From: Desulfosporosinus nitroreducens | GTDB taxonomy: Bacteria; Bacillota; Desulfitobacteriia; Desulfitobacteriales; Desulfitobacteriaceae | Length of the DNA stretch: 64,000 nucleotides | Reading direction: 5' to 3' | Assembly: GCF_023897015.1 (NCBI RefSeq) | Contig: NZ_JAMHFY010000004.1 | Span: 62,001 to 126,000, forward strand | In this document: positions 1-64,000 of the stretch, in pieces | Position numbering within the stretch: the first letter of the stretch is position 1 | Layout: each line of letters opens with the position of its first letter | Translations under genes and position numbers: made by a program | Notes under the pieces: model-generated | Seen by the model: only the letters and a program-made list of their open reading frames with translations | What the model was told of the DNA's origin: nothing | Databases searched by the model: none

Positions 1-1379
1 TCAACCGTAGCTCCTACTAGTAAAATCGGAGCATCGAACTTTTTGGACAAGATATTAGAAGATAACGCATCAGTATAGTTGAGACCGGATACTAGGATAA
101 TGTTATCGCATTGGCCGCTCTCATACTCTTCAGCAATGGTTCTTGCTGTTTTGTAGCTGTCTTGCCCACCCAAACGCATAGAGCCTTCCACAGTTCCTGC
201 AGGCACCATAGATTTCATCAAATCCATATAATCAAACGAGTTGTTTTCATTTAATACCGGAATTTCAATCTCAACCGGGCGGTTGATTCCTGAAGTAACA
301 GTACTAAAGCTCACCTTCAGATTTAAATTGCCTTTTACCTCTTCAGACGTACTCTCTTGTGACGTCAGATTATTCATCAATTGATTAATCTCGCCTAAAT
401 TTACTTCAAGATCAATGATCCCGCTATTTTTAACAACATATCCATTAACAATAGCATATTCTAACTTAATGCCTTGATCACCTAAAAAGGTTACATTGTC
501 AAATTGATCCATAACCTTATTAAATTCAGTTAGAAACTCTTTTTTATTAGCATCAAAATCCTCGAAGGCTTTATCAAATTCGCTTAAGGTGTTTGCATCT
601 TCCGGAAGTTGACTAAGCTCCAGTATCGAATGCATAAACTCCTTAACAAACATCATAGCCTCTTCGTCCTGAGTGAAATTATTGACCGTATATCGGATAA
701 GCTCCTTTAATTGTGCGTCATTGATCTTCACTTCATAAAGTTTTGCCGACTTGCGGCCATCGTTGGTTTCTACATACTGACTTCCCTTGGAAACCACATT
801 GACATCCGGATTAAAGCGTTTAGCATAACTAGTCAAAAAGTCAACCTGTTTTGATTGCATATTTTTAACAAATTCCGTAATCTGATTAAAGTTCATAGGT
901 TCAGATGCACCCATATTAGAGGGATTCATCACCATATATTCCTTACCCGCAAATTGTGGCGGTAAAGATGCTGATGCGATTTGTGGAATTTTAATAATCT
1001 CTATGATTTTTGGAGTATCACCGGTCAAATCCGAGTCTACCCAAACAGGCATATTGAAGCTCATACCCTGTAAGTCCAAGTCCATGTCAACTTGTGATTT
1101 AGCCACAGTTTTTTCTTTATTAGTGCTGGTTTTAGTATCCAAACTTAGTTTAGCATTATTCATAAATGCCTTAGCCGTATCTACTTGTTGTTGGACATCA
1201 GGATCAAAATCCGAGCCACTTAATTGTAAGGTTATGGTTGTCTGCTGCTGCAGAGACGTCACATCTTGCATCTTCATGGAAGCATCAAATAGAACCTGCT
1301 GATTCTGACTGCACCCCGTTACTGCCAGCATTAATGTTAATAATCCCACAAGCCAAGTCATTTTCATCTTCGATCTCAT
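1..1379 (-). CDS. Lipoprotein with C-terminal CWB2 domain (partial, runs off the left edge)
   Basis: An open frame starts at ATG 1379 behind an AAGGAGG site six bases upstream and stays open to the window edge (about 459 codons). The N-terminus has basic residues, a hydrophobic stretch and a lipobox ending at Cys23 (LAVTGC), so it should be an anchored lipoprotein. The middle is hydrophilic and resembles extracytoplasmic proteins that scaffold a surface domain. From about residue 415 the sequence reads like a cell-wall-binding repeat 2 (CWB2) module, with the typical DNIILVSGLNYTDALSS and DAPILLVGA motifs. Family knowledge: CWB2 repeats hold clostridial surface proteins to anionic wall polymers. 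A lipid anchor plus a wall-binding tail is inferred to bridge membrane and wall. Function is otherwise unknown, and the C-terminus lies outside the window. Confidence 0.8.
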   Translation of the reverse strand, partial: MRSKMKMTWLVGLLTLMLAVTGCSQNQQVLFDASMKMQDVTSLQQQTTITLQLSGSDFDPDVQQQVDTAKAFMNNAKLSLDTKTSTNKEKTVAKSQVDMDLDLQGMSFNMPVWVDSDLTGDTPKIIEIIKIPQIASASLPPQFAGKEYMVMNPSNMGASEPMNFNQITEFVKNMQSKQVDFLTSYAKRFNPDVNVVSKGSQYVETNDGRKSAKLYEVKINDAQLKELIRYTVNNFTQDEEAMMFVKEFMHSILELSQLPEDANTLSEFDKAFEDFDANKKEFLTEFNKVMDQFDNVTFLGDQGIKLEYAIVNGYVVKNSGIIDLEVNLGEINQLMNNLTSQESTSEEVKGNLNLKVSFSTVTSGINRPVEIEIPVLNENNSFDYMDLMKSMVPAGTVEGSMRLGGQDSYKTARTIAEEYESGQCDNIILVSGLNYTDALSSNILSKKFDAPILLVGATV

Positions 1380-1520
1380 TTTTTTCCTCCTTAAAACCAC
1401 TATTATACATTTATAATTAGTTCTACGATAAAGCTCCAATCCCTCCTTATTCAGGAAATTTTTATTATAGACCAAAAATCCCACCATTACTATATATGCC
1501 ATAGCCCTGCATCGATAGTA

Positions 1521-1563
1521 TTTAAAAAGGGCAAGCTTGCCTCTGGCAAACTCACCCTTTTAG
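1521..1563 (-). terminator. Rho-independent terminator after leuS
   Basis: On the minus strand, directly after the leuS stop, a roughly 15-bp stem with a three-base loop (AAGGGTGAGTTTGCC pairing with GGCAAGCTTGCCCTT) is followed by a T run. Confidence 0.85.
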
Positions 1564-1571
1564 ACTATTTT

Positions 1572-4079
1572 TTACTTAACAACAATGTTAACCAGCTTTC
1601 CCGGTACCGTAATGACTTTCACGATGGTTTTTCCGTGAGTCCATTCAGCAACTTTAGGCTGAGCAAGCACTAGTTTTTCCAAGTCAGCAGCCGAAATTTC
1701 CGCAGCCACTTGAATCCGTTCCCGAACTTTCCCGTTCACCTGAAGAATTACCGTCACTTCATCTTGTACGAGAGCCGCTTCATCCACAATAGGCCATGGC
1801 TGTAAATGAATGCTCTCTGTATGTCCAAGCTCCTGCCAAAGTTCCTCCGTAATATGCGGAGCAATCGGGGCAAGAAGTATGAGAATCCCTTCCAAAGCCT
1901 CTCGACCCACTGCAGCATCCGCTGTCGGTTGCTCCTTATAGATATACAGGGCATTAACCCATTCCATAATAGTACTAATGGCTGTATTAAAGTTGTAGCG
2001 CTTTCCGATGTCAACGGTTACCCTCTGGATAGCCATGTGTGTGTGGCGTCGCATTTCTTTACCAACTGCGTCTAATTTTCCCCATCTGTCCGTAGGGTCA
2101 GAAGAAGCCGAAGCCTTCTTATCTTGAACCTCTTTTAAAAGTGGCTCATATTGAGCAACCAAGCGCCAAATTCGATTTAGAAAACGATAACACCCTTCAA
2201 CCCCTTGATCACTCCATTCCAGATCTCTCTCCGGTGGAGCAGCAAACAGAATGAATAAACGGGCCGTATCTGCCCCATATTTCCCAATAATTGCTCCAGG
2301 GCTAACGACATTCCCCTTCGATTTAGACATCTTTGAGCCATTCATACAAACCATACCTTGGGTTAGTAGGTTTTGGAAAGGTTCATCCGCTTCCAAGTAG
2401 CCAAAATCCCTCAAGCCCTTTGTAAAAAAGCGCGCATATAGCAGATGCAGAATCGCATGCTCTACCCCGCCAACATATTGATCGACATTCATCCACTGAT
2501 TAACTGCCTTTTTAGAAAAAGCCTCCTCATCATTACGAGGGTCAGTATAACGAAGGAAATACCAAGAAGAACAGGCGAAGGTATCCATTGTATCCGTTTC
2601 ACGCCGAGCATCGCCCCCGCACTTAGGGCATGTTGTTTCAATAAACGAGGGGGATGTAGCAAGCGGATTTTCCCCTGCTTTAAAGACGACATCAGGCGGC
2701 AACATTACCGGCAGCTGTTCTTCCGGAACTGGTAAAGTTCCACAGGAATCACAATAAATCATAGGAATAGGCGCTCCCCAATAACGTTGACGAGAAATCA
2801 GCCAATCACGCAGACGGAAATTAACCTTCCGCTGACCAATACCCAGGCGCTCTGCCTCATCGGCAATCCGTTCCAAAGCCTCATCACTGCCGAGTCCATC
2901 GAAGGCATCGGAATTAACCATAATCCCTTCCCCTGTGAAAGCCGCTTTGAGCGGTTGATCCTTCGCTTCAGGCGAGCTCCCGGGAGGCACAATAACTGTT
3001 TTAATTTCTAAGCTATACTTCCCAGCAAACTCGAAGTCCCTTTCATCATGAGCCGGCACGCCCATGACCGCTCCGGTTCCGTATTCTAGCAGAACATAGT
3101 TAGCAATCCAAATAGGCACTTTTTTACCACTCAGCGGATTTAGACAATGTGCCCCGATAAACAGCCCTTCCTTTTCTGCATCCGTAGAAGTTCGGGCAAT
3201 TTCATTGAGACCTTTCATTTTTTCAATAAAAGCCAACACATCCGCCTCGTAGTCTGTCCCACTCACCAGTTCAAGGACGAGTGGGTGTTCCGGAGCCAAG
3301 ACCAAATAGCTCACCCCAAAAAGAGTATCAACTCGGGTGGTATATACCGAGATCTTCTCAGGACGCTCTTCCAACGCAAAGTTCACTTCCACGCCTTCAG
3401 AACGGCCAATCCAGTTGCGTTGCATAGTTTTAACCTTTTCAGGCCATCCCGGCAACTTATCTAGATCCTGAAGCAAGACATCCGCATAATCCGTGATTTT
3501 GAAAAACCACTGTTCCAGACTTTTCTTTGTTACCAGCGTATCACACCGCTCACACCCGCCGTCCACAACTTGTTCATTAGCAAGCACTGTGGCACACGAA
3601 GGACACCAGTTAACGGCAGCCTTCTTCTTATACACCAAACCATGTTTATGAAACTCTAAAAACAACCACTGTGTCCATTTATAATAACCCGGATGACATG
3701 TCGCCATTTCCCGGTCCCAGTCATAGGAAATCCCCATCTCTTGGAGCTGGCGCCGCATATTCGCAATATTCTTCCAAGTCCAGTCTGCCGGAGGAGTCTG
3801 GTGCTTGATGGCGGCATTTTCCGCTGGCAGACCAAATGCGTCCCATCCGATGGGGTGAAGAACATTATGGCCGGTCATTCGCTTATAGCGAGCAATAACA
3901 TCCGCTATAGAATAATTACGCACATGCCCCATATGCAAATCTCCCGAAGGATAAGGAAACATAGCTAAAGCATAATACTTCGGCTTTGAGGAATTTTCCT
4001 CCGTTTTATAAGCTTTGCTATCCACCCATTCTTTCTGCCACTTCGATTCGATCTCAGGAAACGAGTACCTCTCTTGCAT
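1572..4079 (-). CDS. leuS: Leucyl-tRNA synthetase
   Basis: Class I aminoacyl-tRNA synthetase that charges tRNA-Leu in the cytoplasm. At 835 aa it has the normal bacterial length. Visible motifs are the HIGH-type HMGH near residue 50, a CxxC...CxxC zinc-type insertion (CPSC and CERC) after about residue 155, the editing domain in the middle, and KMSKS (KMSKSKGN) near residue 580. The start ATG 4079 follows GGGGAAGG with a short T spacer. A leucine-specific T-box lies upstream, so expression should rise when uncharged tRNA-Leu accumulates. It follows rsfS, a common Firmicute order. Confidence 0.97.
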
Positions 4080-4311
4080 AAAAAACCTTCCCCCTTAGAA
4101 TAAGTCACTCACTGTTTATATTTTCTAATTTGAAATAAGTATTAGATTTATTTTATCCACTCATTAGTATTGCCGAAACATGTGGTCTGAACTAATATAA
4201 GAAACTTGGCTAGCACCAAGCCCCAAGCGCAGGCCATAGAAGGCAAGAAAAGCCTTCCAGAAAGTTATGTTCTCTGACTGGAGCAGTCAGTTTATACTTG
4301 TCCTGACACTA

Positions 4312-4530
4312 TAAAAATCTCTCGTCCCTAAAGGGACGAGAGATCTACTCCCGTGGTACCACCCATTTTCATTAGTGCTTAAGCGATCTTAACGGCTCGC
4401 ACCGGTGTTCATTGTAACCTGAACACAGCTCCAGGGCGAGTTCCTGAAGTTCCCAATAACGGCTTGCACCTCCCGCCGCCTCTCTTAAGAGGGTTCCACA
4501 GTACTGCTCCCTATCCTAGCATTTACGTGT
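4312..4530 (-). promoter_or_regulatory. T-box riboswitch, leucine specifier
   Basis: On the minus strand the leader before leuS carries T-box landmarks in order: an AGAGAG-type GA motif, GGGAGGTGCAAGCC, a specifier segment GGAACTCGCCCTGGAG, and the antiterminator signature GGGTGGTACCACGGG at about 4350-4365. It ends with a perfect terminator hairpin (CTCTCGTCCC paired with GGGACGAGAG) and a T run at 4312-4345. The specifier reads CTC (4438-4440), a leucine codon, which agrees with the downstream leuS. Known mechanism: uncharged tRNA pairs with specifier and bulge and favours read-through. Confidence 0.93.
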
Positions 4531-4552
4531 TTAAATTATATGCTTATTAGGA

Positions 4553-4912
4553 TTAATGCTCAACCGGACTCACAGACATGACTTCCGCATCTTTCCATAA
4601 ACGTTCAAGCTGATAAAACTCCCGTTGATCCGGAGTCATAACATGAATCACTAAATCACCGCCACAATCCATCAAGACCCAGTTAGCCGTTGGCAATCCT
4701 TCAAGATGAACAACCGGTATTCCTATCTCCGGCAACTTTTCTTCCAAATGGTCAGTAATGGCTTTAACCTGAGTAGTCGTATTTCCAGTCACAATTAAGC
4801 AATAATCTGTAACCATGGAAATCCCCTTTAAACTCAGAAGGGTAATGTCCCCACCTTTTTTGTCTTCAACAAAATCGACAACCTTATCAAGAATTCTTTG
4901 ATCCAGTTCCAA
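4553..4912 (-). CDS. rsfS: Ribosomal silencing factor RsfS
   Basis: 119-aa RsfS/Iojap-family protein; family members bind ribosomal protein L14 and block subunit joining when nutrients are short. Typical stretches are MVTDYCLIVTGNTTTQVKAI, then DCGGDLVIHVMTPDQREFYQLERLW at the C-terminus. The start is a TTG at 4912 with GGAGG seven bases upstream. It overlaps the 3' end of yqeK by 26 bp, so the two are translationally coupled, and it precedes the leuS T-box. Confidence 0.95.
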   Translation of the reverse strand: MELDQRILDKVVDFVEDKKGGDITLLSLKGISMVTDYCLIVTGNTTTQVKAITDHLEEKLPEIGIPVVHLEGLPTANWVLMDCGGDLVIHVMTPDQREFYQLERLWKDAEVMSVSPVEH

Positions 4913-5483
4913 TATTTAACCTCCTTTGTAAATCATCAAACGTCAATTGAGTTAATGGATGAATGGGGCGTTTGCTTTCTCTCAAATATATTAAAGTGTG
5001 TTCAACACAGGCCAACGTACCCTTTTCTAAATTATCATACAAGGATTGACGCAAAATGTCCACTTTTGGAAAATCACGATCACGTTCGGTTAGATCAGCA
5101 CTGTAAATAAGCATCTCCAATGGTCCCATTCCCGGTCTTCCTAAAGTATGATTCTCAACAGCCGCTAAAACTTCTGCATCATCTAACCCATAATAATGTT
5201 CCAACCAATAAGCAGCCACCGGCCCGTGCAAAACATATGGGCTCTGCTCATCCTCAGGATAATGTAGCAAATTCCACCGTCGCGCGTACCTAAGTTGATT
5301 ATTCAAAGAAACTTCTTTTGCTAAATCATGCACTAACCCTGCACAACGAGCCCTGACAGGATCCAATCCATGATGTCCAGCCAGTTGCTCTGCCCAATCT
5401 GCCACACCTAACGTATGCCTGAATCGCTCCTCTGAAAGAACACGGGCCGCCAGATCCCTTAGCACTTCAACCTGCAATATCAC
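4887..5483 (-). CDS. yqeK: HD-domain Ap4A hydrolase YqeK
   Basis: HD-superfamily metal phosphohydrolase of the YqeK family, known as symmetrical diadenosine tetraphosphate hydrolases. The HD signature is seen as RFRHTLGVADWA followed by AGLVHDLAKE, with later histidines in VLHGPVAAY and VENHTLGRPG. GTG 5483 is chosen because GAGGAG lies nine bases before it, giving 198 aa; an upstream in-frame GTG at 5510 lacks a site. In many Firmicutes yqeK follows nadD directly; here an RRM gene sits between them. Confidence 0.93.
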   Translation of the reverse strand: MILQVEVLRDLAARVLSEERFRHTLGVADWAEQLAGHHGLDPVRARCAGLVHDLAKEVSLNNQLRYARRWNLLHYPEDEQSPYVLHGPVAAYWLEHYYGLDDAEVLAAVENHTLGRPGMGPLEMLIYSADLTERDRDFPKVDILRQSLYDNLEKGTLACVEHTLIYLRESKRPIHPLTQLTFDDLQRRLNIGTGSKNS

Positions 5484-5562
5484 GTATCCCCGCTCCTCTT
5501 TTATCTCCACATTCTCTTTAACAATCTATTTTATCAAGTAAACGCTCACGATGCAAAATATT

Positions 5563-5596
5563 AAATGGGAGACCCCCACAAGCAGAGGTCTCCCTT
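5563..5596 (-). terminator. Terminator after the RRM gene
   Basis: The hairpin arms GGGAGACC and GGTCTCCC on the minus strand are followed by an AT-rich tail. The structure lies between the RRM gene and yqeK, which suggests that yqeK-rsfS also has its own promoter. Confidence 0.6.
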
Positions 5597-5611
5597 ACAG
5601 TCGCAGGGTTG

Positions 5612-5863
5612 TTACATTTGTTTTGGTTTAGCTTCGTTGACCGTTAATGGTCTTCCACCAAAATCTTTGCCATTTAGCTCTTCCGCCATACGTGCTGCAT
5701 CCGTTTCCTCAACCTCGATAAACCCAAACCCCCGGGAACGGCCAGTTTCACGATCGGTAATAATCCGACTGCTTTCAACTTGACCATATTCACTAAAGAA
5801 TTGACCAAGCTCTTCAGCTGTCGTATTCCACGGAAGATTTCCGACATAAAGTGTTGTTGGCAT
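5612..5863 (-). CDS. Small RNA-binding protein, single RRM domain
   Basis: 83-aa protein that is almost wholly one RNA recognition motif. RNP2 is LYVGNL near the N-terminus and RNP1 is RGFGFIEV near residue 45. ATG 5863 is preceded by GAGGTG nine bases upstream; an in-frame GTG at 5875 overlaps that site and is unlikely. Bacterial stand-alone RRM proteins, best known in cyanobacteria, bind single-stranded RNA; their targets here are unknown. The gene interrupts the usual nadD-yqeK neighbourhood and has its own terminator. Confidence 0.92.
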   Translation of the reverse strand: MPTTLYVGNLPWNTTAEELGQFFSEYGQVESSRIITDRETGRSRGFGFIEVEETDAARMAEELNGKDFGGRPLTVNEAKPKQM

Positions 5864-6005
5864 GATAACTGTCACCTCAATCTTGTATTAATCACTGATC
5901 GTTTTTAGTATGATCAAATCCAGACAGAGTATGCGAAATAAAAACAACGATTAATCACTAAAATAAAGCAGTTTATCGTATTTTTGTTGCATAAATTTAT
6001 ACACT

Positions 6006-6635
6006 TCATGAATCTGCATAAAGTCTATGCTGTTCAAGATAAAGACGCACAGTCTCAGGCAAAAGGTAACGAATGGGTTCTCTACGCCGGACCCTCGCTC
6101 GAATATCTGTTGAAGAAATCGCTAAGGCGGGAACTTCCAGATAATGAATTTTTCCCTGAGTCTCAGGATGTTCATGTTGAACTTTCAGAAAAAAATCACT
6201 TGCATCAAACCCTGGACGCGCTGCGCCAATATATTGAATCAACCTAAAGATTTCTTCCGCCTCACGCCAAGAAAAGATCTCTAACAGAGCATCTGATCCA
6301 GTGATAAAATAAAGCTCATGTTCTGGCCAGTCACGGCGTAAAACACGCAAGGTTTCAACCGTATAGGACGGCCCCTCCCTCTCAATTTCCACCCGAGAAA
6401 TATCAAACGCCGAGTTATCTTGAATAGCTAGTTTCACCATCTCATAGCGCATTTCTGCTGCTGAAATGTCTTTTCTGTCTTTATGCGGAGGCGTCCCCGT
6501 CGGTATAAATAACACTTTGCTCAACTTAAACTCAGCACGTGCCATTTCCGCAGCAACCAAATGTCCATAATGAATCGGGTCAAAGGTTCCACCCATGATT
6601 CCCAGTCTATTCACTTTTTCTTTTGGATTATTCAT
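6006..6635 (-). CDS. nadD: Nicotinate-nucleotide adenylyltransferase
   Basis: NadD makes nicotinic acid adenine dinucleotide from NaMN and ATP in NAD synthesis. The nucleotidyltransferase motif GGTFDPIHYGHL lies near residues 15-26 and the C-terminal ISSTDIRARV near residue 172. At 209 aa it has the family length. The ATG at 6635 has GGAG eight bases upstream. It is normally next to yhbY/obgE; in this window those genes are more than 33 kb away on the same strand. Confidence 0.95.
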   Translation of the reverse strand: MNNPKEKVNRLGIMGGTFDPIHYGHLVAAEMARAEFKLSKVLFIPTGTPPHKDRKDISAAEMRYEMVKLAIQDNSAFDISRVEIEREGPSYTVETLRVLRRDWPEHELYFITGSDALLEIFSWREAEEIFRLIQYIGAARPGFDASDFFLKVQHEHPETQGKIHYLEVPALAISSTDIRARVRRREPIRYLLPETVRLYLEQHRLYADS

Positions 6636-6867
6636 TAGTTTTTCTCCATGGTCTAAAGCTGCTCAACTTCGGCGCTTAATTTATTGATAATTTATTATTT
6701 TTATGTAAAGTTCGCTGGCAGAGTACAATCTCTCTCATATGTATTATGCCATAGTATATCGGCTGTGTATACCAAGAACGAGGTTACTCTATTCAGCGAC
6801 TGCCTGGGCACTTATTTACAAAGCTCCAAAAAATGTTCAATATTGCAACAAAAGATTACCACTCTTC

Positions 6868-7761
6868 TTAATTCATTTCTACCCTGTTCCGGCCGTTCGC
6901 TTTAGCTTGATACAGCTTTTCATCACTCTTTTGTATTATTTCACTTCCCGTCATATTGTCTTTTGAACTTTTATGAAAAATACCCATGCTGACGGTTATA
7001 TGAATACTTTCTTTACCATCTGTATTAAAGCTTAGTCCTTCAATCTTTTTCCGGATTCTTTCACACATCTGCCATGTACCTTGTTTATCGATTTCGGGTA
7101 AAACAAGGCCAAATTCTTCTCCGCCATATCTGCTTACAATATCTCCTCTGCGCACTGAATTCTTTAAAATGTTAGCAAGTTCTTTCAAAACGATATTTCC
7201 TGAGGTATGCCCATATGTGTCATTAATTCTTTTGAAGTGATCGACATCGATCATGACAAATGCTATATCACCATCGTTTCTTTGTTGTTTGGCAAGTTCC
7301 TTCTCAAACAACTCAACTAGTAATGCATGGTTATATAAACCCGTTAACCTATCTTTCATCGCCAGTTCCTTTAATAGGTCCTGACTTTGTTTAAACCGCA
7401 GTGCTGATTGAATTCTGGCAATTACTTCTATTTCATCTATAGGCTTTTTTATATAGTCAAAGGCACCATACTCCAGAGCCTTTTTTACATCGATTCCTTC
7501 TGCTTTTGCTGTCACCATAATAATTGGAATGTCATTCACTTCATCATTTTCTTTTAACAACTTACAAACCTCAAAACCATCCAACCCAGGCATCATAATA
7601 TCCAGCAGGATGACGTCCGGTAGAAATTTCAGAGTCATTTCAAGAACACTTAACCCATTATCCGTTGAGTACACGATGAAATCTTCATCTTCTAAAATAT
7701 CCGTTAACAACTTTACATTCAGCTTATGATCATCGACGACCAATACTTTTCTTCCATTCAA
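6868..7761 (-). CDS. Response regulator diguanylate cyclase (REC-GGDEF)
   Basis: 297 aa. The receiver domain spans residues 3-120 with the phospho-acceptor Asp54 (ILLDIMMPG) and KP at 106-107. A GGDEF domain follows from about 135, with an intact GGEEF active site at 213-217 and an RxxD inhibitory site at 204-207, five residues upstream. It should make cyclic di-GMP when phosphorylated and show product inhibition. The start is TTG 7761, one base after the kinase stop, with GGAG about nine bases upstream. It forms an operon with the sensor kinase. Confidence 0.93.
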   Translation of the reverse strand: MNGRKVLVVDDHKLNVKLLTDILEDEDFIVYSTDNGLSVLEMTLKFLPDVILLDIMMPGLDGFEVCKLLKENDEVNDIPIIMVTAKAEGIDVKKALEYGAFDYIKKPIDEIEVIARIQSALRFKQSQDLLKELAMKDRLTGLYNHALLVELFEKELAKQQRNDGDIAFVMIDVDHFKRINDTYGHTSGNIVLKELANILKNSVRRGDIVSRYGGEEFGLVLPEIDKQGTWQMCERIRKKIEGLSFNTDGKESIHITVSMGIFHKSSKDNMTGSEIIQKSDEKLYQAKANGRNRVEMN

Positions 7762-7762
7762 A

Positions 7763-9475
7763 TTACATAACTCCGATCAAATTTGTTTTCGAATCCGTTG
7801 TTATTGTACTCTCTTGATTTTCTTGAGAATTCTTAAAGTCAACATTTCCACTCGATAAATCTATAGGCAGATAAACAGTAAAACAACTTCCCATTCCCAG
7901 TGAACTTGTGACCTCAATTCTACCTCCAAGAAGTTCAACAAGATTTTTAGTTATGGATAGTCCAAGCCCTGTTCCTCCAACTTTACGGGTGTAAGAACCG
8001 TCCACTTGTCTGAACTCATCAAAGATTTTTTGGAGGTTTTCAGCGGCAATCCCAATCCCTTGATCTTTTACTTTTATACAATAATCATTCAAAATCCTAT
8101 CAACTTGAATTTTTATTGTTCCCTTTTCGGAGTACTTTATGGCATTGCTTATGAGGTTAATCAGAATCTGTTTTATCTTAAGCCTATCACTTTTAATTAT
8201 CATATTATTTTCAATTGACAAGATTTCACATTGGTATTCTAAGTTTTTAGATTCGACTAATGTTTTTGTCATATCATTTACTTCTACGATTGCATCATTT
8301 AAATTAAACGTTTCAATTTGGATGTTCATTTTCCCGGCTTCCATCTTAGAATAATCTAATAGATTGCTGATTAAGTCTAATAGATGATAGGCTTCTTCTT
8401 TAACAATTTTTAAGTTTTCGAGCTGCGTAGCCGGGAGGATATCTCCAGATTTCTTAATGACACGGGTGGTAAAACCAATAATTGAGTTAAGTGGAGTTCT
8501 TAATTCATGAGACACATTAGCTAAAAACTGGCCTTTTAACCTATTTGCCTCGTTAGCTTCATTCATTTGTACTTGTATAGCTTCATTCTTAACACATAAT
8601 TCATCTTCTCTTGTTTGGATCGCAATCAGCATCAGATTAAAATTCTTAATTAACACATCTAAATCTTTATCGGTTGTCAATTGTATGGGTGTTTGATAAT
8701 TATGTTTCGTGATGTTCTCGGTAGCGGCAATCAACATTTTAATTGGATTAGTTATAGATAATGAAGTAAAAATCGAGACCAAAATTGCCGAGATTGTTAT
8801 GATCAATCCTCCGATAAGGATTGATAGATAGGTATTAAATTGTGTCGTTATCAAGTTCTCGCTTTTTTCTCCTAATAATTTCTTCCCTTCATTATTAATA
8901 TCATCAAGAATAGCACTTAAATTATCTCTTAATTCCTTCCCTTTATCTGAGTGAAAAAGATCTTCTGCCTTTTCAGGGCCATTCGGAGGCAATCCCGGTA
9001 TAAAATCAGGGGGTCCCTCTAAAAAGGAGTTCTGGAGTTGAACCCGAGTATTATTGTCCGATGAAAGTATTTCCATTCGCTTTTGGGCGAGGATATCCAT
9101 TTGAAACCCCAACCATAGTCGATATGCTTTGGTGAGATCTTCCAACATTATCAATTGTGTCTCATTCCCAGAAACTAGCTGTTTGAGTTCATCATAATGT
9201 AATTGAAAATCCGATCTTCCTGTATTATAGGGTTCCAGGAATTTTTCGTCCCCGGTGATGATATACCCCCTTCCCCCTGCATCAATATTAAAAATGCATC
9301 TTAAAATCGCATCAGATTCTCGCAATGCCTGATAAGTAGAAAGGTTTGTCGCAACAACCTTAGACACTTTAGTAAAATTCATATATGTATAGCCAAGAAC
9401 TATCAACATAAGCACTATGGAAATCCCAAAACCTGAGTATAGTTTTTGCCTGATCGTAAGCCTATTTGATATCAC
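7763..9475 (-). CDS. Membrane hybrid-less sensor histidine kinase (CHASE3-HAMP-HisKA-HATPase)
   Basis: 570 aa. TM1 lies at about residues 13-33, followed by a CHASE3-like extracytoplasmic domain to about 215 (with the GGRGYIITGDEKFLEPY-type stretch), TM2 at about 218-240, HAMP to about 300 and a short coiled coil. HisKA has the phospho-acceptor His323 (VSHELRTPLNS). The ATPase domain has N box (LISNAIKYS), G1 (DQGIGI) and G2 (GGTGLGLSI). The start is GTG 9475 behind GGGGGAG. It almost certainly phosphorylates the diguanylate cyclase that begins one base after its stop, converting an unknown external signal into c-di-GMP. Confidence 0.93.
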   Translation of the reverse strand: MISNRLTIRQKLYSGFGISIVLMLIVLGYTYMNFTKVSKVVATNLSTYQALRESDAILRCIFNIDAGGRGYIITGDEKFLEPYNTGRSDFQLHYDELKQLVSGNETQLIMLEDLTKAYRLWLGFQMDILAQKRMEILSSDNNTRVQLQNSFLEGPPDFIPGLPPNGPEKAEDLFHSDKGKELRDNLSAILDDINNEGKKLLGEKSENLITTQFNTYLSILIGGLIITISAILVSIFTSLSITNPIKMLIAATENITKHNYQTPIQLTTDKDLDVLIKNFNLMLIAIQTREDELCVKNEAIQVQMNEANEANRLKGQFLANVSHELRTPLNSIIGFTTRVIKKSGDILPATQLENLKIVKEEAYHLLDLISNLLDYSKMEAGKMNIQIETFNLNDAIVEVNDMTKTLVESKNLEYQCEILSIENNMIIKSDRLKIKQILINLISNAIKYSEKGTIKIQVDRILNDYCIKVKDQGIGIAAENLQKIFDEFRQVDGSYTRKVGGTGLGLSITKNLVELLGGRIEVTSSLGMGSCFTVYLPIDLSSGNVDFKNSQENQESTITTDSKTNLIGVM

Positions 9476-9618
9476 TCAGTCTCCCCCTAATGATTGTGAT
9501 AATTTTAATTTTTTATTATAATCAATTAAAACAAGATTTTTCCAAAAATATAATTTTTATAATATTATACGTGTTATTGTTGTAAAACTCAATCTCATGT
9601 CATTATTTGTCGCTTCTA

Positions 9619-9680
9619 GGGACGAGTGGGACGAGGGGACGAGGGGACGAGGGGACGAGGGGACAGGTTTCTTGTCCCAC
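9619..9680. repeat. GGGACGA heptamer tandem repeat with flanking inverted arms
   Basis: About five copies of a seven-base GGGACGA-type unit follow one another. GTGGGAC at the left and GTCCCAC at the right could pair and close the array into a hairpin. It lies directly before the ABC-F relic, in the 580-bp stretch between the kinase gene and the AOR gene. Confidence 0.8.
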
Positions 9681-9815
9681 AGACTGTTCAGTTTCTCGCT
9701 CTACAGCGTACATCTGTTCAAGGGTAGTATGGCAACTTCCCGCTACGACAGTACGACCGAATTTTCCCGTCCCCCTTTAAAGACAAAAATCTTATTTGTA
9801 ATTCGGTCAACCGTG
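9680..9815 (-). pseudogene. Relic of an ABC-F ATPase gene (3' part)
   Basis: This stretch aligns, by eye at about 80% identity, with 15260-15388 inside the intact ABC-F gene. Shared blocks include ACGACCGAATTTTCCCGTCC and the region around AAAAATCTTAT. On the minus strand it reads GDGKIRSY, then after a frame change EQMYAVERETEQSV, against GDGKIRSY and EQVYAAEQEAEQAV in the intact protein. A small insertion and frameshift prevent expression. It looks like a remnant of a second copy. Confidence 0.75.
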
Positions 9816-9879
9816 GAATGAGATTGGTATACAGTCAATATACAGTCAATAAACTATTTATAATGGAAAGGATGTGAAT

Positions 9880-10050
9880 ACACCTGGTTTATGGTTAGTG
9901 CGTAGGAAAGATCTACTGGGGGGGCGACTAACTGTCCCGCGTCCTTTGTACTTAGTCGAGTAGCTGAATCCTGCGAAACTGCCGCTTTGTTTAGTCGGCA
10001 AAGTGAAGTGCCGGATGTACGGTTTTTCTGGTATTTTGGAATCCAGGTAA
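9880..10050 (+). other. Leader of the AOR gene with several short hairpins, identity unknown
   Basis: Upstream of the oxidoreductase lie several local inverted repeats: GTAG/CTAC at about 9903, TGCCG/CGGCA around 9980-10000, and a CCGGATGTACGG segment. The composition differs from ordinary intergenic DNA here. It does not match Moco, Tuco or cobalamin riboswitch consensus as far as can be judged by eye. A relic of a group II intron end is another possibility. No coding potential is seen. Confidence 0.3.
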
Positions 10051-10054
10051 AAGT

Positions 10055-12058
10055 ATGCCATTTGGCTACATGGGGAAAATACTTTGGGTAGACCTGACGA
10101 CGGGATTCATTCAGGAAGAGGAACTACAAGATGACCTTATCAAGAAGTATCTAACCGGTTATGGTTTGGGTGCGAAGATAATATTTGACAAACAGCTGCC
10201 TGGGGTAGATCCATTAAGTCCTGAAAATATTTTTGCTATAATGAGCGGCCTCTTAACCGGTTCTGGTGCATTTTTCTCGGGACGATGGATGATTATGGGG
10301 AAAAGTCCTCTGACAAATACTTGGGGCGACGCTAACTGTGGAGGATATTTTGCACCGGCAATAAAGTCCACCGGATATGACGGTATATTTTTTGTAGGCA
10401 AAAGTGAAAAACCAGTTTACTTGCTGATCGACGGTGATAATAAAGCACTTATTGATGCCACTGATTTATGGGGAAAGGATTCCAATGATACCATTGACGA
10501 TTTAACGAACAGATATGGGGCTCACTTTAAAACAGCTTGCATCGGACCGGCCGGTGAAAAAATGTCCAAAATCTCTGGCGTCGTGACAGATAAAGGAAGG
10601 CTGGCAGCAAGAAGCGGATTAGGTGCAGTCATGGGCTCGAAAAACTTAAAAGCAGTATGTCTTGGTGGGAACAAAAATGTCAACATTTTCGATCCGCAAA
10701 CAATAACAAAATTGACAGATGATTTTGCTCAACAGTTTTATACCTACAAGCATCCAATCAAAGACAAAATCTTAAATGAAGCGACTAATGTACCGCTATT
10801 ATCCGGCGTTATACGTTATTTAAGCGAACATAATATGATGCCTATTAGTGGCGAGGTAGAAAAATACGCCATGAAAACATGGGGTACATCCGGCACAGTA
10901 GCTTACTCAGCCAACACCGGTGATTCGCCGGTTAAAAACTGGAAAGGAGTCGGTTATATCGATTTTCCCGGAAGGTTAACCCGAGAAATTTCCAACGATT
11001 CAGTAACTAACTATGAAACAGACAAGTATGGATGTTACAATTGTCCACTTTGTTGTGGAGGAAAAGTATCCATAAAAGAAGGCCCCTATCCTATTTCAGA
11101 AACCCATAAGCCTGAGTATGAGACAATTTGCGGCTTTGGGACACTGCTTCTCTGCAATGATATGCCCAGTATTATCAAAATTAACGATCTCTTAAACCGT
11201 GCCGGTATTGACACAATCAGCTGTGCAGCAACTGTTGCCTGGGCTTTTGAAGCCTACGAAAACAAAGTAATAACAACCGCTGATACAGATGGTTTGGAGT
11301 TAACCTGGGGTAATGACGAAGCGGTTGTAAAACTGGTAGAAAAAATAGCTGACGGGAAAAGCATTGGAAAACATCTCATGAACGGCGTCAAGTTTGCATC
11401 CGAACACTTTGGAAAAGGCTCAGAAGCGTATGCTATGCATGTTAGAGGACAAGAACTACCGATGCATGACCCACGTAATCCTGATGGTACCAGTCTGGGG
11501 GTTGGCTATGAAGCAGAGCCCACACCAGGCAGGCATACCAGTACACTGGACTGTTGCAGTTTGTATCGTCAACCTCAACCGAACAATAAGTTAACAGACA
11601 AGAACCTTCATCCTATGAAGAATAAGTGCACAGTTGCAGATCAGGGTGCAAGTTTAAGGGATGCCAGCTGCTTTATGGATCTTATCAATGGCTTTGGGCT
11701 TTGCGCTTTTGCTTTCGACGCAGAAGTTACGCCGCCGATCGTTGAATGGGCTAACGCCATGACAGGATGGAACTTAGACTTTGAGGAATATTTGCATATT
11801 GCACGAAGAATAAAAACTATGCGCCATTCATTCAATATTCGTGAAGGCATAAACCCTATAGAGTTTAAGATGCCGGATAGGGCAAGGGGTATCCCTCCTT
11901 TAGAGAAAGGACCCAATGCAAAGTTTCAAAATGATTTTGAAAAAGGAAAGATCAACTATTTCGACGCCATGGGATATGACTTAAAAACAGCTAAACCACT
12001 TCTTGAAACCCTTGATATGTTGGATTTACCTGAAGTTAAGAAGGCCTTATACAAGTAA
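10055..12058 (+). CDS. Aldehyde:ferredoxin oxidoreductase family tungsten enzyme
   Basis: 667-aa member of the AOR family, whose enzymes oxidise aldehydes to acids (or reduce acids) with ferredoxin, using a tungstopterin and one [4Fe-4S] cluster in the cytoplasm. The N-terminus (GYMGKILWVDLTTG) and GDANCGGYFAPAIKSTGYDG are typical. The cluster ligands CxxCxxxC are Cys327, Cys330 and Cys334, and the fourth is about Cys550 (GFGLCAF). The start ATG 10055 has only a weak AGG upstream; the next ATG (10070) would remove the conserved GYM. The substrate cannot be told from sequence. It is a single-gene unit with a terminator behind it. Confidence 0.93.
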   Translation: MPFGYMGKILWVDLTTGFIQEEELQDDLIKKYLTGYGLGAKIIFDKQLPGVDPLSPENIFAIMSGLLTGSGAFFSGRWMIMGKSPLTNTWGDANCGGYFAPAIKSTGYDGIFFVGKSEKPVYLLIDGDNKALIDATDLWGKDSNDTIDDLTNRYGAHFKTACIGPAGEKMSKISGVVTDKGRLAARSGLGAVMGSKNLKAVCLGGNKNVNIFDPQTITKLTDDFAQQFYTYKHPIKDKILNEATNVPLLSGVIRYLSEHNMMPISGEVEKYAMKTWGTSGTVAYSANTGDSPVKNWKGVGYIDFPGRLTREISNDSVTNYETDKYGCYNCPLCCGGKVSIKEGPYPISETHKPEYETICGFGTLLLCNDMPSIIKINDLLNRAGIDTISCAATVAWAFEAYENKVITTADTDGLELTWGNDEAVVKLVEKIADGKSIGKHLMNGVKFASEHFGKGSEAYAMHVRGQELPMHDPRNPDGTSLGVGYEAEPTPGRHTSTLDCCSLYRQPQPNNKLTDKNLHPMKNKCTVADQGASLRDASCFMDLINGFGLCAFAFDAEVTPPIVEWANAMTGWNLDFEEYLHIARRIKTMRHSFNIREGINPIEFKMPDRARGIPPLEKGPNAKFQNDFEKGKINYFDAMGYDLKTAKPLLETLDMLDLPEVKKALYK

Positions 12059-12074
12059 TATATTTTGCATAAAC

Positions 12075-12116
12075 AAACAGTCTGAAACTTCTATCCAAGC
12101 TCCAGACTGTTTTGTC
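12075..12116 (+). terminator. Terminator after the AOR gene
   Basis: Arms AAACAGTCTG and CAGACTGTTT form a 10-bp stem, followed by TTTTGTCT, shortly after the AOR stop. Confidence 0.7.
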
Positions 12117-12152
12117 TATGCATATTAAATTTTAACTAATGGAGGTACAGTA

Positions 12153-12803
12153 ATGACTTTACAAATTCTTATAGTCATCATTTTTATGGTTGCTTTTATC
12201 GGCAACTTGTATGCTGACAGACATAGTAACCTAAAACTGCTTAAAGGGCTGACAAAATCTCTCTTAGTCCCCTTAATCATTCTTTTCTATTTGATAAGCG
12301 CAGAGCATATTAATTATTTTATTGTCACTGCTTTATTTTTGGGGTTCCTCGGTGACGTCTCATTATTATGTACCAAAAAAATATTCTTTGCTATTGGTTT
12401 GCTTGCATTTCTTGTTGGCCATTTATTTTACACTCTGGCCTTTCTACAATCAACACAGTATTTCGAAATTGTTCCAATCTGGTTTTTTGCAATTTTAATC
12501 CCTTATATTTTATATGGCTTGGCTATTCTGAGGATACTTAGACCAAACCTGAAAGAGATGCTAGTTCCGGTAGTTGTTTATATGTGTGTCATACTGATAA
12601 TGAGTTTCACCAGTTCAAGCCGTATTTGGAACGGTTTTACCCCCCAATTCTTATTACCCTTTATTGGTTCCTTATTTTTCATAGCCTCTGACTCTGTATT
12701 AGCCTATAACAACTTTAATGCGCCTTCAGCAAATTATGAGCAGTTTATCATGTTTACTTACATTTTAGCTCAGGTTTTGATTGTTGCCGGTTTTTTATAT
12801 TAA
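12153..12803 (+). CDS. YhhN family integral membrane protein (lysoplasmalogenase-like)
   Basis: 216 aa with about eight hydrophobic segments. The family's paired acidic motifs are visible: GFLGDVSLL near residue 70 and IASDSVLAYNNF near 178. Family members hydrolyse the vinyl-ether bond of lysoplasmalogens; many anaerobic Firmicutes contain plasmalogens, but activity here is inferred only. GGAGG lies before ATG 12153. It may be co-regulated with the AOR gene, since the reaction releases fatty aldehyde, but a terminator lies between them. Confidence 0.85.
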   Translation: MTLQILIVIIFMVAFIGNLYADRHSNLKLLKGLTKSLLVPLIILFYLISAEHINYFIVTALFLGFLGDVSLLCTKKIFFAIGLLAFLVGHLFYTLAFLQSTQYFEIVPIWFFAILIPYILYGLAILRILRPNLKEMLVPVVVYMCVILIMSFTSSSRIWNGFTPQFLLPFIGSLFFIASDSVLAYNNFNAPSANYEQFIMFTYILAQVLIVAGFLY

Positions 12804-12907
12804 TGACATCCAATCTTGGCCAGTAGTTTCCTTTGAACAATCCAGTGAAAAAAGAGGCAGAATAGAAGATTTTTGTAAAGGCTGTGCGAAATATGTTTAA
12901 GAATAAG

Positions 12908-12947
12908 AACACGGGTGTAGGAAGATTGTTCTTCCTACACCCGTGTT
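12908..12947. terminator. Bidirectional terminator between convergent genes
   Basis: Long perfect stem (AACACGGGTGTAGGAAG with CTTCCTACACCCGTGTT) between YhhN on the plus strand and the ABC-F gene on the minus strand. Confidence 0.85.
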
Positions 12948-13050
12948 AAATTTCTGTCCGTCCGCGCAATCAAGTCCGATCAGTTATCCTAACCGAACTG
13001 CCACCCCCGATGCAACCACTCGTTTCAAGTCCTAATCGTCGTGCTTCTCA

Positions 13051-14607
13051 TTACACGATTTTAGTGGTCCACTCTTCCAGATTCCAGACATCCGTCACCC
13101 AGTCTTCGTAAAATTCCGGTTCGTGGGAAACGACGATTACTGTCCCTTTATATTCCATAATTGCTTTCTTGAGCTCAGCCTTAGCATCCACATCCAAATG
13201 ATTGGTAGGCTCGTCAAGGACCAACCAGTTCACGTCTTTCAGCATCAGCTTACACAACCGAACTTTAGCATTCTCTCCCCCGCTCAAGACCATCATCTTA
13301 CTGGAGATGTGTTCACTGGTCAAACCGCACCTGGCCAAGGCCCCACGCACTTCGGAATTTGTAAGTCCGGGGAATTCACCCCAAACTTCTTCCAACGCGG
13401 TCTTAGTATTTTTGCGACTGGATTCTTGCTCGAAATAACCCGGGTAAAGATAGTCTCCCAGCTCAACTTCACCGGATACAGGTTGAATATACCCCAGTAA
13501 AGTCTTTAGTAAGGTAGATTTTCCCAATCCGTTAACCCCGCGGATTGCAACCTTCTGCCCGCGTTCCAGTGCCAAATCCAAAGGCCGAGTCAAAGGCTCA
13601 TCATAGCCCAGTACAATACCCCTAGCCTCAAAAATCATCTTACCTGGTGATCGAGCTTCCTTAAATCTAAACTTTGGTTGAATTCTCTCCCTTGGCCGCT
13701 CAATCAGATCCATTTTTTCCAGCTGTTTCTGCCGGCTTTTGGCCCGCCCGGTTGTTGAAATCCGTGCTTTATTGCGGGCAATAAAGTCCTCGAGTCGATC
13801 CACTTCTTTTTGTTGCTTATCATAGGCTTTAATTTCCTGGATCTTTCGAGTTTCTAGGAGTGCCATAAACTGCTCGTAGTTTCCGGTATAGCGTGTCAAC
13901 AAGGCATTTTCCACGTGATAGATAACATTAATAACGCTATTCATAAACGGCACATCATGAGACACGAGGATAAACGCATTTTCATACTGATTAAGATAAC
14001 GTTTGAGCCACTCAATATGCTCAACATCTAAAAAGTTAGTTGGCTCATCCAAAATTAAAATGCTAGGATTTTGAAGCAACAATTTGGTCAATAAAACCTT
14101 TGTCCTCTGGCCCCCGCTCAAATCTGCGACATCTTTTTCGAGGCCAATTTCTCCAAGACCCAATCCATTAGCAATCTCTTCAATCTTCGTATCAATCATA
14201 TAAAAACCGTTGTGTTCTAAAATGCTCTGAATCTCTCCTACCTCTTCCAGGAGCTTATTCATTTCGCTTTCAGAAACATTGCCCATTCGGTTATACATTT
14301 CCAATGTTTCTGCTTCCAGATCATACATCCCTTGAAATGCCTCTTTGAGCACGTCGCGGATGGTCTTCCCTTTGGTTAAAACCGTATGCTGATCTAAATA
14401 GCCGACGGTTACCCGATTCGACCATTCCACTTTACCCTTGTCTGGCATAAGCTTGCCCGTAATAATATCCAGAAAGGTTGATTTTCCTTCCCCGTTCGCT
14501 CCCACTAAGCCAACGTGCTCACCTTTTAATAAGCGAAAACTAACATCCTCAAATATTTTACGTCCACCAAATCCATGGCTGACATTTTCAACACTTAATA
14601 CGCTCAT
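13051..14607 (-). CDS. ABC-F family ATPase (YkpA/YbiT-like)
   Basis: 518 aa with two nucleotide-binding domains and no membrane segment, so a translation-type ABC-F protein and not a transporter. NBD1 has Walker A GANGEGKST, signature LSGGQ and Walker B LILDEPTNFLD. NBD2 has GVNGLGKST, LSGGE and LVLDEPTNHLD. The inter-domain linker (about 240-310) is charged and rich in K/R/E, as expected for the P-site tRNA interaction motif. ABC-F proteins act on stalled ribosomes and some give antibiotic resistance; no such role can be assigned here. It lies downstream of the 51-aa basic protein and the larger ABC-F gene on the same strand. Confidence 0.93.
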   Translation of the reverse strand: MSVLSVENVSHGFGGRKIFEDVSFRLLKGEHVGLVGANGEGKSTFLDIITGKLMPDKGKVEWSNRVTVGYLDQHTVLTKGKTIRDVLKEAFQGMYDLEAETLEMYNRMGNVSESEMNKLLEEVGEIQSILEHNGFYMIDTKIEEIANGLGLGEIGLEKDVADLSGGQRTKVLLTKLLLQNPSILILDEPTNFLDVEHIEWLKRYLNQYENAFILVSHDVPFMNSVINVIYHVENALLTRYTGNYEQFMALLETRKIQEIKAYDKQQKEVDRLEDFIARNKARISTTGRAKSRQKQLEKMDLIERPRERIQPKFRFKEARSPGKMIFEARGIVLGYDEPLTRPLDLALERGQKVAIRGVNGLGKSTLLKTLLGYIQPVSGEVELGDYLYPGYFEQESSRKNTKTALEEVWGEFPGLTNSEVRGALARCGLTSEHISSKMMVLSGGENAKVRLCKLMLKDVNWLVLDEPTNHLDVDAKAELKKAIMEYKGTVIVVSHEPEFYEDWVTDVWNLEEWTTKIV

Positions 14608-14712
14608 TTGACTTAACTTCTCTCCCTTAATTGTAACTATATTTATTTAATATAATTCTTATTTAACTTCCACCAAGCCTTTTCCATGGAACCTAAAGCG
14701 GCTAAAACCAGG

Positions 14713-14868
14713 TTACTTGTCAAACATTCCACCGACTTTGCGTCGTTTGATGCCCTTCCTCTTCTCCCCAATTTTCTGAGTCGCTTTCATTGGGCCGCCT
14801 TGTTGGGAACTCTTCAGCTTTTTTTCTTCAACTAACTTTTTCATCAGATCTAAGGTTTTCTCATCCAT
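14713..14868 (-). CDS. 51-aa basic protein of unknown function
   Basis: A complete short frame starts at ATG 14868 with a clear TTGGAGGATAAAAAT site. The N-terminal half (MDEKTLDLMKKLVEEKKLK) should be an amphipathic helix. The C-terminal half is strongly basic (KIGEKRKGIKRRKVGGMFDK). It lies between two ABC-F genes on the same strand, so a ribosome- or RNA-linked role is possible but not shown. No family is recognised. Confidence 0.75.
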   Translation of the reverse strand: MDEKTLDLMKKLVEEKKLKSSQQGGPMKATQKIGEKRKGIKRRKVGGMFDK

Positions 14869-14937
14869 ATTTTTATCCTCCAATTATTTTAAGGTAAATC
14901 GCTTAATCGAATCGGGCCTCGAGCATCGCGCCTCGTC

Positions 14938-16884
14938 TTATCCCTTGTTTTGTTCTATTTTTTCTGCCAACTCCGTCAAATACGTCCAACGTTCCAGTAA
15001 ATCATCCAGTTTCTGTTCAAGGGTTTTTTGGAGTTTGACTAACTCTGTTAGCTTTCCAAAATCACTGCCAGAATCATTCATGTCTTGGTTGATTTTTTGC
15101 AACTCTTCTTCCGCTTGGGCAATCTGAGCATCAATCTGGGCATACTCTTGTTGCTCTTTATAGCTCATTTTCAGCGGACGCTCTTTTTTCTTCTCGGAAC
15201 CTGCCTTATCTAAATCAGCATCCATGCCTCGGAATGTTTTTGCCAAAGAAGCTAATTTGACAGCCTGTTCTGCTTCTTGCTCTGCAGCGTACACCTGCTC
15301 ACGATAGTCCGAGTAATTTCCGGCATACGACCGAATTTTCCCGTCCCCTTCAAAGGCAAAAATCTTATCTGTAACCCGATCCAGAAAATACCGGTCGTGA
15401 GAAACTGCAATTACGGCTCCCGGAAAATCATCCAGATAGCTTTCCAAGATAGTAAGAGTTTGAATATCTAAATCATTGGTCGGCTCATCCAACAAGAGAA
15501 CATTTGGCGCTCCCATCAAGATCCGCAAAAGATACAACCTTCGTTTTTCCCCACCGGAGAGTTTACCGATCTGCGTCCACTGAACAGCAGGTGGAAATAA
15601 AAAGCGTTCCAGCATTTGAGAGGCGGTTATAAAACCGCCATCTGCCGTAGGGATCACTTCTGCAATGGCTTTAATCTCATCAATCACTCGACGCTCCGGA
15701 TCCATATAGGTATTTTCCTGAGAAAAATATCCCACATTTACTGTCGAGCCCAGTTCTATACTGCCGCTATCCGGTGTCAGGTTGCCCACAATCAAGTTTA
15801 GCAATGTCGACTTGCCGCTCCCATTAGGGCCAATAATGCCTATCCGGTCATTTCTCAAGAGAATATAGCTGAAATTTTTAATGACCACACCCCGGTCGGG
15901 AAACTCTTTTCGCACTTCATTGCATTCTAGGATCTTCTTTCCTAAACGAGACGCCCCCGTGGGCATTTCAATCCGATCCCCATACTCCACAGGTTTATCA
16001 GCCTGCAACTTTTCAAAACGCTCAATCCTAGCCTTTTGCTTCGTGGTTCGGGCTTTAGCGCCTCTTCGCATCCAAGCAAGTTCATTGCGAAAGAGATTTT
16101 GGCGTTTTCTCTCAGTCGCTTCAACCTGCTCCTCCCGCTCCGCTTTTAACTCTAAAAAGCGACTATAGTTACCGGGATAAGGATACAGTTTACCCTGGTC
16201 TAACTCTAATACTCGCCCCACCACACGATCAAGAAAATACCGATCGTGGGTGATCATAACCAGGGCACCTTTGCGTTTATTAAGATACTGTTCCAGCCAA
16301 TCTACGGTATCATTGTCAATGTGGTTTGTTGGCTCATCCAGCATCAGGATATCAGTAGGGTTAATGAGAGCACTTGCTAAAGCAACTCGTTTTCTCTGCC
16401 CACCCGAAAGAGTTCCCACTAAAGTATCAAACCTTGAAATCCCCAGCTTATTCAGGATGGTTTTGGCCTCATTTTCAAGTTGCCAAGCATCCAATTCATC
16501 CATCTGCTGGCCTAAATCAATCAATCTTTGTTGCAACTTCGGATCATCGGAATACTCATTTAGCTTTTCTAAGGCTAATTCATACTCTCGCAACAATTTC
16601 ATAACCGGGGAATTTCCTTTGAAGACCTGCTGCAACACCGTCGCGGAGTCTTCGAATTCCGGATTTTGGGGGAGGTACTCTAAGCGGACACTATTTCCCG
16701 TGGTAACCTTGCCCTGATCTGGCCACTCGATACCTGCCAATATTTTAAGCAATGTAGACTTGCCCGTCCCATTGACTCCAATAATCCCTATTTTTTCCCC
16801 CTCGTCAATCCCGAAGGAAATATCCGTGAATAGAACCTTTTCACCATAACTTTTCGTCAAATTCTCAGCAGTTAAGACATTCAT
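14938..16884 (-). CDS. ABC-F family ATPase with C-terminal coiled coil (Uup-like)
   Basis: 648 aa from ATG 16884, where the typical MNVLTAENLTKSYG begins; the frame extends 54 codons upstream but without family similarity. Two NBDs are present: GVNGTGKST/LSGGQRKR/LMLDEPTNHID and GPNGSGKST/LSGGEKRR/LLLDEPTNDLD. A C-terminal charged coiled coil of about 85 residues (EELQKINQDMNDSG and following) matches the Uup-type extension known to bind nucleic acid. A damaged partial copy of this gene lies at 9680-9815. Confidence 0.93.
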   Translation of the reverse strand: MNVLTAENLTKSYGEKVLFTDISFGIDEGEKIGIIGVNGTGKSTLLKILAGIEWPDQGKVTTGNSVRLEYLPQNPEFEDSATVLQQVFKGNSPVMKLLREYELALEKLNEYSDDPKLQQRLIDLGQQMDELDAWQLENEAKTILNKLGISRFDTLVGTLSGGQRKRVALASALINPTDILMLDEPTNHIDNDTVDWLEQYLNKRKGALVMITHDRYFLDRVVGRVLELDQGKLYPYPGNYSRFLELKAEREEQVEATERKRQNLFRNELAWMRRGAKARTTKQKARIERFEKLQADKPVEYGDRIEMPTGASRLGKKILECNEVRKEFPDRGVVIKNFSYILLRNDRIGIIGPNGSGKSTLLNLIVGNLTPDSGSIELGSTVNVGYFSQENTYMDPERRVIDEIKAIAEVIPTADGGFITASQMLERFLFPPAVQWTQIGKLSGGEKRRLYLLRILMGAPNVLLLDEPTNDLDIQTLTILESYLDDFPGAVIAVSHDRYFLDRVTDKIFAFEGDGKIRSYAGNYSDYREQVYAAEQEAEQAVKLASLAKTFRGMDADLDKAGSEKKKERPLKMSYKEQQEYAQIDAQIAQAEEELQKINQDMNDSGSDFGKLTELVKLQKTLEQKLDDLLERWTYLTELAEKIEQNKG

Positions 16885-17019
16885 GCCGGCCCTCTTCTCC
16901 TTAGCAAAAGCTGTACAACACCTTATTATATCACAGTTCCGTAAACGATGCCGAATAAACCAACTAGACCACGCTGGCCATAGATGGCCGAGTGTCTCAG
17001 TTACTTTTTCTAACGGGTA

Positions 17020-17073
17020 CTGAAAAGTCCCATAACTGAGCATCAATTTGGCACAGTCATGGGACTTTTATAT
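17020..17073. terminator. Terminator after the coiled-coil gene
   Basis: Arms AAAAGTCCCAT and ATGGGACTTTT enclose a loop of about 30 bases. On the minus strand it follows the coiled-coil gene, separating it from the ABC-F gene. Confidence 0.7.
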
Positions 17074-17086
17074 AACTAGAATCCTG

Positions 17087-17638
17087 CTAAGAAACCTCTT
17101 CATCGGCTAATCCCTTTAAAACCTCATGGGCACTGCGACGTAAAGCTCCAACAATTTTCGCAGACTCAACTTCTAAATTTTCTCTCTCAATTGCGGCAAT
17201 GGTGCTCTTTTCTTCCAGGGACTTTATACGTTGGCGACTTTCTTCAGACCCTTTAAGCATAAGATACATCTCATCTTGACGAGAACGCATAACATTCATG
17301 TCTGTCTTTAAACTACCTACATCTGTCCTTAAATCACTTACGTCTGTCTTTAAATCACTTACGTCTGTCTTTAAACCACTTACATCTGTCTTTAAACCAC
17401 TTACGTCTGTCTTTAAACCACTTACGTCTGTCTTTAAATCACTTACGTCTGTCTTTAAACCACTTACATCTGTCTTTAAACCACTTACATCTGTCTTTAA
17501 ACCACTTACGTCTGTCTTTAATATACTTACGTCTGTCTTTAGTATACTTACGTCACTCTTCAAACTACTTACGTCTGTCTTTATGACCTCAAGGACACCA
17601 AGAACTTTTCCGAACATCTCTCGAGTTTCTTGATCCAC
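17087..17638 (-). CDS. Heptad-repeat coiled-coil protein
   Basis: 183 aa from GTG 17638, with GGGGGGAGAG upstream. After about 20 residues it consists of some 13 heptads of the form LKTDVSG, a regular hydrophobic pattern that predicts a long parallel coiled coil, followed by a charged helical tail (KSLEEKSTIAAIEREN). The heptads are encoded by nearly identical 21-bp repeats at 17300-17590. There is no signal peptide or membrane segment. Such proteins vary in repeat number between strains; function is unknown. Confidence 0.85.
   Translation of the reverse strand: MDQETREMFGKVLGVLEVIKTDVSSLKSDVSILKTDVSILKTDVSGLKTDVSGLKTDVSGLKTDVSDLKTDVSGLKTDVSGLKTDVSGLKTDVSDLKTDVSDLRTDVGSLKTDMNVMRSRQDEMYLMLKGSEESRQRIKSLEEKSTIAAIERENLEVESAKIVGALRRSAHEVLKGLADEEVS
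17300..17590 (-). repeat. 21-bp in-gene tandem repeats encoding heptads
   Basis: Units of ACTTACGTCTGTCTTTAAA type recur every 21 bases about 13 times on the plus strand, with single-base variants at the ACG/ACA and AAA/AAT positions. The count is a multiple of three bases, so gain or loss keeps frame. Confidence 0.9.
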
Positions 17639-17750
17639 TTCTCTCCCCCCTAGATCTCAACTCTCTCTATTTGTCACTATTTTACAAGTCCAAAAGCGGT
17701 TTGTCCATCGATTTCTAATTTTTATTCTAATTGCCTCAAACTAACAAAGC

Positions 17751-19052
17751 TTAGCCAACTTTCTTTTGCACCATAATATCCAGAATAATTCGATCCACCT
17801 CATAGCTGGCATCATTAGCCAGTCGTCCAAGGTTTTCGATCGTCTGTTCAGCCGTTCTTTCAATAATGCCATCCGTGGCCTGAATAGTTTTACCCTCCAC
17901 AGCCATGATCGCAGACTGAACAGCAGCACTCGTACAGGTCGATAACTTCAAAGCACACCCAGCCTTGGCTCCATCACAGAACATTCCGGTCGTATTGCCC
18001 TGCATATTCTGGATAGCCGACTTTATTTCTGCTTTTCCTCCTCCAAGCAAATAGGTAATACCGCAGCTTGCACCGGTCCCAGACGCGGTTGCACCACATA
18101 AAGCAGAAAGTCGGCCAATCTTTAACTTAATGTAAATTGCAATCAGATTACTTAACGTTACTGCACGAATCAGTTGCTCGCTCGATACCTGCAATTTTTC
18201 TCCTGTAGCTACAACAGGCAAAGTCGCCGAAATCCCTTGATTTCCGCTTCCGGAATTACTCATTACCGGCATAGTACATCCCGACATTCTAGCATCCGAG
18301 GCGCCGGCTGTCAGAGCCATAGCATGAGTTATTAAATCATCGGAAAGCATTCCTTTACCGACACTACTTTTAATCGTTTTTCCTACCTCTAAACCATACG
18401 CATTCGATAACCCCTCTAGCCCAACATTCGTATTGAGTTCAATGGCCTTCTTAATAATTGTCAGATCACTGATTTGCGCCCGCTGAACAAACTCCCATAT
18501 AGAGTCTATCGTGATAAACGAATCTTCGCTTTTCCCACTGTCACTGATCCCAGCTACATCAGATTCATCTGCACTCAACCTGTTTATCAATAAATTCCCG
18601 TCCACTTCAACAAGTACAACCTGGGTATGTTCGTCTGCAACAACCACCCTTGCGTATGATTGTGGGGTCTTAACGATCACCTCAACATATAGCTTTTTCG
18701 AAGTATCTGCTATTCCCACCGTAACTTTCCCCTGCTCGATCATAGTTTTCGCGTTTTCTACATCCCGAGGAGTCAATCCTTCTAATACTTCAAGCCCTTT
18801 AGAAAAATCTCCTGCGATTACACCTAACACTGCGGCAAGATCGACTCCACAGCCCTGGGCACCGGGAATTGCCACAGCCATCGCATTCTTGAGCACATTA
18901 GCGCTGGCTAAAACTCTCACCGAAGTAATTATATCTCCTTTGACATGCTTTTTAGCTAGAGCAGCTGCAAAGGCAATTGCCATTGGTTCAGTACATCCAA
19001 GTGTTACGACAAGTTCCTTTTCTAAACGTTCTAAAAACTTCTTGTATTCCAT
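17751..19052 (-). CDS. L-cysteine desulfidase family protein (CyuA/UPF0597)
   Basis: 433 aa, full length for the family that includes CyuA/YhaM and archaeal CdsA, Fe-S enzymes that break L-cysteine to pyruvate, ammonia and sulfide. Conserved cysteines are seen in LGCTEPMAIA near residue 19, in the SGCTMPVMSNSGSGNQG stretch, and in GASCGITYLLGGG and MFCDGAKAGCALK near the C-terminus. ATG 19052 follows AGGGGG. It is a monocistronic gene. Some relatives are annotated as serine dehydratase-like, so substrate is not certain. Confidence 0.88.
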   Translation of the reverse strand: MEYKKFLERLEKELVVTLGCTEPMAIAFAAALAKKHVKGDIITSVRVLASANVLKNAMAVAIPGAQGCGVDLAAVLGVIAGDFSKGLEVLEGLTPRDVENAKTMIEQGKVTVGIADTSKKLYVEVIVKTPQSYARVVVADEHTQVVLVEVDGNLLINRLSADESDVAGISDSGKSEDSFITIDSIWEFVQRAQISDLTIIKKAIELNTNVGLEGLSNAYGLEVGKTIKSSVGKGMLSDDLITHAMALTAGASDARMSGCTMPVMSNSGSGNQGISATLPVVATGEKLQVSSEQLIRAVTLSNLIAIYIKLKIGRLSALCGATASGTGASCGITYLLGGGKAEIKSAIQNMQGNTTGMFCDGAKAGCALKLSTCTSAAVQSAIMAVEGKTIQATDGIIERTAEQTIENLGRLANDASYEVDRIILDIMVQKKVG

Positions 19053-19300
19053 ATCGCAATTACCCCCTGTTTTTAACGAAGCTATCTCATTGATTAATTG
19101 TAAAAATTCATTCTAAGTTGTCTTAATCATTTGATTATAACCTATTTTGATTCTTTACGTTGTCTTTTAGATGATAATTATGATAAGCGAGTAAATAAAA
19201 AAAGCTAGCCCTTAGTTAACTGATAATTCAGAAACCAAAAACAGCCTCAAATTCAGATTTTAGACCGACTGGGATCATTCGAATTTTGATTCACTCAACC

Positions 19301-19480
19301 CTAAGAGCTTTGATACTTTGAGCTTAGATCAAGTTTACGACTGGAATAGAATTCGTTAATCAAGACATCTAATTTGCAACTTATACTCACAACTCTATGA
19401 TCCGTTAGGTTTTTATCTGAAGCAATTTCATGCATTTTTAATCTTAATTCTTCGATTTGCTCATCTATTACCTGTTTCAC
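19301..19480 (-). CDS. Spo0E-like aspartyl-phosphate phosphatase
   Basis: Small helical protein (about 59 aa from GTG 19480, GAGG ten bases upstream; TTG codons further upstream are alternatives). It carries the Spo0E-type signature SxxLD in VSISCKLDVLINEF, after a first helix IDEQIEELRLKMHEIA. Family members dephosphorylate Spo0A-P and delay sporulation. It is a single gene and fits a spore-former. Confidence 0.8.
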   Translation of the reverse strand: MKQVIDEQIEELRLKMHEIASDKNLTDHRVVSISCKLDVLINEFYSSRKLDLSSKYQSS

Positions 19481-19799
19481 AATCAAAAAACCTCGCTTCA
19501 ACAAAATATCGAATCCTCCGCTATTCTAATATATTTTCTTGAGAACATCAACGATGTATAAGATAATCTTTTGTCGGAAAATGGAAAAAATATGTTTACT
19601 GTCAAAAATTATCCATTTTTAAAAAAAGATTAAATACTTCAAGCCATCTTTTACTCATTTATTATTGTAAAACGTCATTCCGTTGACACCCACATTAGGC
19701 CCTTACGCGATAATTATCATTATTTGCATCTATTTTGATAAGAAAAATAATTAAAAATAATAATATTTTCTGAAATATTTGTCAATTTAGGGCTTAAAA

Positions 19800-20010
19800 T
19801 ATCTGGATTTGGCATGAAGCTCGAAATCAAATAGAAGGACTGCTTGAAGTACCACCAAAGGGTGATATTAAGCAGATGCAGGGCATAAATCCTCCTGTTC
19901 TTCGTTTACGAATAGGAAAATATCGGGTATTATATGAGTATACTAATATTAATGACGAAGAAATTTTAATGATTAAAGATATCGGATCACGAGGGGACAT
20001 TTACAAGTAA
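19800..20010 (+). pseudogene. RelE/ParE-type toxin, N-terminally truncated
   Basis: The frame reads WHEARNQIEGLLEVPPKGDI, then LRLRIGKYRVLYEY and IGSRGDIYK before a TAA. This is the C-terminal two thirds of a RelE-fold toxin, with the usual RLRIGKYRVLYE core. There is no start codon in frame, and a stop lies just upstream. It is followed after 13 bases by its decayed antitoxin. Confidence 0.75.
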
Positions 20011-20023
20011 GGGAGATGATAAT

Positions 20024-20237
20024 ATGTCACAGTTTCAAAGCAAATTATTGATATGATTGATATGCTTCCTGAGTCGGAACAGGAGTTAGCATTCGAAATG
20101 ATTAAAAGAAAATGGTCCTTGCATGGGACAGTGATTTCACAAAGCTGACGCCTCTGGAGAGAGAGAGATTAACCCAATCCGAAAAAGAAATAGCCAGTGG
20201 AGAAACCGTTAGCCATTCAGACATTGACTGGAATTAA
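20024..20237 (+). pseudogene. Antitoxin partner, frameshifted
   Basis: ATG 20024 behind GGGAGATGATAAT gives only MSQFQSKLLI before a stop. In the other frames the protein continues as IIDMIDMLPESEQELAFEMI and, after a second shift, MVLAWDSDFTKLTPLERERL to DIDWN. Two frameshifts therefore inactivate a gene of about 70 codons. The order toxin then antitoxin is seen in a subset of RelBE-type modules. Confidence 0.7.
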
Positions 20238-20276
20238 ACTTAAAGTAGTGACGCCCTTTACATAGTGACACTGCTC

Positions 20277-20314
20277 TGTCCCACGTTCAAACAAAAGAAC
20301 GTGGGGCTTTTTTG
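20277..20314 (+). terminator. Terminator after the decayed toxin-antitoxin pair
   Basis: Arms CCCACGTTC and GAACGTGGG with a seven-base loop, followed by CTTTTTT. Confidence 0.8.
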
Positions 20315-20384
20315 TGTTTCCAAACAAATGAAAAGGAGTGAATCGGTTAGGATGTTGCAAACGAAGGATTTTTACAAACGTAAA

Positions 20385-20433
20385 ATTCTCTCCAATTTTC
20401 AATAGCTGAAACTCGGGGCGAATTTTTAGAACT
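20385..20433 (+). repeat. Hairpin repeat resembling an IS200/IS605 end
   Basis: The stretch matches the reverse complement of 62361-62412 (TTTTCAATARCTGAAA core flanked by AAATTC... and ...GGGCGAATTTT). The second copy adjoins a transposase fragment, so this one is probably a solo element end. The 315 bp between 20238 and 20552 contain otherwise only the terminator. Confidence 0.6.
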
Positions 20434-20552
20434 ACACTATTTGTTCGACCGCTTACATAATTATCTTGCTTAGTGGTGCCATCAATTTCAAATAGTTTAT
20501 CCCGAATTTGGAAAAGCTAATTTTTGAAAACAATAAAAGGAGGACATTGTAA

Positions 20553-20789
20553 ATGTTATGTGCAGAGGTATCAATCTACCCTCAGAAAACGAATAACGCA
20601 AGCCAGATCATTACGGGTGCTATTCAAACGTTATCACAAGAAAATATTGAGTACAAAGTTGGTTCTCTAAGCACCCATATTGACGGAAATGATGATCAAG
20701 TATGGACTGGAATCAAGAAAGTTTTCGACGAGGCAAAAAACTCTGGCGAAGTAAGCATGGTAGTTACTATTTCTAACTCCGCCCACTAA
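20553..20789 (+). CDS. MTH1187/YkoF-type thiamine-binding protein
   Basis: 78 aa beginning MLCAEVSIYPQKTNNASQII, with KVGSLSTHIDGNDDQVWTGI in the middle; this matches the UPF0045/MTH1187 family of small ferredoxin-fold proteins that bind thiamine or its precursors. AAAGGAGG precedes ATG 20553 with good spacing. No TPP riboswitch is seen upstream and no transporter gene is adjacent, so its role (carrier or sensor) is inferred only. Confidence 0.85.
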   Translation: MLCAEVSIYPQKTNNASQIITGAIQTLSQENIEYKVGSLSTHIDGNDDQVWTGIKKVFDEAKNSGEVSMVVTISNSAH

Positions 20790-20900
20790 AACTCAAACGA
20801 AATAATGAACAGTCCAGTAGAATCTGAATACTACTAAATCAATATATTTAGGCTTAGCAACGAATGCCAACCCTTAAACCTTTATATAGCAACTCAATCA

Positions 20901-20943
20901 AAGCCAGGGCTAACCCTTTTGGAGGGGTAGCCCTGGCTTTTTA
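20901..20943 (+). terminator. Terminator after the thiamine-binding gene
   Basis: Strong stem AAGCCAGGGCTA with TAGCCCTGGCTT, and a T tail. Confidence 0.88.
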
Positions 20944-21052
20944 AATCCATCCTTAGTTTCTAGAAACACCCATGTGAAGTGACTCTCTCCGCTCAGCGGC
21001 CACCTTAAGGTCTTTTAGATCTAGTTTTTAAAACTAATTATAAACTTTGACC

Positions 21053-22309
21053 TTAGCCCCCCCAAACCACTTTACCTCGCTTAATTACCGTCTCAACTGG
21101 GTTACTTCCAAAATGATACGGCAAGTAATTTAGATTCGGAATATCAAGAATAAGCACATCCCCCTGTTTCCCAACCTCTAGACTCCCCACTTGGTTTGCT
21201 CTGCCGATAGCATGGGCAGCATTAATCGTACACCCAGCCAAAGCTTCTTCAGGGGTAAGTCTGAGGTAGAGACAAGCCAGAGTTATAACAAGAGGCATGG
21301 ATTCCGTAGGAGAAGATCCGGGATTTGAATCCGTAGCCAACGCTACAGGTGCCCCTGCACGTATCATCTCTCTCGCTCTGGCGTACGAATTCTTAGCAAG
21401 GTTAAACGAAGTTGCCGGAAGCAACACTGCAATTACACCTTGTCGTGCTAGAGCTGCGATTCCTTCATCCGAAGCTTGAAGTAAATGATCGGCACTAATA
21501 ACACCCAGTTTTGCCGCTAATTCTGCCCCTCCCGCTGAAGCTAGTTCATCCGCATGCATTTTTAACTTAAAATTCAACTCTTTCGCCTTAACTAAAATCC
21601 GCTCACTTGATTCGAGACTAAAAACTCCAGGCTCGCAAAAAACATCACAGAATTCCGCCAGGTCTTCGGCAGCAACCTGCGGTAACATCACATCCACTAT
21701 GTAGTTTGTAAACTCTTCTTCACTGTACCCCGATGGAACCGCATGCGCCCCCATAAACGTCGGAACCAAGTCAACCGCCTGTTCTCCATCTAATTCGTGT
21801 ATAAGACGTAAAGCCCGCAATTCTTCATCCACCATCAGGCCATACCCGCTCTTTGCCTCAACCGTCGTCGTGCCCATGCTCAACATCGTCCGGAGCCGAC
21901 GGCTTGTTTGCGCTTTAATTTCTTCATCAGTAGCCAACTTAGTACTTCGAACCGTAGAAAGAATCCCCCCGCCTTGCTTAAGTATCTCAAGATAAGGAAC
22001 CCCTTTAAGCTTCAAAGACAATTCATTCTCACGAGAACCAGCATAGAGAACATGAGTGTGAGGATCGACAAACCCCGGGGTAACAACCTTACCCAGCGCA
22101 CTTATTTGCCGCGTATCAGGTCCTGCCCACCCGCCAGCTCGAACTTCCTCTGTAGTGCCAACCGCAACAATCTTTCCCTCACGGATAGCAACAGCACCAT
22201 CTTCAATCAAACCAATCTCAGACATACCTTCCCCACAGGCCGGACCGTCCGAGTAGCCCCTCAGCGTCGCCATCAATTGGGCGGAATGGATCAAGAGATC
22301 CGCATACAT
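21053..22309 (-). CDS. hutI: Imidazolonepropionase
   Basis: 418 aa from ATG 22309 (GGAG eleven bases upstream; an in-frame TTG at 22330 overlaps that site). The amidohydrolase fold is marked by the metal ligands HTHVLYAGSRENE near residue 80, later HADE, and ATDSNPGSSPTESMPL near residue 320. HutI opens imidazolone propionate to formiminoglutamate in histidine breakdown. It is last in the run hutU - B12-type protein - hutI. Histidine ammonia-lyase and the formiminoglutamate enzymes are not in the window. Confidence 0.96.
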   Translation of the reverse strand: MYADLLIHSAQLMATLRGYSDGPACGEGMSEIGLIEDGAVAIREGKIVAVGTTEEVRAGGWAGPDTRQISALGKVVTPGFVDPHTHVLYAGSRENELSLKLKGVPYLEILKQGGGILSTVRSTKLATDEEIKAQTSRRLRTMLSMGTTTVEAKSGYGLMVDEELRALRLIHELDGEQAVDLVPTFMGAHAVPSGYSEEEFTNYIVDVMLPQVAAEDLAEFCDVFCEPGVFSLESSERILVKAKELNFKLKMHADELASAGGAELAAKLGVISADHLLQASDEGIAALARQGVIAVLLPATSFNLAKNSYARAREMIRAGAPVALATDSNPGSSPTESMPLVITLACLYLRLTPEEALAGCTINAAHAIGRANQVGSLEVGKQGDVLILDIPNLNYLPYHFGSNPVETVIKRGKVVWGG

Positions 22310-22373
22310 TACACAATCAGCTCCAATCAAGTCATTTAGGGTAACCTAAAAAAGATACGCAGTGGAAAAGCAG

Positions 22374-22402
22374 TGAACTCGTTCAACTAAAGTTGAACAT
22401 GG
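22374..22402 (-). repeat. GTTCA(R)CTTTAG(Y)TGAAC hairpin, copy 1
   Basis: A small palindrome with flanking GAGTTCAC occurs three times in the catabolic cluster: here, at 25592-25618 and at 28571-28600. This copy is in the opposite orientation to the other two. All are intergenic. Confidence 0.7.
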
Positions 22403-22516
22403 GAATCTTAACATCGGATGAGACAAGAATGGAACTCAGAACAGTACTCCAAACTCTCTTGGCTATGTTACCCCTACCCTATTAGATATAGGATATTAGA
22501 TATTTGGAGCTTGATC

Positions 22517-23230
22517 TTAAGTTGTTACTGACTTGGGCTTACCAAATTTCAAGCGGCTGTGAGCACAATTTTGCTGTTCGACACACATCTCACAGGTGAT
22601 CGCGCAGGACAAGTTCGGCTTACTCAGCTTTTCTCCAACCGGAATAACAAGAGTATGAGATTTTATCGGAGACATCAACATCGTTTCCCCTAAAGATATG
22701 CCAAGCTCTCCCCCATCCAACAAAGTAAATAAGATTTTCTGAGCTTCCAGGGGAATTTGATAACCACCCGGACATAAATTATGCCCAGTCTGTAAGCCAC
22801 GATCTGACACTTGCTTGACAACCATGCCCCTTAACAATTCTAAAGCTTCATCAAGCGCCACAGTCCCGCAACCGTCTAGAACCATCCCATCGAGCATCTC
22901 CCCATCTTGAAACAAACGGATTGATTCCTCTTCAAGCCGGGAACCGATAGTTTGGATAGCAATTAAAACCTCCTGAGCCCCCTCAAAGAACGAGGCAGCA
23001 GCCCCAACAGGATACTGATTTGCAATAAGAATTTCCCCTGGACCCGAAACCTCCACCGGTACATAACCATAAATACAGCGAGCATCAACAAGTCCTAACG
23101 CTTTGACTCGCATCTCCTCAATGGTTGACTTAAAATTCCGACTCCGTTCCGAGTCTGCATCCGGCATACCAATACGCCGATAAATCTCTGAAGTATCTAA
23201 TTTTAAGTTATCCCACTTTATATATTCCAT
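22517..23230 (-). CDS. Methionine synthase reactivation domain-like protein with Cys-rich tail
   Basis: 237 aa from ATG 23230, GGGAGG nine bases upstream. The body resembles the B12-dependent methionine synthase activation domain (YVPVEVSG, VGAAASFFEG, GHNLCPGGYQIPLEAQ; the latter matches the conserved RxxPGY-type loop region). The C-terminus has four cysteines (CAITCEMCVEQQNC), a likely metal or Fe-S site. In MetH the domain binds SAM and remethylates the oxidised corrinoid. Position between hutI and hutU, and near a corrinoid protein, suggests reductive repair of the corrinoid system. An exact role is inference. Confidence 0.75.
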   Translation of the reverse strand: MEYIKWDNLKLDTSEIYRRIGMPDADSERSRNFKSTIEEMRVKALGLVDARCIYGYVPVEVSGPGEILIANQYPVGAAASFFEGAQEVLIAIQTIGSRLEEESIRLFQDGEMLDGMVLDGCGTVALDEALELLRGMVVKQVSDRGLQTGHNLCPGGYQIPLEAQKILFTLLDGGELGISLGETMLMSPIKSHTLVIPVGEKLSKPNLSCAITCEMCVEQQNCAHSRLKFGKPKSVTT

Positions 23231-23271
23231 CACTTTATCCTCCCAGCTTAACGGAAGCAAAGGGACTATTC

Positions 23272-25290
23272 TCAGACTTCCTTCACTAATCGCTCAATCA
23301 ACTCATCCTTCGGAATAAAAGGCACCGTAATATGCCCCAAACCCTTATACCGCTCATTGAACTCAATGCCAGTCTCAATAGAATGCTCGTTCCTGGCCCA
23401 AGCCCGCCGAGCAACCCCCCCGATTACATCCCACAAAAGCGCAGACTTTATAACCTCATCCACACGTCCACTCCCGTCAAGGACCAAGCCAAATCCTCCA
23501 TTAATAGCTTTACCAATACCGACACCGCCGCCATTATGAAGAGAAACCATACTCATCCCTCGGGCGGCATCTCCGACGAAACTTTGCACAGCCATATCTG
23601 CCATGACATTGCTTCCATCTTTGATATTCGCCGTCTCCCTAAACGGAGAATCCGTTCCACTTACATCGTGATGATCTCGTCCCAGCATGACCGGGCCGAT
23701 CTCTCCATTGCGAATCATCTCATTAAATTTAAGGGCAATCTTAATCCTGCCTTCGGCATCCTGATAAAGAATCCGAGCTTGAGTACCGACAACCAGTTTA
23801 TTTTTCTCAGCATCCTTAATCCAAATATAGTTGTCCCGATCTTGACCCCTGCGGTTTGGATCAATACACCCCATGGCAGCCTCATCCGTTTTACGCAGAT
23901 CTTCCTTTTTCCCGCTTAAACAAACCCATCTAAAAGGCCCATACCCATAATCAAACAGTTCTGGCCCCATAATATCTTCAACATAGGACGGGAAAATAAA
24001 GCCATCCTTCTCATCCACGCCATTTTTCGAAATCTCATTCACTCCGGCATCATAAACTGCCTTCATAAAAGAATTACCATAGTCGAAGAAATAAGTGCCT
24101 CTTTCTACCAACGTCCGAATCAATTCAAACTGCCGAACCAAGCTCTGATCCACAAGCCTTTTGAACTCAGCCCGGTCGGTTGCCAGTAACCTGGTTCGCT
24201 CCTCGAAAGAGATCCCTTGTGGGCAGTATCCGCCTTCATAGGCAACATGACAAGACGTCTGATCACTGAGCAAATCCACTTTAATCTCATGCTTTACCGC
24301 ATACTCCAATAAATCGACAACGTTACCCTGATAAGCAATCGACATGGGCTCTTTTTTCTGCACATACTCAGCCGCAATCCGGAAGACTTCCTCTAGATCC
24401 GCAGACACTCTGCTTACCCACCCCTGCTCATGGCGAGTCTTGATTCTAGATTCATCCACTTCAGCGATAATCCCCACACCTCGGGCAATTTCCACAGATT
24501 TCCCCTGAGCCCCGCTCATCCCGCCAAGACCTGACGAGATAAAAAGATGCCCGCTTATATCCCCATCATGAGGAATTCCTAACTTCATTCGCCCAGCATT
24601 AAGCAACGTATTAAAGGTACCGTGCACAATCCCCTGAGGGCCAATGTACATCCAACCGCCGGCGGTCATCTGACCATAGTTAGCAACACCCATTTGCTCT
24701 GCGATTTCCCAATCCTTCTGATTGTCAAACATCCCGACCATTAAGGCATTCGTAATGATCACGCGCGGAGCTTCCGGACGAGAGGGGAATAATCCGACTG
24801 GATGCCCGGATTCCATGACTAGAGTCTGATGATCCGTCATCACTTCCAAATATTTTTTAATCAAACGATATTGCAGCCAGTTTTGACAGACACTTCCTGT
24901 TTCACCATAGGTAACAAGCTCATAAGGATAAAGTGCCACCTCAAAATCCAGGTTATTATCGATCATCACCTGAAAAGCCTTACCCTCTATACAGTTCCCC
25001 TGATACTCGTCGATAGGTTTACCGGATAATTTCCCTGCCGGACGATAACGATACGCATAAATCCTGCCCCTGGTCCTCAATTCTTCCAGAAACTCGGGTG
25101 CCAACTGTTCATGTAATTCTTCAGGAACATAGCGCAAAGCATTCTTAAGCGCAATTTTAGTTTGACTGGGAGACAGGCTAAACCCCCGATCCGGAGCCCG
25201 CCTAATCCCTTCCACAAATTCCTGCATCTCAGGCAATTCAGGATCCAGCTTAACAGCCATAGCTTGTGAGATTTCATAGTTACTGATCAT
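23272..25290 (-). CDS. hutU: Urocanate hydratase
   Basis: 672 aa from ATG 25290 (GGAG eight bases upstream; an in-frame GTG at 25299 overlaps the site). HutU converts urocanate to imidazolone propionate using tightly bound NAD+. Family stretches include YQGNCIEGKAFQVMIDNNLD, YGETGSVCQNW, TAGGWMYIGPQGIVHGTFNT, SGLGGMSGAQ and the late HNGGGVGIGKAINGG. The length exceeds the ~555 aa of proteobacterial HutU and matches the longer Firmicute type. It lies downstream of the corrinoid protein gene, separated by a 500-bp repeat-rich gap. Confidence 0.96.
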   Translation of the reverse strand: MISNYEISQAMAVKLDPELPEMQEFVEGIRRAPDRGFSLSPSQTKIALKNALRYVPEELHEQLAPEFLEELRTRGRIYAYRYRPAGKLSGKPIDEYQGNCIEGKAFQVMIDNNLDFEVALYPYELVTYGETGSVCQNWLQYRLIKKYLEVMTDHQTLVMESGHPVGLFPSRPEAPRVIITNALMVGMFDNQKDWEIAEQMGVANYGQMTAGGWMYIGPQGIVHGTFNTLLNAGRMKLGIPHDGDISGHLFISSGLGGMSGAQGKSVEIARGVGIIAEVDESRIKTRHEQGWVSRVSADLEEVFRIAAEYVQKKEPMSIAYQGNVVDLLEYAVKHEIKVDLLSDQTSCHVAYEGGYCPQGISFEERTRLLATDRAEFKRLVDQSLVRQFELIRTLVERGTYFFDYGNSFMKAVYDAGVNEISKNGVDEKDGFIFPSYVEDIMGPELFDYGYGPFRWVCLSGKKEDLRKTDEAAMGCIDPNRRGQDRDNYIWIKDAEKNKLVVGTQARILYQDAEGRIKIALKFNEMIRNGEIGPVMLGRDHHDVSGTDSPFRETANIKDGSNVMADMAVQSFVGDAARGMSMVSLHNGGGVGIGKAINGGFGLVLDGSGRVDEVIKSALLWDVIGGVARRAWARNEHSIETGIEFNERYKGLGHITVPFIPKDELIERLVKEV

Positions 25291-25316
25291 CCAGCTCACT
25301 CCTCACTTAATATTTA

Positions 25317-25352
25317 GCAATTCCGAGACTCCCACTTCTCAAGTGGATGTTC
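25317..25352. repeat. Dispersed hairpin repeat GAGACTCCCACTT..AAGTGG, copy 1
   Basis: The same 33-36 bp hairpin (CCGAGACTCCCACTTC with TCAAGTGGGTGTTCC) recurs at 31661-31694 and 47045-47079. It sits outside genes each time and resembles the terminal hairpins of IS200/IS605-type elements. Confidence 0.75.
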
Positions 25353-25375
25353 CTTATTGGGGGTAGACTCCATCC

Positions 25376-25618
25376 TACGGCGCGAACGTATTCGTATGTG
25401 GATCTGCGCCTTCGGCGTAAGTCTATCCCCAGCGCAATTGTATTCGTTACGGGCCGTGTGCTTTCGGCGATAATCTATCCTCAGCGCAGTTGTATTCGTT
25501 ACAGGCCGTGCGCTTTCGGCGATAGTCTCCACCGGAGACTATCGTACCGGAGACTATCGTACTGGAGACTTACGTCACCGAAAGTCTCGATGTTCAGCTT
25601 TAACCGAACGAGTTCAAT
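25376..25618. repeat. Nested tandem-repeat element, short copy
   Basis: Contains about three degenerate copies of the ~53-bp unit seen at 28115-28450 (GCGCAATTGTATTCGTTACG ... TTTCGGCGATA), then about three 15-bp CCGGAGACTATCGTA units, then the GTTCAGCTTTAACCGAAC hairpin. It fills most of the 525-bp gap between the corrinoid protein gene and hutU. No coding potential is supported. Confidence 0.85.
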
Positions 25619-25815
25619 TAAAAAACCTTGCTTTACCTTACTAATGAACCAAGCAGGAAAGTCCCAATTAATTCATATTTTCAGAAATAGGTACAGTTGC
25701 CCTTTAGGACTCCTGTACCTATCACGTATACGGATGTTTTCACCGTCGTCTTTATGCTCTAATTTCTAAAATTCAAGTCTAACTAACGCTATACCGATCC
25801 CACTAATCATAGCCT

Positions 25816-26448
25816 TTAAGCAATTATGCGTCGACACAGCTCTGTTGCCGATGCGGCATCCGCAGCATATCCATCAGCGCCGATTTCATCAGCAAAACTT
25901 TGGGAAATAGGTGCCCCGCCAATAACGACCTTAACGGAATCACGCAAGCCCTCTTCTTTTAAAGCCTCAATCGTATCCTTCATCGAAAGCATGGTTGTTG
26001 TTAAAAGAGCGGACAAACCAATAACTTGAGGGGAATGCTCCTTAACAGCTTTTACAAAAGCAGCCGGATCTATGTCTACACCCAAATCAATAATTTCAAA
26101 TCCGGCACTTTCCATCATCATAACAACCAGCTTTTTACCGATGTCGTGAAGATCGCCCTTAACTGTCCCGATCACCACTTTACCGGCGGTAGGCATGTCT
26201 TTGTCAGCAATCAACGGTTTTAAGAGTTCAATACCTGTACTCATAGCCTTAGCAGACATCATAACCTCTGGAACATACATATCCCCTGCTTTGAAACGAA
26301 CTCCGACCACATTCATGCCCGCCATTAATCCCTGATTAATAATCTCCAGGGGATCATTGCCGTTATCAATCATTTTCTGGGTTAAATCCTTCGCCCCATT
26401 ATAATTTCCATTAATCACGAGTTCAGCCAAGCTGGTAAAATCACTCAT
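25816..26448 (-). CDS. Methyltransferase corrinoid protein (MtbC/MttC-like)
   Basis: 210 aa. The N-terminal helical cap domain covers about 1-85, and the B12-binding domain follows with the cobalt-ligand motif GDLHDIG (His101), then the SxL-type GLSALLTTTM and VVIGGAPISQSFADEIGADGYA. It carries the methyl group between a substrate methyltransferase and the next acceptor. GGAGGAAATC precedes ATG 26448. It lies directly downstream of two MttB-family genes, so it is the likely partner of one or both. Confidence 0.95.
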   Translation of the reverse strand: MSDFTSLAELVINGNYNGAKDLTQKMIDNGNDPLEIINQGLMAGMNVVGVRFKAGDMYVPEVMMSAKAMSTGIELLKPLIADKDMPTAGKVVIGTVKGDLHDIGKKLVVMMMESAGFEIIDLGVDIDPAAFVKAVKEHSPQVIGLSALLTTTMLSMKDTIEALKEEGLRDSVKVVIGGAPISQSFADEIGADGYAADAASATELCRRIIA

Positions 26449-26620
26449 TAAGATTTCCTCCTCAAATATTGGTTTATCCCCTCACCCAAAGTAATCTATT
26501 AATACTATCACGTATTTTTCTTCAAGTATTAAATGCCTGTTAGCCGTCACAGGCTATCTGCCGGAAGTGAGTACACCTGACATTATATAAAAATGTCCCA
26601 AAATGATCAACTAACCTAAA

Positions 26621-28078
26621 TTAAGCTTTCTCCCCAACTCTTTCCTTAGCTTTTCGGAGAATTTCACCGATTTGTGCCCTTACATCCTCGGTGACGGGCT
26701 TAGGCTGGTAAGTTTCCAAGACTTGTTTGATCTGGTCCCTGGCGCGTTCGATCATTGTCTTACTGCCGCTGGCTGTCCAATTTTCATAATTGTTAAAGTC
26801 CGAGAGATCAGGAAACCAGTTATCCCTAAAATGCTTGGCCGTATGGTCATCCCCAAGGAAGTTTCCTCCCGGGCCAACCCGCATGATGGACTCTACACCC
26901 AAGGACTCTTTATCAGTATTGATCCCTTTCAGTAACCGGCGGGTCCTGCCAATAACCTCGTTCGAAATAACCAGCAACTCTAAGGAACCCGTTATGCCAA
27001 ACTCCATATAGAAAACATCATGCATAATATTGCACCCTTGAAGGGCTCCCATTAAGGTGAACATCGTTGACTCCGCGATAGCCTGTTCGTCACAAACCTT
27101 AGAATTACTACACCCGGCATAGCCCCAAGAGGGAAGTTGGTAGTAATGAGCCAGATCAACAGCGCCCCCTTGAAAGAGTACCGCTTCAGGAGTTCCATAA
27201 ACCGCCTGCATCGTTCGCATATCAAGTGGCGAATTTCCATAACCGTAAATAAACGGAGCCCCCGGAGCCTTTAACTGGTGAATAATTAAGCCGCTCAACG
27301 CTTCCGCATTAGCCTGTACCAACGCCCCTGCAATTGTAGTAGGTACAGAAGCACCCGCCACACCACCGCAGGCAAAATTCGCGGGAACCCCATTTTCAGC
27401 AGCAATTAACAGTTTTTCGATGGACTCCTTCGGATGTTGAAGAGGTGAGGTGGGTTCAGTATAAATCATAAACAGAGGCTTCTGACGCAAGCGCTCCTTC
27501 CCACCCACAGCACAGGCTGCCATTTCAATAATATCTAGAAGAGTATCCCCATCTTCAGCAATCACTACCTGAGGTTTCTCCGTATTTTGAACCATAATGG
27601 CATATTGTTCACGATTAATCATACGAGGGTCTACATCGGACAATAAACCCATCGACATGACAAAATCAATATTCGGTAATTTGTCACACAGTCTAATAGC
27701 ATTAGCGACATCTTCTTGACGCCAACTCCGCCGCTCTAAAGTGAAGGGATCCAGGTAATTGAGGGTATCAGACCCGGTCCCGAAGTAAACATTGGCCCCT
27801 TCAAGATGAAGCGCCGCCTCTCCCTTGCGGTTATACAGAGTCACACGCGAAGGAGCCGACTGCAATGCTTGCTTGATTAGAAAACTTGGGAAATAAACCC
27901 GATTACCGTTTTCCACATGTGCCCCGGCTTGCCGAAGCAATTCCACTGCCTCCTCATGGTGAATCACCATGCCTGTGTCTTCAAGAACTTGACAACTTGC
28001 GAGATGAATCTCCTCTGCTTGTTTTTCCGTGAGTGTCCGAAAGAACAGTCCGTTTCCGTGCGAGCTTCCAACTCCCAT
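26621..28078 (-). CDS. MttB-family corrinoid methyltransferase (non-pyrrolysine), copy 1
   Basis: 485-aa member of the trimethylamine methyltransferase superfamily with no in-frame stop, hence lacking the pyrrolysine of archaeal MttB. Relatives such as MtgB of Desulfitobacterium demethylate glycine betaine or other quaternary amines to a corrinoid protein. Family stretches are YFGTGSDTLNYLDP, FACGGVAGASVPTTIAGAL and RVGPGGNFLGDDHTAKHFR. It shares clear similarity with copy 2 at 28611. AAGGGG precedes ATG 28078. The neighbouring betaine transporter supports a quaternary-amine substrate; which one is unknown. Confidence 0.93.
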   Translation of the reverse strand: MGVGSSHGNGLFFRTLTEKQAEEIHLASCQVLEDTGMVIHHEEAVELLRQAGAHVENGNRVYFPSFLIKQALQSAPSRVTLYNRKGEAALHLEGANVYFGTGSDTLNYLDPFTLERRSWRQEDVANAIRLCDKLPNIDFVMSMGLLSDVDPRMINREQYAIMVQNTEKPQVVIAEDGDTLLDIIEMAACAVGGKERLRQKPLFMIYTEPTSPLQHPKESIEKLLIAAENGVPANFACGGVAGASVPTTIAGALVQANAEALSGLIIHQLKAPGAPFIYGYGNSPLDMRTMQAVYGTPEAVLFQGGAVDLAHYYQLPSWGYAGCSNSKVCDEQAIAESTMFTLMGALQGCNIMHDVFYMEFGITGSLELLVISNEVIGRTRRLLKGINTDKESLGVESIMRVGPGGNFLGDDHTAKHFRDNWFPDLSDFNNYENWTASGSKTMIERARDQIKQVLETYQPKPVTEDVRAQIGEILRKAKERVGEKA

Positions 28079-28114
28079 TGAGTGTAACCCCTTTCATTTG
28101 TTCCTGCCAGCGGA

Positions 28115-28600
28115 TATGCCCCTTCGGCATAAGTCTAGCCTCAGATGCAATTGTATTCGTTACGGGCCGTGCGCCTTCGGCGATAGTCTATCCTCAGCGC
28201 AATCGTATTCGTTACGGGCCGTGCGCCTTCGGCGATAAGTCTATCCTCAGCGCAATCGTATTCGTTACGGGCCTTGCGCCTTCGGCGATAAGTCTATCCT
28301 CAGCGCAATTGTATTCGTTACGGGCCGTGCGCCTTCGGCGATAAGTCTATCCTCAGCGCAATCGTATTCGTTACGGGCCTTGCGCCTTCGGCGATAGTCT
28401 ATCCTCAGCGCAATCGTATTCGTTACGGGCCTTGCGCCTTCGGCGATAGTCTCCACTGGAGACTATCGTACTGGAGACTATCGTACCGGAGACTATCGTA
28501 CCGGAGACTATCGTACCGGAGACTATCGTACCGGAGACTATCGTACCGGAGACTTATGCCACCGAAGTCTCGATGTTCAGCTTTAGCTGAACGAGTTCAC
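28115..28600. repeat. Nested tandem-repeat element, long copy
   Basis: About six to seven copies of a ~53-bp unit (TATCCTCAGCGCAATCGTAT, then TCGTTACGGGCCGTGCGCCT, then TCGGCGATAAGTC) run from about 28120 to 28450. They are followed by about seven 15-bp units CCGGAGACTATCGTA to 28550, and by CACCGAAGTCTCGATG plus the hairpin GTTCAGCTTTAGCTGAAC. The last part of the 53-bp unit and the 15-bp unit are inverted copies (GATAGTCTCC/GGAGACTATC), so the array can fold extensively. It fills the gap between the two MttB genes. It is not a CRISPR: there are no unique spacers. Confidence 0.92.
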
Positions 28601-28610
28601 TAGTTTTCTT

Positions 28611-30074
28611 TTACTTCTTGCTTTTAACTTTTTCCGTCTCAGCAATAATCTCATTTAACCCCTCACGGATTGCTCCATCCAACAGTTCCGAGGTATGGGT
28701 GGCCACGATGTGCTTGGTTAATTCCTCAGCCTTGTCTTCCATCGATTTAGACCCCTGCTCTTCCCAGATCTCCCAGAATGAGCTATTGAACTGTTTAGAC
28801 GACCAAATCTCTTCACGGAAGTGTTTAAACGTATGTTCATGGCTAACGTAGTTCCCGCCAGGTCCCACTTCATCGATCACATCCACAGCCATGGTCTCTT
28901 CATCAATTCGAGTTCCTCTCCCCATGTAACGGGCATTATCCATATAATCATTACACATAGTAAGGAAAGTCAGGGAACCAGTTTTTCCGCCTTCCAAATA
29001 GCCCACATCATGGACCAGGTTAGCACCCATTAACTGAGCCATCAAAATCCCATTTCCGGCTTCCATGCCAGCCTGAGCATCAGGTATCGGGGAATTAACA
29101 CACCCAGCCTCCGTAAAGTTTGGAATTCCATAAAACTGTGACAATTGAGTCATAATAGCGTAATTCATCATCGTCTCCGGAGATCCATACAAGGTCGCAG
29201 TGGTCTTCATGTCCATAGGAGTAGCACCGCCGCCGATAATAATCGGAGCTCCCTTTTGTTTTAGTTGAGCCATAACCACCCCTGCCAGAGCTTCTGCATT
29301 CATCAAAACGATGGTTCCGGCTTTCGTAACCGGTGTAGTAGCCCCGGACAAAACTCCCGGAGTATATACAACGGGCACTCCATATTCAAAGCAAGCAAAC
29401 ATCTTGCCCACTCCGTCATTCGTGTGTACCAAGGGGGAGATCGGCTCTGAATAAAGAATCATAAACGGATTTTTTCTCAGTTCCTCTTTACCGCCAGCCA
29501 CTAAAGCAGCCATCTCTAATTGCGCCCGCATATTGATTTCATCATGGGCAGTAACGATCATGGGTTTTGTAGTATTCGTAACCATTGCTTCTAACTGATG
29601 CAGATCGCTCACTTTTGAGTTCGTGTCCGCAGCAATGGCATAACTCATCACAAAATCATAATTAGGAAGAAAATCCATGACTCGGCAAGCCCGTTCGACA
29701 TCCCTCTTACCGGAGCGTCTCCGCTTACCCGTTTCTAAATCTATCGTATAAGGCAGATCTGAGCCTGTCCCGAAATAGGTGCGATTCTTTTCCAAGGGCA
29801 TAACCCGTTGTCCCTTCCGATTAGCAACCACAATTTTGCGCGGTGCTAAGCGCAGGCATTCCTCAACCAGCCAACTGGGAATTCGAACTCGATTCTCATT
29901 GACAATACATCCGGCATCTTTTAATAACTGTAACGCTTCCGGGTGATCAACTTTAACTCCGGTTCGTTCTAAGACTTCTAAAGTTGCAAAATGAATTTCC
30001 TCGATCTGTCCCTCACTCACCCAGCGTAATAATGGCGTTGTTTGTTCTATACTATTGGAACGAATCTTTCTCAT
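28611..30074 (-). CDS. MttB-family corrinoid methyltransferase (non-pyrrolysine), copy 2
   Basis: 487 aa, same superfamily as the previous gene and also without an internal stop. Typical parts: YFGTGSDLPYTIDLETGKRR, TPGVLSGATTPVTKAGTIVL, GGGATPMDMKTTATLYGSPE, DEVGPGGNYVSHEHTFKHFR. ATG 30074 has only a weak AGG upstream. It is the first gene after a very good -24/-12 promoter match at 30338-30355, so it may lead a sigma-54 transcript through mttB copy 1 and the corrinoid gene. Glycine betaine or a related methylated amine is the likely substrate by context. Confidence 0.93.
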   Translation of the reverse strand: MRKIRSNSIEQTTPLLRWVSEGQIEEIHFATLEVLERTGVKVDHPEALQLLKDAGCIVNENRVRIPSWLVEECLRLAPRKIVVANRKGQRVMPLEKNRTYFGTGSDLPYTIDLETGKRRRSGKRDVERACRVMDFLPNYDFVMSYAIAADTNSKVSDLHQLEAMVTNTTKPMIVTAHDEINMRAQLEMAALVAGGKEELRKNPFMILYSEPISPLVHTNDGVGKMFACFEYGVPVVYTPGVLSGATTPVTKAGTIVLMNAEALAGVVMAQLKQKGAPIIIGGGATPMDMKTTATLYGSPETMMNYAIMTQLSQFYGIPNFTEAGCVNSPIPDAQAGMEAGNGILMAQLMGANLVHDVGYLEGGKTGSLTFLTMCNDYMDNARYMGRGTRIDEETMAVDVIDEVGPGGNYVSHEHTFKHFREEIWSSKQFNSSFWEIWEEQGSKSMEDKAEELTKHIVATHTSELLDGAIREGLNEIIAETEKVKSKK

Positions 30075-30337
30075 TCATGTTACCTGGTTAATAAAACTTG
30101 GACAAAACCTAACCTTATCCTTTCGTAATTCTTGATGTATTGTTTATTAGCTCTCCAAGTTTTGAACATAATTTGTCGGTCTTAGTGTATCTCCAGAGTT
30201 ATCTCAAATACCTGACAACGAAATCTTGACTGAAAGCTAAGTCTCAGCAAAGACGGCCGCCTTAGTTGCCCTCATACTCTGTCCATGACGGCCTATACAC
30301 TTCGAGTAAGGTATCTCTATAACTATAGCTGTAAATA

Positions 30338-30355
30338 TTGCAAGATTTATGCCAT
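30338..30355 (-). promoter_or_regulatory. Sigma-54 promoter upstream of the methyltransferase genes
   Basis: Minus-strand TGGCATAAATCTTGCA matches the -24/-12 consensus TGGCAC-N5-TTGCA with GG and GC exactly ten bases apart. A start site near 30328 would leave about 250 nt of leader before mttB copy 2. The rest of 30075-30580 shows no gene. Confidence 0.75.
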
Positions 30356-30469
30356 CCCTTAAACTGGGAGTGGATTTCTCTTTTTAATCAATACTTACTA
30401 TTAATATATCGGTATCCTAAAGGGTTTTCTTAACTTTTAAAATTAAGAGTTTAGCCACTCTATAAACAG

Positions 30470-30503
30470 GCAAAAAACAAAGTGCTAAAATATTTTGCAC
30501 TTC
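30470..30503 (-). terminator. Terminator after the Fe-S protein gene
   Basis: Minus-strand AAGTGCAAAAT/ATTTTAGCACTT stem followed by TTTGTTTTTT, about 80 bases after the Fe-S protein stop. The palindrome could alternatively be an activator site, see findings. Confidence 0.65.
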
Positions 30504-30580
30504 TACTATCTTCTTACTCCGCCTCACTGTTGCGCTTGCACAAACGCATAAATCTTTTGCTATGCTAAAATTTATTGCTG

Positions 30581-31570
30581 TTAATTTATTGTTTTTCGTT
30601 CAATCACAGAAATAGCCTTAGCAGGGCAGGCCTCTTCACAAATCCCGCATCCCCAACACTTGGTCAGGTCAAACTCAACCTTGCTCCGACGTTTACCCTT
30701 GACCATCACTTCCGCCTCTCCTATATAAAAAGCCCCAAAATTACAACGCTTGGCGCAAGCACCACAATGCGAACACTTAGAGTCATCCCTCTGAACCAGG
30801 ATTTGACTCACCGGAAATACACCCTTGGTTCCTTTTTCTTGAGCCAAACGCAAGGGATAACAACAGCAGGAGCAACAATTGCAGATATAAGTCGGTCCCT
30901 TAATCCGCCAGTCGCTGTTCACTTGATGCATTAGACCTTTCTTATGAGCCGCCTTTACCAGTTCCTTGGCTTCTTCCTTCGTAAGGGACCGCCCGAAGGT
31001 CCGATCAGTTATCGAATCATTAAAGGTTAAACAGGTTTCTGTCGGCTTAACACAATGGCTTGCTAACTTACGACAATTACACGGAACTACCCTGATATCA
31101 CTCACGGACTCAAGTACTTCATCAAGGTCTTCAATCAATAAAAACTGCTCCGGAGCCCTGTCTACCACTTCCTTATTGATAAGCGAATCCAGATAGGAAT
31201 TCATCTTCCCTGCATAAACCTGATAACACCACTGATCCAAAGCCTTCCGCAAATCCTTGTCAATCAAAGGATAGCTTTCATCAAACTTACACACATAATC
31301 TAAGAGCTCATAAAAATCGGCTCCAAAATAAACAAGCTCCCCATCAAGCTCTTCCCTATGAACAATATGTTTATCATAACAGGCATCCAATAAAACCTGG
31401 GCATCTTCAAAAGAACAATCCAACCTTGCAACAATTTCCGAGACAGAACACTTTTCACCATTAAGCCCAACCACAAGACCCATCTCGCCCTCAGATACAA
31501 ACCGATCCATATGCAAAACAACGAATTCCGGTACACCAAACAAAGACACAAACCGATCAATCACAGCCAT
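30581..31570 (-). CDS. 4Fe-4S protein associated with corrinoid methyltransferases
   Basis: 329 aa from ATG 31570 (AGGAAG upstream). The N-terminal ~100 residues resemble a winged-helix-like fold. A central Cys cluster follows (VPCNCRKL with ASHC, and CNCCSCCCYPL). The C-terminus has two classic ferredoxin motifs: CSHCGACAKRC (with CNFGAF) and CWGCGICEEACPAKAI. Similar proteins occur in MttB/corrinoid clusters of Clostridia, probably feeding electrons to reactivate the corrinoid; that role is inferred. It lies between the transporter and methyltransferase genes on the same strand. Confidence 0.82.
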   Translation of the reverse strand: MAVIDRFVSLFGVPEFVVLHMDRFVSEGEMGLVVGLNGEKCSVSEIVARLDCSFEDAQVLLDACYDKHIVHREELDGELVYFGADFYELLDYVCKFDESYPLIDKDLRKALDQWCYQVYAGKMNSYLDSLINKEVVDRAPEQFLLIEDLDEVLESVSDIRVVPCNCRKLASHCVKPTETCLTFNDSITDRTFGRSLTKEEAKELVKAAHKKGLMHQVNSDWRIKGPTYICNCCSCCCYPLRLAQEKGTKGVFPVSQILVQRDDSKCSHCGACAKRCNFGAFYIGEAEVMVKGKRRSKVEFDLTKCWGCGICEEACPAKAISVIERKTIN

Positions 31571-31660
31571 CAAACTTCCTGCCTTTCACGTTGAAAAAGT
31601 TATAAAGCCACTCTATACCCCTTGCAAATATATGGAGTATAAAGTGGCAATTTAATCAAG

Positions 31661-31694
31661 TCCGAGACTCCCACTTCTTCAAGTGGGTGTTCCA
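31661..31694. repeat. Dispersed hairpin repeat GAGACTCCCACTT, copy 2
   Basis: TCCGAGACTCCCACTTCTTC followed by AAGTGGGTGTTCC; same element as at 25317. It lies just after the substrate-binding protein gene and may act as its terminator. Confidence 0.75.
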
Positions 31695-31716
31695 TATTCT
31701 ACTTCGGTGACGACAA

Positions 31717-32664
31717 TTACTTTAACAACCCTTTACTCTTTAAGAACGTCGTTGAAACTTCATCAATGGACTTCTTCTCAACATCGGCTTGCATGTTCAG
31801 TTCAGTAATAGTTAGAGTGTCTAACACGGAGCTTAACTTCTTAAGATCGGCGGCCAAAGTAGGATAAGCATCCACAATTTGCTGACGAACGACAGGGGCA
31901 GCATTATAGACCGGGAATGCCTTTTTATCGTCTTCAAGCATAACAAGCTTATCTGTAACAATCCTTGGTTCTGTAGTGAAGGCCAAAGCCAGATCCCCTT
32001 TTTGATTTTTAAGAGTTTCATAGTTTAAACCCATCGCTACATTAACAAAATCACCTTTAGGCATCTTGAAATCATATACCTTTTCAAAAGAAGGCAGTCC
32101 ATCCGCTCTTCCTTCCCATTCAGGGAAGCCAACGAACTTTAAGGTTTCTCCCTTTTTCACTTGGGCAACATAGTCCGAAATAGTTTTAAGCTTATACTTT
32201 TCTGCAACATCCGGACGAACTACGATTCCATAAGTATCATTGAGCGGAGCATATTCTAACCAGGCAATTCCATTCTTAGCATCCCATTCTTTGATGAGTT
32301 TGTAGCTTTCCTCAGCCTCAAACACGGGAGCATGCTCCATCAAATTCATAACACCTGTTCCAGTGTACTCCCAATATAGATCAATTTGCCCGGAAGTAAG
32401 AGCCGGTCTGATTACCGCTAACTCACCAAGGCCCATTTTATTTTCAACGGGATACCCTAATCCTTCTAGATACTGAAGACTCAGTGTTCCTAAAATTGCC
32501 GCTTCAGTGAAGGTCTTAGACGAAATTTTAATGGTTGGTCCTTCTTTTCCCTTATCTGGAGCAGTTCCGGCAGTAGGCGTCTTTGCGCAACCGAACACCC
32601 CTCCCAAAGCTAATGTCAGGGACAAGACTGCAACGAGAAATAGTGATTTCTTCTTCATGTACAT
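31717..32664 (-). CDS. Glycine betaine/osmoprotectant-binding lipoprotein (OpuCC-like)
   Basis: 315 aa from ATG 32664 (AAGGAAGGGG directly upstream; an in-frame TTG at 32679 overlaps this). The signal peptide ends in a lipobox LGGVFGC, so it is a lipid-anchored binding protein. The mature part matches the OpuAC/OpuC-type quaternary amine-binding family (ISSKTFTEAAILGTLSLQYL, QIDLYWEYTGTGVMNL, GFPEWEGRADGLPSFEKVYD). It is last in the transporter run, about 270 bases after the second permease. Substrate may be glycine betaine, choline or carnitine. Confidence 0.93.
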   Translation of the reverse strand: MYMKKKSLFLVAVLSLTLALGGVFGCAKTPTAGTAPDKGKEGPTIKISSKTFTEAAILGTLSLQYLEGLGYPVENKMGLGELAVIRPALTSGQIDLYWEYTGTGVMNLMEHAPVFEAEESYKLIKEWDAKNGIAWLEYAPLNDTYGIVVRPDVAEKYKLKTISDYVAQVKKGETLKFVGFPEWEGRADGLPSFEKVYDFKMPKGDFVNVAMGLNYETLKNQKGDLALAFTTEPRIVTDKLVMLEDDKKAFPVYNAAPVVRQQIVDAYPTLAADLKKLSSVLDTLTITELNMQADVEKKSIDEVSTTFLKSKGLLK

Positions 32665-32932
32665 ACCCCTTCCTTTCAACTATTTGTGCTAATTATACAT
32701 CTTTTCATTTCATAATATTACCAAAGGCTTTTTATATGTCCTACCCCCTCCTTTTTTTGCCCTTTTAAAAACCGTCCCTCGTTCCCCTCAAGCACCTTTG
32801 CATGAAGATCCAAAGAGCTCCTAAAATCATATCCAACCCCGTCAATCAGTTAAAAAGATAGACGGAAGGACGCCCCTAGGCAAAGTAGAATACCCACCCC
32901 GACCTGAAACCAGAGGATTGACTTAGCCAAAC

Positions 32933-33577
32933 CTACTCCGCCCCCATACCAGGAGGAGTAATTCGATGCTCAAGATAATTAATCATCCTGTCTAAAAATA
33001 TAGCCATCAGCGCCCCGAGCCCTGCCCCAACCAGCAGATACTCAGGCCGGAAGAGCGCTAACCCGCCCATAATCAGATTGCCCAAGCCTCCTGCTCCAAT
33101 AAGAGAAGCTAATGTACCTATACTTACAACATAAACAGTCGCCGTCCGGATACCGCTCAAAATGATCGGCACAGCCAAGGGAAGCTCCACTTCTAAAAGA
33201 ATCCTTCGCTGAGACATCCCCATACCGCTGGCTGCTTCCTTCACATCCGAGCTAACCCCTAATAAACCGGCAATTGTATTCCTAACGATAGGCAATAAAC
33301 TCTGAAATAAAAGAGCAACTATAGCGGGCTTCATGCCCAAACCGAGAATCGGCAAGGCCAAGGCAATAACCGCAATCCCCGGCACAGCTTGTAAAAGGTT
33401 AAGTATATTAAGGGTAACAAGACCGAACTTTTTAAATTTCGGACGGCTTAGGAAGATCCCCAGCGGTACTGAAATCAGGATTGCAAGTGTTATGGTGATA
33501 ACAACAATCAGGGAATGCTCCCACAAAGCCTCAGGTGCCTTCTCGAAAAGAGCAAACCTGAAATTCTCCCACTTCAT
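32933..33577 (-). CDS. Osmoprotectant ABC transporter permease (OpuCB/OpuCD-like)
   Basis: 214 aa with about five to six membrane helices and the BPD permease EAA-like loop (EAASGMGMSQRRILLEVELP). Its ATG follows the ATPase stop without any gap, so the two are coupled. It pairs with the other permease to form the channel of a quaternary amine importer. Confidence 0.93.
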   Translation of the reverse strand: MKWENFRFALFEKAPEALWEHSLIVVITITLAILISVPLGIFLSRPKFKKFGLVTLNILNLLQAVPGIAVIALALPILGLGMKPAIVALLFQSLLPIVRNTIAGLLGVSSDVKEAASGMGMSQRRILLEVELPLAVPIILSGIRTATVYVVSIGTLASLIGAGGLGNLIMGGLALFRPEYLLVGAGLGALMAIFLDRMINYLEHRITPPGMGAE

Positions 33578-34693
33578 TTACTCACCCTCTTTCCGATAAA
33601 CATGCTTCCTAATCCCTTTGAAAGAGAGCATCCCGCATAATTCCTCGCCCTTCAGAATCCCAAGATAATCCGTATCATATTCCAGTAATAAAGAGAGTGC
33701 ATCCGGGAAAGGAGTCGTCGTTTGGACAAAAGCCTTTTCCCTCCTAAGGACTCGTTTCCGCAGCCCCTCTATATCCCTCCCGAACTCTTCCGTATCAGAA
33801 ACCGTAATTTGCCCGCAAGCCTTGCCCTCGTCATTTAAGAGGAAGGCCACCTGGGCCCCGGCATCCTTCATTTTCTGGGCAACATTATGTAACTCATTCC
33901 CCTTCACGACACAACCAATGGGTTGCATGGCATCTTCAGCCAGATATAAATTTAATTTTTTCACAACCCGATCACGGCCAATAAAATCTTCGACAAACTC
34001 GTTAATCGGATTCGTTAAAATCTCTTCCGGAGTCCCAAATTGAACTAATTTTCCAGCGTCAAAAATGGCAATCCTATCTCCCATTTTTATGGCTTCGTTA
34101 ATATCATGAGTAACAAAAACGATGGTCTTCTTAATCTCTTTCTGTAAACGAAGCAATTCATCCTGCAAATGCGTCCGTGCAATCGGGTCGACTGCCCCGA
34201 AAGGCTCATCCATCAGCATGATGGGCGGATCGACAGCCATCGCCCTGGCGACTCCCACTCTCTGCATTTGCCCCCCGCTTAGCTGGGCCGGATACTTGCC
34301 CCTTGTTTTTTCCAGGTCAAGTCCCATCATGACAATAAGCTCATCAACACGTTTCCTAATCTTCTCCTTCGGCCATTTATACAGACGAGGCACGATGGCA
34401 ATATTTTCAGCAATCGTACGGTGCGGCAAAAGTCCAATCTGTTGAATGACATAGCCAATCCCCATCCGCAGTTGGTCTGGATCAGTACGAGTTACATCTT
34501 CTCCGTTAATTTTGACGATCCCGGATGTAGGCTCGATCATTCGGTTAATCATACGCAAAATTGTACTTTTTCCACAGCCTGAGGGTCCGACTAAGACACA
34601 GATCTCTCCCTTAGGAATAGAGAGAAATAATTTATCGACAGCCGGCATTGCTTGACCTGGGTACTGCTTCGTAATTTGCTCTAATTCAATCAT
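33578..34693 (-). CDS. Osmoprotectant ABC transporter ATPase with CBS domains (OpuCA-like)
   Basis: 371 aa from ATG 34693 (AGGAGG six bases upstream). NBD: Walker A GPSGCGKST, signature LSGGQMQRVG, Walker B MLMDEPFGAVD, H-loop FVTHD. From about residue 250 two CBS repeats follow (AEDAMQPIG..., then FVQTTTPFPDALSLLLEYD). In OpuA/OpuC systems the CBS domains sense ionic strength or c-di-AMP. It lies between the two permease genes. A catabolic rather than purely osmotic use is suggested by the methyltransferase neighbours. Confidence 0.95.
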   Translation of the reverse strand: MIELEQITKQYPGQAMPAVDKLFLSIPKGEICVLVGPSGCGKSTILRMINRMIEPTSGIVKINGEDVTRTDPDQLRMGIGYVIQQIGLLPHRTIAENIAIVPRLYKWPKEKIRKRVDELIVMMGLDLEKTRGKYPAQLSGGQMQRVGVARAMAVDPPIMLMDEPFGAVDPIARTHLQDELLRLQKEIKKTIVFVTHDINEAIKMGDRIAIFDAGKLVQFGTPEEILTNPINEFVEDFIGRDRVVKKLNLYLAEDAMQPIGCVVKGNELHNVAQKMKDAGAQVAFLLNDEGKACGQITVSDTEEFGRDIEGLRKRVLRREKAFVQTTTPFPDALSLLLEYDTDYLGILKGEELCGMLSFKGIRKHVYRKEGE

Positions 34694-34755
34694 CGGAATC
34701 CTCCTCTGCAAACTCTATCCCGTCCTCAGTTCGACCTAACTATGCTGATGAGGAG

Positions 34756-35412
34756 TTAGCGACTAATTCTTAATCCTTTAGGAACAATCCTTTTCTCCAC
34801 CAACCCAAGAATAGTATCTAAACCGATGGCAATCACCGAGATAATCAGGGCGCCTGTCACCATCATAGGAGTATTAGAACGGATAAGGCCCTCTTGAATA
34901 AAACGCCCTAAATTACGCTCCCCAATATAGGTAGCAATTGCCGCAATGCCAGTGGTCATTACCACAGTAATTCGAAAACCCGCAAAAATAATGGGCATAC
35001 CTAAAGGCACAAGAATTTCGATGAGAATCCTTCTTGTGCCCATACCCATCCCCCTAGCCGCCTCGATCACATTGCGATCCACGTTTTTAACCCCGTCATA
35101 AACGCTGCGAATCAAGGGCATCATCGCGTAGAGAACCAACGCCAGCAGAGCTGACTTTCGACCTAAGCCAAACATGGGAATAGTTACTAAAATAGCAAAC
35201 ATAGACAAACTGGGAATACAAAATATCGTGTTCGCCAGAGCCAAGACCCTAGCTGCCCATTTATCGCTTTTTGTCAATAAAAGTCCCACAGGTACCCAAA
35301 TCGCTAAAGAAATCCCTACCGCCAACAAGACCAAGGTAAAATGATTTTCGGAGTATTCCATAATAGTCTTGGAATTCTTCATTAGAAAACTAGTAAAATC
35401 TGATAAGGTCAC
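34756..35412 (-). CDS. Osmoprotectant ABC transporter permease, first gene of the transporter operon
   Basis: 218 aa, about six helices, EAA-like loop EAARGMGMGTRRILIEILVP. The start is GTG 35412 behind GAGGTG. A -24/-12 promoter match lies about 100 bases upstream, so it likely heads the sigma-54-dependent operon permease-ATPase-permease-binding protein. Confidence 0.93.
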   Translation of the reverse strand: MTLSDFTSFLMKNSKTIMEYSENHFTLVLLAVGISLAIWVPVGLLLTKSDKWAARVLALANTIFCIPSLSMFAILVTIPMFGLGRKSALLALVLYAMMPLIRSVYDGVKNVDRNVIEAARGMGMGTRRILIEILVPLGMPIIFAGFRITVVMTTGIAAIATYIGERNLGRFIQEGLIRSNTPMMVTGALIISVIAIGLDTILGLVEKRIVPKGLRISR

Positions 35413-35514
35413 TCGCCATCACCTCACTTTCTTTCGTTATTCTAATAAAGAATCTGCCCCTTCAAAGAGGTGGGAACTTGATAATTCAAAATAAAGCGTT
35501 AAATCTAATAATTG

Positions 35515-35531
35515 TTGCAAGAACCATGCCT
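35515..35531 (-). promoter_or_regulatory. Sigma-54 promoter upstream of the betaine transporter
   Basis: Minus-strand AGGCATGGTTCTTGCAA fits the -24/-12 consensus, with GG and GC ten bases apart and a perfect TTGCA. It lies between the sigma-54 activator gene and the transporter operon. Confidence 0.75.
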
Positions 35532-35666
35532 AATTCCTTACAATTGAGAGTTTATGGCCTTTTTCCTTACCGAACAAAAGCTAGGCGCCAAATTAATTTG
35601 CTGATATAGGACAGGAAGTCCTTGCCAGAAGCAGTTTTAGGACAAGTGCATATTATTATTGCCTGC

Positions 35667-37076
35667 CTAAGAATTATGCATCCCCAGCTTTTTCATGCGG
35701 TATTGGAGATTTTGCCGAGCAATTCCAATGGATTCAGCCGCCCTGGTGATATTCCAGTCATGGCTTTTCAAAGCTTCCCAAAGCACTTGCTTTTCAACCT
35801 CACGCAAAACATGACTCAGAGTGCTGGACCCCTTCTTATAGAATTCAGAAAAGGTTCCATCCTGACTCAGAAACTTCGCTCTAAGATAATGTGGCAAATG
35901 GTCAACGGTTATAACCTTTCGTCCATCCAGCATATTCATAGCGCTTTCAATAATATGCTCCAATTCCCGTACATTTCCGGGCCACAGATATCTAAGAAAT
36001 ATATCCTTTAACTCAGCAGCAATCTGAACCTCACCTAAACCATATATTTTTTGATAGCGATTTAAAAACCAATGGATTAATGCTTCAATATCTTCCGCCC
36101 TGTCTTTCAAAGGTGGAATAAAAAGGGTCATCACCGCTAAACGATAAAAAAGATCCTTACGCAAACTGCCATTGTTCACCGATTCCCACGGATCAACATT
36201 TGTAGAACTGATAACTCGGCAGTGCACCGGAATCTCCATGGTCCCGCCCACCCGTCTGACCATTCTTTCTTGAACTACCCGCAAAATCTTAGCCTGCAGG
36301 GCAATACTCATACAATTAAGTTCATCTAAAAACAAAGTCCCATTTCCAGCCTGTTGAAATAAGCCCTTAGAGTCTACCGCTCCAGTAAAAGCCCCCTTAG
36401 CCGTTCCAAAAAGAATACTTTCCAGCAAGGTTTCCGGAATAGCCGCACAGTTAATCGCTACAAAAGGCTCATTTTTGCGGGCGCTGTGATTGTGAATCGC
36501 TTGAACCAGCAATTCCTTACCTGTTCCTGTCTCGCCAAAGACTAAGATGAATCCATCAGCTACCGCTGCTTTTTTTGCCGAAGCAACCAGATTGTGCATA
36601 GCAGGACTGGCATAAACGATTGATTCAAACGTATAGCGAGTTCCATTACTGCTCCGATTCTCTTGCCCTTCCAGACCGATTTGGTCGTGCAATTGCATCG
36701 TCTTCGTCAGCAATTCTTTAAACTTGGTAATATCTTTACATACAGAATAGACCGCAACAACCTCATCGTCTTCTATCACGGGAAATGTGCTGGCTATAAT
36801 AGTGACCTCTTTACCTTTGTTCGTAAAATAAGTCTTATGCTTCTCCAAAACCGGTTCACGAGTTAAAACAACGCTCAAGTGTTCGCTGCTTTCCACAGTA
36901 ACAGCATCATACACTTCATTTAAATACTTTCCGACAACGTGTTCGGATAACAACTCTTCTAACTTAGCCATTTCAGAATTATAAAAGATTATCTTACCCT
37001 CAGGGTCGGTAACAATAACCCCTTCGTCAATTGAATTAAAGAGATGCCTGAAAACTTGGTCCATAACACGAGGCAT
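35667..37076 (-). CDS. Sigma-54-dependent transcriptional activator (PAS-AAA+-Fis HTH)
   Basis: 469 aa from ATG 37076; an upstream in-frame TTG at 37130 is an alternative with a GAGG only three bases away. A PAS domain (FNSIDEGVIVTDPEGKIIFY) fills the N-terminus. The AAA+ domain has Walker A GETGTGKE, the sigma-54 contact loop GAFTGA and Walker B GTLFLDE. A Fis-type HTH ends the protein (WNITRAAESIGIARQNLQYR). It resembles RocR/PrdR-like regulators of amino acid catabolism. Two -24/-12 promoters nearby make the betaine transporter and methyltransferase genes its likely targets. The PAS ligand is unknown. Confidence 0.95.
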   Translation of the reverse strand: MPRVMDQVFRHLFNSIDEGVIVTDPEGKIIFYNSEMAKLEELLSEHVVGKYLNEVYDAVTVESSEHLSVVLTREPVLEKHKTYFTNKGKEVTIIASTFPVIEDDEVVAVYSVCKDITKFKELLTKTMQLHDQIGLEGQENRSSNGTRYTFESIVYASPAMHNLVASAKKAAVADGFILVFGETGTGKELLVQAIHNHSARKNEPFVAINCAAIPETLLESILFGTAKGAFTGAVDSKGLFQQAGNGTLFLDELNCMSIALQAKILRVVQERMVRRVGGTMEIPVHCRVISSTNVDPWESVNNGSLRKDLFYRLAVMTLFIPPLKDRAEDIEALIHWFLNRYQKIYGLGEVQIAAELKDIFLRYLWPGNVRELEHIIESAMNMLDGRKVITVDHLPHYLRAKFLSQDGTFSEFYKKGSSTLSHVLREVEKQVLWEALKSHDWNITRAAESIGIARQNLQYRMKKLGMHNS

Positions 37077-37153
37077 ACTCCTACCCCCTAGTTTTCTACC
37101 TTTTTTCGTTAATTCTTCAAGCAACGACAATATCCTCTTTTTTGATAATCCCT

Positions 37154-38026
37154 TTATGGTTTAGGGAGTAAATCCTCCAGAAGATCGTAAGCTAAGCCCC
37201 GAATAGCCTGACGTTTATACTCTTGCGAAGCACGGCCTGGAATCGCTCGGTCAACTGCATCTGTTAAATGGTCGGCAACTTCCTCAGCAAAATCCGAATT
37301 AACCTGCTTGCCTTGTAATCCCCGCTCCAATTCCTCTAAACGAAAGGGGATGGGTCCCAAAGCTCCCACAGCCCATCTTGAGGAAAGAATTTTTTGGTCC
37401 TCTGGGTCATATTCCACCATTGCCGCCATATTCAACCGGGCAATTGAGACCGCAGTACGACTTCCAATTTTCCCAAAAGCACTAATAATTCCTGCTCTCC
37501 CCTGGGATTTCCAGATTGGAAAATCGATCTCTGTTATCAATTCCTTCTTCTGCAAACCTTGACCGTCTCCCCCTTGGAACTGAGCAAAGGGCACTCTCCG
37601 CACACCCTGTGGTCCGGCAATATTGACCCACGCTTCCAGAACCAGCAAAGCAGGCAAACTGTCTCCGGCGGGCGAGGCGTTCGCAATATTTCCGCCTATA
37701 GTAGCCCTGTTTCGAATTTGAGCAGACCCTACCTGAGATGCCGCCTGGCTCAAACACCGAGCCTTCCCACTCAGCAAATCACTTTCACTGATTTGGGTAA
37801 AGGTTGTCCCGCTCCCGATCCTCACCCTTCCCTCAACTTCCTCAATGAATTTCAGTTCCGGAATCAAGGAAAGATCCATAAGCCAAGCAGGTCGTATCTG
37901 CCCCCCTTGTAACTTAATGACAAGATCAGTGCCACCACTTATAAAAACGACGTCCTCATTAATTCGAGAAATAGTCTCAATACCTTCCACAACTGTCGCC
38001 GGACAAACAAACTCACATTTCGTCAT
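37154..38026 (-). CDS. Molybdenum hydroxylase FAD-binding subunit, orphan
   Basis: 290 aa from ATG 38026 (GGAG eight bases upstream). It matches the medium FAD subunit of xanthine dehydrogenase/CO dehydrogenase-type enzymes: FISGGTDLVIKLQGG, IGSGTTFTQI, and the second FAD loop ATIGGNIANASPAGDSLPAL. The large molybdopterin subunit and the small Fe-S subunit are not adjacent, so its partners are elsewhere or it has a different role. It precedes the sigma-54 activator on the same strand and may be co-transcribed with it. Confidence 0.9.
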   Translation of the reverse strand: MTKCEFVCPATVVEGIETISRINEDVVFISGGTDLVIKLQGGQIRPAWLMDLSLIPELKFIEEVEGRVRIGSGTTFTQISESDLLSGKARCLSQAASQVGSAQIRNRATIGGNIANASPAGDSLPALLVLEAWVNIAGPQGVRRVPFAQFQGGDGQGLQKKELITEIDFPIWKSQGRAGIISAFGKIGSRTAVSIARLNMAAMVEYDPEDQKILSSRWAVGALGPIPFRLEELERGLQGKQVNSDFAEEVADHLTDAVDRAIPGRASQEYKRQAIRGLAYDLLEDLLPKP

Positions 38027-38156
38027 CCTAAAAACTCCTCTATTTCTCCTACTTACAGAACATGAAGGGAACATGGTGGTTCTTGTCCAACCACGATTCT
38101 TGAACTTAATTGTTCTAAATATTCGATATTTAGTACGCGTATCCCTTCCTTATTGT

Positions 38157-38173
38157 CAGCAAAAGTTTAACCT
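38157..38173 (-). promoter_or_regulatory. Weak sigma-54 promoter candidate before the FAD subunit gene
   Basis: Minus-strand AGGTTAAACTTTTGCTG has GG and GC ten bases apart and a good -12, but a poor -24. Between 38175 and 38472 nothing else is recognised beyond AT-rich intergenic DNA. Confidence 0.3.
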
Positions 38174-38472
38174 CAACTGTATTCAATCTGGCTAAATATA
38201 TAACATTTTCCACAACATGAAGGATATAACTCCTATATCCTACCGAAATTATCTGATGGAATGGAGGAGTTGCTAATTGGAAAGCAAAATAACAACAGTT
38301 CATTTATACATATTTATTGATAAGTAAGTACACAATACAGTTAGGATCAGTAATGTAAACGCATGTTTTGATGGATAAGTCTGTACTATATGATATTGGC
38401 AAGCCGATAGTAACTTAAAATATACACAAATATATCTCTATTAGAAAATTTATCATAAAGGGGAATACTATC

Positions 38473-39744
38473 ATGAGCAACTATAACGCAGTATTAGCAA
38501 GAAATACGGAAAATGCTCCAAAAGGTATCGGTCCATATTCACAAACTGTAGCTTTCTCTCATTACAATAATCTTTCAGCTCAATTACCCATCGATCCAAA
38601 ATCCGGCAAGTTGGTAGCTGGTGGTGCAAAAGAGCAGGCTGAACAGTGCTTTAAAAATATCAAAGCAATTGTAGACAGCATCAACCATGTTATGAGCGAT
38701 GTTGTTAGAATCACTGTATTCGTTAAGAATATTAAAGATATTGATGCTGTAGACGAAGTTTATAAAACATTCTTCCCAGGCTATGTTCCTACACGGACGA
38801 ATGTCGCAGTTGCAGCTTTGCCTATGGATGCTTTGGTGCAAATTGAAGCACTTGTTTCAAACGGTGAAGGTACAATTCCAAACGCACCACAAGCAGGCGA
38901 CCTCATAAAGCTTACAAATAACACGGCTAATGCGCCAACATGTCCTCTATCTACGCAAGTTGTAGCTTTTTCTCATTACAATAATCTTTCAGCTCAATTA
39001 CCTATCGATCCAAAATCCGGTAGAGTGGTAGCCGGTGGTGTAAAAGAGCAGGCTGGACAGTGCTTAAAGAATATCAAGGCAATTTTAGAAAGTATCGACG
39101 TTCCTTTTGACGATATTGTTAAAATTAATATCTTCCTCAAAAACCTCTCGGATATTGAAGCCGTAAACGAAGTTTATACAACATTTTTCCCAGACTCGGC
39201 TATCGCCAGGACCGCAGCCTATGTCCCTGCACGGACAACAGTTGCAGCTTCAGCTTTACCTATGGATGCTTTGATACAAATTGAAGCAGTGGTGTCACAC
39301 GGAGATGGTACACCCCCACAAGCTGTTGAAGACAGGCATGGACTCATCATAGAAGCAAACAATACGGAAAATGCACCAAAAAGTTCTCTATATACACAAA
39401 CTGTAGCTTTTTCTCATTACAATCATATTTCAGCTCAATTACCTCTAAACCCCAAAACTGGTGAAATGGTAGCTGGTGGTGTAAAAGAGCAGGCTGGACA
39501 GTGCTTAAAAAATATCAAGGCAATTGTAGAAAGTCTCGACCACGTTATGGACGATGTGGTTAAAGTAAATATCTTCCTTAAAAATATCGCAGATATTAAT
39601 GCTGTAGACGAAGTTTACACAACATTCTTCCCAAGCGGTGTTCCTGCACGAAGAACAGTTGGCGTATCAGCTTTACCTAAAGATGCTTTAGTCCAAATCG
39701 ATGCAGTTGTATCAAACGCTGAAGGAACACCTCCAAAAGCATAA
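38473..39744 (+). CDS. Triple RidA-domain fusion protein
   Basis: 423 aa built from three tandem RidA/YjgF domains (about 8-132, 150-280 and 296-420). Ordinary RidA is ~130 aa and works as a homotrimer that hydrolyses reactive enamine/imine intermediates, with active sites at subunit interfaces. Here each repeat keeps the catalytic Arg (Arg108, Arg254, Arg393 in the P-x-R motif) and the IEA/IDA C-terminal strand; the usual SGQ is SAQ in all three. Repeat 2 has an extra ~8 residues (DSAIARTAA). The repeats are also similar in DNA (the GTAGCTTTTTCTCATTACAA block recurs), pointing to recent duplication. No signal peptide; gene stands alone with terminators behind it. Confidence 0.93.
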   Translation: MSNYNAVLARNTENAPKGIGPYSQTVAFSHYNNLSAQLPIDPKSGKLVAGGAKEQAEQCFKNIKAIVDSINHVMSDVVRITVFVKNIKDIDAVDEVYKTFFPGYVPTRTNVAVAALPMDALVQIEALVSNGEGTIPNAPQAGDLIKLTNNTANAPTCPLSTQVVAFSHYNNLSAQLPIDPKSGRVVAGGVKEQAGQCLKNIKAILESIDVPFDDIVKINIFLKNLSDIEAVNEVYTTFFPDSAIARTAAYVPARTTVAASALPMDALIQIEAVVSHGDGTPPQAVEDRHGLIIEANNTENAPKSSLYTQTVAFSHYNHISAQLPLNPKTGEMVAGGVKEQAGQCLKNIKAIVESLDHVMDDVVKVNIFLKNIADINAVDEVYTTFFPSGVPARRTVGVSALPKDALVQIDAVVSNAEGTPPKA

Positions 39745-39765
39745 CAGGCATTTGTTTGTAAATAC

Positions 39766-39872
39766 AGGAACGATCTCAAATGAAAATTGAGACAGCTTCC
39801 GTTTTTTAATAGCGCAAATGAAAAAGCATCGAGATTTTAGCCGATTATGGCAGAAATCTTGATGCTTTTTTA
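39766..39872 (+). terminator. Two tandem terminators after the RidA gene
   Basis: First hairpin around TCTCAA/TTGAGA with GGAA/TTCC and TTTTTT at 39766-39808; second AAAGCATCGAGATTT/AAATCTTGATGC with TTTTTT at 39828-39872. Confidence 0.75.
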
Positions 39873-39989
39873 GTTTCCGGGCATAACAAAAAAACTGGGT
39901 TAGCTTGCGAATCTATGCGATTGAATTTTTATAGAGATTGACAGTCGCTTAAAGGAATTGGAAGATGAATAAACAGATAATAGCTCACA

Positions 39990-40045
39990 CAAAAATGCCC
40001 TATAGCATAGACTGTCAAAAAGTCTACTCTATAGGGCATATATAT
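39990..40045 (-). terminator. Terminator after yhbY
   Basis: Minus-strand TGCCCTATAG arm pairs with CTATAGGGCA, followed by TTTTTG; the loop is about 30 bases with inner pairing. Confidence 0.75.
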
Positions 40046-40065
40046 TGTTTTCCGATCTCTTTTTC

Positions 40066-40359
40066 CTATCTCGGCAACTCTATAACCGGCTTATCCTTGG
40101 AAGGCTTGTACAGCAAGAAATTACGACCAATTACTTGTACCAGTTCAGACCCGGTCTGATCAGCGAGTTCAGTCGCCACAGATTTCGGCTCCTCCATACA
40201 ATTTTGCAAAACTCGTCCCTTTATCAGCTCCCGAGCTTCTATGGTTTGGTTCGTTTGGATGATGACTGATTCTGTAATTCCACCCTTCCCCACTTGAAGA
40301 ATCGGCACCATTTCATTCCCCATGGCCCGTAAATAACGCTTTTGTTTTCCTGTTAACAC
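40066..40359 (-). CDS. yhbY: CRM-domain ribosome assembly RNA-binding protein YhbY
   Basis: 97 aa, a single CRM domain with the GxxG loop (QVGKGGITESVI). YhbY associates with 50S precursors. In many Firmicutes it sits between obgE and nadD; here an efflux permease/adaptor pair separates it from obgE and a 33-kb block separates it from nadD. Confidence 0.93.
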   Translation of the reverse strand: MLTGKQKRYLRAMGNEMVPILQVGKGGITESVIIQTNQTIEARELIKGRVLQNCMEEPKSVATELADQTGSELVQVIGRNFLLYKPSKDKPVIELPR

Positions 40360-40385
40360 GGAAATCTTCCCCCTAAAATCAATCT

Positions 40386-41585
40386 TTACTCATATCTCAA
40401 GGCCGCCATCGGTTCGAGTTTGGCCGCTTTTAAAGCCGGATAAAAACCGAAGAAGAGTCCCACTCCAATCGAGAAGGACACGGCAAATATTATCGCCCAG
40501 CCGGACAAAAGCGGTGGCCAGTTCAAAAGGTGAGACGCTATCAGCGCACTCCCTACCCCTAAAGCGATACCCAGAATCCCACCAATGAGAGATAAAACAA
40601 TAGCCTCTAATAAAAATTGCAATAAAATGTCACGCTCTTTGGCCCCCACAGCTTTGCGCAGTCCAATTTCCCGCGTGCGTTCTGTCACAGAAACCAACAT
40701 AATGTTCATAATTCCGATTCCTCCCACTAAGAGGGAGATTCCAGCAACCAAACCGATAAAGCTGGTTAGTATCCGCATAATCGTATTAGCTGATTGCACC
40801 AGTTGCTGTACATTAAAAACTTCATATTGATTGGTTGTCCCATGGCGCACGTTCAAAATACGCTTAGCATTATCAATCGTACTTGCCAAATCCGCTTCTC
40901 GGTAAGTCGCACCTTCCAACTGGTCTACTCGCCGCGATTGAAAGACATCCGACCAGGTTCCCCAGGGCATATAGGCATACGCATTCTGTGGACCTACATT
41001 AAATTGGGCAAAGGCTGAGGTATCCTTAGCCAAAACCCCAATCACTCGACAAGGAACACTGCGGACAATAACCTGCTGTCCCAAAGGATTTCCTGCCCCA
41101 AATAGATTTTCTCCCAAGGTCTGATCAATCACCACCACGCGACGGTCTGCCGCAAACTCCTCCTCAGTGAAGAATCGCCCTCTGGCAATATCCCGGTTGC
41201 GCAAGTCCGCAAATTCAGGAGTAGTTCCCACGACCATAGCTGAAGAACGCTTTTGATTCACCTCTAGGGCAGTGTATTCAATACTCGTGGGAATCAATAT
41301 CTTGACTTGGGGCAAGGCTCGTTTCAAGCTTTCTCCATCCTGCAGACTTAAGCGTTCCCCCTCATTTTGTCCGCTGTTGCCAACTGACTTAGCGTACAAT
41401 ACAAACAAGTTAACCCCGCTTTTCTCCATTTCCTGCATAATGGCAGCCTTGCCTCCCAGACCGATGGTGACCACAGCGATCACAGCGGCAATCCCAATAA
41501 TAATCCCCAGCATCGTCAGTCCCGAGCGAAGTTTATTGGTTCTCAAGCTAAAAAGTGCTCCGCGCAGTCCTTCAATAAGGCTCAT
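40386..41585 (-). CDS. MacB/FtsX-type ABC permease
   Basis: 399 aa. One N-terminal TM (LTMLGIIIGIAAVIAVVTIG), a periplasmic-core-like MacB_PCD region to about 270, then three TMs with the FtsX domain (VGGIGIMNIMLVSVTERTREIGLRKAVGA). The ATG overlaps the adaptor stop by four bases (ATGA), showing tight coupling. The ATPase that such permeases need is not in this cluster. Confidence 0.92.
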   Translation of the reverse strand: MSLIEGLRGALFSLRTNKLRSGLTMLGIIIGIAAVIAVVTIGLGGKAAIMQEMEKSGVNLFVLYAKSVGNSGQNEGERLSLQDGESLKRALPQVKILIPTSIEYTALEVNQKRSSAMVVGTTPEFADLRNRDIARGRFFTEEEFAADRRVVVIDQTLGENLFGAGNPLGQQVIVRSVPCRVIGVLAKDTSAFAQFNVGPQNAYAYMPWGTWSDVFQSRRVDQLEGATYREADLASTIDNAKRILNVRHGTTNQYEVFNVQQLVQSANTIMRILTSFIGLVAGISLLVGGIGIMNIMLVSVTERTREIGLRKAVGAKERDILLQFLLEAIVLSLIGGILGIALGVGSALIASHLLNWPPLLSGWAIIFAVSFSIGVGLFFGFYPALKAAKLEPMAALRYE

Positions 41586-42793
41586 ACGCCTCCACTTCCC
41601 GCCTCAGGGACGACCTGCATTCCTTCCGAAAAATCATTGGAGGGATTTAAAACCACCTGGTCTCCAGAATTTAAGCCGGAGGTGATTTCCTGGTGTGTGT
41701 CATTCCCAATCCCAAGCTTGACTTCTGTTTTCTCAAGACGGCCAGCCTGGATTCGGTAAACATAGTTTTTGTTTCCTTCTTGAAAAAGGGCCTCTTGTGG
41801 AACAGCTAAGACCCCTTCCTTAGTCGCCACAATAATTTCGATGGTCACAGTAAAACCAGGCTTCAGTTCAAGCGGAGCTTTCTCTAAACGAATTTTTATC
41901 CCTACTGTTGGAGAAGCGCTTCCCTGAATGCTAGTCTTCGAGACTGCCGTCGGGGCAATCTCAACAATCGTCCCTTGAACAGACGCGTCTCCCAGCATCT
42001 TACTTGAAATGCTAACTTTCCCGCCGACTTGAACCTTTCCCGCATCAATTTCGTTCAGTTGTGCCTCGACATTCATTTGGGTTAGATCAGCCACCACTAC
42101 TAACGGCACCTGCACAGAAGACAAGTTACCCTCTTGAGCATTCACTTCAACCACAGTACCCGCCATACTAGCTTTATGAATTAGTTGACCCTGTTGCACC
42201 TGAGCAACTTTCAACATTTCCTGAGCCTGCTTTAAGGCAGCCTTACTCTGTGCCAAGGCTCCCTCCGCCTGCCTTATGACGACCGGACTTACCAAGCTTT
42301 CCTGAGGAGTACTATTCTGTTCGCTTAAAAACTGAGGAAGCAGCGAACTTACAACACCTGCCCCATCCGCAGAACTATCGGGTGAAAGACCAGCTGTACT
42401 CGCAGCACTTTGGGCCTTCTTCAGCTCGTCCAAATTGGCCTGAGCGGTACTTACAACCGTCTGAGCTGCCTCGACACTCACCTTCGCCTGGGCCACTTGG
42501 GCATCGACCAGCGTAGTATCCAGCGCAACAAGAGTCTGTCCCGCCTGGACAGAATCCCCCACCTTCACAGCCACCTTCGCTACACGACCGGGAGTTAGAA
42601 CACGGACTTCCTGGCTGGACACCGGAACCACGCTCCCCGTCGCAAAGACGTTTTCCTGCATCGAAATCGGAGTGACCACTCCAGCTTTGACCTGCAGTGG
42701 ACCCTGAGGCTTCCCCCAAAACCACCAAACACCAAAGGCTAACGCAAGAACTAAGAGCATTGCCCCAATCATCCACCAGAGACGTTTCGTCAC
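41582..42793 (-). CDS. Efflux membrane-fusion (HlyD/RND adaptor) protein
   Basis: 403 aa from GTG 42793 (GGGGG upstream). One N-terminal TM, then biotinyl-lipoyl halves (VGDSVQAGQTLVALD and VEVNAQEGNLSSVQVPLVVV) around a helical hairpin, and beta-barrel and proximal domains. With the permease it forms a MacAB-like exporter for an unknown compound. The pair is inserted between obgE and yhbY. Confidence 0.92.
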   Translation of the reverse strand: MTKRLWWMIGAMLLVLALAFGVWWFWGKPQGPLQVKAGVVTPISMQENVFATGSVVPVSSQEVRVLTPGRVAKVAVKVGDSVQAGQTLVALDTTLVDAQVAQAKVSVEAAQTVVSTAQANLDELKKAQSAASTAGLSPDSSADGAGVVSSLLPQFLSEQNSTPQESLVSPVVIRQAEGALAQSKAALKQAQEMLKVAQVQQGQLIHKASMAGTVVEVNAQEGNLSSVQVPLVVVADLTQMNVEAQLNEIDAGKVQVGGKVSISSKMLGDASVQGTIVEIAPTAVSKTSIQGSASPTVGIKIRLEKAPLELKPGFTVTIEIIVATKEGVLAVPQEALFQEGNKNYVYRIQAGRLEKTEVKLGIGNDTHQEITSGLNSGDQVVLNPSNDFSEGMQVVPEAGSGGV

Positions 42794-42835
42794 ATTGTTA
42801 CCCCCAAACCAACGAAAATGCCTAAGACCTAACTA

Positions 42836-44104
42836 CTACACCCAATCAAATTTAACCCCAGCAATATCAACTTTATCCCCTTCTTTGATTCCTTCCGCCC
42901 GTAAAGCGTCATCAATCCCCATCACCTTTAAAATGTTTTGGAAACGATAGACACTGGCCTCTCGGTCAAAAAAGGTCATCTTAACATGCTTTTCAATTTC
43001 CGGACCTTCAACAATAAAGAGGTCCTCTTCTTTACGAATTTCGAAACGCTTGTCCGGATCAGCCTTCGTAACCCGGTGTTCTGTGGGAAGACTTAAAATT
43101 TGCGGAGCTGAGATATCCGGCAAGATCTTAGCAATGTGATAGACCAGGTCTTGCAGACCCTCCCCCGTTGCCGCAGATACCGCAAAGATTTCGCGACTTC
43201 CCTCAACCGCTTCCTTAAGACGCTGCAAATGCTCTTCAGCTCCCGGAATATCCATCTTATTGGCAACAATAACCACCGGCCGTTCCGCAAGCACAGGACT
43301 ATAGAGCCGCAGTTCATCCTGAATAATTTTCAAATCCTCGAGCGGATCTCGTTCTTCCGAGCCGGAGATATCTAACACATGCAGAATCAAGCGTGTTCGC
43401 TCTGTATGGCGTAAAAACTCGTGACCCAATCCGGCCCCCGTATGAGCACCCTCGATCAGCCCCGGAATATCTGCCATAACAAAGCTTTCCCCATCCTCAA
43501 CATCCACTACCCCCAAATTCGGAACTAAGGTAGTAAAGTGATAATCGGCAATCTTGGGCTTCGCAGCAGACACCTTCGAAATAATCGTGGATTTTCCTAC
43601 ATTAGGGAACCCGACCAACCCAACGTCAGCTAAGAGTTTCAACTCCAAACGCAGCCAATGTTCCACGCCCGGTTCTCCATTTTCCGCCAAGGTGGGTGCT
43701 TTATTGGTATTGCTCATAAAACGAGCATTCCCCCTGCCGCCACGACCGCCTGCCGCCACAACGACTCGCTGTCCATGTTCAGTAATGTCAGCAATCGTTT
43801 CCCCGGTTCCGTCATCGAAGACCACTGTACCCACAGGAATACGCAAGACAGTGTCCGTACCGCTCCGACCGCTCATATTCTTCGCCTGCCCATGGTCCCC
43901 TCGGTCACCCTTATAATGCCGCTTATAGCGAAAGTCCACCAAGGTCCTTAAACCCTCATCTCCCACAAACACAATACTGCCCCCGCGCCCGCCATCACCG
44001 CCGCTCGGGCCGCCTTCAGGGACATATTTTTCTCGACGAAAAGCGACAGCTCCTGCTCCGCCATCCCCGCCTTTAACATAAATCTTCGCCTGATCATAAA
44101 ACAT
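42836..44104 (-). CDS. obgE: Obg/CgtA GTPase
   Basis: 422 aa. Glycine-rich Obg fold at 1-158 (GGDGGAGAVAFRREKYVPEG), G domain with GFPNVGKST, DIPGLIEGAH and NKMD, and a C-terminal OCT domain typical of Gram-positive bacteria. Roles in 50S assembly, stringent response and sporulation are known for the family. AGGAGAATCATTT precedes ATG 44104. It follows spo0B, as in Bacillus. Confidence 0.96.
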   Translation of the reverse strand: MFYDQAKIYVKGGDGGAGAVAFRREKYVPEGGPSGGDGGRGGSIVFVGDEGLRTLVDFRYKRHYKGDRGDHGQAKNMSGRSGTDTVLRIPVGTVVFDDGTGETIADITEHGQRVVVAAGGRGGRGNARFMSNTNKAPTLAENGEPGVEHWLRLELKLLADVGLVGFPNVGKSTIISKVSAAKPKIADYHFTTLVPNLGVVDVEDGESFVMADIPGLIEGAHTGAGLGHEFLRHTERTRLILHVLDISGSEERDPLEDLKIIQDELRLYSPVLAERPVVIVANKMDIPGAEEHLQRLKEAVEGSREIFAVSAATGEGLQDLVYHIAKILPDISAPQILSLPTEHRVTKADPDKRFEIRKEEDLFIVEGPEIEKHVKMTFFDREASVYRFQNILKVMGIDDALRAEGIKEGDKVDIAGVKFDWV

Positions 44105-44157
44105 AAATGATTCTCCTTACGCACAAACAATCTAAACTCTGGCCTGCCCAGGCTTAC

Positions 44158-44670
44158 TCAGCTGCTCTGATTCAATCTTATTAATTGATCACAGAGCACT
44201 GTCTCCTCATCGGATAATATAAACTGACAAGCTAAGCCACCCGGTTCATCAAATAAGTACACTTCAGCATTCAAGTCTTTTAAAGCCCTGGACTGAATAA
44301 CTATTGCCATGCATTCATTAGTGTACCCGTATAACCCTTCCACATATTCTTCCTGCCAATGATCTTTCCAAAACTCTTTTTGTTTCATCTCTTCAGGAAA
44401 ATCAATCGTAGCCATAACCTTTTCCTGACTGAGACGAATCATAAGACCCAACAGAATCGCCCCTAAATAAGGTTCTGGAATTTGCGCTATCTTTTGCTCC
44501 TCCTGCGATGCAGAAGCCGTCTGCTGCATGTATAAAAGGGCCTCGGCCGATCGATTAAGCTGTAAATTACCCATAATTACCTGCCAGTGATTCATGAAAT
44601 CATGTCTTTGCAGGCGATACCACTGTAACAACTCTGACAAAAGAACTCTATCTAACTTTGACATAGTCAT
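44158..44670 (-). CDS. spo0B: Spo0B-like phosphotransferase
   Basis: 170 aa. The N-terminal helical hairpin has the phosphorylatable His in LQRHDFMNHWQVIMGNLQL; the C-terminal part is a degenerate ATPase-like fold. Spo0B passes phosphate from Spo0F to Spo0A in the Bacillus phosphorelay. Its place between rpmA and obgE is conserved. In this lineage a complete phosphorelay is uncertain, so it may act as an Obg- or ribosome-linked regulator instead. Confidence 0.85.
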   Translation of the reverse strand: MTMSKLDRVLLSELLQWYRLQRHDFMNHWQVIMGNLQLNRSAEALLYMQQTASASQEEQKIAQIPEPYLGAILLGLMIRLSQEKVMATIDFPEEMKQKEFWKDHWQEEYVEGLYGYTNECMAIVIQSRALKDLNAEVYLFDEPGGLACQFILSDEETVLCDQLIRLNQSS

Positions 44671-44762
44671 CGTTTTCCTCTCATCCCGCCACTTTATTTT
44701 GCTACAGAACCGTGATTTGTTATGTACTCATATACAGTCAGTTGATACTTTCTGTCTATACA

Positions 44763-44790
44763 CGAAAAACCCCTGGGTTTTCCCAGGGGT
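44763..44790 (-). terminator. Terminator after rpmA
   Basis: Minus-strand CCCCTGGG-AAAA-CCCAGGGG stem followed by TTTTT, 15 bases after the rpmA stop. Confidence 0.9.
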
Positions 44791-44805
44791 AATGTAAGAG
44801 ACAGC

Positions 44806-45114
44806 TTATTGGGCAATAGCCACCGGTGTTTTTGGGCGCTCAGCATAAATACTAACTTGTTTGTGCAATCGATCTTTATGCTCAAATTTCACATAACCAT
44901 CGATCAAAGCAAACAAGGTGTCATCTTTACCCAGACCACAGTTTTTGGCGGGATGAAACTTCGTACCGCGTTGACGTACGATAATCGTACCTGCAGTAAC
45001 GAATTGGCCGTCGCCACGTTTTAAGCCGAGGCGTTGAGCATTACTGTCCCGACCGTTACGCGAGCTACCTACCCCTTTTTTATGGGCAAACAATTGAAGA
45101 TTCATTTTTAGCAT
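44806..45114 (-). CDS. rpmA: 50S ribosomal protein L27 with Prp-cleaved N-terminal extension
   Basis: 102 aa from ATG 45114 (AAGGAGG eight bases upstream). The N-terminus [18 protein letters not shown] carries the Firmicute extension whose NLQLF is removed by Prp before L27 can work; the mature protein would start at AHKKG. It overlaps the prp stop. Confidence 0.97.
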
Positions 45115-45482
45115 GGAGTCCACCTCCTTCGATCAATAAATATATAATTCTGACTGTAAGCCGTCTGTATTTGTTCGATACCTAACATCATCGTTTGCAG
45201 AATCCACTGAGCCTTCTCTAAATCTTGCTCTGAAACCCCCATAAGCTGGCAGGTGATGTGTCCATCCCCCTCCTGTACTTTAGGAGCAACCGGCAAGAAA
45301 TGCTCTAACCCATTGACAGCCGCGATACTCAGTGCAGAAACACCCGCACATACAATATCCCGACCCTCCTCTGCAAAACCAGCATGTCCGGACAGCTCGA
45401 ATTCACGAATCTGCCCCTGATCATCTGACCATACTACAAGACGAATACCGTCTTGGTGCTTACGCTTGGAGTGCTTCGACAA
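45108..45482 (-). CDS. prp: Ribosomal-processing cysteine protease Prp
   Basis: Prp (YsxB family) cleaves the L27 extension. The catalytic pair is seen in [24 protein letters not shown] (His of SGHA and Cys of VCAGVS). Its start is unclear: the family normally begins at the IRLVVW segment, which here is preceded by ATT 45446, 13 bases after the rplU stop. The only standard start in reach is TTG 45482 inside the rplU end, adding 12 residues. Neither has a convincing ribosome binding site, so translation probably couples to rplU. Confidence 0.9.
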
Positions 45483-45771
45483 GAACTTTTGTGTAGGGTT
45501 GACGATGTCCTTGTTTGCGTCGATAGTTCTTCTTGGATTTGAATTTGAAGACAATAATCTTCTCCCCTTTACCGTGCTCCACAACCTTCAGCACTGCTGT
45601 AGCACCTGCTACAACTGGGGTTCCAACATTCACTGAACCGTCTTTTTCCACGAGGAGAACCTGATCAATCGTTACGGCATCTCCTACATTAGCATCAAGT
45701 TTTTCAACGTAAATAACGTCGCCTTCTTGAACGCGGAACTGCTTACCACCGGTTTCAATTACTGCGTACAT
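45460..45771 (-). CDS. rplU: 50S ribosomal protein L21
   Basis: 103 aa, [18 protein letters not shown] to KVLVEALQA, with the usual [15 protein letters not shown]-terminus. GGGAGG precedes ATG 45771; frame openness upstream is non-coding leader. First gene of the rplU-prp-rpmA operon. Confidence 0.97.
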
Positions 45772-45779
45772 TTTATTAC

Positions 45780-45878
45780 ACCTCCCATGCCCTAGACTCG
45801 CCATTGCAGGTCGGTTTTTTATGTAAAAACCTGTTGATACCTGATTCGAGCGGTTGCGGTGAGAAGTCACCACATTTA
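45780..45878 (-). promoter_or_regulatory. L21 (rplU) leader RNA
   Basis: The transcript before rplU contains AACCGACCTGCAATGGCGAG and TCTAGGGCATGGGAGGTG, which resemble the conserved core of the Firmicute L21 leader family that mediates autoregulation by a ribosomal protein. Recognition is from memory of the family, not from a model search. Confidence 0.65.
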
Positions 45879-45881
45879 AGT

Positions 45882-45911
45882 ATTTTAGCATTTGAGCACT
45901 AGTGTTGTCAA
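45882..45911 (-). promoter_or_regulatory. Sigma-A promoter for rplU
   Basis: Minus-strand TTGACA (45906-45911), an 18-base spacer and TAAAAT (45882-45887) preceded by TG. Between 45912 and 46176 only AT-rich intergenic DNA is seen. Confidence 0.75.
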
Positions 45912-46176
45912 CCTTTAGCATATATTATTGTTCTTATTTTGCAGGCATTTCCTTAGCCCCTTTAATTTCAGAACCTTTTTACATTATTGTAACAAAAGAT
46001 CGAAATAATGTAACAGAAAGATTATATCTTATAAAATATATATCTTCTTGCCGAAAATTTAAGTTTAAGACAGAAAACAAATATTAGGATATGACTAATC
46101 GGAGATGTCTATTGAAGGAAAACACGAAACAGCTGCCGAATATAAATATACCATAAATTGTAAGGAGTGATATTAT

Positions 46177-46299
46177 ATGCCTTGGAAGCAATATAAAGAC
46201 TCCCCATTTCGTTTACCAACTCGCCAAGAAATTTTGATCATTGGAGGATCGGTTGCAATCTGCTTACTAGTGATAGCTTATTTCGCCTTAACTTCTTGA
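46177..46299 (+). CDS. 40-aa single-pass membrane protein
   Basis: Short frame with GTAAGGAGTGATATTAT before ATG 46177. A polar N-terminal part (MPWKQYKDSPFRLPTRQE) precedes one hydrophobic helix (ILIIGGSVAICLLVIAYFAL). Good start signals make it a credible small membrane protein; function unknown. Confidence 0.65.
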   Translation: MPWKQYKDSPFRLPTRQEILIIGGSVAICLLVIAYFALTS

Positions 46300-46329
46300 C
46301 CTAAGACTATCTGTTCATATATTTAACGC

Positions 46330-46545
46330 CGAACTCTTAATTCTTATTTCTTATTTCTTATTTCTTATCTCTTATCTCTTATCTCTTATCTCTTATCTCT
46401 TATCTCTTATCTCTTATCTCTTATCTCTTATCTCTTATCTCTTAAACCTTACTCTTTAATTCTCAACTCTCAACAACTCTTAACTCTTTTAACTCTCTCT
46501 CTTAACTCTCTTAACTCTCTTAACTCTCTTAACTCTCAACCCTAC
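46330..46545. repeat. Low-complexity TCTTA/ACTCT microsatellite
   Basis: About 100 bp of TCTTAT/TCTTATC units followed by about 100 bp of TTAACTCTC units. No gene overlaps it. Confidence 0.95.
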
Positions 46546-46568
46546 TATATAATATCTACTATTAATAC

Positions 46569-46964
46569 CTACCTAAGACGCCCAGAAAACTTTTTTACCC
46601 AATAGACACAAGTGACAACCGCCATGTAAATTGCAAACGCAACCAAGAAACCCCAAAGACCTTCCACAATATCCTGAAATTCCATATTGCCGCGACCGGT
46701 TACCTTTTGCCCAATCTCAATGGCAAAAACAAAAACCACCAAAACAGTAAACGTATATATAAACGAAATTGCCGTCAGGCTATACTTAACCAAATACTTA
46801 AATAGCTTATGCACCAAGACAAAAAGAAGGATTCCAATAATCCCTATGACCAAAAAATGAAGTTGTTTGTCGTTGAGGCTAAGACCTAAGAACTTCGTCA
46901 ACCAAATTAATTTATCGTGGAAGTAGTTTATGATGCCAGTAATGAATTTTAAAGCGGTACTCAA
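46569..46964 (-). CDS. Integral membrane protein, VanZ-like pattern
   Basis: 131 aa with three to four hydrophobic segments. The spaced motif DKQLHFLVIG ... FAIEIGQKVTGRGNMEFQDIVEGLWG resembles the DK-x2-HF and E-x2-Q-x5-R-x5-D-x3-N-x2-G layout of VanZ-like proteins. The start is TTG 46964 behind GGAGG. Function unknown. Confidence 0.7.
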   Translation of the reverse strand: MSTALKFITGIINYFHDKLIWLTKFLGLSLNDKQLHFLVIGIIGILLFVLVHKLFKYLVKYSLTAISFIYTFTVLVVFVFAIEIGQKVTGRGNMEFQDIVEGLWGFLVAFAIYMAVVTCVYWVKKFSGRLR

Positions 46965-47044
46965 TATTCTTTTTCCTCCAAGAACTTCTTCATAACACTG
47001 AGCCCTTCAAGGGCTTATTTTTGATTCCTATTATATATTATTAA

Positions 47045-47079
47045 ATTCCCAGACTCCAACTTCCTCAAGTGGGTGTCCT
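47045..47079. repeat. Dispersed hairpin repeat, copy 3
   Basis: TTCCCAGACTCCAACTTCCT followed by CAAGTGGGTGTCC, a diverged copy of the element at 25317 and 31661. Confidence 0.6.
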
Positions 47080-47202
47080 TAAATTATATCCACATCATAC
47101 TATATCCATAACATCATTAAACATCTTTTTCCTCCTGTCACTAATATGGTACAATAACTTTGCCCACAAAAATTCAAAGCATAGTAAAGGGGGAAATGCA
47201 CC

Positions 47203-48666
47203 TTGGAATCATTAATAGCAATTATTATTTACATGGTAGGGATGCTGGGTATCGGGTACTACTCCTACAAACGCACTACCGACCTCTCAGATTACATGTT
47301 GGGGGGACGAAATCTTGGGCCTGCCGTAACGGCATTAAGTGCCGGAGCCTCAGATATGAGCGGTTGGCTCATGTTAGGGCTTCCCGGCGCCATGTTTACC
47401 CAAGGAATCAGCGCCGCTTGGATCGTCATTGGTCTTACACTCGGAGCTTACTGCAATTGGCTTTATGTTGCTCCACGTCTGCGCGCCTACACAGAGCTTG
47501 CTAACAACTCCATCACAATCCCGGCCTATATAGGTAACCGATTTGAAGACAGTTCTAGAGTCTTGCGGCTTGTCTCAGGCCTTGTCATTATTGTCTTTTT
47601 CACCTTCTATGTCTCTTCAGGCCTCGTTTCAGGGGCAGTTCTATTTCAAAACTCCTTTAATGTAGATTATCATGCCGGACTTTGGGTTGTCGGCGGAGTC
47701 GTCGTAGCTTATACCTTATTCGGAGGTTTCTTAGCCGTCAGTATCACCGACTTTGTCCAAGGCCTTATCATGGTCACTACCCTAATAATGGTTCCCCTCG
47801 TAACAATTCAAGCTACAGGAGGATTTGAACATTCCATCAATACTATCCACAGCATCAATCCGGCCTACCTGGACTTCTTCAAAGGCACAACCGTTCTAGG
47901 TATTATCTCCCTCTTCGGTTGGGGTTTAGGCTATTTTGGACAGCCACACATCATCATTCGTTTCATGGCCATCTCTTCAATTAAAGAGATAGTAAAAGCT
48001 CGTCGAATCGGCATGATTTGGATGGTTTTCTCCGTCGTTGGCGCTATGTTTACCGGATTGCTCGGGATCGCTTACTTTGCCAACAAGGGCATTACACTTG
48101 CCGATCCGGAAACCGTCTTCCTCGAGTTAGGCAAATTGCTCTTTCATCCGATTATTACCGGTTTCCTCCTAGCCGCAATCTTAGCCGCTATTATGAGTAC
48201 CATCTCTTCCCAACTCCTTGTCACCTCAAGCTCTTTGACAGAAGATCTGTACAGCCTGTTTCGCCGCAAAGCGACCGACAAAGAACTGGTCTTGGTGGGT
48301 CGTTTATGCGTTTTCATTGTGGCGGTCGTCGCCACACTGATTGCCTATCAGCGCAGTGACACCATTCTCGGCTTAGTGGGTTATGCCTGGGCAGGCTTCG
48401 GTTCAGCCTTTGGACCAGTCATTCTTTTAAGCTTGTATTGGAAAAGGATGAACAAATGGGGTGCTTTAGCCGGAATGATTGCCGGTTCCGCCACAGTAAT
48501 TATCTGGACCCGCTTCCCCTTCCTAAAAAACGCCCTTTATGAGCTGGTCCCGGGATTTTTCGCCTGCCTAATTGCCATCGTCGCGGTTAGCTTACTCACG
48601 GCCAAACCATCAGAAAAGATGCAAGCCGAGTTTGAACAATGTAAACTAAATACTAATCGAATTTAG
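47203..48666 (+). CDS. putP: Sodium:solute symporter, PutP (proline) type
   Basis: 487 aa, about 13 membrane helices of the SSS family. Typical parts: SDYMLGGRNLGPAVTALSAGASDMSGWLMLGLPGA, YFGQPHIIIRFMAI, and AILAAIMSTISSQLLVTSSSL. The first two match the PutP subgroup best, so Na+/proline uptake is likely. The start is TTG 47203 behind AAAGGGGGAAA. Monocistronic. Confidence 0.92.
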   Translation: MESLIAIIIYMVGMLGIGYYSYKRTTDLSDYMLGGRNLGPAVTALSAGASDMSGWLMLGLPGAMFTQGISAAWIVIGLTLGAYCNWLYVAPRLRAYTELANNSITIPAYIGNRFEDSSRVLRLVSGLVIIVFFTFYVSSGLVSGAVLFQNSFNVDYHAGLWVVGGVVVAYTLFGGFLAVSITDFVQGLIMVTTLIMVPLVTIQATGGFEHSINTIHSINPAYLDFFKGTTVLGIISLFGWGLGYFGQPHIIIRFMAISSIKEIVKARRIGMIWMVFSVVGAMFTGLLGIAYFANKGITLADPETVFLELGKLLFHPIITGFLLAAILAAIMSTISSQLLVTSSSLTEDLYSLFRRKATDKELVLVGRLCVFIVAVVATLIAYQRSDTILGLVGYAWAGFGSAFGPVILLSLYWKRMNKWGALAGMIAGSATVIIWTRFPFLKNALYELVPGFFACLIAIVAVSLLTAKPSEKMQAEFEQCKLNTNRI

Positions 48667-48693
48667 GACTATCCATGAGAAATAAACAGTTAA

Positions 48694-48747
48694 AAAAAGA
48701 GGGACGGCTCTTTGCTCCATTTACGGAACAAAGAACCGTCCTCTTTT
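48694..48747 (+). terminator. Terminator after putP
   Basis: AAAAGAGGGACGG(C)TCTTTG pairs with CAAAGA(A)CCGTCCTCTTTT. It is followed by a short TCTTTTA microsatellite (48748-48800). Confidence 0.85.
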
Positions 48748-48828
48748 GTCTCTTTTATCTCTTTTATCTCTTTTATCTCTCTTGTCTTTTTGTCACTTTT
48801 GCCTAAGAACGCCCCCCTTGTCCCTAAC

Positions 48829-50001
48829 CTACTCCGAATACTTTACTCTATAACGTATCCTGCTCCCATATTTCTGGGAAACTAGCAACCCTTTGCTTTC
48901 GAGCTTAAGGACAAACGCTCTGATAGTTGCATAAGCGGAGTTTTTATAATCCTTTTCCAACTGCTTGGTTGAAAATTCATTAGTCCCGTATGCAGACAGT
49001 ACATAATGAAATAAATCCTTCTCCTTAGCAGTAATTTCACCTGTTTTAAGCAGATTATTGAATTCTTCGATTACCTTTGTGGGCTCCTCTCTTTTCTGAA
49101 ACTTAGTAAAAACATTACTTATAAAGAAGCTCACAAAGGGCGTCGCATCTACGGTTTTGGAAAGCTTTGAATTAGACGAAATCAGAGTGAACGCCTTATA
49201 GTACAAACTCTTACTTTCGTTGATATAGGACGAAAACGGAATAAACAAGGAAGAGGTATAGCCTTTTTGTACCAGATACCATAGTTGTAGCAATCGAGAC
49301 ATTCTTCCATTGCCGTCAAAATAGGGGTGCAGATAGGCAAAATAGTAATGAATTATAATTGATTTCAAAACCTGATCTAAGCTATCGTCGCAATGGATAT
49401 ACTCGATCATATTCGCAATGTACTTTGGAAGTTGCTGATGATCCAGCCCCTGATGCTCTATCTTTTGCCCAACCACATACACTGCTTCGTGACGATATTT
49501 CCTATCCAACATCAATCTATCCTTGTCGTCTAAAAAATCCCCCACCGCAAGTCTGTACAGTTGATATAGATTTTCCTCTGTAATTTTATTCGAACGATCC
49601 GCTATGAAATCTAAGCCCCGCTTAATACCATAAGCTTTGTTATCATTACCTGTTTCAGGCGCTGCGCCATTTAAAATTCTCCTTACGCTCTCCCTTGAGG
49701 ATACAATCTGCTCAATGGAAAGCGTGGAAATAATCTCATCCTCCATTGCCTGTATGCTGTACTTTTCAACTGAATAAGAGGCCGAGAGCGTCTTTGTCAT
49801 CTGTATCGTCATGTTGATTTTGGAAGGAAGCAGCACAATGGAATTGCCCTTAAAATCCAGCAAAGGGAGCTTATGATAAAAACTCCCATTAAGGGTATCT
49901 AAATATCCCACCAGATTATCCTCTCCAAATTTATACTTAAGCTTAGTAAAATCCAGTGCATTTTTATCGTTGAACATCTCTGTAAAGGTTTTTAATTCCA
50001 T
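48829..50001 (-). CDS. Fic-domain protein with C-terminal winged helix
   Basis: 390 aa from ATG 50001 (GGAGG five bases upstream). The Fic core HPYFDGNGRMSRLLQLW matches HxFx(D/E)GNGRxxR, so the AMP-transfer site is intact. The usual N-terminal inhibitory (S/T)xxxE(G/N) helix is degenerate: SSRES at the expected place. The C-terminus (KQLEKDYKNSAYATIRAFVL...) looks like a winged helix. Such proteins are sometimes self-contained regulators. No antitoxin gene is adjacent. Confidence 0.9.
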   Translation of the reverse strand: MELKTFTEMFNDKNALDFTKLKYKFGEDNLVGYLDTLNGSFYHKLPLLDFKGNSIVLLPSKINMTIQMTKTLSASYSVEKYSIQAMEDEIISTLSIEQIVSSRESVRRILNGAAPETGNDNKAYGIKRGLDFIADRSNKITEENLYQLYRLAVGDFLDDKDRLMLDRKYRHEAVYVVGQKIEHQGLDHQQLPKYIANMIEYIHCDDSLDQVLKSIIIHYYFAYLHPYFDGNGRMSRLLQLWYLVQKGYTSSLFIPFSSYINESKSLYYKAFTLISSNSKLSKTVDATPFVSFFISNVFTKFQKREEPTKVIEEFNNLLKTGEITAKEKDLFHYVLSAYGTNEFSTKQLEKDYKNSAYATIRAFVLKLESKGLLVSQKYGSRIRYRVKYSE

Positions 50002-50080
50002 ATCGTCCTCCAGATAGTGATATAATTTAGTATCAATAACTATCAATTACAGTATATCACAAAATGTTAAGTATAAACCT

Positions 50081-50136
50081 AAAAGACAATGATAACGCCC
50101 CACTATAACTAGAGGAAGCGTTTCTCATTGTCTTTT
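50081..50136. terminator. Terminator between the secreted protein and Fic genes
   Basis: AAAAGACAATGA(T)AACGC pairs with GCGTTTCTCATTGTCTTTT; usable on the minus strand for the gene ending at 50174. Confidence 0.75.
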
Positions 50137-50173
50137 CTAACTTGTGTCTATCTATCTTTCTATCTTTCTATCT

Positions 50174-51124
50174 CTACTTCTTTCCAAACACCACTTCTAA
50201 CTTATTAATCTCACCCTTCGGTTGATCTCCTTTGATCACAAGTTCCGCTTCTACCACAAAGTTCCCGTGAGAGTTCTGAATATCCCCCTCTAGATTCCAC
50301 TTCGGCCAGTCAGAATCTCCGATGAGAACTGTATCTGGTATCACCTTCCCATTAACCTTGATATTCTCAAGCCTTACGACGGAATCGGACTCCCGATTCA
50401 AGAGCATAAACTGAATCGCATCGAAATCCGCATCCTTTATAGTACTATACTCTGCCTGGTACTCATATTCAGCATTGAGCTCAACCCAAACCTTGCCATC
50501 CTCTGCATCATATCCGAAACGCACTTTATTGCGCTCTTCCCACTCCCCGAGAGGCTTTTCATCATCCGTCGTCGTACCGCGGTAGAAATCGATTTGAGTA
50601 CGATTAGTCGTGCCCAGCTTTTCTTGAGCATTGGTTAAATAGACTTCGGCACCACTCGCTAAGTTATTGAAATTTAATAACCTAAGAGCTCCATACGTTG
50701 TGTCTAGATCCCGACTGGCAGTATTGAGATTAATCGACTCTGTATCGTCATCGTCTTCGTCCACCACTTCTAGGCCCTCAATAGAATAATTGAGTCGTTT
50801 AACAATATTTCCGCCACGGTTAATTACATTAATTCTAACGGAATCTCCGTTGGCTAAACTTCCATTGTCTTCCTCACTAGCAATTTCATAATCAAAGACC
50901 GGGTTATTGTCAATGATTTTGATGACTTCGCCTTCTCCATCATCCCCTTGTAGCTGAACCTCGAACCGACTCCATTTAGCCTTCATATCGGAATTGTGAT
51001 AGCTTTTTTTATTCTCATGCCCCTTAATCTTGAAGTCCTCCACTCCGTTAGCTTGGACTGCCGCCGGAAGGGCCAAGAATGTAACCAAGGCTATTGGTAC
51101 TAATTTTCGAATAATCTTTTTCAA
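50174..51124 (-). CDS. Secreted protein of unknown function
   Basis: 316 aa from TTG 51124 (GGGAGG upstream). A clear Sec signal peptide (MKKIIRKLVPIALVTFLALPAAVQA) is followed by an acidic, beta-rich mature part without cysteines. Resembles proteins that carry N- and C-terminal beta domains on the cell surface; no family recognised with confidence. Not linked to an operon. Confidence 0.8.
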   Translation of the reverse strand: MKKIIRKLVPIALVTFLALPAAVQANGVEDFKIKGHENKKSYHNSDMKAKWSRFEVQLQGDDGEGEVIKIIDNNPVFDYEIASEEDNGSLANGDSVRINVINRGGNIVKRLNYSIEGLEVVDEDDDDTESINLNTASRDLDTTYGALRLLNFNNLASGAEVYLTNAQEKLGTTNRTQIDFYRGTTTDDEKPLGEWEERNKVRFGYDAEDGKVWVELNAEYEYQAEYSTIKDADFDAIQFMLLNRESDSVVRLENIKVNGKVIPDTVLIGDSDWPKWNLEGDIQNSHGNFVVEAELVIKGDQPKGEINKLEVVFGKK

Positions 51125-51274
51125 CTGTTCTACCTCCCCATAAATATCATCGAGGCCTTAATTTAGACGAACCAAATATTGCCTCTCATTAAGTAATTCG
51201 CAGGTCAGGAAGGTATTTAGGGGGGTTCTCGGGGATCTTTTTACCTTTATTATCCAACAAATTACGACAAAGTG

Positions 51275-51319
51275 AACCCCCGGGTTCGGGATCTAATACT
51301 ACTGACCGAAGCCGGGGGT
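51275..51319. terminator. Strong GC-rich hairpin after a small membrane protein gene
   Basis: ACCCCCGGGTTCGG pairs with CCGAAGCCGGGGGT (one mismatch). There is no T run on the minus side, so its role as terminator is uncertain; it also lies upstream of the secreted protein gene. Confidence 0.5.
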
Positions 51320-51332
51320 GAGTTTATGAAGT

Positions 51333-51680
51333 TTATTCTTCTTGATTTTTATGATCAAAGATTTTCGTTAATCCCCATTTGTAGCCATGATACAAAAGAA
51401 TCGGAATCCATAAGAACCAAAATGAGTACCATGTCGTCTTATTTGTTAAGTCAGCAAAATAGGTCAAGTAAAGTCCACAGATATATAATGTTGCCGACGA
51501 AATTAATTTAGCTATAAGTTTGGCTTTTAGATAAGTAGGTTTACTATTACTAAGATAGCTATATGAAAAACTAGGTTTGAATTTTTGAATAACCGCAAGG
51601 AGTAAAAGTATACTTGCCATAATAAAAATCATAGTTATATTAGTAACATGGCCTTGTCTAATATATTCCTCAAAAGTCAA
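51333..51680 (-). CDS. Small membrane protein, unknown
   Basis: 115 aa, three hydrophobic helices (about 14-30, 57-78 and 84-100), start TTG 51680 with GGGGGG 12 bases upstream. No family recognised. Confidence 0.6.
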   Translation of the reverse strand: MTFEEYIRQGHVTNITMIFIMASILLLLAVIQKFKPSFSYSYLSNSKPTYLKAKLIAKLISSATLYICGLYLTYFADLTNKTTWYSFWFLWIPILLYHGYKWGLTKIFDHKNQEE

Positions 51681-51721
51681 TATCTTTAATCACCCCCCTT
51701 TATTTTAGCATCTGAAAATGC

Positions 51722-51768
51722 TAAAAACAATCCACAAGAAGCAGGATGGCCCGCTTCTTGTGGAAGAT
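51722..51768 (-). terminator. Terminator after the DUF5667-type gene
   Basis: Minus-strand TCCACAAGAAGC arm pairs with GCTTCTTGTGGA, followed by TTGTTTTTAG. Confidence 0.8.
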
Positions 51769-51904
51769 ACAGAAATAGCACTGAATAAGTTTCCCTAACT
51801 ACAGTTGGGATGCTCATCATAATAAAGGGGCGGCGATCGAGTATTAGATACTAAATAGGCAGCGCTAAAACCTAAATTCTAGCACGGCCTTCTCCACTAT
51901 TCGT

Positions 51905-53269
51905 CTATCTTTCCTTACCCCCTGATTTGTCTCCTTTGTCACGTTCTTTCGGAGCCTTCGCTTGAGTTTTCTCTCCCTCTGGCTTCTTAGATGCGTTATC
52001 TAAACTTGCATCTTTTTCTTTTGGCGCACTCTCTTGTTTTGCCTTAAGCTTAGCTTCTTGCAGTTCTTTCTGCTCTATCAGTTTTTGTTCCTGAGCTTTC
52101 GCTTCATCTTTAGCTTTCGCTTCATCTTTGGCTTTAGCTTCATCTTTAGCTTTAGCTTTAGCTTTAGCTTCAGGCACATTTAGTTCAACTTTCAGCTCTT
52201 CTTTAGCTAAACTTTCACTTTCGTCTTTTGATTCTAGTTTTTGCTCCTGCTGCTTGGTCGACTTAAGTTCTGCTTTAGCTTCTGATTTTACTTTCAATAC
52301 TTTACTTTTCTCCGCATCAGCATCCGGTAAAGCACTCGTTGTTAAAGCCATAGTATTAAGTGTTTCACCCGAGGCAACTGCAAGTCCCTCCAATTCCTCT
52401 GACTGATCATCCTCCGCTTCAAGAGTTTGATCGAGGTTTTCTAAAGCCGCTTGATCTTCCTCGCTTAATTCACTGTCCTCTAACCCTTTGGTCGCTTTCC
52501 TTAATTCTTTAGCGACCATTTGTTGATCCTTTTTATCCATCTTAGTGATACTTTTTTCCATTGAACGGACAACGTTTAATGCTACCTTTTGAGCAGCTTG
52601 GGGAGGAAGCTTTTCTAAGAGCCCGCCCAAGGTTTGAATATTATTGGCATGAGTTTTACTCAGCGCAGTCTCAAGTTTTTCCGAAGTCTCGGAATCTGTT
52701 TCAGTAAGTAAAGCTAGAAAAGCCTGTGCTTCAGCAATCTTTTCCGTATATGCAGTGATTGCACCTTCAGCTTCTTCAGTATCTCCCTGCTCGATCAAGG
52801 CCCCAGCTTCTGCAATTCTCTCTAGGGCTTGTTCCTCTAGCAGCTCTGTTTTCTTTACTGGATCAAATGTAAGAGCTACTTGAAGTTTCTCGATCAGTGT
52901 CATTAACCAATAAACAGGAGAATCCGGAAGTGTACCAGGTGAAACAACCTCTCCATTTTCATCAAGGATCGGAGGAAGCTCCTCCTCAGCATTTTCTGAG
53001 CCGTCAGGAACCTCACCAGCGTCAGTTTCTGTGGTATTTTCAGGTTCGGTATTACCCTCTGTCTCTTCAGTTACTTCAGGATCAGTGGTCGCTTCAGTAT
53101 CCGATGCAGGTTCACTTACCTTATTCTCCACGACGGGGGCAGTTTCCAAATTTGAAACGGATGCATTCAGGTCCGCATCCGTCTCTGCTAGAGCTAGCGA
53201 GGCAGAAAGGGGCATGACACAGAGTGCTAAGGTTAATGCTAAGGCAAGTTTTTTCTTTAGTATATTCAA
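51905..53269 (-). CDS. Exported acidic/KE-rich protein with DUF5667-like domain
   Basis: 454 aa from TTG 53269 (GGAG upstream). Signal peptide to about residue 28, an acidic Thr/Glu linker to about 105, a DUF5667-like helical domain (PDSPVYWLMTLIEKLQVALTF, with the typical PxSPxY start), then a long low-complexity Lys/Glu/Ala tail with DEAKAK repeats. DUF5667 proteins occur on the surface of many Firmicutes and Actinobacteria; no biochemical role is known. Confidence 0.82.
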   Translation of the reverse strand: MNILKKKLALALTLALCVMPLSASLALAETDADLNASVSNLETAPVVENKVSEPASDTEATTDPEVTEETEGNTEPENTTETDAGEVPDGSENAEEELPPILDENGEVVSPGTLPDSPVYWLMTLIEKLQVALTFDPVKKTELLEEQALERIAEAGALIEQGDTEEAEGAITAYTEKIAEAQAFLALLTETDSETSEKLETALSKTHANNIQTLGGLLEKLPPQAAQKVALNVVRSMEKSITKMDKKDQQMVAKELRKATKGLEDSELSEEDQAALENLDQTLEAEDDQSEELEGLAVASGETLNTMALTTSALPDADAEKSKVLKVKSEAKAELKSTKQQEQKLESKDESESLAKEELKVELNVPEAKAKAKAKDEAKAKDEAKAKDEAKAQEQKLIEQKELQEAKLKAKQESAPKEKDASLDNASKKPEGEKTQAKAPKERDKGDKSGGKER

Positions 53270-53505
53270 TCCAATTCACTCCTTCTTAAGCCCATTAGGA
53301 AATCTGTCCTATTTTCGCATTATACTCTCCACTAAATGCTCCAACAAGCATATTTCCTAAGGTCAGGACGAATGGACTAGCAAATCAGTACTTTAAACCC
53401 ACCACACATTCCCTTAAATTCTCATTTCAGAAATATAACTCCAGATAACTCAACCCAAACCTTCTATCCTCGGAATGACATTGTTAGCACTCTGAGCTGA
53501 TAAGC

Positions 53506-53607
53506 TTATTCTACGATAAGGCGTATCCTATCCAACACATCTTTACTGACCGCCCCGCCGCCGCAGAACACGTAAGGGACACTCCTTCCCCCCACAACAA
53601 TGGTCTC
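53506..53607 (-). pseudogene. Fragment of a CWB2 cell-wall-binding repeat
   Basis: A 33-codon open stretch reads TIVVGGRSVPYVFCGGGAVS, then KDVLDRIRLIVE and a stop. The GGGAVSKDVLDRI part matches the end of a CWB2 repeat (compare GGQAVISRDVERQL at about 60740). There is no start codon and a stop lies immediately upstream. The remainder of 53270-53643 shows nothing recognisable. Confidence 0.4.
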
Positions 53608-53643
53608 TCAAATATTTAGATCCCTTTTAGTTTTGATATTAAC

Positions 53644-54690
53644 CTAATTAGGCACTTCCAATTGAAAGAAGTAAAATCTGTCCTCATCAATTACCCAGAA
53701 TTTCGAATTCTCTTTGTCATTATCGCTATGCTTATATACGATAGGTTTCAAAAGTTCATCACTGATTTTTACTAAATCCTCCATCGACCGGACTCTGCTC
53801 TGGAGTTCACTTTTAGGGGCTATCTCAGAGCTCAGAGCAACAAGCCTTGTTCCATGCCTTTTAAAAATCTTTTTAAGTTTAGAATCAAACACGTTCTCTT
53901 CTACGCTTTGGGTCTTAAATATAAGAATGAGGAGCGCAACCACCACTATTCCTATTCCTGTTCCCCCTAAAGTAAGCAGCTTTGTATCTACAGCCCTCGG
54001 CACCAGCTTAACTTCTTCAATGGCTTCAGATAAATTTTCACCCTGTTTCTTATTGATCATAAAATAGCTTCCTGCCAGAGGAATTTCTATCGATGATTCT
54101 GACGTTTTTTTGATTTCACCCTTGTCCGTTTTTGCATCAAAAACCACATTCATCGATGCTGTTACCTTTGTCTGGGCTGTGACTTTCGACTCCTCGGAAA
54201 TTTTTTGGACAATATCATTAAAGTCTTGAAGCTTTAGAGACATTTTCTTAGTTATTGAAAATGTCTTATCTTTAATTGAAAAATTATTGTTAGCTAAGAC
54301 AGGGATCTCTTTCCGCCAAAGTGTAGTGAGCCTGTCTCCTTCACCAATATAGCCCTCAATAACTGCCACTATTTCATAATTACCTTTTACTTCGGCCACT
54401 CTCTCCCCCGTAAAATTATATGAATAGGTTGTGTCAATAAAATCAACTAAATTAGAAAGGTAAACCTGATCCTCCCCTAAGCTCTTCTTGTCATAAAGCG
54501 AATTCGGTTTTAACGTGACCTCGTAATTGACTTTCCCTTGACTCTCATAGCTATAGAGGGGTACCATATTTTCATTAAAACCAGGGTTTATAAATTTAAA
54601 AGATAAAAGGGTTAGCGAGACTCCTAAGATTGCCATACATAAAATTATACTTCCTAACCTAATATCCTTTCGAATCTGCCCTTTTCTCAT
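53644..54690 (-). CDS. DUF5305-family membrane protein
   Basis: 348 aa from ATG 54690 (GGGGG seven bases upstream; an in-frame start at 54720 is less likely). TM1 near residue 14-33, an extracytoplasmic beta-rich domain, TM2 near 240-260 (TGIGIVVVALLILIF), and a cytoplasmic tail. Layout matches DUF5305 proteins, often found beside SipW-type signal peptidases and exported proteins; none is adjacent here. Confidence 0.8.
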   Translation of the reverse strand: MRKGQIRKDIRLGSIILCMAILGVSLTLLSFKFINPGFNENMVPLYSYESQGKVNYEVTLKPNSLYDKKSLGEDQVYLSNLVDFIDTTYSYNFTGERVAEVKGNYEIVAVIEGYIGEGDRLTTLWRKEIPVLANNNFSIKDKTFSITKKMSLKLQDFNDIVQKISEESKVTAQTKVTASMNVVFDAKTDKGEIKKTSESSIEIPLAGSYFMINKKQGENLSEAIEEVKLVPRAVDTKLLTLGGTGIGIVVVALLILIFKTQSVEENVFDSKLKKIFKRHGTRLVALSSEIAPKSELQSRVRSMEDLVKISDELLKPIVYKHSDNDKENSKFWVIDEDRFYFFQLEVPN

Positions 54691-55023
54691 CTTTAATCCC
54701 CCTTTATGCTGATACTTCATACTCTCCTACAACATACATATCATAATATGGTAGACATAATATTTGCATCTCTTTGGGAGATTCTCCAATGGCAACCCCA
54801 AAACAATGTTGAGCATCTTACGCGTAATGCGTTAAGACGCTTATCGTTAATTATACATTTTTCTCCAACTTCCCGATTCAGCCTAAGGTATACTTTTTTA
54901 GCCTTTTTGAAGGCAATTGTTCCTAAGACGTATGGATACGACAATATACTACTTTCGTACCATACCAACTACCCTGAAAAACCCTCCAAAAACATCTTAA
55001 AGAATCCATAGACCTCAAAATCA

Positions 55024-55239
55024 GGCAGCTTCTTCCACAGGAGTGAACGAATTGCATGGCGAGGCGATAAGGCCCACAAAGCCTGCGCGGGAAAGCGGAG
55101 CCACGGTTCACTTCAGGTACTACCCAGAGGTTTGGCGAAGCTCCCGTACAGGCGCGTTGGCCAGCCTCGGAGTGCCTGAGTGACGAAGACACTGTCTTCG
55201 CACGAATTAGCTTTCTTGCAGGATGTGGGAGAAGCTGCC
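55024..55239. mobile_element. 216-bp GC-rich element with 16-bp terminal inverted repeats
   Basis: The ends GGCAGCTTCTTCCACA and TGTGGGAGAAGCTGCC are inverted repeats (15 of 16 match). Inside, GC content is clearly higher than in the flanks, with several hairpins (GAGGTTTGGC/GGCCAGCCTC; CGAAGACA/TGTCTTCG). No coding frame is convincing. It may be a MITE-like element or a structured RNA. It sits in the 680-bp gap 54691-55371. Confidence 0.55.
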
Positions 55240-55371
55240 CGACCCAAAGGACCCTTTTCATCATCTGCTGATGCTGCGTAGCGGCATGGGGGTCTACTTA
55301 AAAAAACAGGGCATCATGCCTTGCTCTAAACTCCTACTCAAAATTGAACTTTTTCTATTGGGATCTCGTTT

Positions 55372-55995
55372 TTACGCTGTAATTATCCTTTCCTGTGCAT
55401 ATAGCGCTGCCTGCGTCCGATCTGCAAATTTCAATTTTGCAAGCACTTGACTGACATGTTTCTTCACAGTGTATTCCGAAATATACAGTTTCTTAGCAAT
55501 CTCCTTATTATTTAACCCTTCCCCTAAAGCGGTTAATACTTCTAATTCACGAGACGTCAGCTTATCTTCTAGGTTCCCGACATTTTCGATTTTGCTCATC
55601 ATGGAGTCAATTATGCTGGGATCATAGTATTTTCTCCCCCGGTAAACCAAACGGATTGCAGAAATAACTTCTTCCGGAAATGCCTCTTTGAGTATATAAC
55701 CATCGACACCCAGCTCGCGAGCTCGTCTAAAATCCTCTCTATCTACTGAGGCGGTAAATATGATGTACTTACAGGCAGAATCTTTCTCCCTGCACCTTCG
55801 AATAATTTCTAATCCTGACATATCCTTTAATCTAAGGTCTAAAAGAACGACATCCGGATTACTTTTAGTGATTAGACTGACCGCTTCATTCCCAGCTTGA
55901 GCCTCTCCGATTAAGTTCATGTCCCCTTGACCAGCAATTACCGCGGTTAATCCATGGAGAACTAAGGGATGATCATCGACAATTATAATATTCAT
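55372..55995 (-). CDS. NarL/FixJ-family response regulator
   Basis: 207 aa. REC domain with phospho-Asp in VVLLDLRLKDMSG (about residue 53), and C-terminal LuxR HTH (LTSRELEVLTALGEGLNNKEIAKKLYISEYTVKKHVSQVLAKL). GAAGGAGG precedes ATG 55995. No kinase is adjacent, so the partner is unknown. A structured leader with a terminator lies upstream. Confidence 0.93.
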   Translation of the reverse strand: MNIIIVDDHPLVLHGLTAVIAGQGDMNLIGEAQAGNEAVSLITKSNPDVVLLDLRLKDMSGLEIIRRCREKDSACKYIIFTASVDREDFRRARELGVDGYILKEAFPEEVISAIRLVYRGRKYYDPSIIDSMMSKIENVGNLEDKLTSRELEVLTALGEGLNNKEIAKKLYISEYTVKKHVSQVLAKLKFADRTQAALYAQERIITA

Positions 55996-56124
55996 GCTGC
56001 ACCTCCTTCTCGTCTTACTTTTAGTTCTGTAATGAAATTCAAGGGAAATTTAAGATGAATTACCGTTCCATCTGTTTAATGCTTACTAAATCAAAAGTAC
56101 CATTAAACCATTTAAAACAAACAA

Positions 56125-56240
56125 AAAGACACACCTAATTCAAAGGTGTGCCGGTTTCACCATTCGCTACCGCAACCTTTTGGTGACCAAAGGAACTGTT
56201 GCGGGTCATTGCCTCACACAATAAGGCCAATTAAATTTTT
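56125..56240 (-). promoter_or_regulatory. Structured leader with terminator before the LuxR-type regulator
   Basis: Minus strand: CCGCAAC pairs with GTTGCGG, enclosing CCTTTGG/CCAAAAGG; then GGTAGCGAATGGTGAAACCG, then a terminator hairpin CACACCT/AGGTGTG and CTTTTTG at 56125-56153. The layout aptamer-then-terminator suggests a riboswitch or attenuator, but no known class could be matched by eye. It could instead be only the terminator of the upstream phosphatase gene. Confidence 0.45.
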
Positions 56241-56332
56241 GGGATCGTGCTTATTATACTGTAGTATGGCGTTTCAAATCAACCAATTATTTACAACACA
56301 ATTCTCTGATTTCCTTCTTATTTTTCACCTTT

Positions 56333-57148
56333 TCAACATCGACCTTTACTAAAAGCTACTTTTAGCCGATTCCAAAACCTTTGTTTTCTCTTCTTTATAA
56401 CTGGCTCAATAAGAACATACTCCCCACTGCACTGCATTCCCTGCCCGCTAAGGATATTTTTCGGATTAATCACCGTCAGTTCTTGGAACCTGCTCTCGCC
56501 AACCAGGTCCCTGACACTCTGGAGTGTCTCCGGATAAGTTGACTCTCTTCGGGACACACGGTGTGCATCAGACCCTATAAAGTGAATTAAATTACTATCG
56601 AGCAGTATTTCAGCCAAACCCTTGGACTGAGGGCCGTAACGCCCATCCAAGCTCCTTAAGTTCATCTGAAAGAAAATCCCCTTTCTGGCCCACTCCAGCA
56701 AACGCTCCGGATTCTCAACTAACTTTCTGTTACGTTCCGGATGGGCAAGAACCGGTGTCAGCCCATTAACTTGTAATTCAAAAAACACCTGGTCCGTATA
56801 TTGAGGGATTTCAAGCATTGGAAGCTCTACCAGAATATACTTACCCGTGTTTCCCAAGGTCATCAGTTTCCCGTCACGCACCCACTTCGCCATCTCCGGG
56901 AAGATATAGTTCTCAGAACCCGGCAGGATCTCAATCTGAATTCCGGCTTCAGCAACCCGCTTGCGCACCTGTTCTGTGTAAGCAAGAATGTCTGCCGGGG
57001 ACAAAAAATTGTCTTCCAAGACATGGGGGGTAGCAATCAGAGTCTTAAAACCCGACTGTTGCAACTGACTAACAATTCCCAGGGTTTCTTCCATGGTTTT
57101 GGCCCCGTCATCAATCCCGGGCAGGATGTGGCTATGAATATCTATCAT
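56333..57148 (-). CDS. PHP-family tyrosine phosphatase (CpsB/YwqE-like)
   Basis: 271 aa. Metal ligands HSHILPGIDDG at the N-terminus, TPHV, HPERN and GSDAHRV near 195-200. CpsB/YwqE enzymes dephosphorylate bacterial tyrosine kinases that control capsule or exopolysaccharide export. No kinase or polysaccharide gene is in the window. Confidence 0.92.
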   Translation of the reverse strand: MIDIHSHILPGIDDGAKTMEETLGIVSQLQQSGFKTLIATPHVLEDNFLSPADILAYTEQVRKRVAEAGIQIEILPGSENYIFPEMAKWVRDGKLMTLGNTGKYILVELPMLEIPQYTDQVFFELQVNGLTPVLAHPERNRKLVENPERLLEWARKGIFFQMNLRSLDGRYGPQSKGLAEILLDSNLIHFIGSDAHRVSRRESTYPETLQSVRDLVGESRFQELTVINPKNILSGQGMQCSGEYVLIEPVIKKRKQRFWNRLKVAFSKGRC

Positions 57149-57372
57149 CTAAACTCTCCTATATGCACTGTAATGTACCCTCCCTATCTTACCACAAGCT
57201 TAAATCATTAGTTCATCAAGTTGGGGATACCCCTGAATTTTTCTTAATTTGAAAACAACTCTGTACAATTATGAATACAGGATTCATGCCAAAAACCTAT
57301 TCCCCATTCTCTAAAGAAGTGCTACTATAGAGTCAAATCATCAATCCTGTTTAAACTATTGAGGTCAAAGAT

Positions 57373-57405
57373 GCCCTCAGGGAAACCTGAGGGCACTTTC
57401 TGTTT
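57373..57405 (+). terminator. First terminator-like hairpin in the amt leader
   Basis: GCCCTCAGG-GAAA-CCTGAGGGC, a nine-bp stem with a GNRA tetraloop, followed by ACTTTCTGTTT. Confidence 0.75.
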
Positions 57406-57428
57406 AAATGGTTGATGGCTAGGCAATG

Positions 57429-57470
57429 GCGCCTATGGGTAGAAGTACTGCTACCCATAGGCGCTTTTTT
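57429..57470 (+). terminator. Second terminator in the amt leader
   Basis: Perfect 14-bp stem GCGCCTATGGGTAG/CTACCCATAGGCGC with an eight-base loop and TTTTTT, only 41 bases before the amt start codon. Confidence 0.9.
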
Positions 57471-57511
57471 GTTTAACATAAAAATTCATGACTTGAAAGG
57501 AGAAAAGAAAA

Positions 57512-58855
57512 ATGAAAACAAAATCCGTAAAAAAAGGAATTATCTTTGCAACAATAACAGCTTTACTCCTGGCGATCCCAGGAGTTGCCTTAGGAGCCGA
57601 CCCTACCGTTGAAAGCAACGCCATTGCTATCGATACTATCTGGACTCTAATCTCCGGATTTCTCGTCTTTTTCATGCAAGCCGGATTCGCCATGGTCGAA
57701 GCAGGATTTACACGGGCCAAGAACGCAGGCAATATTATCATGAAGAACTTAATGGACTTTTCCATTGGCTCAATAATTTACTGGCTTTTTGGATTTGCCA
57801 TCATGTTTGGAATAGACAAAGCCGGACTTTTTGGCACAACCGGCTTCGGCATGTCCGATACCTTTGAGCACTTGGGATTATCTATCCCTCTTCCAGCCTT
57901 CCTCCTGTTCCAAACTGTCTTTGCTGCAACGGCAGCTACCATCGTTTCAGGAGCTATGGCCGAACGCACTAAATTCGTCTCTTATATGATTTACAGCTTT
58001 GTCATCAGCGCTGTCATCTACCCTGTGGTTGGACATTGGATCTGGGGTGGAGGCTGGTTAATGGAACGCGGCATGATAGACTTTGCAGGATCGACAGTCG
58101 TTCACTCCGTGGGCGGTTGGGCCGCTTTGATCGGTGCACTTCTCATAGGACCCCGGGTTGGCAAATATACCAAAGACGGCAAATCCCATGCCATTCCGGG
58201 ACACAATATTACCCTGGGCGCTCTTGGCGTATTTATCCTCTGGTTTGGTTGGTTTGGCTTTAACCCGGGAAGTACCCTATCCGGAACAAACCCCGATATC
58301 GGTAAAATTGCCTTGAACACAAACCTGGCAGCTGCCGCGGGTGCAGCAATGACGATGATCTTTACCTGGTTTAAATATAAGAAACCCGATGTTTCATTAA
58401 CCTTAAACGGTGCCTTAGCTGGTTTAGTAGCCATCACAGCAGGATGCCTGGCTGTAAATCCCCTTGGAGCAGCTGTCATCGGAGCCTTGGCCGGTATCTT
58501 AATTGTTCTTTCCGTTGAATTTATTGACCAAGTCCTTAAAATCGACGATCCGGTGGGAGCTATTTCCGTCCATGGAGTCTGCGGTTGCTTTGGGACAATT
58601 ATGGTAGGAGCCTTTGCCGTGGATGGAGGCCTCTTATATGGAGGGGGCAGTGCCTTATTAATCACCCAAATCATCGGCGTAGCTTCCGTTTTCGCCTGGA
58701 CAGCAGTCACTTCTCTGGTACTTTTCGGTATCATCAAAGCAACCCTTGGATTACGCGTTAGCGAAGAAGAGGAAGTCAGAGGCTTAGATATCGGCGAACA
58801 CGGTATGGAAGCCTACTCAGGCTTTGAAATGAAGGCACCTTCTGTGAACCTTTAA
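57512..58855 (+). CDS. amt: Ammonium transporter
   Basis: 447 aa with a cleavable-looking signal peptide (MKTKSVKKGIIFATITALLL..ALGA) and 11 TMs. Amt signatures: MVEAGFTRAKNAGNIIMKNLMD, DFAGSTVVHSVGGWAALIGA (pore His), HGVCGCFGTIMVGAFA. GGAG precedes ATG 57512. Two hairpin terminators upstream imply attenuated expression. glnB follows 21 bases downstream, the classic amt-glnK pair. Confidence 0.96.
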   Translation: MKTKSVKKGIIFATITALLLAIPGVALGADPTVESNAIAIDTIWTLISGFLVFFMQAGFAMVEAGFTRAKNAGNIIMKNLMDFSIGSIIYWLFGFAIMFGIDKAGLFGTTGFGMSDTFEHLGLSIPLPAFLLFQTVFAATAATIVSGAMAERTKFVSYMIYSFVISAVIYPVVGHWIWGGGWLMERGMIDFAGSTVVHSVGGWAALIGALLIGPRVGKYTKDGKSHAIPGHNITLGALGVFILWFGWFGFNPGSTLSGTNPDIGKIALNTNLAAAAGAAMTMIFTWFKYKKPDVSLTLNGALAGLVAITAGCLAVNPLGAAVIGALAGILIVLSVEFIDQVLKIDDPVGAISVHGVCGCFGTIMVGAFAVDGGLLYGGGSALLITQIIGVASVFAWTAVTSLVLFGIIKATLGLRVSEEEEVRGLDIGEHGMEAYSGFEMKAPSVNL

Positions 58856-58876
58856 TGCTTACGCAGGGATTCAATA

Positions 58877-59215
58877 ATGAAAAAAATTGAATGTATCGTC
58901 CATCCCTCAAAGTTAGAAGCTATTCGAGATTCAATCGGACAATTTGGATTTAAAGGGATGACTCTAACCAACGTCTTAGGTTGTGGTTTACAAAAAGGGA
59001 GAACCGAGATCTATCGAGGATACACAATCACTAATAACTTCTTTATCAAAACAAAGATTGAGTTAGTCGTCAGGAATGAATTAGTCGATTATGTCGTTGA
59101 CGTAATAATCAAAGAAGCACAAACCGGAGAAATTGGCGATGGCATAATTTTTGTTTCCGATATAGAGAGTGCTGTTAGAATTTGTTCCGGTGTCTGCGGA
59201 AATATTGCGATTTGA
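58877..59215 (+). CDS. PII nitrogen regulatory protein (GlnK/GlnB family)
   Basis: 112 aa. T-loop GLQKGRTEIYRGYTITNN keeps Tyr46 but has Ile in place of the uridylylated Tyr51; C-terminal signature TGEIGDGIIFVSDIESAVRI is present. PII trimers plug Amt when nitrogen is plentiful. Without Tyr51, control by 2-oxoglutarate and ATP/ADP binding alone is likely. Confidence 0.94.
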   Translation: MKKIECIVHPSKLEAIRDSIGQFGFKGMTLTNVLGCGLQKGRTEIYRGYTITNNFFIKTKIELVVRNELVDYVVDVIIKEAQTGEIGDGIIFVSDIESAVRICSGVCGNIAI

Positions 59216-59237
59216 TCGGAAAGAAACCTGGTTAGTG

Positions 59238-59282
59238 AAAAAAAGTAGAGAGCGTCTGCGGACGCCCTCTACTTTTTACTTC
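59238..59282. terminator. Bidirectional terminator between glnB and cheV
   Basis: AAAAAGTAGAG(A)GCGTC pairs with GACGC(C)CTCTACTTTTT. Confidence 0.85.
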
Positions 59283-59302
59283 TTTGCCAAGAGGTTTTAA
59301 GC

Positions 59303-60175
59303 CTAGTTTCTAATGTTAATCACCATCTCCACAAGCTTGTCGATTTCAGGCTTGGTAATTTGGGCATCGGCACCGACACTTAACCCCTTATGTGCCAACC
59401 CTTCACTAGCAATCGAAGAAAACAAAATAACAGGTATCTGTTTTAATTTTGAGTTACTTTTGATTTGCTTTGTTAAGGTTAAACCGTCCATAACCGGCAT
59501 TTCAATATCTGTAATAACGCAATAAATTTCGTCTAAAGAACTATTCTCCAGGAAATTTAAGGCGTCCAGGCCATTTCCAAACTTCTCCACAGTCGCCCCG
59601 GCTTTTAACAGAGACTCATTAACGACTTTCAATAAGAAGGTCGAGTCCTCTGCCACGACAAGTTTTTTCCCTTCCAGTCCTTTTGTCGCGCTGGATTCTC
59701 TCAAGGCCAAGGAAGGATCAATATCTCCCAGTATTTTTTCAAAGTCCAGCATCAAGATAATTTCTTCGTTTTCAGCCTTAACAATTCCTGTTATTGGGGT
59801 TTCATTTTGACTTAGGAGAATCGATGAGGGTGTCTCAATTTCTTTCCAAGACAGTCTCCTGATCCCACTAACAGAACTTACCTCAACAGCGAAATCACTG
59901 TTGTTAATATTAATCAGGATTAATAATCTTTCTTTCGAGGTTTTAGGACAAACTTGCTTGAGGGTTTTAATTAAATCCAAGACAGGAATAACCCGTCCTC
60001 TATAGTTAATGACTCCGCTGATATTCTTATTGGAATTTGGAACCTCAGTAATAGGCTGGTGGGTAAGGATGCATTCAACCTTGGCAACATTAACCCCTAA
60101 CACGCTGTTCCCAGCTTTAAAAATAACAATTTCTAATTCATTAATGCCACTTTCTAAAAGAATATCTTGCTTCAA
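59303..60175 (-). CDS. cheV: Chemotaxis coupling protein CheV (CheW-REC)
   Basis: 290 aa. CheW-like domain about 10-155 (ISGVINYRGRVIPVLDL), receiver domain about 172-290 with phospho-Asp in VITDIEMPVMDGLT. The start is TTG 60175 with GGAGG seven bases upstream. Couples chemoreceptors to CheA with adaptation by phosphorylation. Stands alone. Confidence 0.93.
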   Translation of the reverse strand: MKQDILLESGINELEIVIFKAGNSVLGVNVAKVECILTHQPITEVPNSNKNISGVINYRGRVIPVLDLIKTLKQVCPKTSKERLLILININNSDFAVEVSSVSGIRRLSWKEIETPSSILLSQNETPITGIVKAENEEIILMLDFEKILGDIDPSLALRESSATKGLEGKKLVVAEDSTFLLKVVNESLLKAGATVEKFGNGLDALNFLENSSLDEIYCVITDIEMPVMDGLTLTKQIKSNSKLKQIPVILFSSIASEGLAHKGLSVGADAQITKPEIDKLVEMVINIRN

Positions 60176-60406
60176 ATAAAGACCTCCTTAAAATCATCAA
60201 CGTCCGACAAATTTCTAAATATTAAGTACTATTTTAACATATTGAGTCTAAAATGATAGATATTAAACCAATTTATAAGTTATAAATTTCCCCTCCCCAC
60301 CACACTCTATATCCTTTCTCGTCTAGAGAAAATCGTATTTATTTAAATTAAAAGAAGGAATTGGTCAATATTTCGAGAAATAAATAGGAAAAGGAGGACG
60401 AGCATT

Positions 60407-62308
60407 TTGATCACAAAGAAACACTTTATTCTCAGCTTTTTCCTAATAAGCATTCTTGTGTTCGCCTACGCGCCTATAGCGAGTGCATCTACATCTACAG
60501 AACGAATTTCAGGCTATGATAAATATCAAACAGCTGTTGCCATCAGTCAAAATGGCTGGCCTGCCGGATCAGATTCAGCTATTCTTGCCTTCGGCGAGGA
60601 TTTCCCCGATGCCTTAAGTGCCGGTCCATTATCGGGTAAATACAATGCCCCCATCTTATTGACAGGTACCTACTCCTTAAATATTGACACTGAAGCCGAG
60701 TTGAAACGTCTAAAGGTCAAAAAAGTTTACATAATCGGAGGACAAGCGGTCATCTCTAGAGATGTCGAAAGGCAACTTTCGTTACTGAAAATAGCCACCG
60801 AGAGGCTTGCCGGCCATGATCTATATGAAACATCGATCATCGTAGCCCAATCAGTCGGATTAAGTAAGGGAGTTTTTGTAACATCCGGTACAAATTTTTC
60901 AGATGCTCTATCCATAGGACCCATTGCGGCCGCCAATCAAATGCCCATCATCCTAGTACCGGCCCAGGATCTTACGGCTGCCCAGAAAACTTTCTTAACT
61001 AAGAATAAGATCCCCTCCACTGTTATTGTGGCAGGGTACTATGATTTAAGCGACAACGTGATCAGCCAATTTACTGATCCCGAGCTTATTTATGGTTCAG
61101 ACCCTTATGACAGAAATATTAAGCTGGTTAAGAAGTTTTCAAACACTCTAAATCTTGACACGGTTTACGTCGCCACAGGCAGAAACTTTCCAGATGGTCT
61201 CACCGCCTCCGCCTTAGCGCAAAAAGGTAAGAACCCCCTGCTTTTACTCGATGGCGATACGATTCCTTACCCAACTCTTACCTATATCCAATCTACGTTA
61301 ATTTCGCATTTCAAAGTCTTAGGAGGAGAAAATGTCATTAGCGGTTCAACGGAATCATCCCTCGCTGAACTCCCAGCCGAGATTGAGTCAGTGATTGACG
61401 TTACTGACAGTATTCAAGAACAGCAAAAATACACCCCCCCTAAAACGGTTACCGTCGTAAAATCAGACGGATTGACCGAAGAAGTCCCTGTCACCTGGAG
61501 TCTGTCCTCAGTACAAACCCTAAAGTCCGGAACATATGAATTCGCAGGTCAGATAAAGAACTACAGCGACAGTGTTTATCTGAAATTAACCATCTATCCA
61601 AAAGTATCGAAAGTGACGAATATTACCGCTGAAATCATCCTGGGGGAATCCTATGATTTCCCTGACACCATAGAAGTGACCATGAGCGATGGAAGCACCG
61701 AAACATATCCTGTAACCTGGAACAGCAATATTGTCCCGTTAAATAAGGCCGGAAGCTACACCTTCCAAGGAACCGTTGACGGCTTAACTCAAAAAGTCAG
61801 TCTAGCCCTCAAAGTTTCCGAAGATGCTAAAATCACCTTTACTGACCCAGAGTTACATGATGCCATACGACGCAAATTGCATAAAAGCAGGTCTGAATCA
61901 ATCTATAAAAGTGATGTTATAGATATCACTACGTTATATTTTCGCAATGATAACATCACCAATTTAGCCGGGTTAGAGTACCTCACAAACTTGAAAACCC
62001 TTGATGTTGGCAATAATGAACTCACCAATATTACTGCACTAAGTAAGCTAACCAAGTTGCAAACCTTGAAATTGAACGATAATGGTCTTAAGGATATCAA
62101 CGCCCTAAAAACTTTAACCTCCCTCACCTATCTTGATCTATCTGATAATTATATTACCAACTTCACACCCTTAAAAGGGCTTGTAAACTTAACCACTCTT
62201 TACTTAGATGATAACGAACCCTTGGTTGAAGACGAAAAATATACCCCTGATTACAGCCCCATCAAATCCTATTATGATGATTTAAAAAAGAAGGATTTCA
62301 GTATCTAG
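60407..62308 (+). CDS. Surface protein: three CWB2 repeats, two Ig-like domains, leucine-rich repeats
   Basis: 633 aa from TTG 60407 (AGGAGG upstream). Signal peptide to about residue 28; CWB2 repeats at about 35-320 (SAILAFGEDFPDALSAGPLS, then repeats with NFSDALS and NFPDGLTA); two bacterial Ig-like domains (about 345-395 and 405-475, each with VPVTW/YPVTW); and about four LRR units at 500-610 (LKTLDVGNNELTNITALSKL). The CWB2 part should hold it on the wall while Ig and LRR parts face out and bind something. No operon partner. Confidence 0.92.
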   Translation: MITKKHFILSFFLISILVFAYAPIASASTSTERISGYDKYQTAVAISQNGWPAGSDSAILAFGEDFPDALSAGPLSGKYNAPILLTGTYSLNIDTEAELKRLKVKKVYIIGGQAVISRDVERQLSLLKIATERLAGHDLYETSIIVAQSVGLSKGVFVTSGTNFSDALSIGPIAAANQMPIILVPAQDLTAAQKTFLTKNKIPSTVIVAGYYDLSDNVISQFTDPELIYGSDPYDRNIKLVKKFSNTLNLDTVYVATGRNFPDGLTASALAQKGKNPLLLLDGDTIPYPTLTYIQSTLISHFKVLGGENVISGSTESSLAELPAEIESVIDVTDSIQEQQKYTPPKTVTVVKSDGLTEEVPVTWSLSSVQTLKSGTYEFAGQIKNYSDSVYLKLTIYPKVSKVTNITAEIILGESYDFPDTIEVTMSDGSTETYPVTWNSNIVPLNKAGSYTFQGTVDGLTQKVSLALKVSEDAKITFTDPELHDAIRRKLHKSRSESIYKSDVIDITTLYFRNDNITNLAGLEYLTNLKTLDVGNNELTNITALSKLTKLQTLKLNDNGLKDINALKTLTSLTYLDLSDNYITNFTPLKGLVNLTTLYLDDNEPLVEDEKYTPDYSPIKSYYDDLKKKDFSI

Positions 62309-62357
62309 AGCTAATGGATATGCACAAATAAAAGGTAAGCGGCGGAACAAATAGCGT

Positions 62358-62469
62358 GGTACAGAAAATTCGCCCAGATTTTCAGTTATTGAAAATTTGG
62401 GCGAATTTAACGTTCTTCAATATACCTCTTAATCACTTCAATGGGAACTCCACCCGTTGTTACAGGAGA
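62358..62469 (-). mobile_element. IS200/IS605-type transposase relic with hairpin end
   Basis: On the minus strand 62407-62469 reads SPVTTGGVPIEVIKRYIEER and a stop, the C-terminus of a TnpA-like Y1 transposase. It is followed by a long hairpin (AAATTCGCCCA/TGGGCGAATTT) that fits an element end. All upstream coding sequence is missing. The gap 62470-62615 holds no gene. Confidence 0.7.
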
Positions 62470-62616
62470 TCAAAAATTCATCCCCCGCCTAACGAGGTGG
62501 GAGAATTCTTTGTGAACGTAGGTTAAAAAATGTGTCATGCGTACTTGAGAATTTTACCTTAGTTGAGTTGTCATGAACTTTTTCGCTACGCTATTTAGTC
62601 CACCGCTTACAAATAA

Positions 62617-62656
62617 GAGAGAAGTTGCAGTTTGAAAATGCAACTTCTCTCTTTTC
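62617..62656. terminator. Terminator after the small lipoprotein gene
   Basis: AAGAGAGAAGTTGCA pairs with TGCAACTTCTCTCTT. Confidence 0.8.
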
Positions 62657-62678
62657 ACATTTAGTATAGCAAACGCCC

Positions 62679-63305
62679 CTATTTGGTTGCCGTAATTTTA
62701 ACCAAAGAATTAAATTGCTGTTCCACATTATTCTGAGTGACGTAATCAATCTCAAGATTAAAGGTTTGTCCTTCTTCGAATTTTAAGGTATCTCGGCCAT
62801 TTTGATTCTCTAGTTCCGAGAGATACAAATCAAAATCAGTCAATCCATCAACACGATATCCATTGTCGCTCTGTGGCAACACTGCTTTGCCGCTATTATC
62901 TAATACTGCTAGTGCATATCCGTTTAGAGGAAGGTTTTTATTGTATATCCATCCCCACTTCAACGACTTACCAAATTCGGAATACCTAATCCATATGGAT
63001 TTTACGGCTGACGGTTGACCGAAAGGAAGAGTCACATGAAAATGTCCGTCTGGTTTAGTATCGAGTGTTAAGTCATTTGGGCCTAATACATCCTGATCCA
63101 CTCCTATCCAGGAAACCGAGACATCTGTCGATAGTGTGGGACTAATTGGGGCAGTCTGTTCTTGTTGTTCTTGCGAATCGGATGCTTGTGACTCAGGGGG
63201 TGGAGTTTGAGAATTGGTCGTAACCGGACTTTGGGAATTGAAAATTCCACATCCTGAAAGGGTAAGAACTACAATAATTGACATAAGTATTTTTGCAAAT
63301 TTCAT
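62679..63305 (-). CDS. Small lipoprotein of unknown function
   Basis: 208 aa, lipobox LTLSGC at residue 19, a Ser/Thr/Gln/Pro-rich linker to about 55, then a compact beta domain with several Trp. AGAGGTG precedes ATG 63305. No family recognised. Confidence 0.85.
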   Translation of the reverse strand: MKFAKILMSIIVVLTLSGCGIFNSQSPVTTNSQTPPPESQASDSQEQQEQTAPISPTLSTDVSVSWIGVDQDVLGPNDLTLDTKPDGHFHVTLPFGQPSAVKSIWIRYSEFGKSLKWGWIYNKNLPLNGYALAVLDNSGKAVLPQSDNGYRVDGLTDFDLYLSELENQNGRDTLKFEEGQTFNLEIDYVTQNNVEQQFNSLVKITATK

Positions 63306-63416
63306 TAAATTTCACCTCTAGCGTTACTTCATTGCTAAATATTCGCTACGTCTTCACATTTACCCTTTTAATTTAGTATATCAAAATTATCCCCGTTCAG
63401 AATAATGATTTACTCA

Positions 63417-63584
63417 TTATTCTTTGGTTGGGTCCGACTCCTTGCCCGACTTCAACAGAACCAACTCCCTATCCTTGCCATGTATGAACATGTCTTCCGT
63501 CTGACGCTGTATCTGTTGGATTTCTTCAATGATATCCGTCATTTTGTTGAATAGCATACTATACATCTTATTATAATCTACCAT
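63417..63584 (-). CDS. 55-aa helical protein divergent from the XRE regulator
   Basis: Starts at ATG 63584 with GAGGTG seven bases upstream: MVDYNKMYSMLFNKMTDIIE, a helix, then a Glu/Lys-rich end. Short proteins of this kind often sit beside small XRE regulators in Clostridia. Two palindromes lie between the genes, so both are probably controlled by the regulator. Function unknown. Confidence 0.8.
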   Translation of the reverse strand: MVDYNKMYSMLFNKMTDIIEEIQQIQRQTEDMFIHGKDRELVLLKSGKESDPTKE

Positions 63585-63621
63585 TGTTCGTCACCTCGAT
63601 AAACAGATTACTTATACCATT

Positions 63622-63665
63622 TTATGCGATAAACGCATAAATTTCAATATGCATTTATCGCATAT
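63622..63665. promoter_or_regulatory. Paired palindromic operators of the XRE regulator
   Basis: TTATGCG-ATAAA-CGCATAA at 63622-63640 is a perfect palindrome; TATGCATTTATCGCATA at 63648-63664 is a near-perfect copy. Centres are about 25 bp apart, between two divergent start codons (63584 and 63692). Confidence 0.75.
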
Positions 63666-63691
63666 TATAGAATAGTATCGAGGTGAATTCA

Positions 63692-63904
63692 ATGTACCAA
63701 CGATTACGGGATTTAAGAGAAGACAGGGATTTAACCCAGCAAGAGCTTGCAACCTTGCTGAAGGTAAGCCAAACAACCTATTCAAGATATGAAAGCGGTG
63801 CCCTTGATATTCCGAGCACTTCACTTATTAAACTTGCCGAATTCTATAAAACCAGTATCGACCATCTGTTGGGGCTGACCAATAATAAAAAACCCTATCG
63901 CTAA
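63692..63904 (+). CDS. XRE-family transcriptional regulator
   Basis: 70 aa from ATG 63692 (GAGGTG six bases upstream; an in-frame GTG at 63683 overlaps that site). A single HTH_3 domain: LTQQELATLLKVSQTTYSRYESGALDIPS. Likely repressor of itself and the divergent 55-aa gene via the two palindromes. Confidence 0.92.
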   Translation: MYQRLRDLREDRDLTQQELATLLKVSQTTYSRYESGALDIPSTSLIKLAEFYKTSIDHLLGLTNNKKPYR

Positions 63905-63930
63905 GATGTAGATCTGTATGAGCAACCACT

Positions 63931-64000
63931 TTACTCTACTAACATTTCCTTGATAGTACATTTCACATTGAGTATTGCAGCAGCCTCCAAAACTCCGATT
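63931..64000 (-). CDS. Possible C-terminus of a gene at the right edge
   Basis: On the minus strand the last bases read GVLEAAAILNVKCTIKEMLVE followed by TAA. It looks protein-like, but only about 22 codons are visible. Confidence 0.3.
   Translation of the reverse strand, partial: IGVLEAAAILNVKCTIKEMLVE

Follow-up and report, generated by a model that had tools for sequence, protein, structure and literature searches.

The window, meaning the whole 64-kb stretch of DNA that was analysed, likely encodes a sigma-54 regulon that is induced by its substrate, histidine betaine (hercynine). This reading was built at the sequence level from the genes, the promoters, a dyad shared by the promoters and gene linkage in relatives. 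Control of two sigma-54 promoters by one activator is highly probable. The betaine form of histidine is the probable substrate because relatives keep these genes with histidine-breakdown genes. An initial annotation of this DNA had proposed a catabolic, substrate-induced regulon instead of plain osmotic control, and this is supported by the dyad and the sigma-54 element found at both promoters.

Gene content of the cluster

Two genes encode non-pyrrolysine methyltransferases of the MttB superfamily, MttB1 (28611..30074, minus strand) and MttB2 (26621..28078, minus strand). Their matches to PF06253 (343 and 307 bits, respectively) were over the cut-off and no in-frame TAG was present. MttB1 has a cysteine at the pyrrolysine position and is predicted to be a hercynine:corrinoid methyltransferase. 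The single TAG in the MttB1 gene of one relative (G057) was considered as a pyrrolysine codon and rejected, as it is the terminal stop. The cognate corrinoid protein is encoded at 25816..26448 (minus strand; TIGR02370, 223.6 bits with a cut-off of 215.3). The MtgB, MtpB, MtcB, MtyB and MthB systems likewise pair a non-pyrrolysine MttB enzyme with its cognate corrinoid protein; they differ from the cluster described here, where linkage joins two MttB genes to hut genes and to a sigma-54 activator gene.

Behind these three genes lie hutU, a gene for a 247-aa protein, and hutI. HutU (urocanate hydratase, 23272..25299, minus strand; TIGR01228, 434 bits, cut-off 375) and HutI (imidazolonepropionase, 21053..22330, minus strand; TIGR01224, 465 bits, cut-off 298) both scored over their equivalog cut-offs, which assigns them to the Hut pathway. 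The 247-aa protein (22517..23260, minus strand) had no Pfam or NCBIfam match. It is weakly like a methionine-synthase activation domain, 1j6r, its only relevant PDB sequence match (E=0.008 both by phmmer and by profile), and its AlphaFold model from one sequence had a mean pLDDT of 33. A stretch of 516 bp that includes a repeat array lies between the corrinoid gene and hutU, so that a separate promoter for hutU is possible. HutH is absent from the cluster in this genome; the single hutH is on another contig (C21) beside hutP.

The transporter operon contains genes for two OpuC-type ABC permeases (34756..35412 and 32933..33577, both PF00528), an ABC ATPase of the betaine/proline/choline subfamily (33578..34711; TIGR01186, 339 bits, cut-off 326.6) and a quaternary-amine binding protein (31717..32679; PF04069, 175 bits), all on the minus strand. 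The binding protein, which alone in this genome matches the OpuAC domain, has OsmF (4wep) as its nearest solved relative; it belongs to PF04069 at the family level while falling below the OsmF equivalog NF049931 (190 bits, cut-off 400). An iron-sulfur protein with a C-terminal 2x[4Fe-4S] region (30581..31573, minus strand; PF00037 and related families) is possibly an electron donor.

The sigma-54 activator gene (35667..37130, minus strand) encodes a PAS domain (PAS_4), an AAA+ domain with GAFTGA (PF00158, 204.8 bits) and a Fis-type HTH (PF02954). These domain matches and the sequence agree with the initial annotation, which had placed a PAS-AAA+-HTH activator with GAFTGA next to the transporter promoter. 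As the activator domain has about 40 strong matches in the genome, the cognate activator was assigned by adjacency only. The gene 23 bp before it encodes an XdhB-like flavoprotein subunit of the molybdenum hydroxylase family (37154..38074, minus strand; PF00941 and PF03450 over cut-off), and an XdhB-like gene adjoins the activator in all 11 loci compared (L032-L042).

Two sigma-54 promoters and a shared dyad

Each operon is headed by a conserved -24/-12 element with GG-N10-GC spacing on the minus strand: AGGCATGGTTCTTGCA at 35531-35516 for the transporter and TGGCATAAATCTTGCA at 30354-30339 for the methyltransferases. Both sites had been predicted earlier at coordinates that agree with ours within one base, and their assignment to the OpuC-type transporter and the methyltransferase genes is matched by their conservation at the orthologous places. 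Measured from the GC at -12, the annotated start lies 106 bp away for the transporter and 267 bp away for the methyltransferase. The pattern GGCAYN5TTGCW has exactly two matches in the window, and these are the two promoters. Shuffled windows had a mean of 0.40 matches and two were reached in 6 of 100 shuffles, so that, taken by itself, the number of matches is modest evidence. Across the whole genome, 109 sigma-54-type matches were found compared to 12 for the reversed pattern, and the sigma-54 DNA-binding domain has one match. At the orthologous place before permB, a site scoring at least 9 of 11 was present in 18 of 20 assessable genomes (G039 and G045 had none; G053 and G057 were left out as not assessable), and a site scoring at least 10 of 11 preceded mttB1 in 19 of 22, although these counts are not independent events because the genomes are related. 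The three genomes with no qualifying site before mttB1 (G021, G027 and G045) have only 57-149 bp between the preceding gene and mttB1. A chance origin of both sites was rejected in view of their conservation and of the genome-wide excess over the reversed pattern. Scans for sigma-70 promoters and terminators gave results at shuffle level.

Upstream, the two promoters have in common a GCAAA-N5-TTTGC dyad. One copy lies before the transporter promoter (35587..35601; score 18.2 with the joint matrix and 15.7 with the other promoter's matrix) and two lie before the methyltransferase promoter (30546..30560, 17.1 and 16.9; 30484..30498, 19.1 and 16.2). A weaker dyad overlapping the activator stop codon (35665..35679) scored 13.3 in a matrix scan of the window, where unrelated positions also score 13-15 (best 14.6 with the joint matrix). 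When the matrix from promoter A was applied to 12 promoter-B regions, A and B being the two promoters of the regulon, the scores summed to 214 compared to 54 +/- 12 for shuffles (largest of 300, 99). The reverse test gave 205 compared to 32 +/- 13 (largest 65). Among genomes outside the training set, the best dyad reached a score of about 15 or higher for promoter A in 5 of 6 and for promoter B in 7 of 7. Two genomes, G032 (13 and 13) and G027 (10), had weak scores. The dyad was absent upstream of the first 30 of the 109 sigma-54-type sites, where the best score was 6.6. That both promoters form one regulon had been claimed previously, and the dyad is new evidence that bears this out. Service of both promoters by one activator is, on these sequence comparisons, well supported.

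Linkage to histidine-degradation genes in relatives

MttB1 orthologs at 78% identity or more were present in 22 of the 82 genomes searched, and hut genes were in the same contig cluster in all 22. The order MttB1-MttB2-corrinoid-MeTr-HutH-HutU-FTCD_C-FtcD-HutI was found in G034, G033, G044 and G023 (profile-checked for G034 and G023). In G052 and G057, the order is MttB1-MttB2-HutH-corrinoid-MeTr, which puts histidine ammonia-lyase between the methyltransferase and corrinoid genes. MttB1 stays linked to the hut genes in G044, G023 and G034, where the transporter genes lie apart from MttB1. In four Desulfosporosinus, the Ala-Ser-Gly motif, which forms MIO, is retained in the HutH encoded within the operon. 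Eleven more distant orthologs (61-73% identity) from other families were drawn from 398 sampled genomes, and in nine of them a HutU or HutH gene lay no more than about 10 kb away on the contig of the ortholog. The other two lacked clear linkage on a single contig (G284 has only a HutH-like fragment and G354 is split). Gene order is reshuffled between families while the MttB1-hut linkage is retained; three genomes (G176, G138 and G241) have HutH between MttB2 and MttB1.

As in Hut histidine degradation, these clusters encode HutH, HutU, HutI, FtcD and FTCD_C proteins. They differ from it in that methyltransferase genes precede and in sigma-54 promoter control, at least in part.

A rather unlikely explanation is that the hut genes adjoin the cassette by chance, the latter having landed beside an old hut operon while acting on an unrelated betaine. 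Four members of the genus do have hutU without MttB1 (G035, G020, G026 and G043), and in G035 and G020, which lack MttB there, MacB, HlyD and Obg genes adjoin the hut genes as they do here, so the locus is an old hut site. This explanation does not sit well with HutH lying inside the methyltransferase gene run in the five genomes named above or with linkage that outlasts reshuffling. MttB homologs at L134, L170 and L171 also had no hut neighbours in the stretches examined.

Candidate substrates and the proposed pathway

The substrate had initially been described as betaine, choline or carnitine, and this part was not supported. A regulon of the same design acting on one of these compounds is improbable, even though an OpuC-type transporter and MttB-superfamily enzymes are present and proteins that bind betaine, choline or carnitine are among the solved relatives of the binding protein. 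MttB1 is not closely similar to the solved glycine betaine methyltransferase 9yce (MtgB), with which it aligns at 198 bits, whereas a paralog on another contig (C2) aligns at 881 bits and adjoins BCCT carriers and an MtrH-type protein. Glycine betaine was therefore rejected as the main reading. Enzymes for carnitine and choline were not located in this genome, and none of the three compounds accounts for the hut genes that accompany MttB1 in all 22 genomes. Hercynine fits better, since the cluster runs into hut genes. Ergothioneine is quite unlikely. An OpuC-family importer for it, EgtU, is described in a portion of PMC9732360, and an alignment of the binding protein to EgtUC scores 101 bits. 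The PF03313 protein 2 kb beyond hutI (17751-19052), also found at L072, L118 and L119, would suit this substrate. Its family includes cysteine desulfidase. Ergothioneine was ranked low because HutU scores over the urocanate-hydratase cut-off but far short of both thiourocanate-hydratase cut-offs (NF058530, 293 of 930 bits; NF058531, 326 of 880 bits). Plain osmoprotectant uptake with separately regulated methyltransferases would agree with the OpuC/OsmF family of the transporter, but is very improbable given the dyad and sigma-54 element common to both promoters.

Under the hercynine reading, the PAS-AAA+-Fis activator would sense the substrate or a product, bind the dyads upstream of both promoters and open sigma-54 polymerase at each. 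One promoter would drive the OpuC/OsmF-type importer and the iron-sulfur protein, and the other MttB1, MttB2, the corrinoid protein and perhaps hutU, the 247-aa gene and hutI by read-through. MttB1 and MttB2 would pass methyls from the trimethylammonium group to corrinoid Co(I) and then to tetrahydrofolate, the order of demethylation being presumed. Freed or partly methylated histidine would then go through HutH, encoded elsewhere in the genome, HutU and HutI towards glutamate. Further points against hercynine are that there are two methyltransferases for three methyl groups and that the binding protein is nearest to OsmF.

Passages of two papers on Eubacterium limosum (PMC8604678; PMC12155760) report substrate-specific production for MttB-superfamily quaternary-amine systems; the word hercynine is absent from the main text of both. 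According to a literature passage, the substrates otherwise known for the superfamily are carboxylated quaternary amines, a trait that hercynine shares. Excerpts of PMC12316311 name MttB (COG5598) as sigma-54 regulated in Clostridia, which our regulon resembles, and note many activators in Desulfosporosinus orientis. No regulon joining transporter, MttB and Hut was seen in the portions covered of PMC12316311 and PMC6615313, and the main text of the latter mentions neither betaine nor methyltransferase. Searches on hercynine, and on MttB with histidine degradation, gave no paper joining hercynine and corrinoid methyltransferases among the matches listed, with most subscription journals outside coverage. 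A further parallel is the route of EgtU and ergothionase, whose importer for quaternary amines belongs to a related family and whose HAL-like enzyme acts on a histidine betaine (PMC9732360 and PMC13405746, in part). Ergothionase lacks MIO and releases trimethylamine, according to a section of PMC13405746, whereas the operon HutH of the four Desulfosporosinus keeps its Ala-Ser-Gly and methyltransferases are present.

The balance of evidence leans towards MttB1 and MttB2 being dedicated hercynine demethylases. They would define an anaerobic route from hercynine to glutamate that has an importer, a sigma-54 activator and an operator of its own and is spread over several families of the phylum. 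On the same somewhat favoured reading, the cluster continues into glutamate fermentation in one family. Gene context gives one more MttB subfamily a definite, testable substrate, and an activator, a likely operator and two promoters can be named for the regulon. If true, hercynine would have an anaerobic fate via demethylation and not trimethylamine release. The host is a sulfate-reducing bacterium.

Gene order and sigma-54 promoters of the cluster

The window spans positions 62001-126000 of contig C44. In it, the cluster runs on the minus strand from 38074 to 21053, in the order xdhB-like gene, activator gene, permease, ATPase, permease, binding protein, iron-sulfur protein and mttB1, followed by mttB2, a corrinoid protein gene, hutU, a gene for a 247-aa protein and hutI, which ends at 21053. 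The PAS-AAA+-Fis-type HTH activator (37130-35667) is 99% identical to its Desulfosporosinus lacus DSM 15449 counterpart, which places this Desulfosporosinus near D. lacus. The single OpuAC-domain match of the genome is encoded with this transporter. HutU (urocanate hydratase) and HutI (imidazolonepropionase), encoded 3' of the corrinoid gene, each scored above their own equivalog cut-offs. The histidine ammonia-lyase gene of this genome, hutH, is on contig C21, adjoining hutP. The gap preceding hutU is 516 bp long and contains a repeat array. Intergenic tandem arrays with 53-nt and 15-nt units (ACCGGAGACTATCGT) lie at 28132-28573 (mttB1-mttB2 gap) and 25367-25616 (corrinoid-hutU gap), and the two gaps are 87% alike across a 172-nt stretch. 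The 247-aa protein (22517-23260) is Cys-rich, is kept in many such clusters and bears a weak likeness to the methionine-synthase activation domain. A 423-aa protein of three tandem RidA-type domains, encoded at 38473-39744, has no counterpart at the D. lacus locus, L032.

The initial annotation had placed one sigma-54 promoter before the transporter and another before the methyltransferase genes. Both were confirmed, at 35531-35516 and 30354-30339, respectively. GGCAYN5TTGCW has exactly two matches in the window, at these two places. Two matches were also given by 6 of 100 window shuffles; genome-wide, this type of pattern had 109 matches vs 12 for its reverse. Conservation was assessed by scoring the best site in each gap out of 11, across the 22 genomes that have close orthologs of mttB1. 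Before mttB1, the best site reached at least 10/11 in 19 of 22 genomes; it was missed in G021, G027 and G045, where the preceding gene is only 57-149 bp from mttB1. Before permB, the first gene behind the transporter promoter, it reached at least 9/11 in 18 of the 20 assessable genomes and was missed in G039 and G045. G053 and G057 were left out of the permB count because the contig or fetched stretch ends.

A dyad shared by the two promoters

The dyad GCAAA-N5-TTTGC emerged from both upstream sets in an unsupervised palindromic search. A matrix trained on 12 transporter-promoter regions summed to 214 over 12 methyltransferase-promoter regions, compared to 54 ± 12 (largest 99) for 300 shuffles, and the reverse test gave 205 vs 32 ± 13 (largest 65). 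With either matrix, the top three window sites were 35587, 30546 and 30484, all inside the two promoter regions; scored with the other promoter's matrix, they reached 15.7, 16.9 and 16.2, respectively. The next-best site with the transporter matrix, outside the promoter regions, was close behind (15.7 after 16.2), and a joint matrix gave up to 14.6 elsewhere in the 64 kb, coding positions included. Thirty other sigma-54-type sites of the genome (the first 30 of the 109 in list order) were scanned over 260 bp of upstream sequence, and the best score was 6.6. In non-training genomes, which are relatives of the training set, the best dyad scored about 15 or more in 7/7 methyltransferase promoters and 5/6 transporter promoters, the exception being G027 (10). 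The training genome G032 has weak dyads, 13 at both promoters.

The genome holds about 40 strong activator-domain matches and, thus, the assignment of the dyads to this activator rests on adjacency. A single activator for the two promoters is well supported by the shared dyad. In G021, an activator homolog (46%) precedes the transporter.

Linkage of MttB1 to histidine degradation

Of 82 genomes from this class, 22 encode MttB1 at 78% identity or more: 19 belong to the genus, counting the present one, two to another genus and one to another family. Eleven of these are represented by the Desulfosporosinus loci L032-L042. In all 22, the contig cluster with MttB1 also contains at least one hut gene. 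The order in G034, G033, G044 and G023 is mttB1-mttB2-corrinoid-methyltetrahydrofolate:corrinoid methyltransferase-hutH-hutU-FTCD_C-ftcD-hutI-xdhA, with profile checks for G034, G023 and the xdhA of G044. In G052 and G057, hutH sits between mttB2 and the corrinoid gene, and the G053 contig stops at hutH. Within the genus, 19 genomes have mttB1 and hutU, four hutU alone, six neither (several incomplete genomes) and none mttB1 alone (hypergeometric 4.4e-4, relatedness ignored). In G035 and G020, hut genes occupy the same MacB-HlyD-Obg neighbourhood with no MttB present; therefore, the hut site is old, and the cassette was either added to it or lost from it.

In a phylum sample of 398 genomes, where up to three candidates were scored in each, 11 further genomes had MttB1 at 61-73%. 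HutU or HutH was encoded within about 10 kb on the same contig in nine of them (G201, G377, G265, G160, G176, G439, G138, G398 and G241). G284 has a HutH-like fragment alone, where the contig begins, and has its hut genes next to the transporter on a second contig; the hut and transporter genes of G354 are also on a different contig. A further gene run follows the methyltransferase genes in the six members of one family (G160, G284, G354, G377, G398 and G439). In G439, it encodes methylaspartate mutase S, GlmL, methylaspartate mutase E and methylaspartate ammonia-lyase, all above cut-off; the other five runs, compared by gene lengths and order, are similar.

Within the stretches read, no hut neighbours were found next to the MttB homologs of L134 (39-46%), L170 (41-51%) and L171 (43-48%). 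MttB proteins at L129-L132 (44-46%; genomes G027, G052, G045 and G012) adjoin a HutH paralog, which blurs the control contrast and perhaps marks a related pathway. This second operon type has an activator homolog, a sigma-54 site, the MttB 44-46% like MttB1, the HutH paralog (43-46%) and another MttB; two of the four loci have XdhC/XdhB/XdhA-like genes, and in G027 the operon stands before the transporter. In a FastTree of 93 MttB segments, MttB1 of all 33 genomes fell in one 36-member clade, which has uneven internal support and includes two L170 paralogs (49-51%).

In the own genome, MttB was matched 12 times. One match is a fragment at a contig end, and three carry an in-frame TAG at the pyrrolysine position (C6, C28 and C30; L049, L054 and L051). 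HutH (C21) and HutU (C44) of this genome are encoded apart from the other MttB genes. Several of its MttB loci come with a sigma-54 site and an activator of their own.

Predicted substrate of the methyltransferases

According to PMC8604678, the non-pyrrolysine MttB enzymes characterised to date act on quaternary amines. Against 9yce, a solved glycine betaine methyltransferase, the MttB on contig C2 scored 881 bits and MttB1 198 bits; the C2 gene has two BCCT carriers and an MtrH-type protein as neighbours. Genes for a quaternary-amine importer, a pair of quaternary-amine methyltransferases and the breakdown of histidine stay together, which points to histidine betaine, hercynine, as the predicted substrate. 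Two methyltransferases would share three methyl groups, and HutH may act on a partly methylated histidine. This linkage is context for the substrate, as distinct from activity. Ergothioneine is a less likely substrate given the HutU score, but the PF03313 protein encoded past hutI keeps it in play. This SDH_alpha protein is encoded at 17751-19052 and is also found near hutI in L072, L118 and L119; its family includes cysteine desulfidase.

HutH of the four Desulfosporosinus operons has Ala-Ser-Gly at the MIO site, as do the others compared, except for the cluster HutH of G052, G053 and G057 (L125, L127 and L128), which has Ser-Ser-Gly. A lone XdhB-like gene (37154-38074) adjoins the activator gene, likewise in L032-L042; in G021 (L133), no such gene precedes the activator homolog. 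Several relatives have XdhA at the hut end. Together, the XdhB-like gene by the activator and XdhA at the hut end raise the possibility that the pathway includes a molybdenum hydroxylase.
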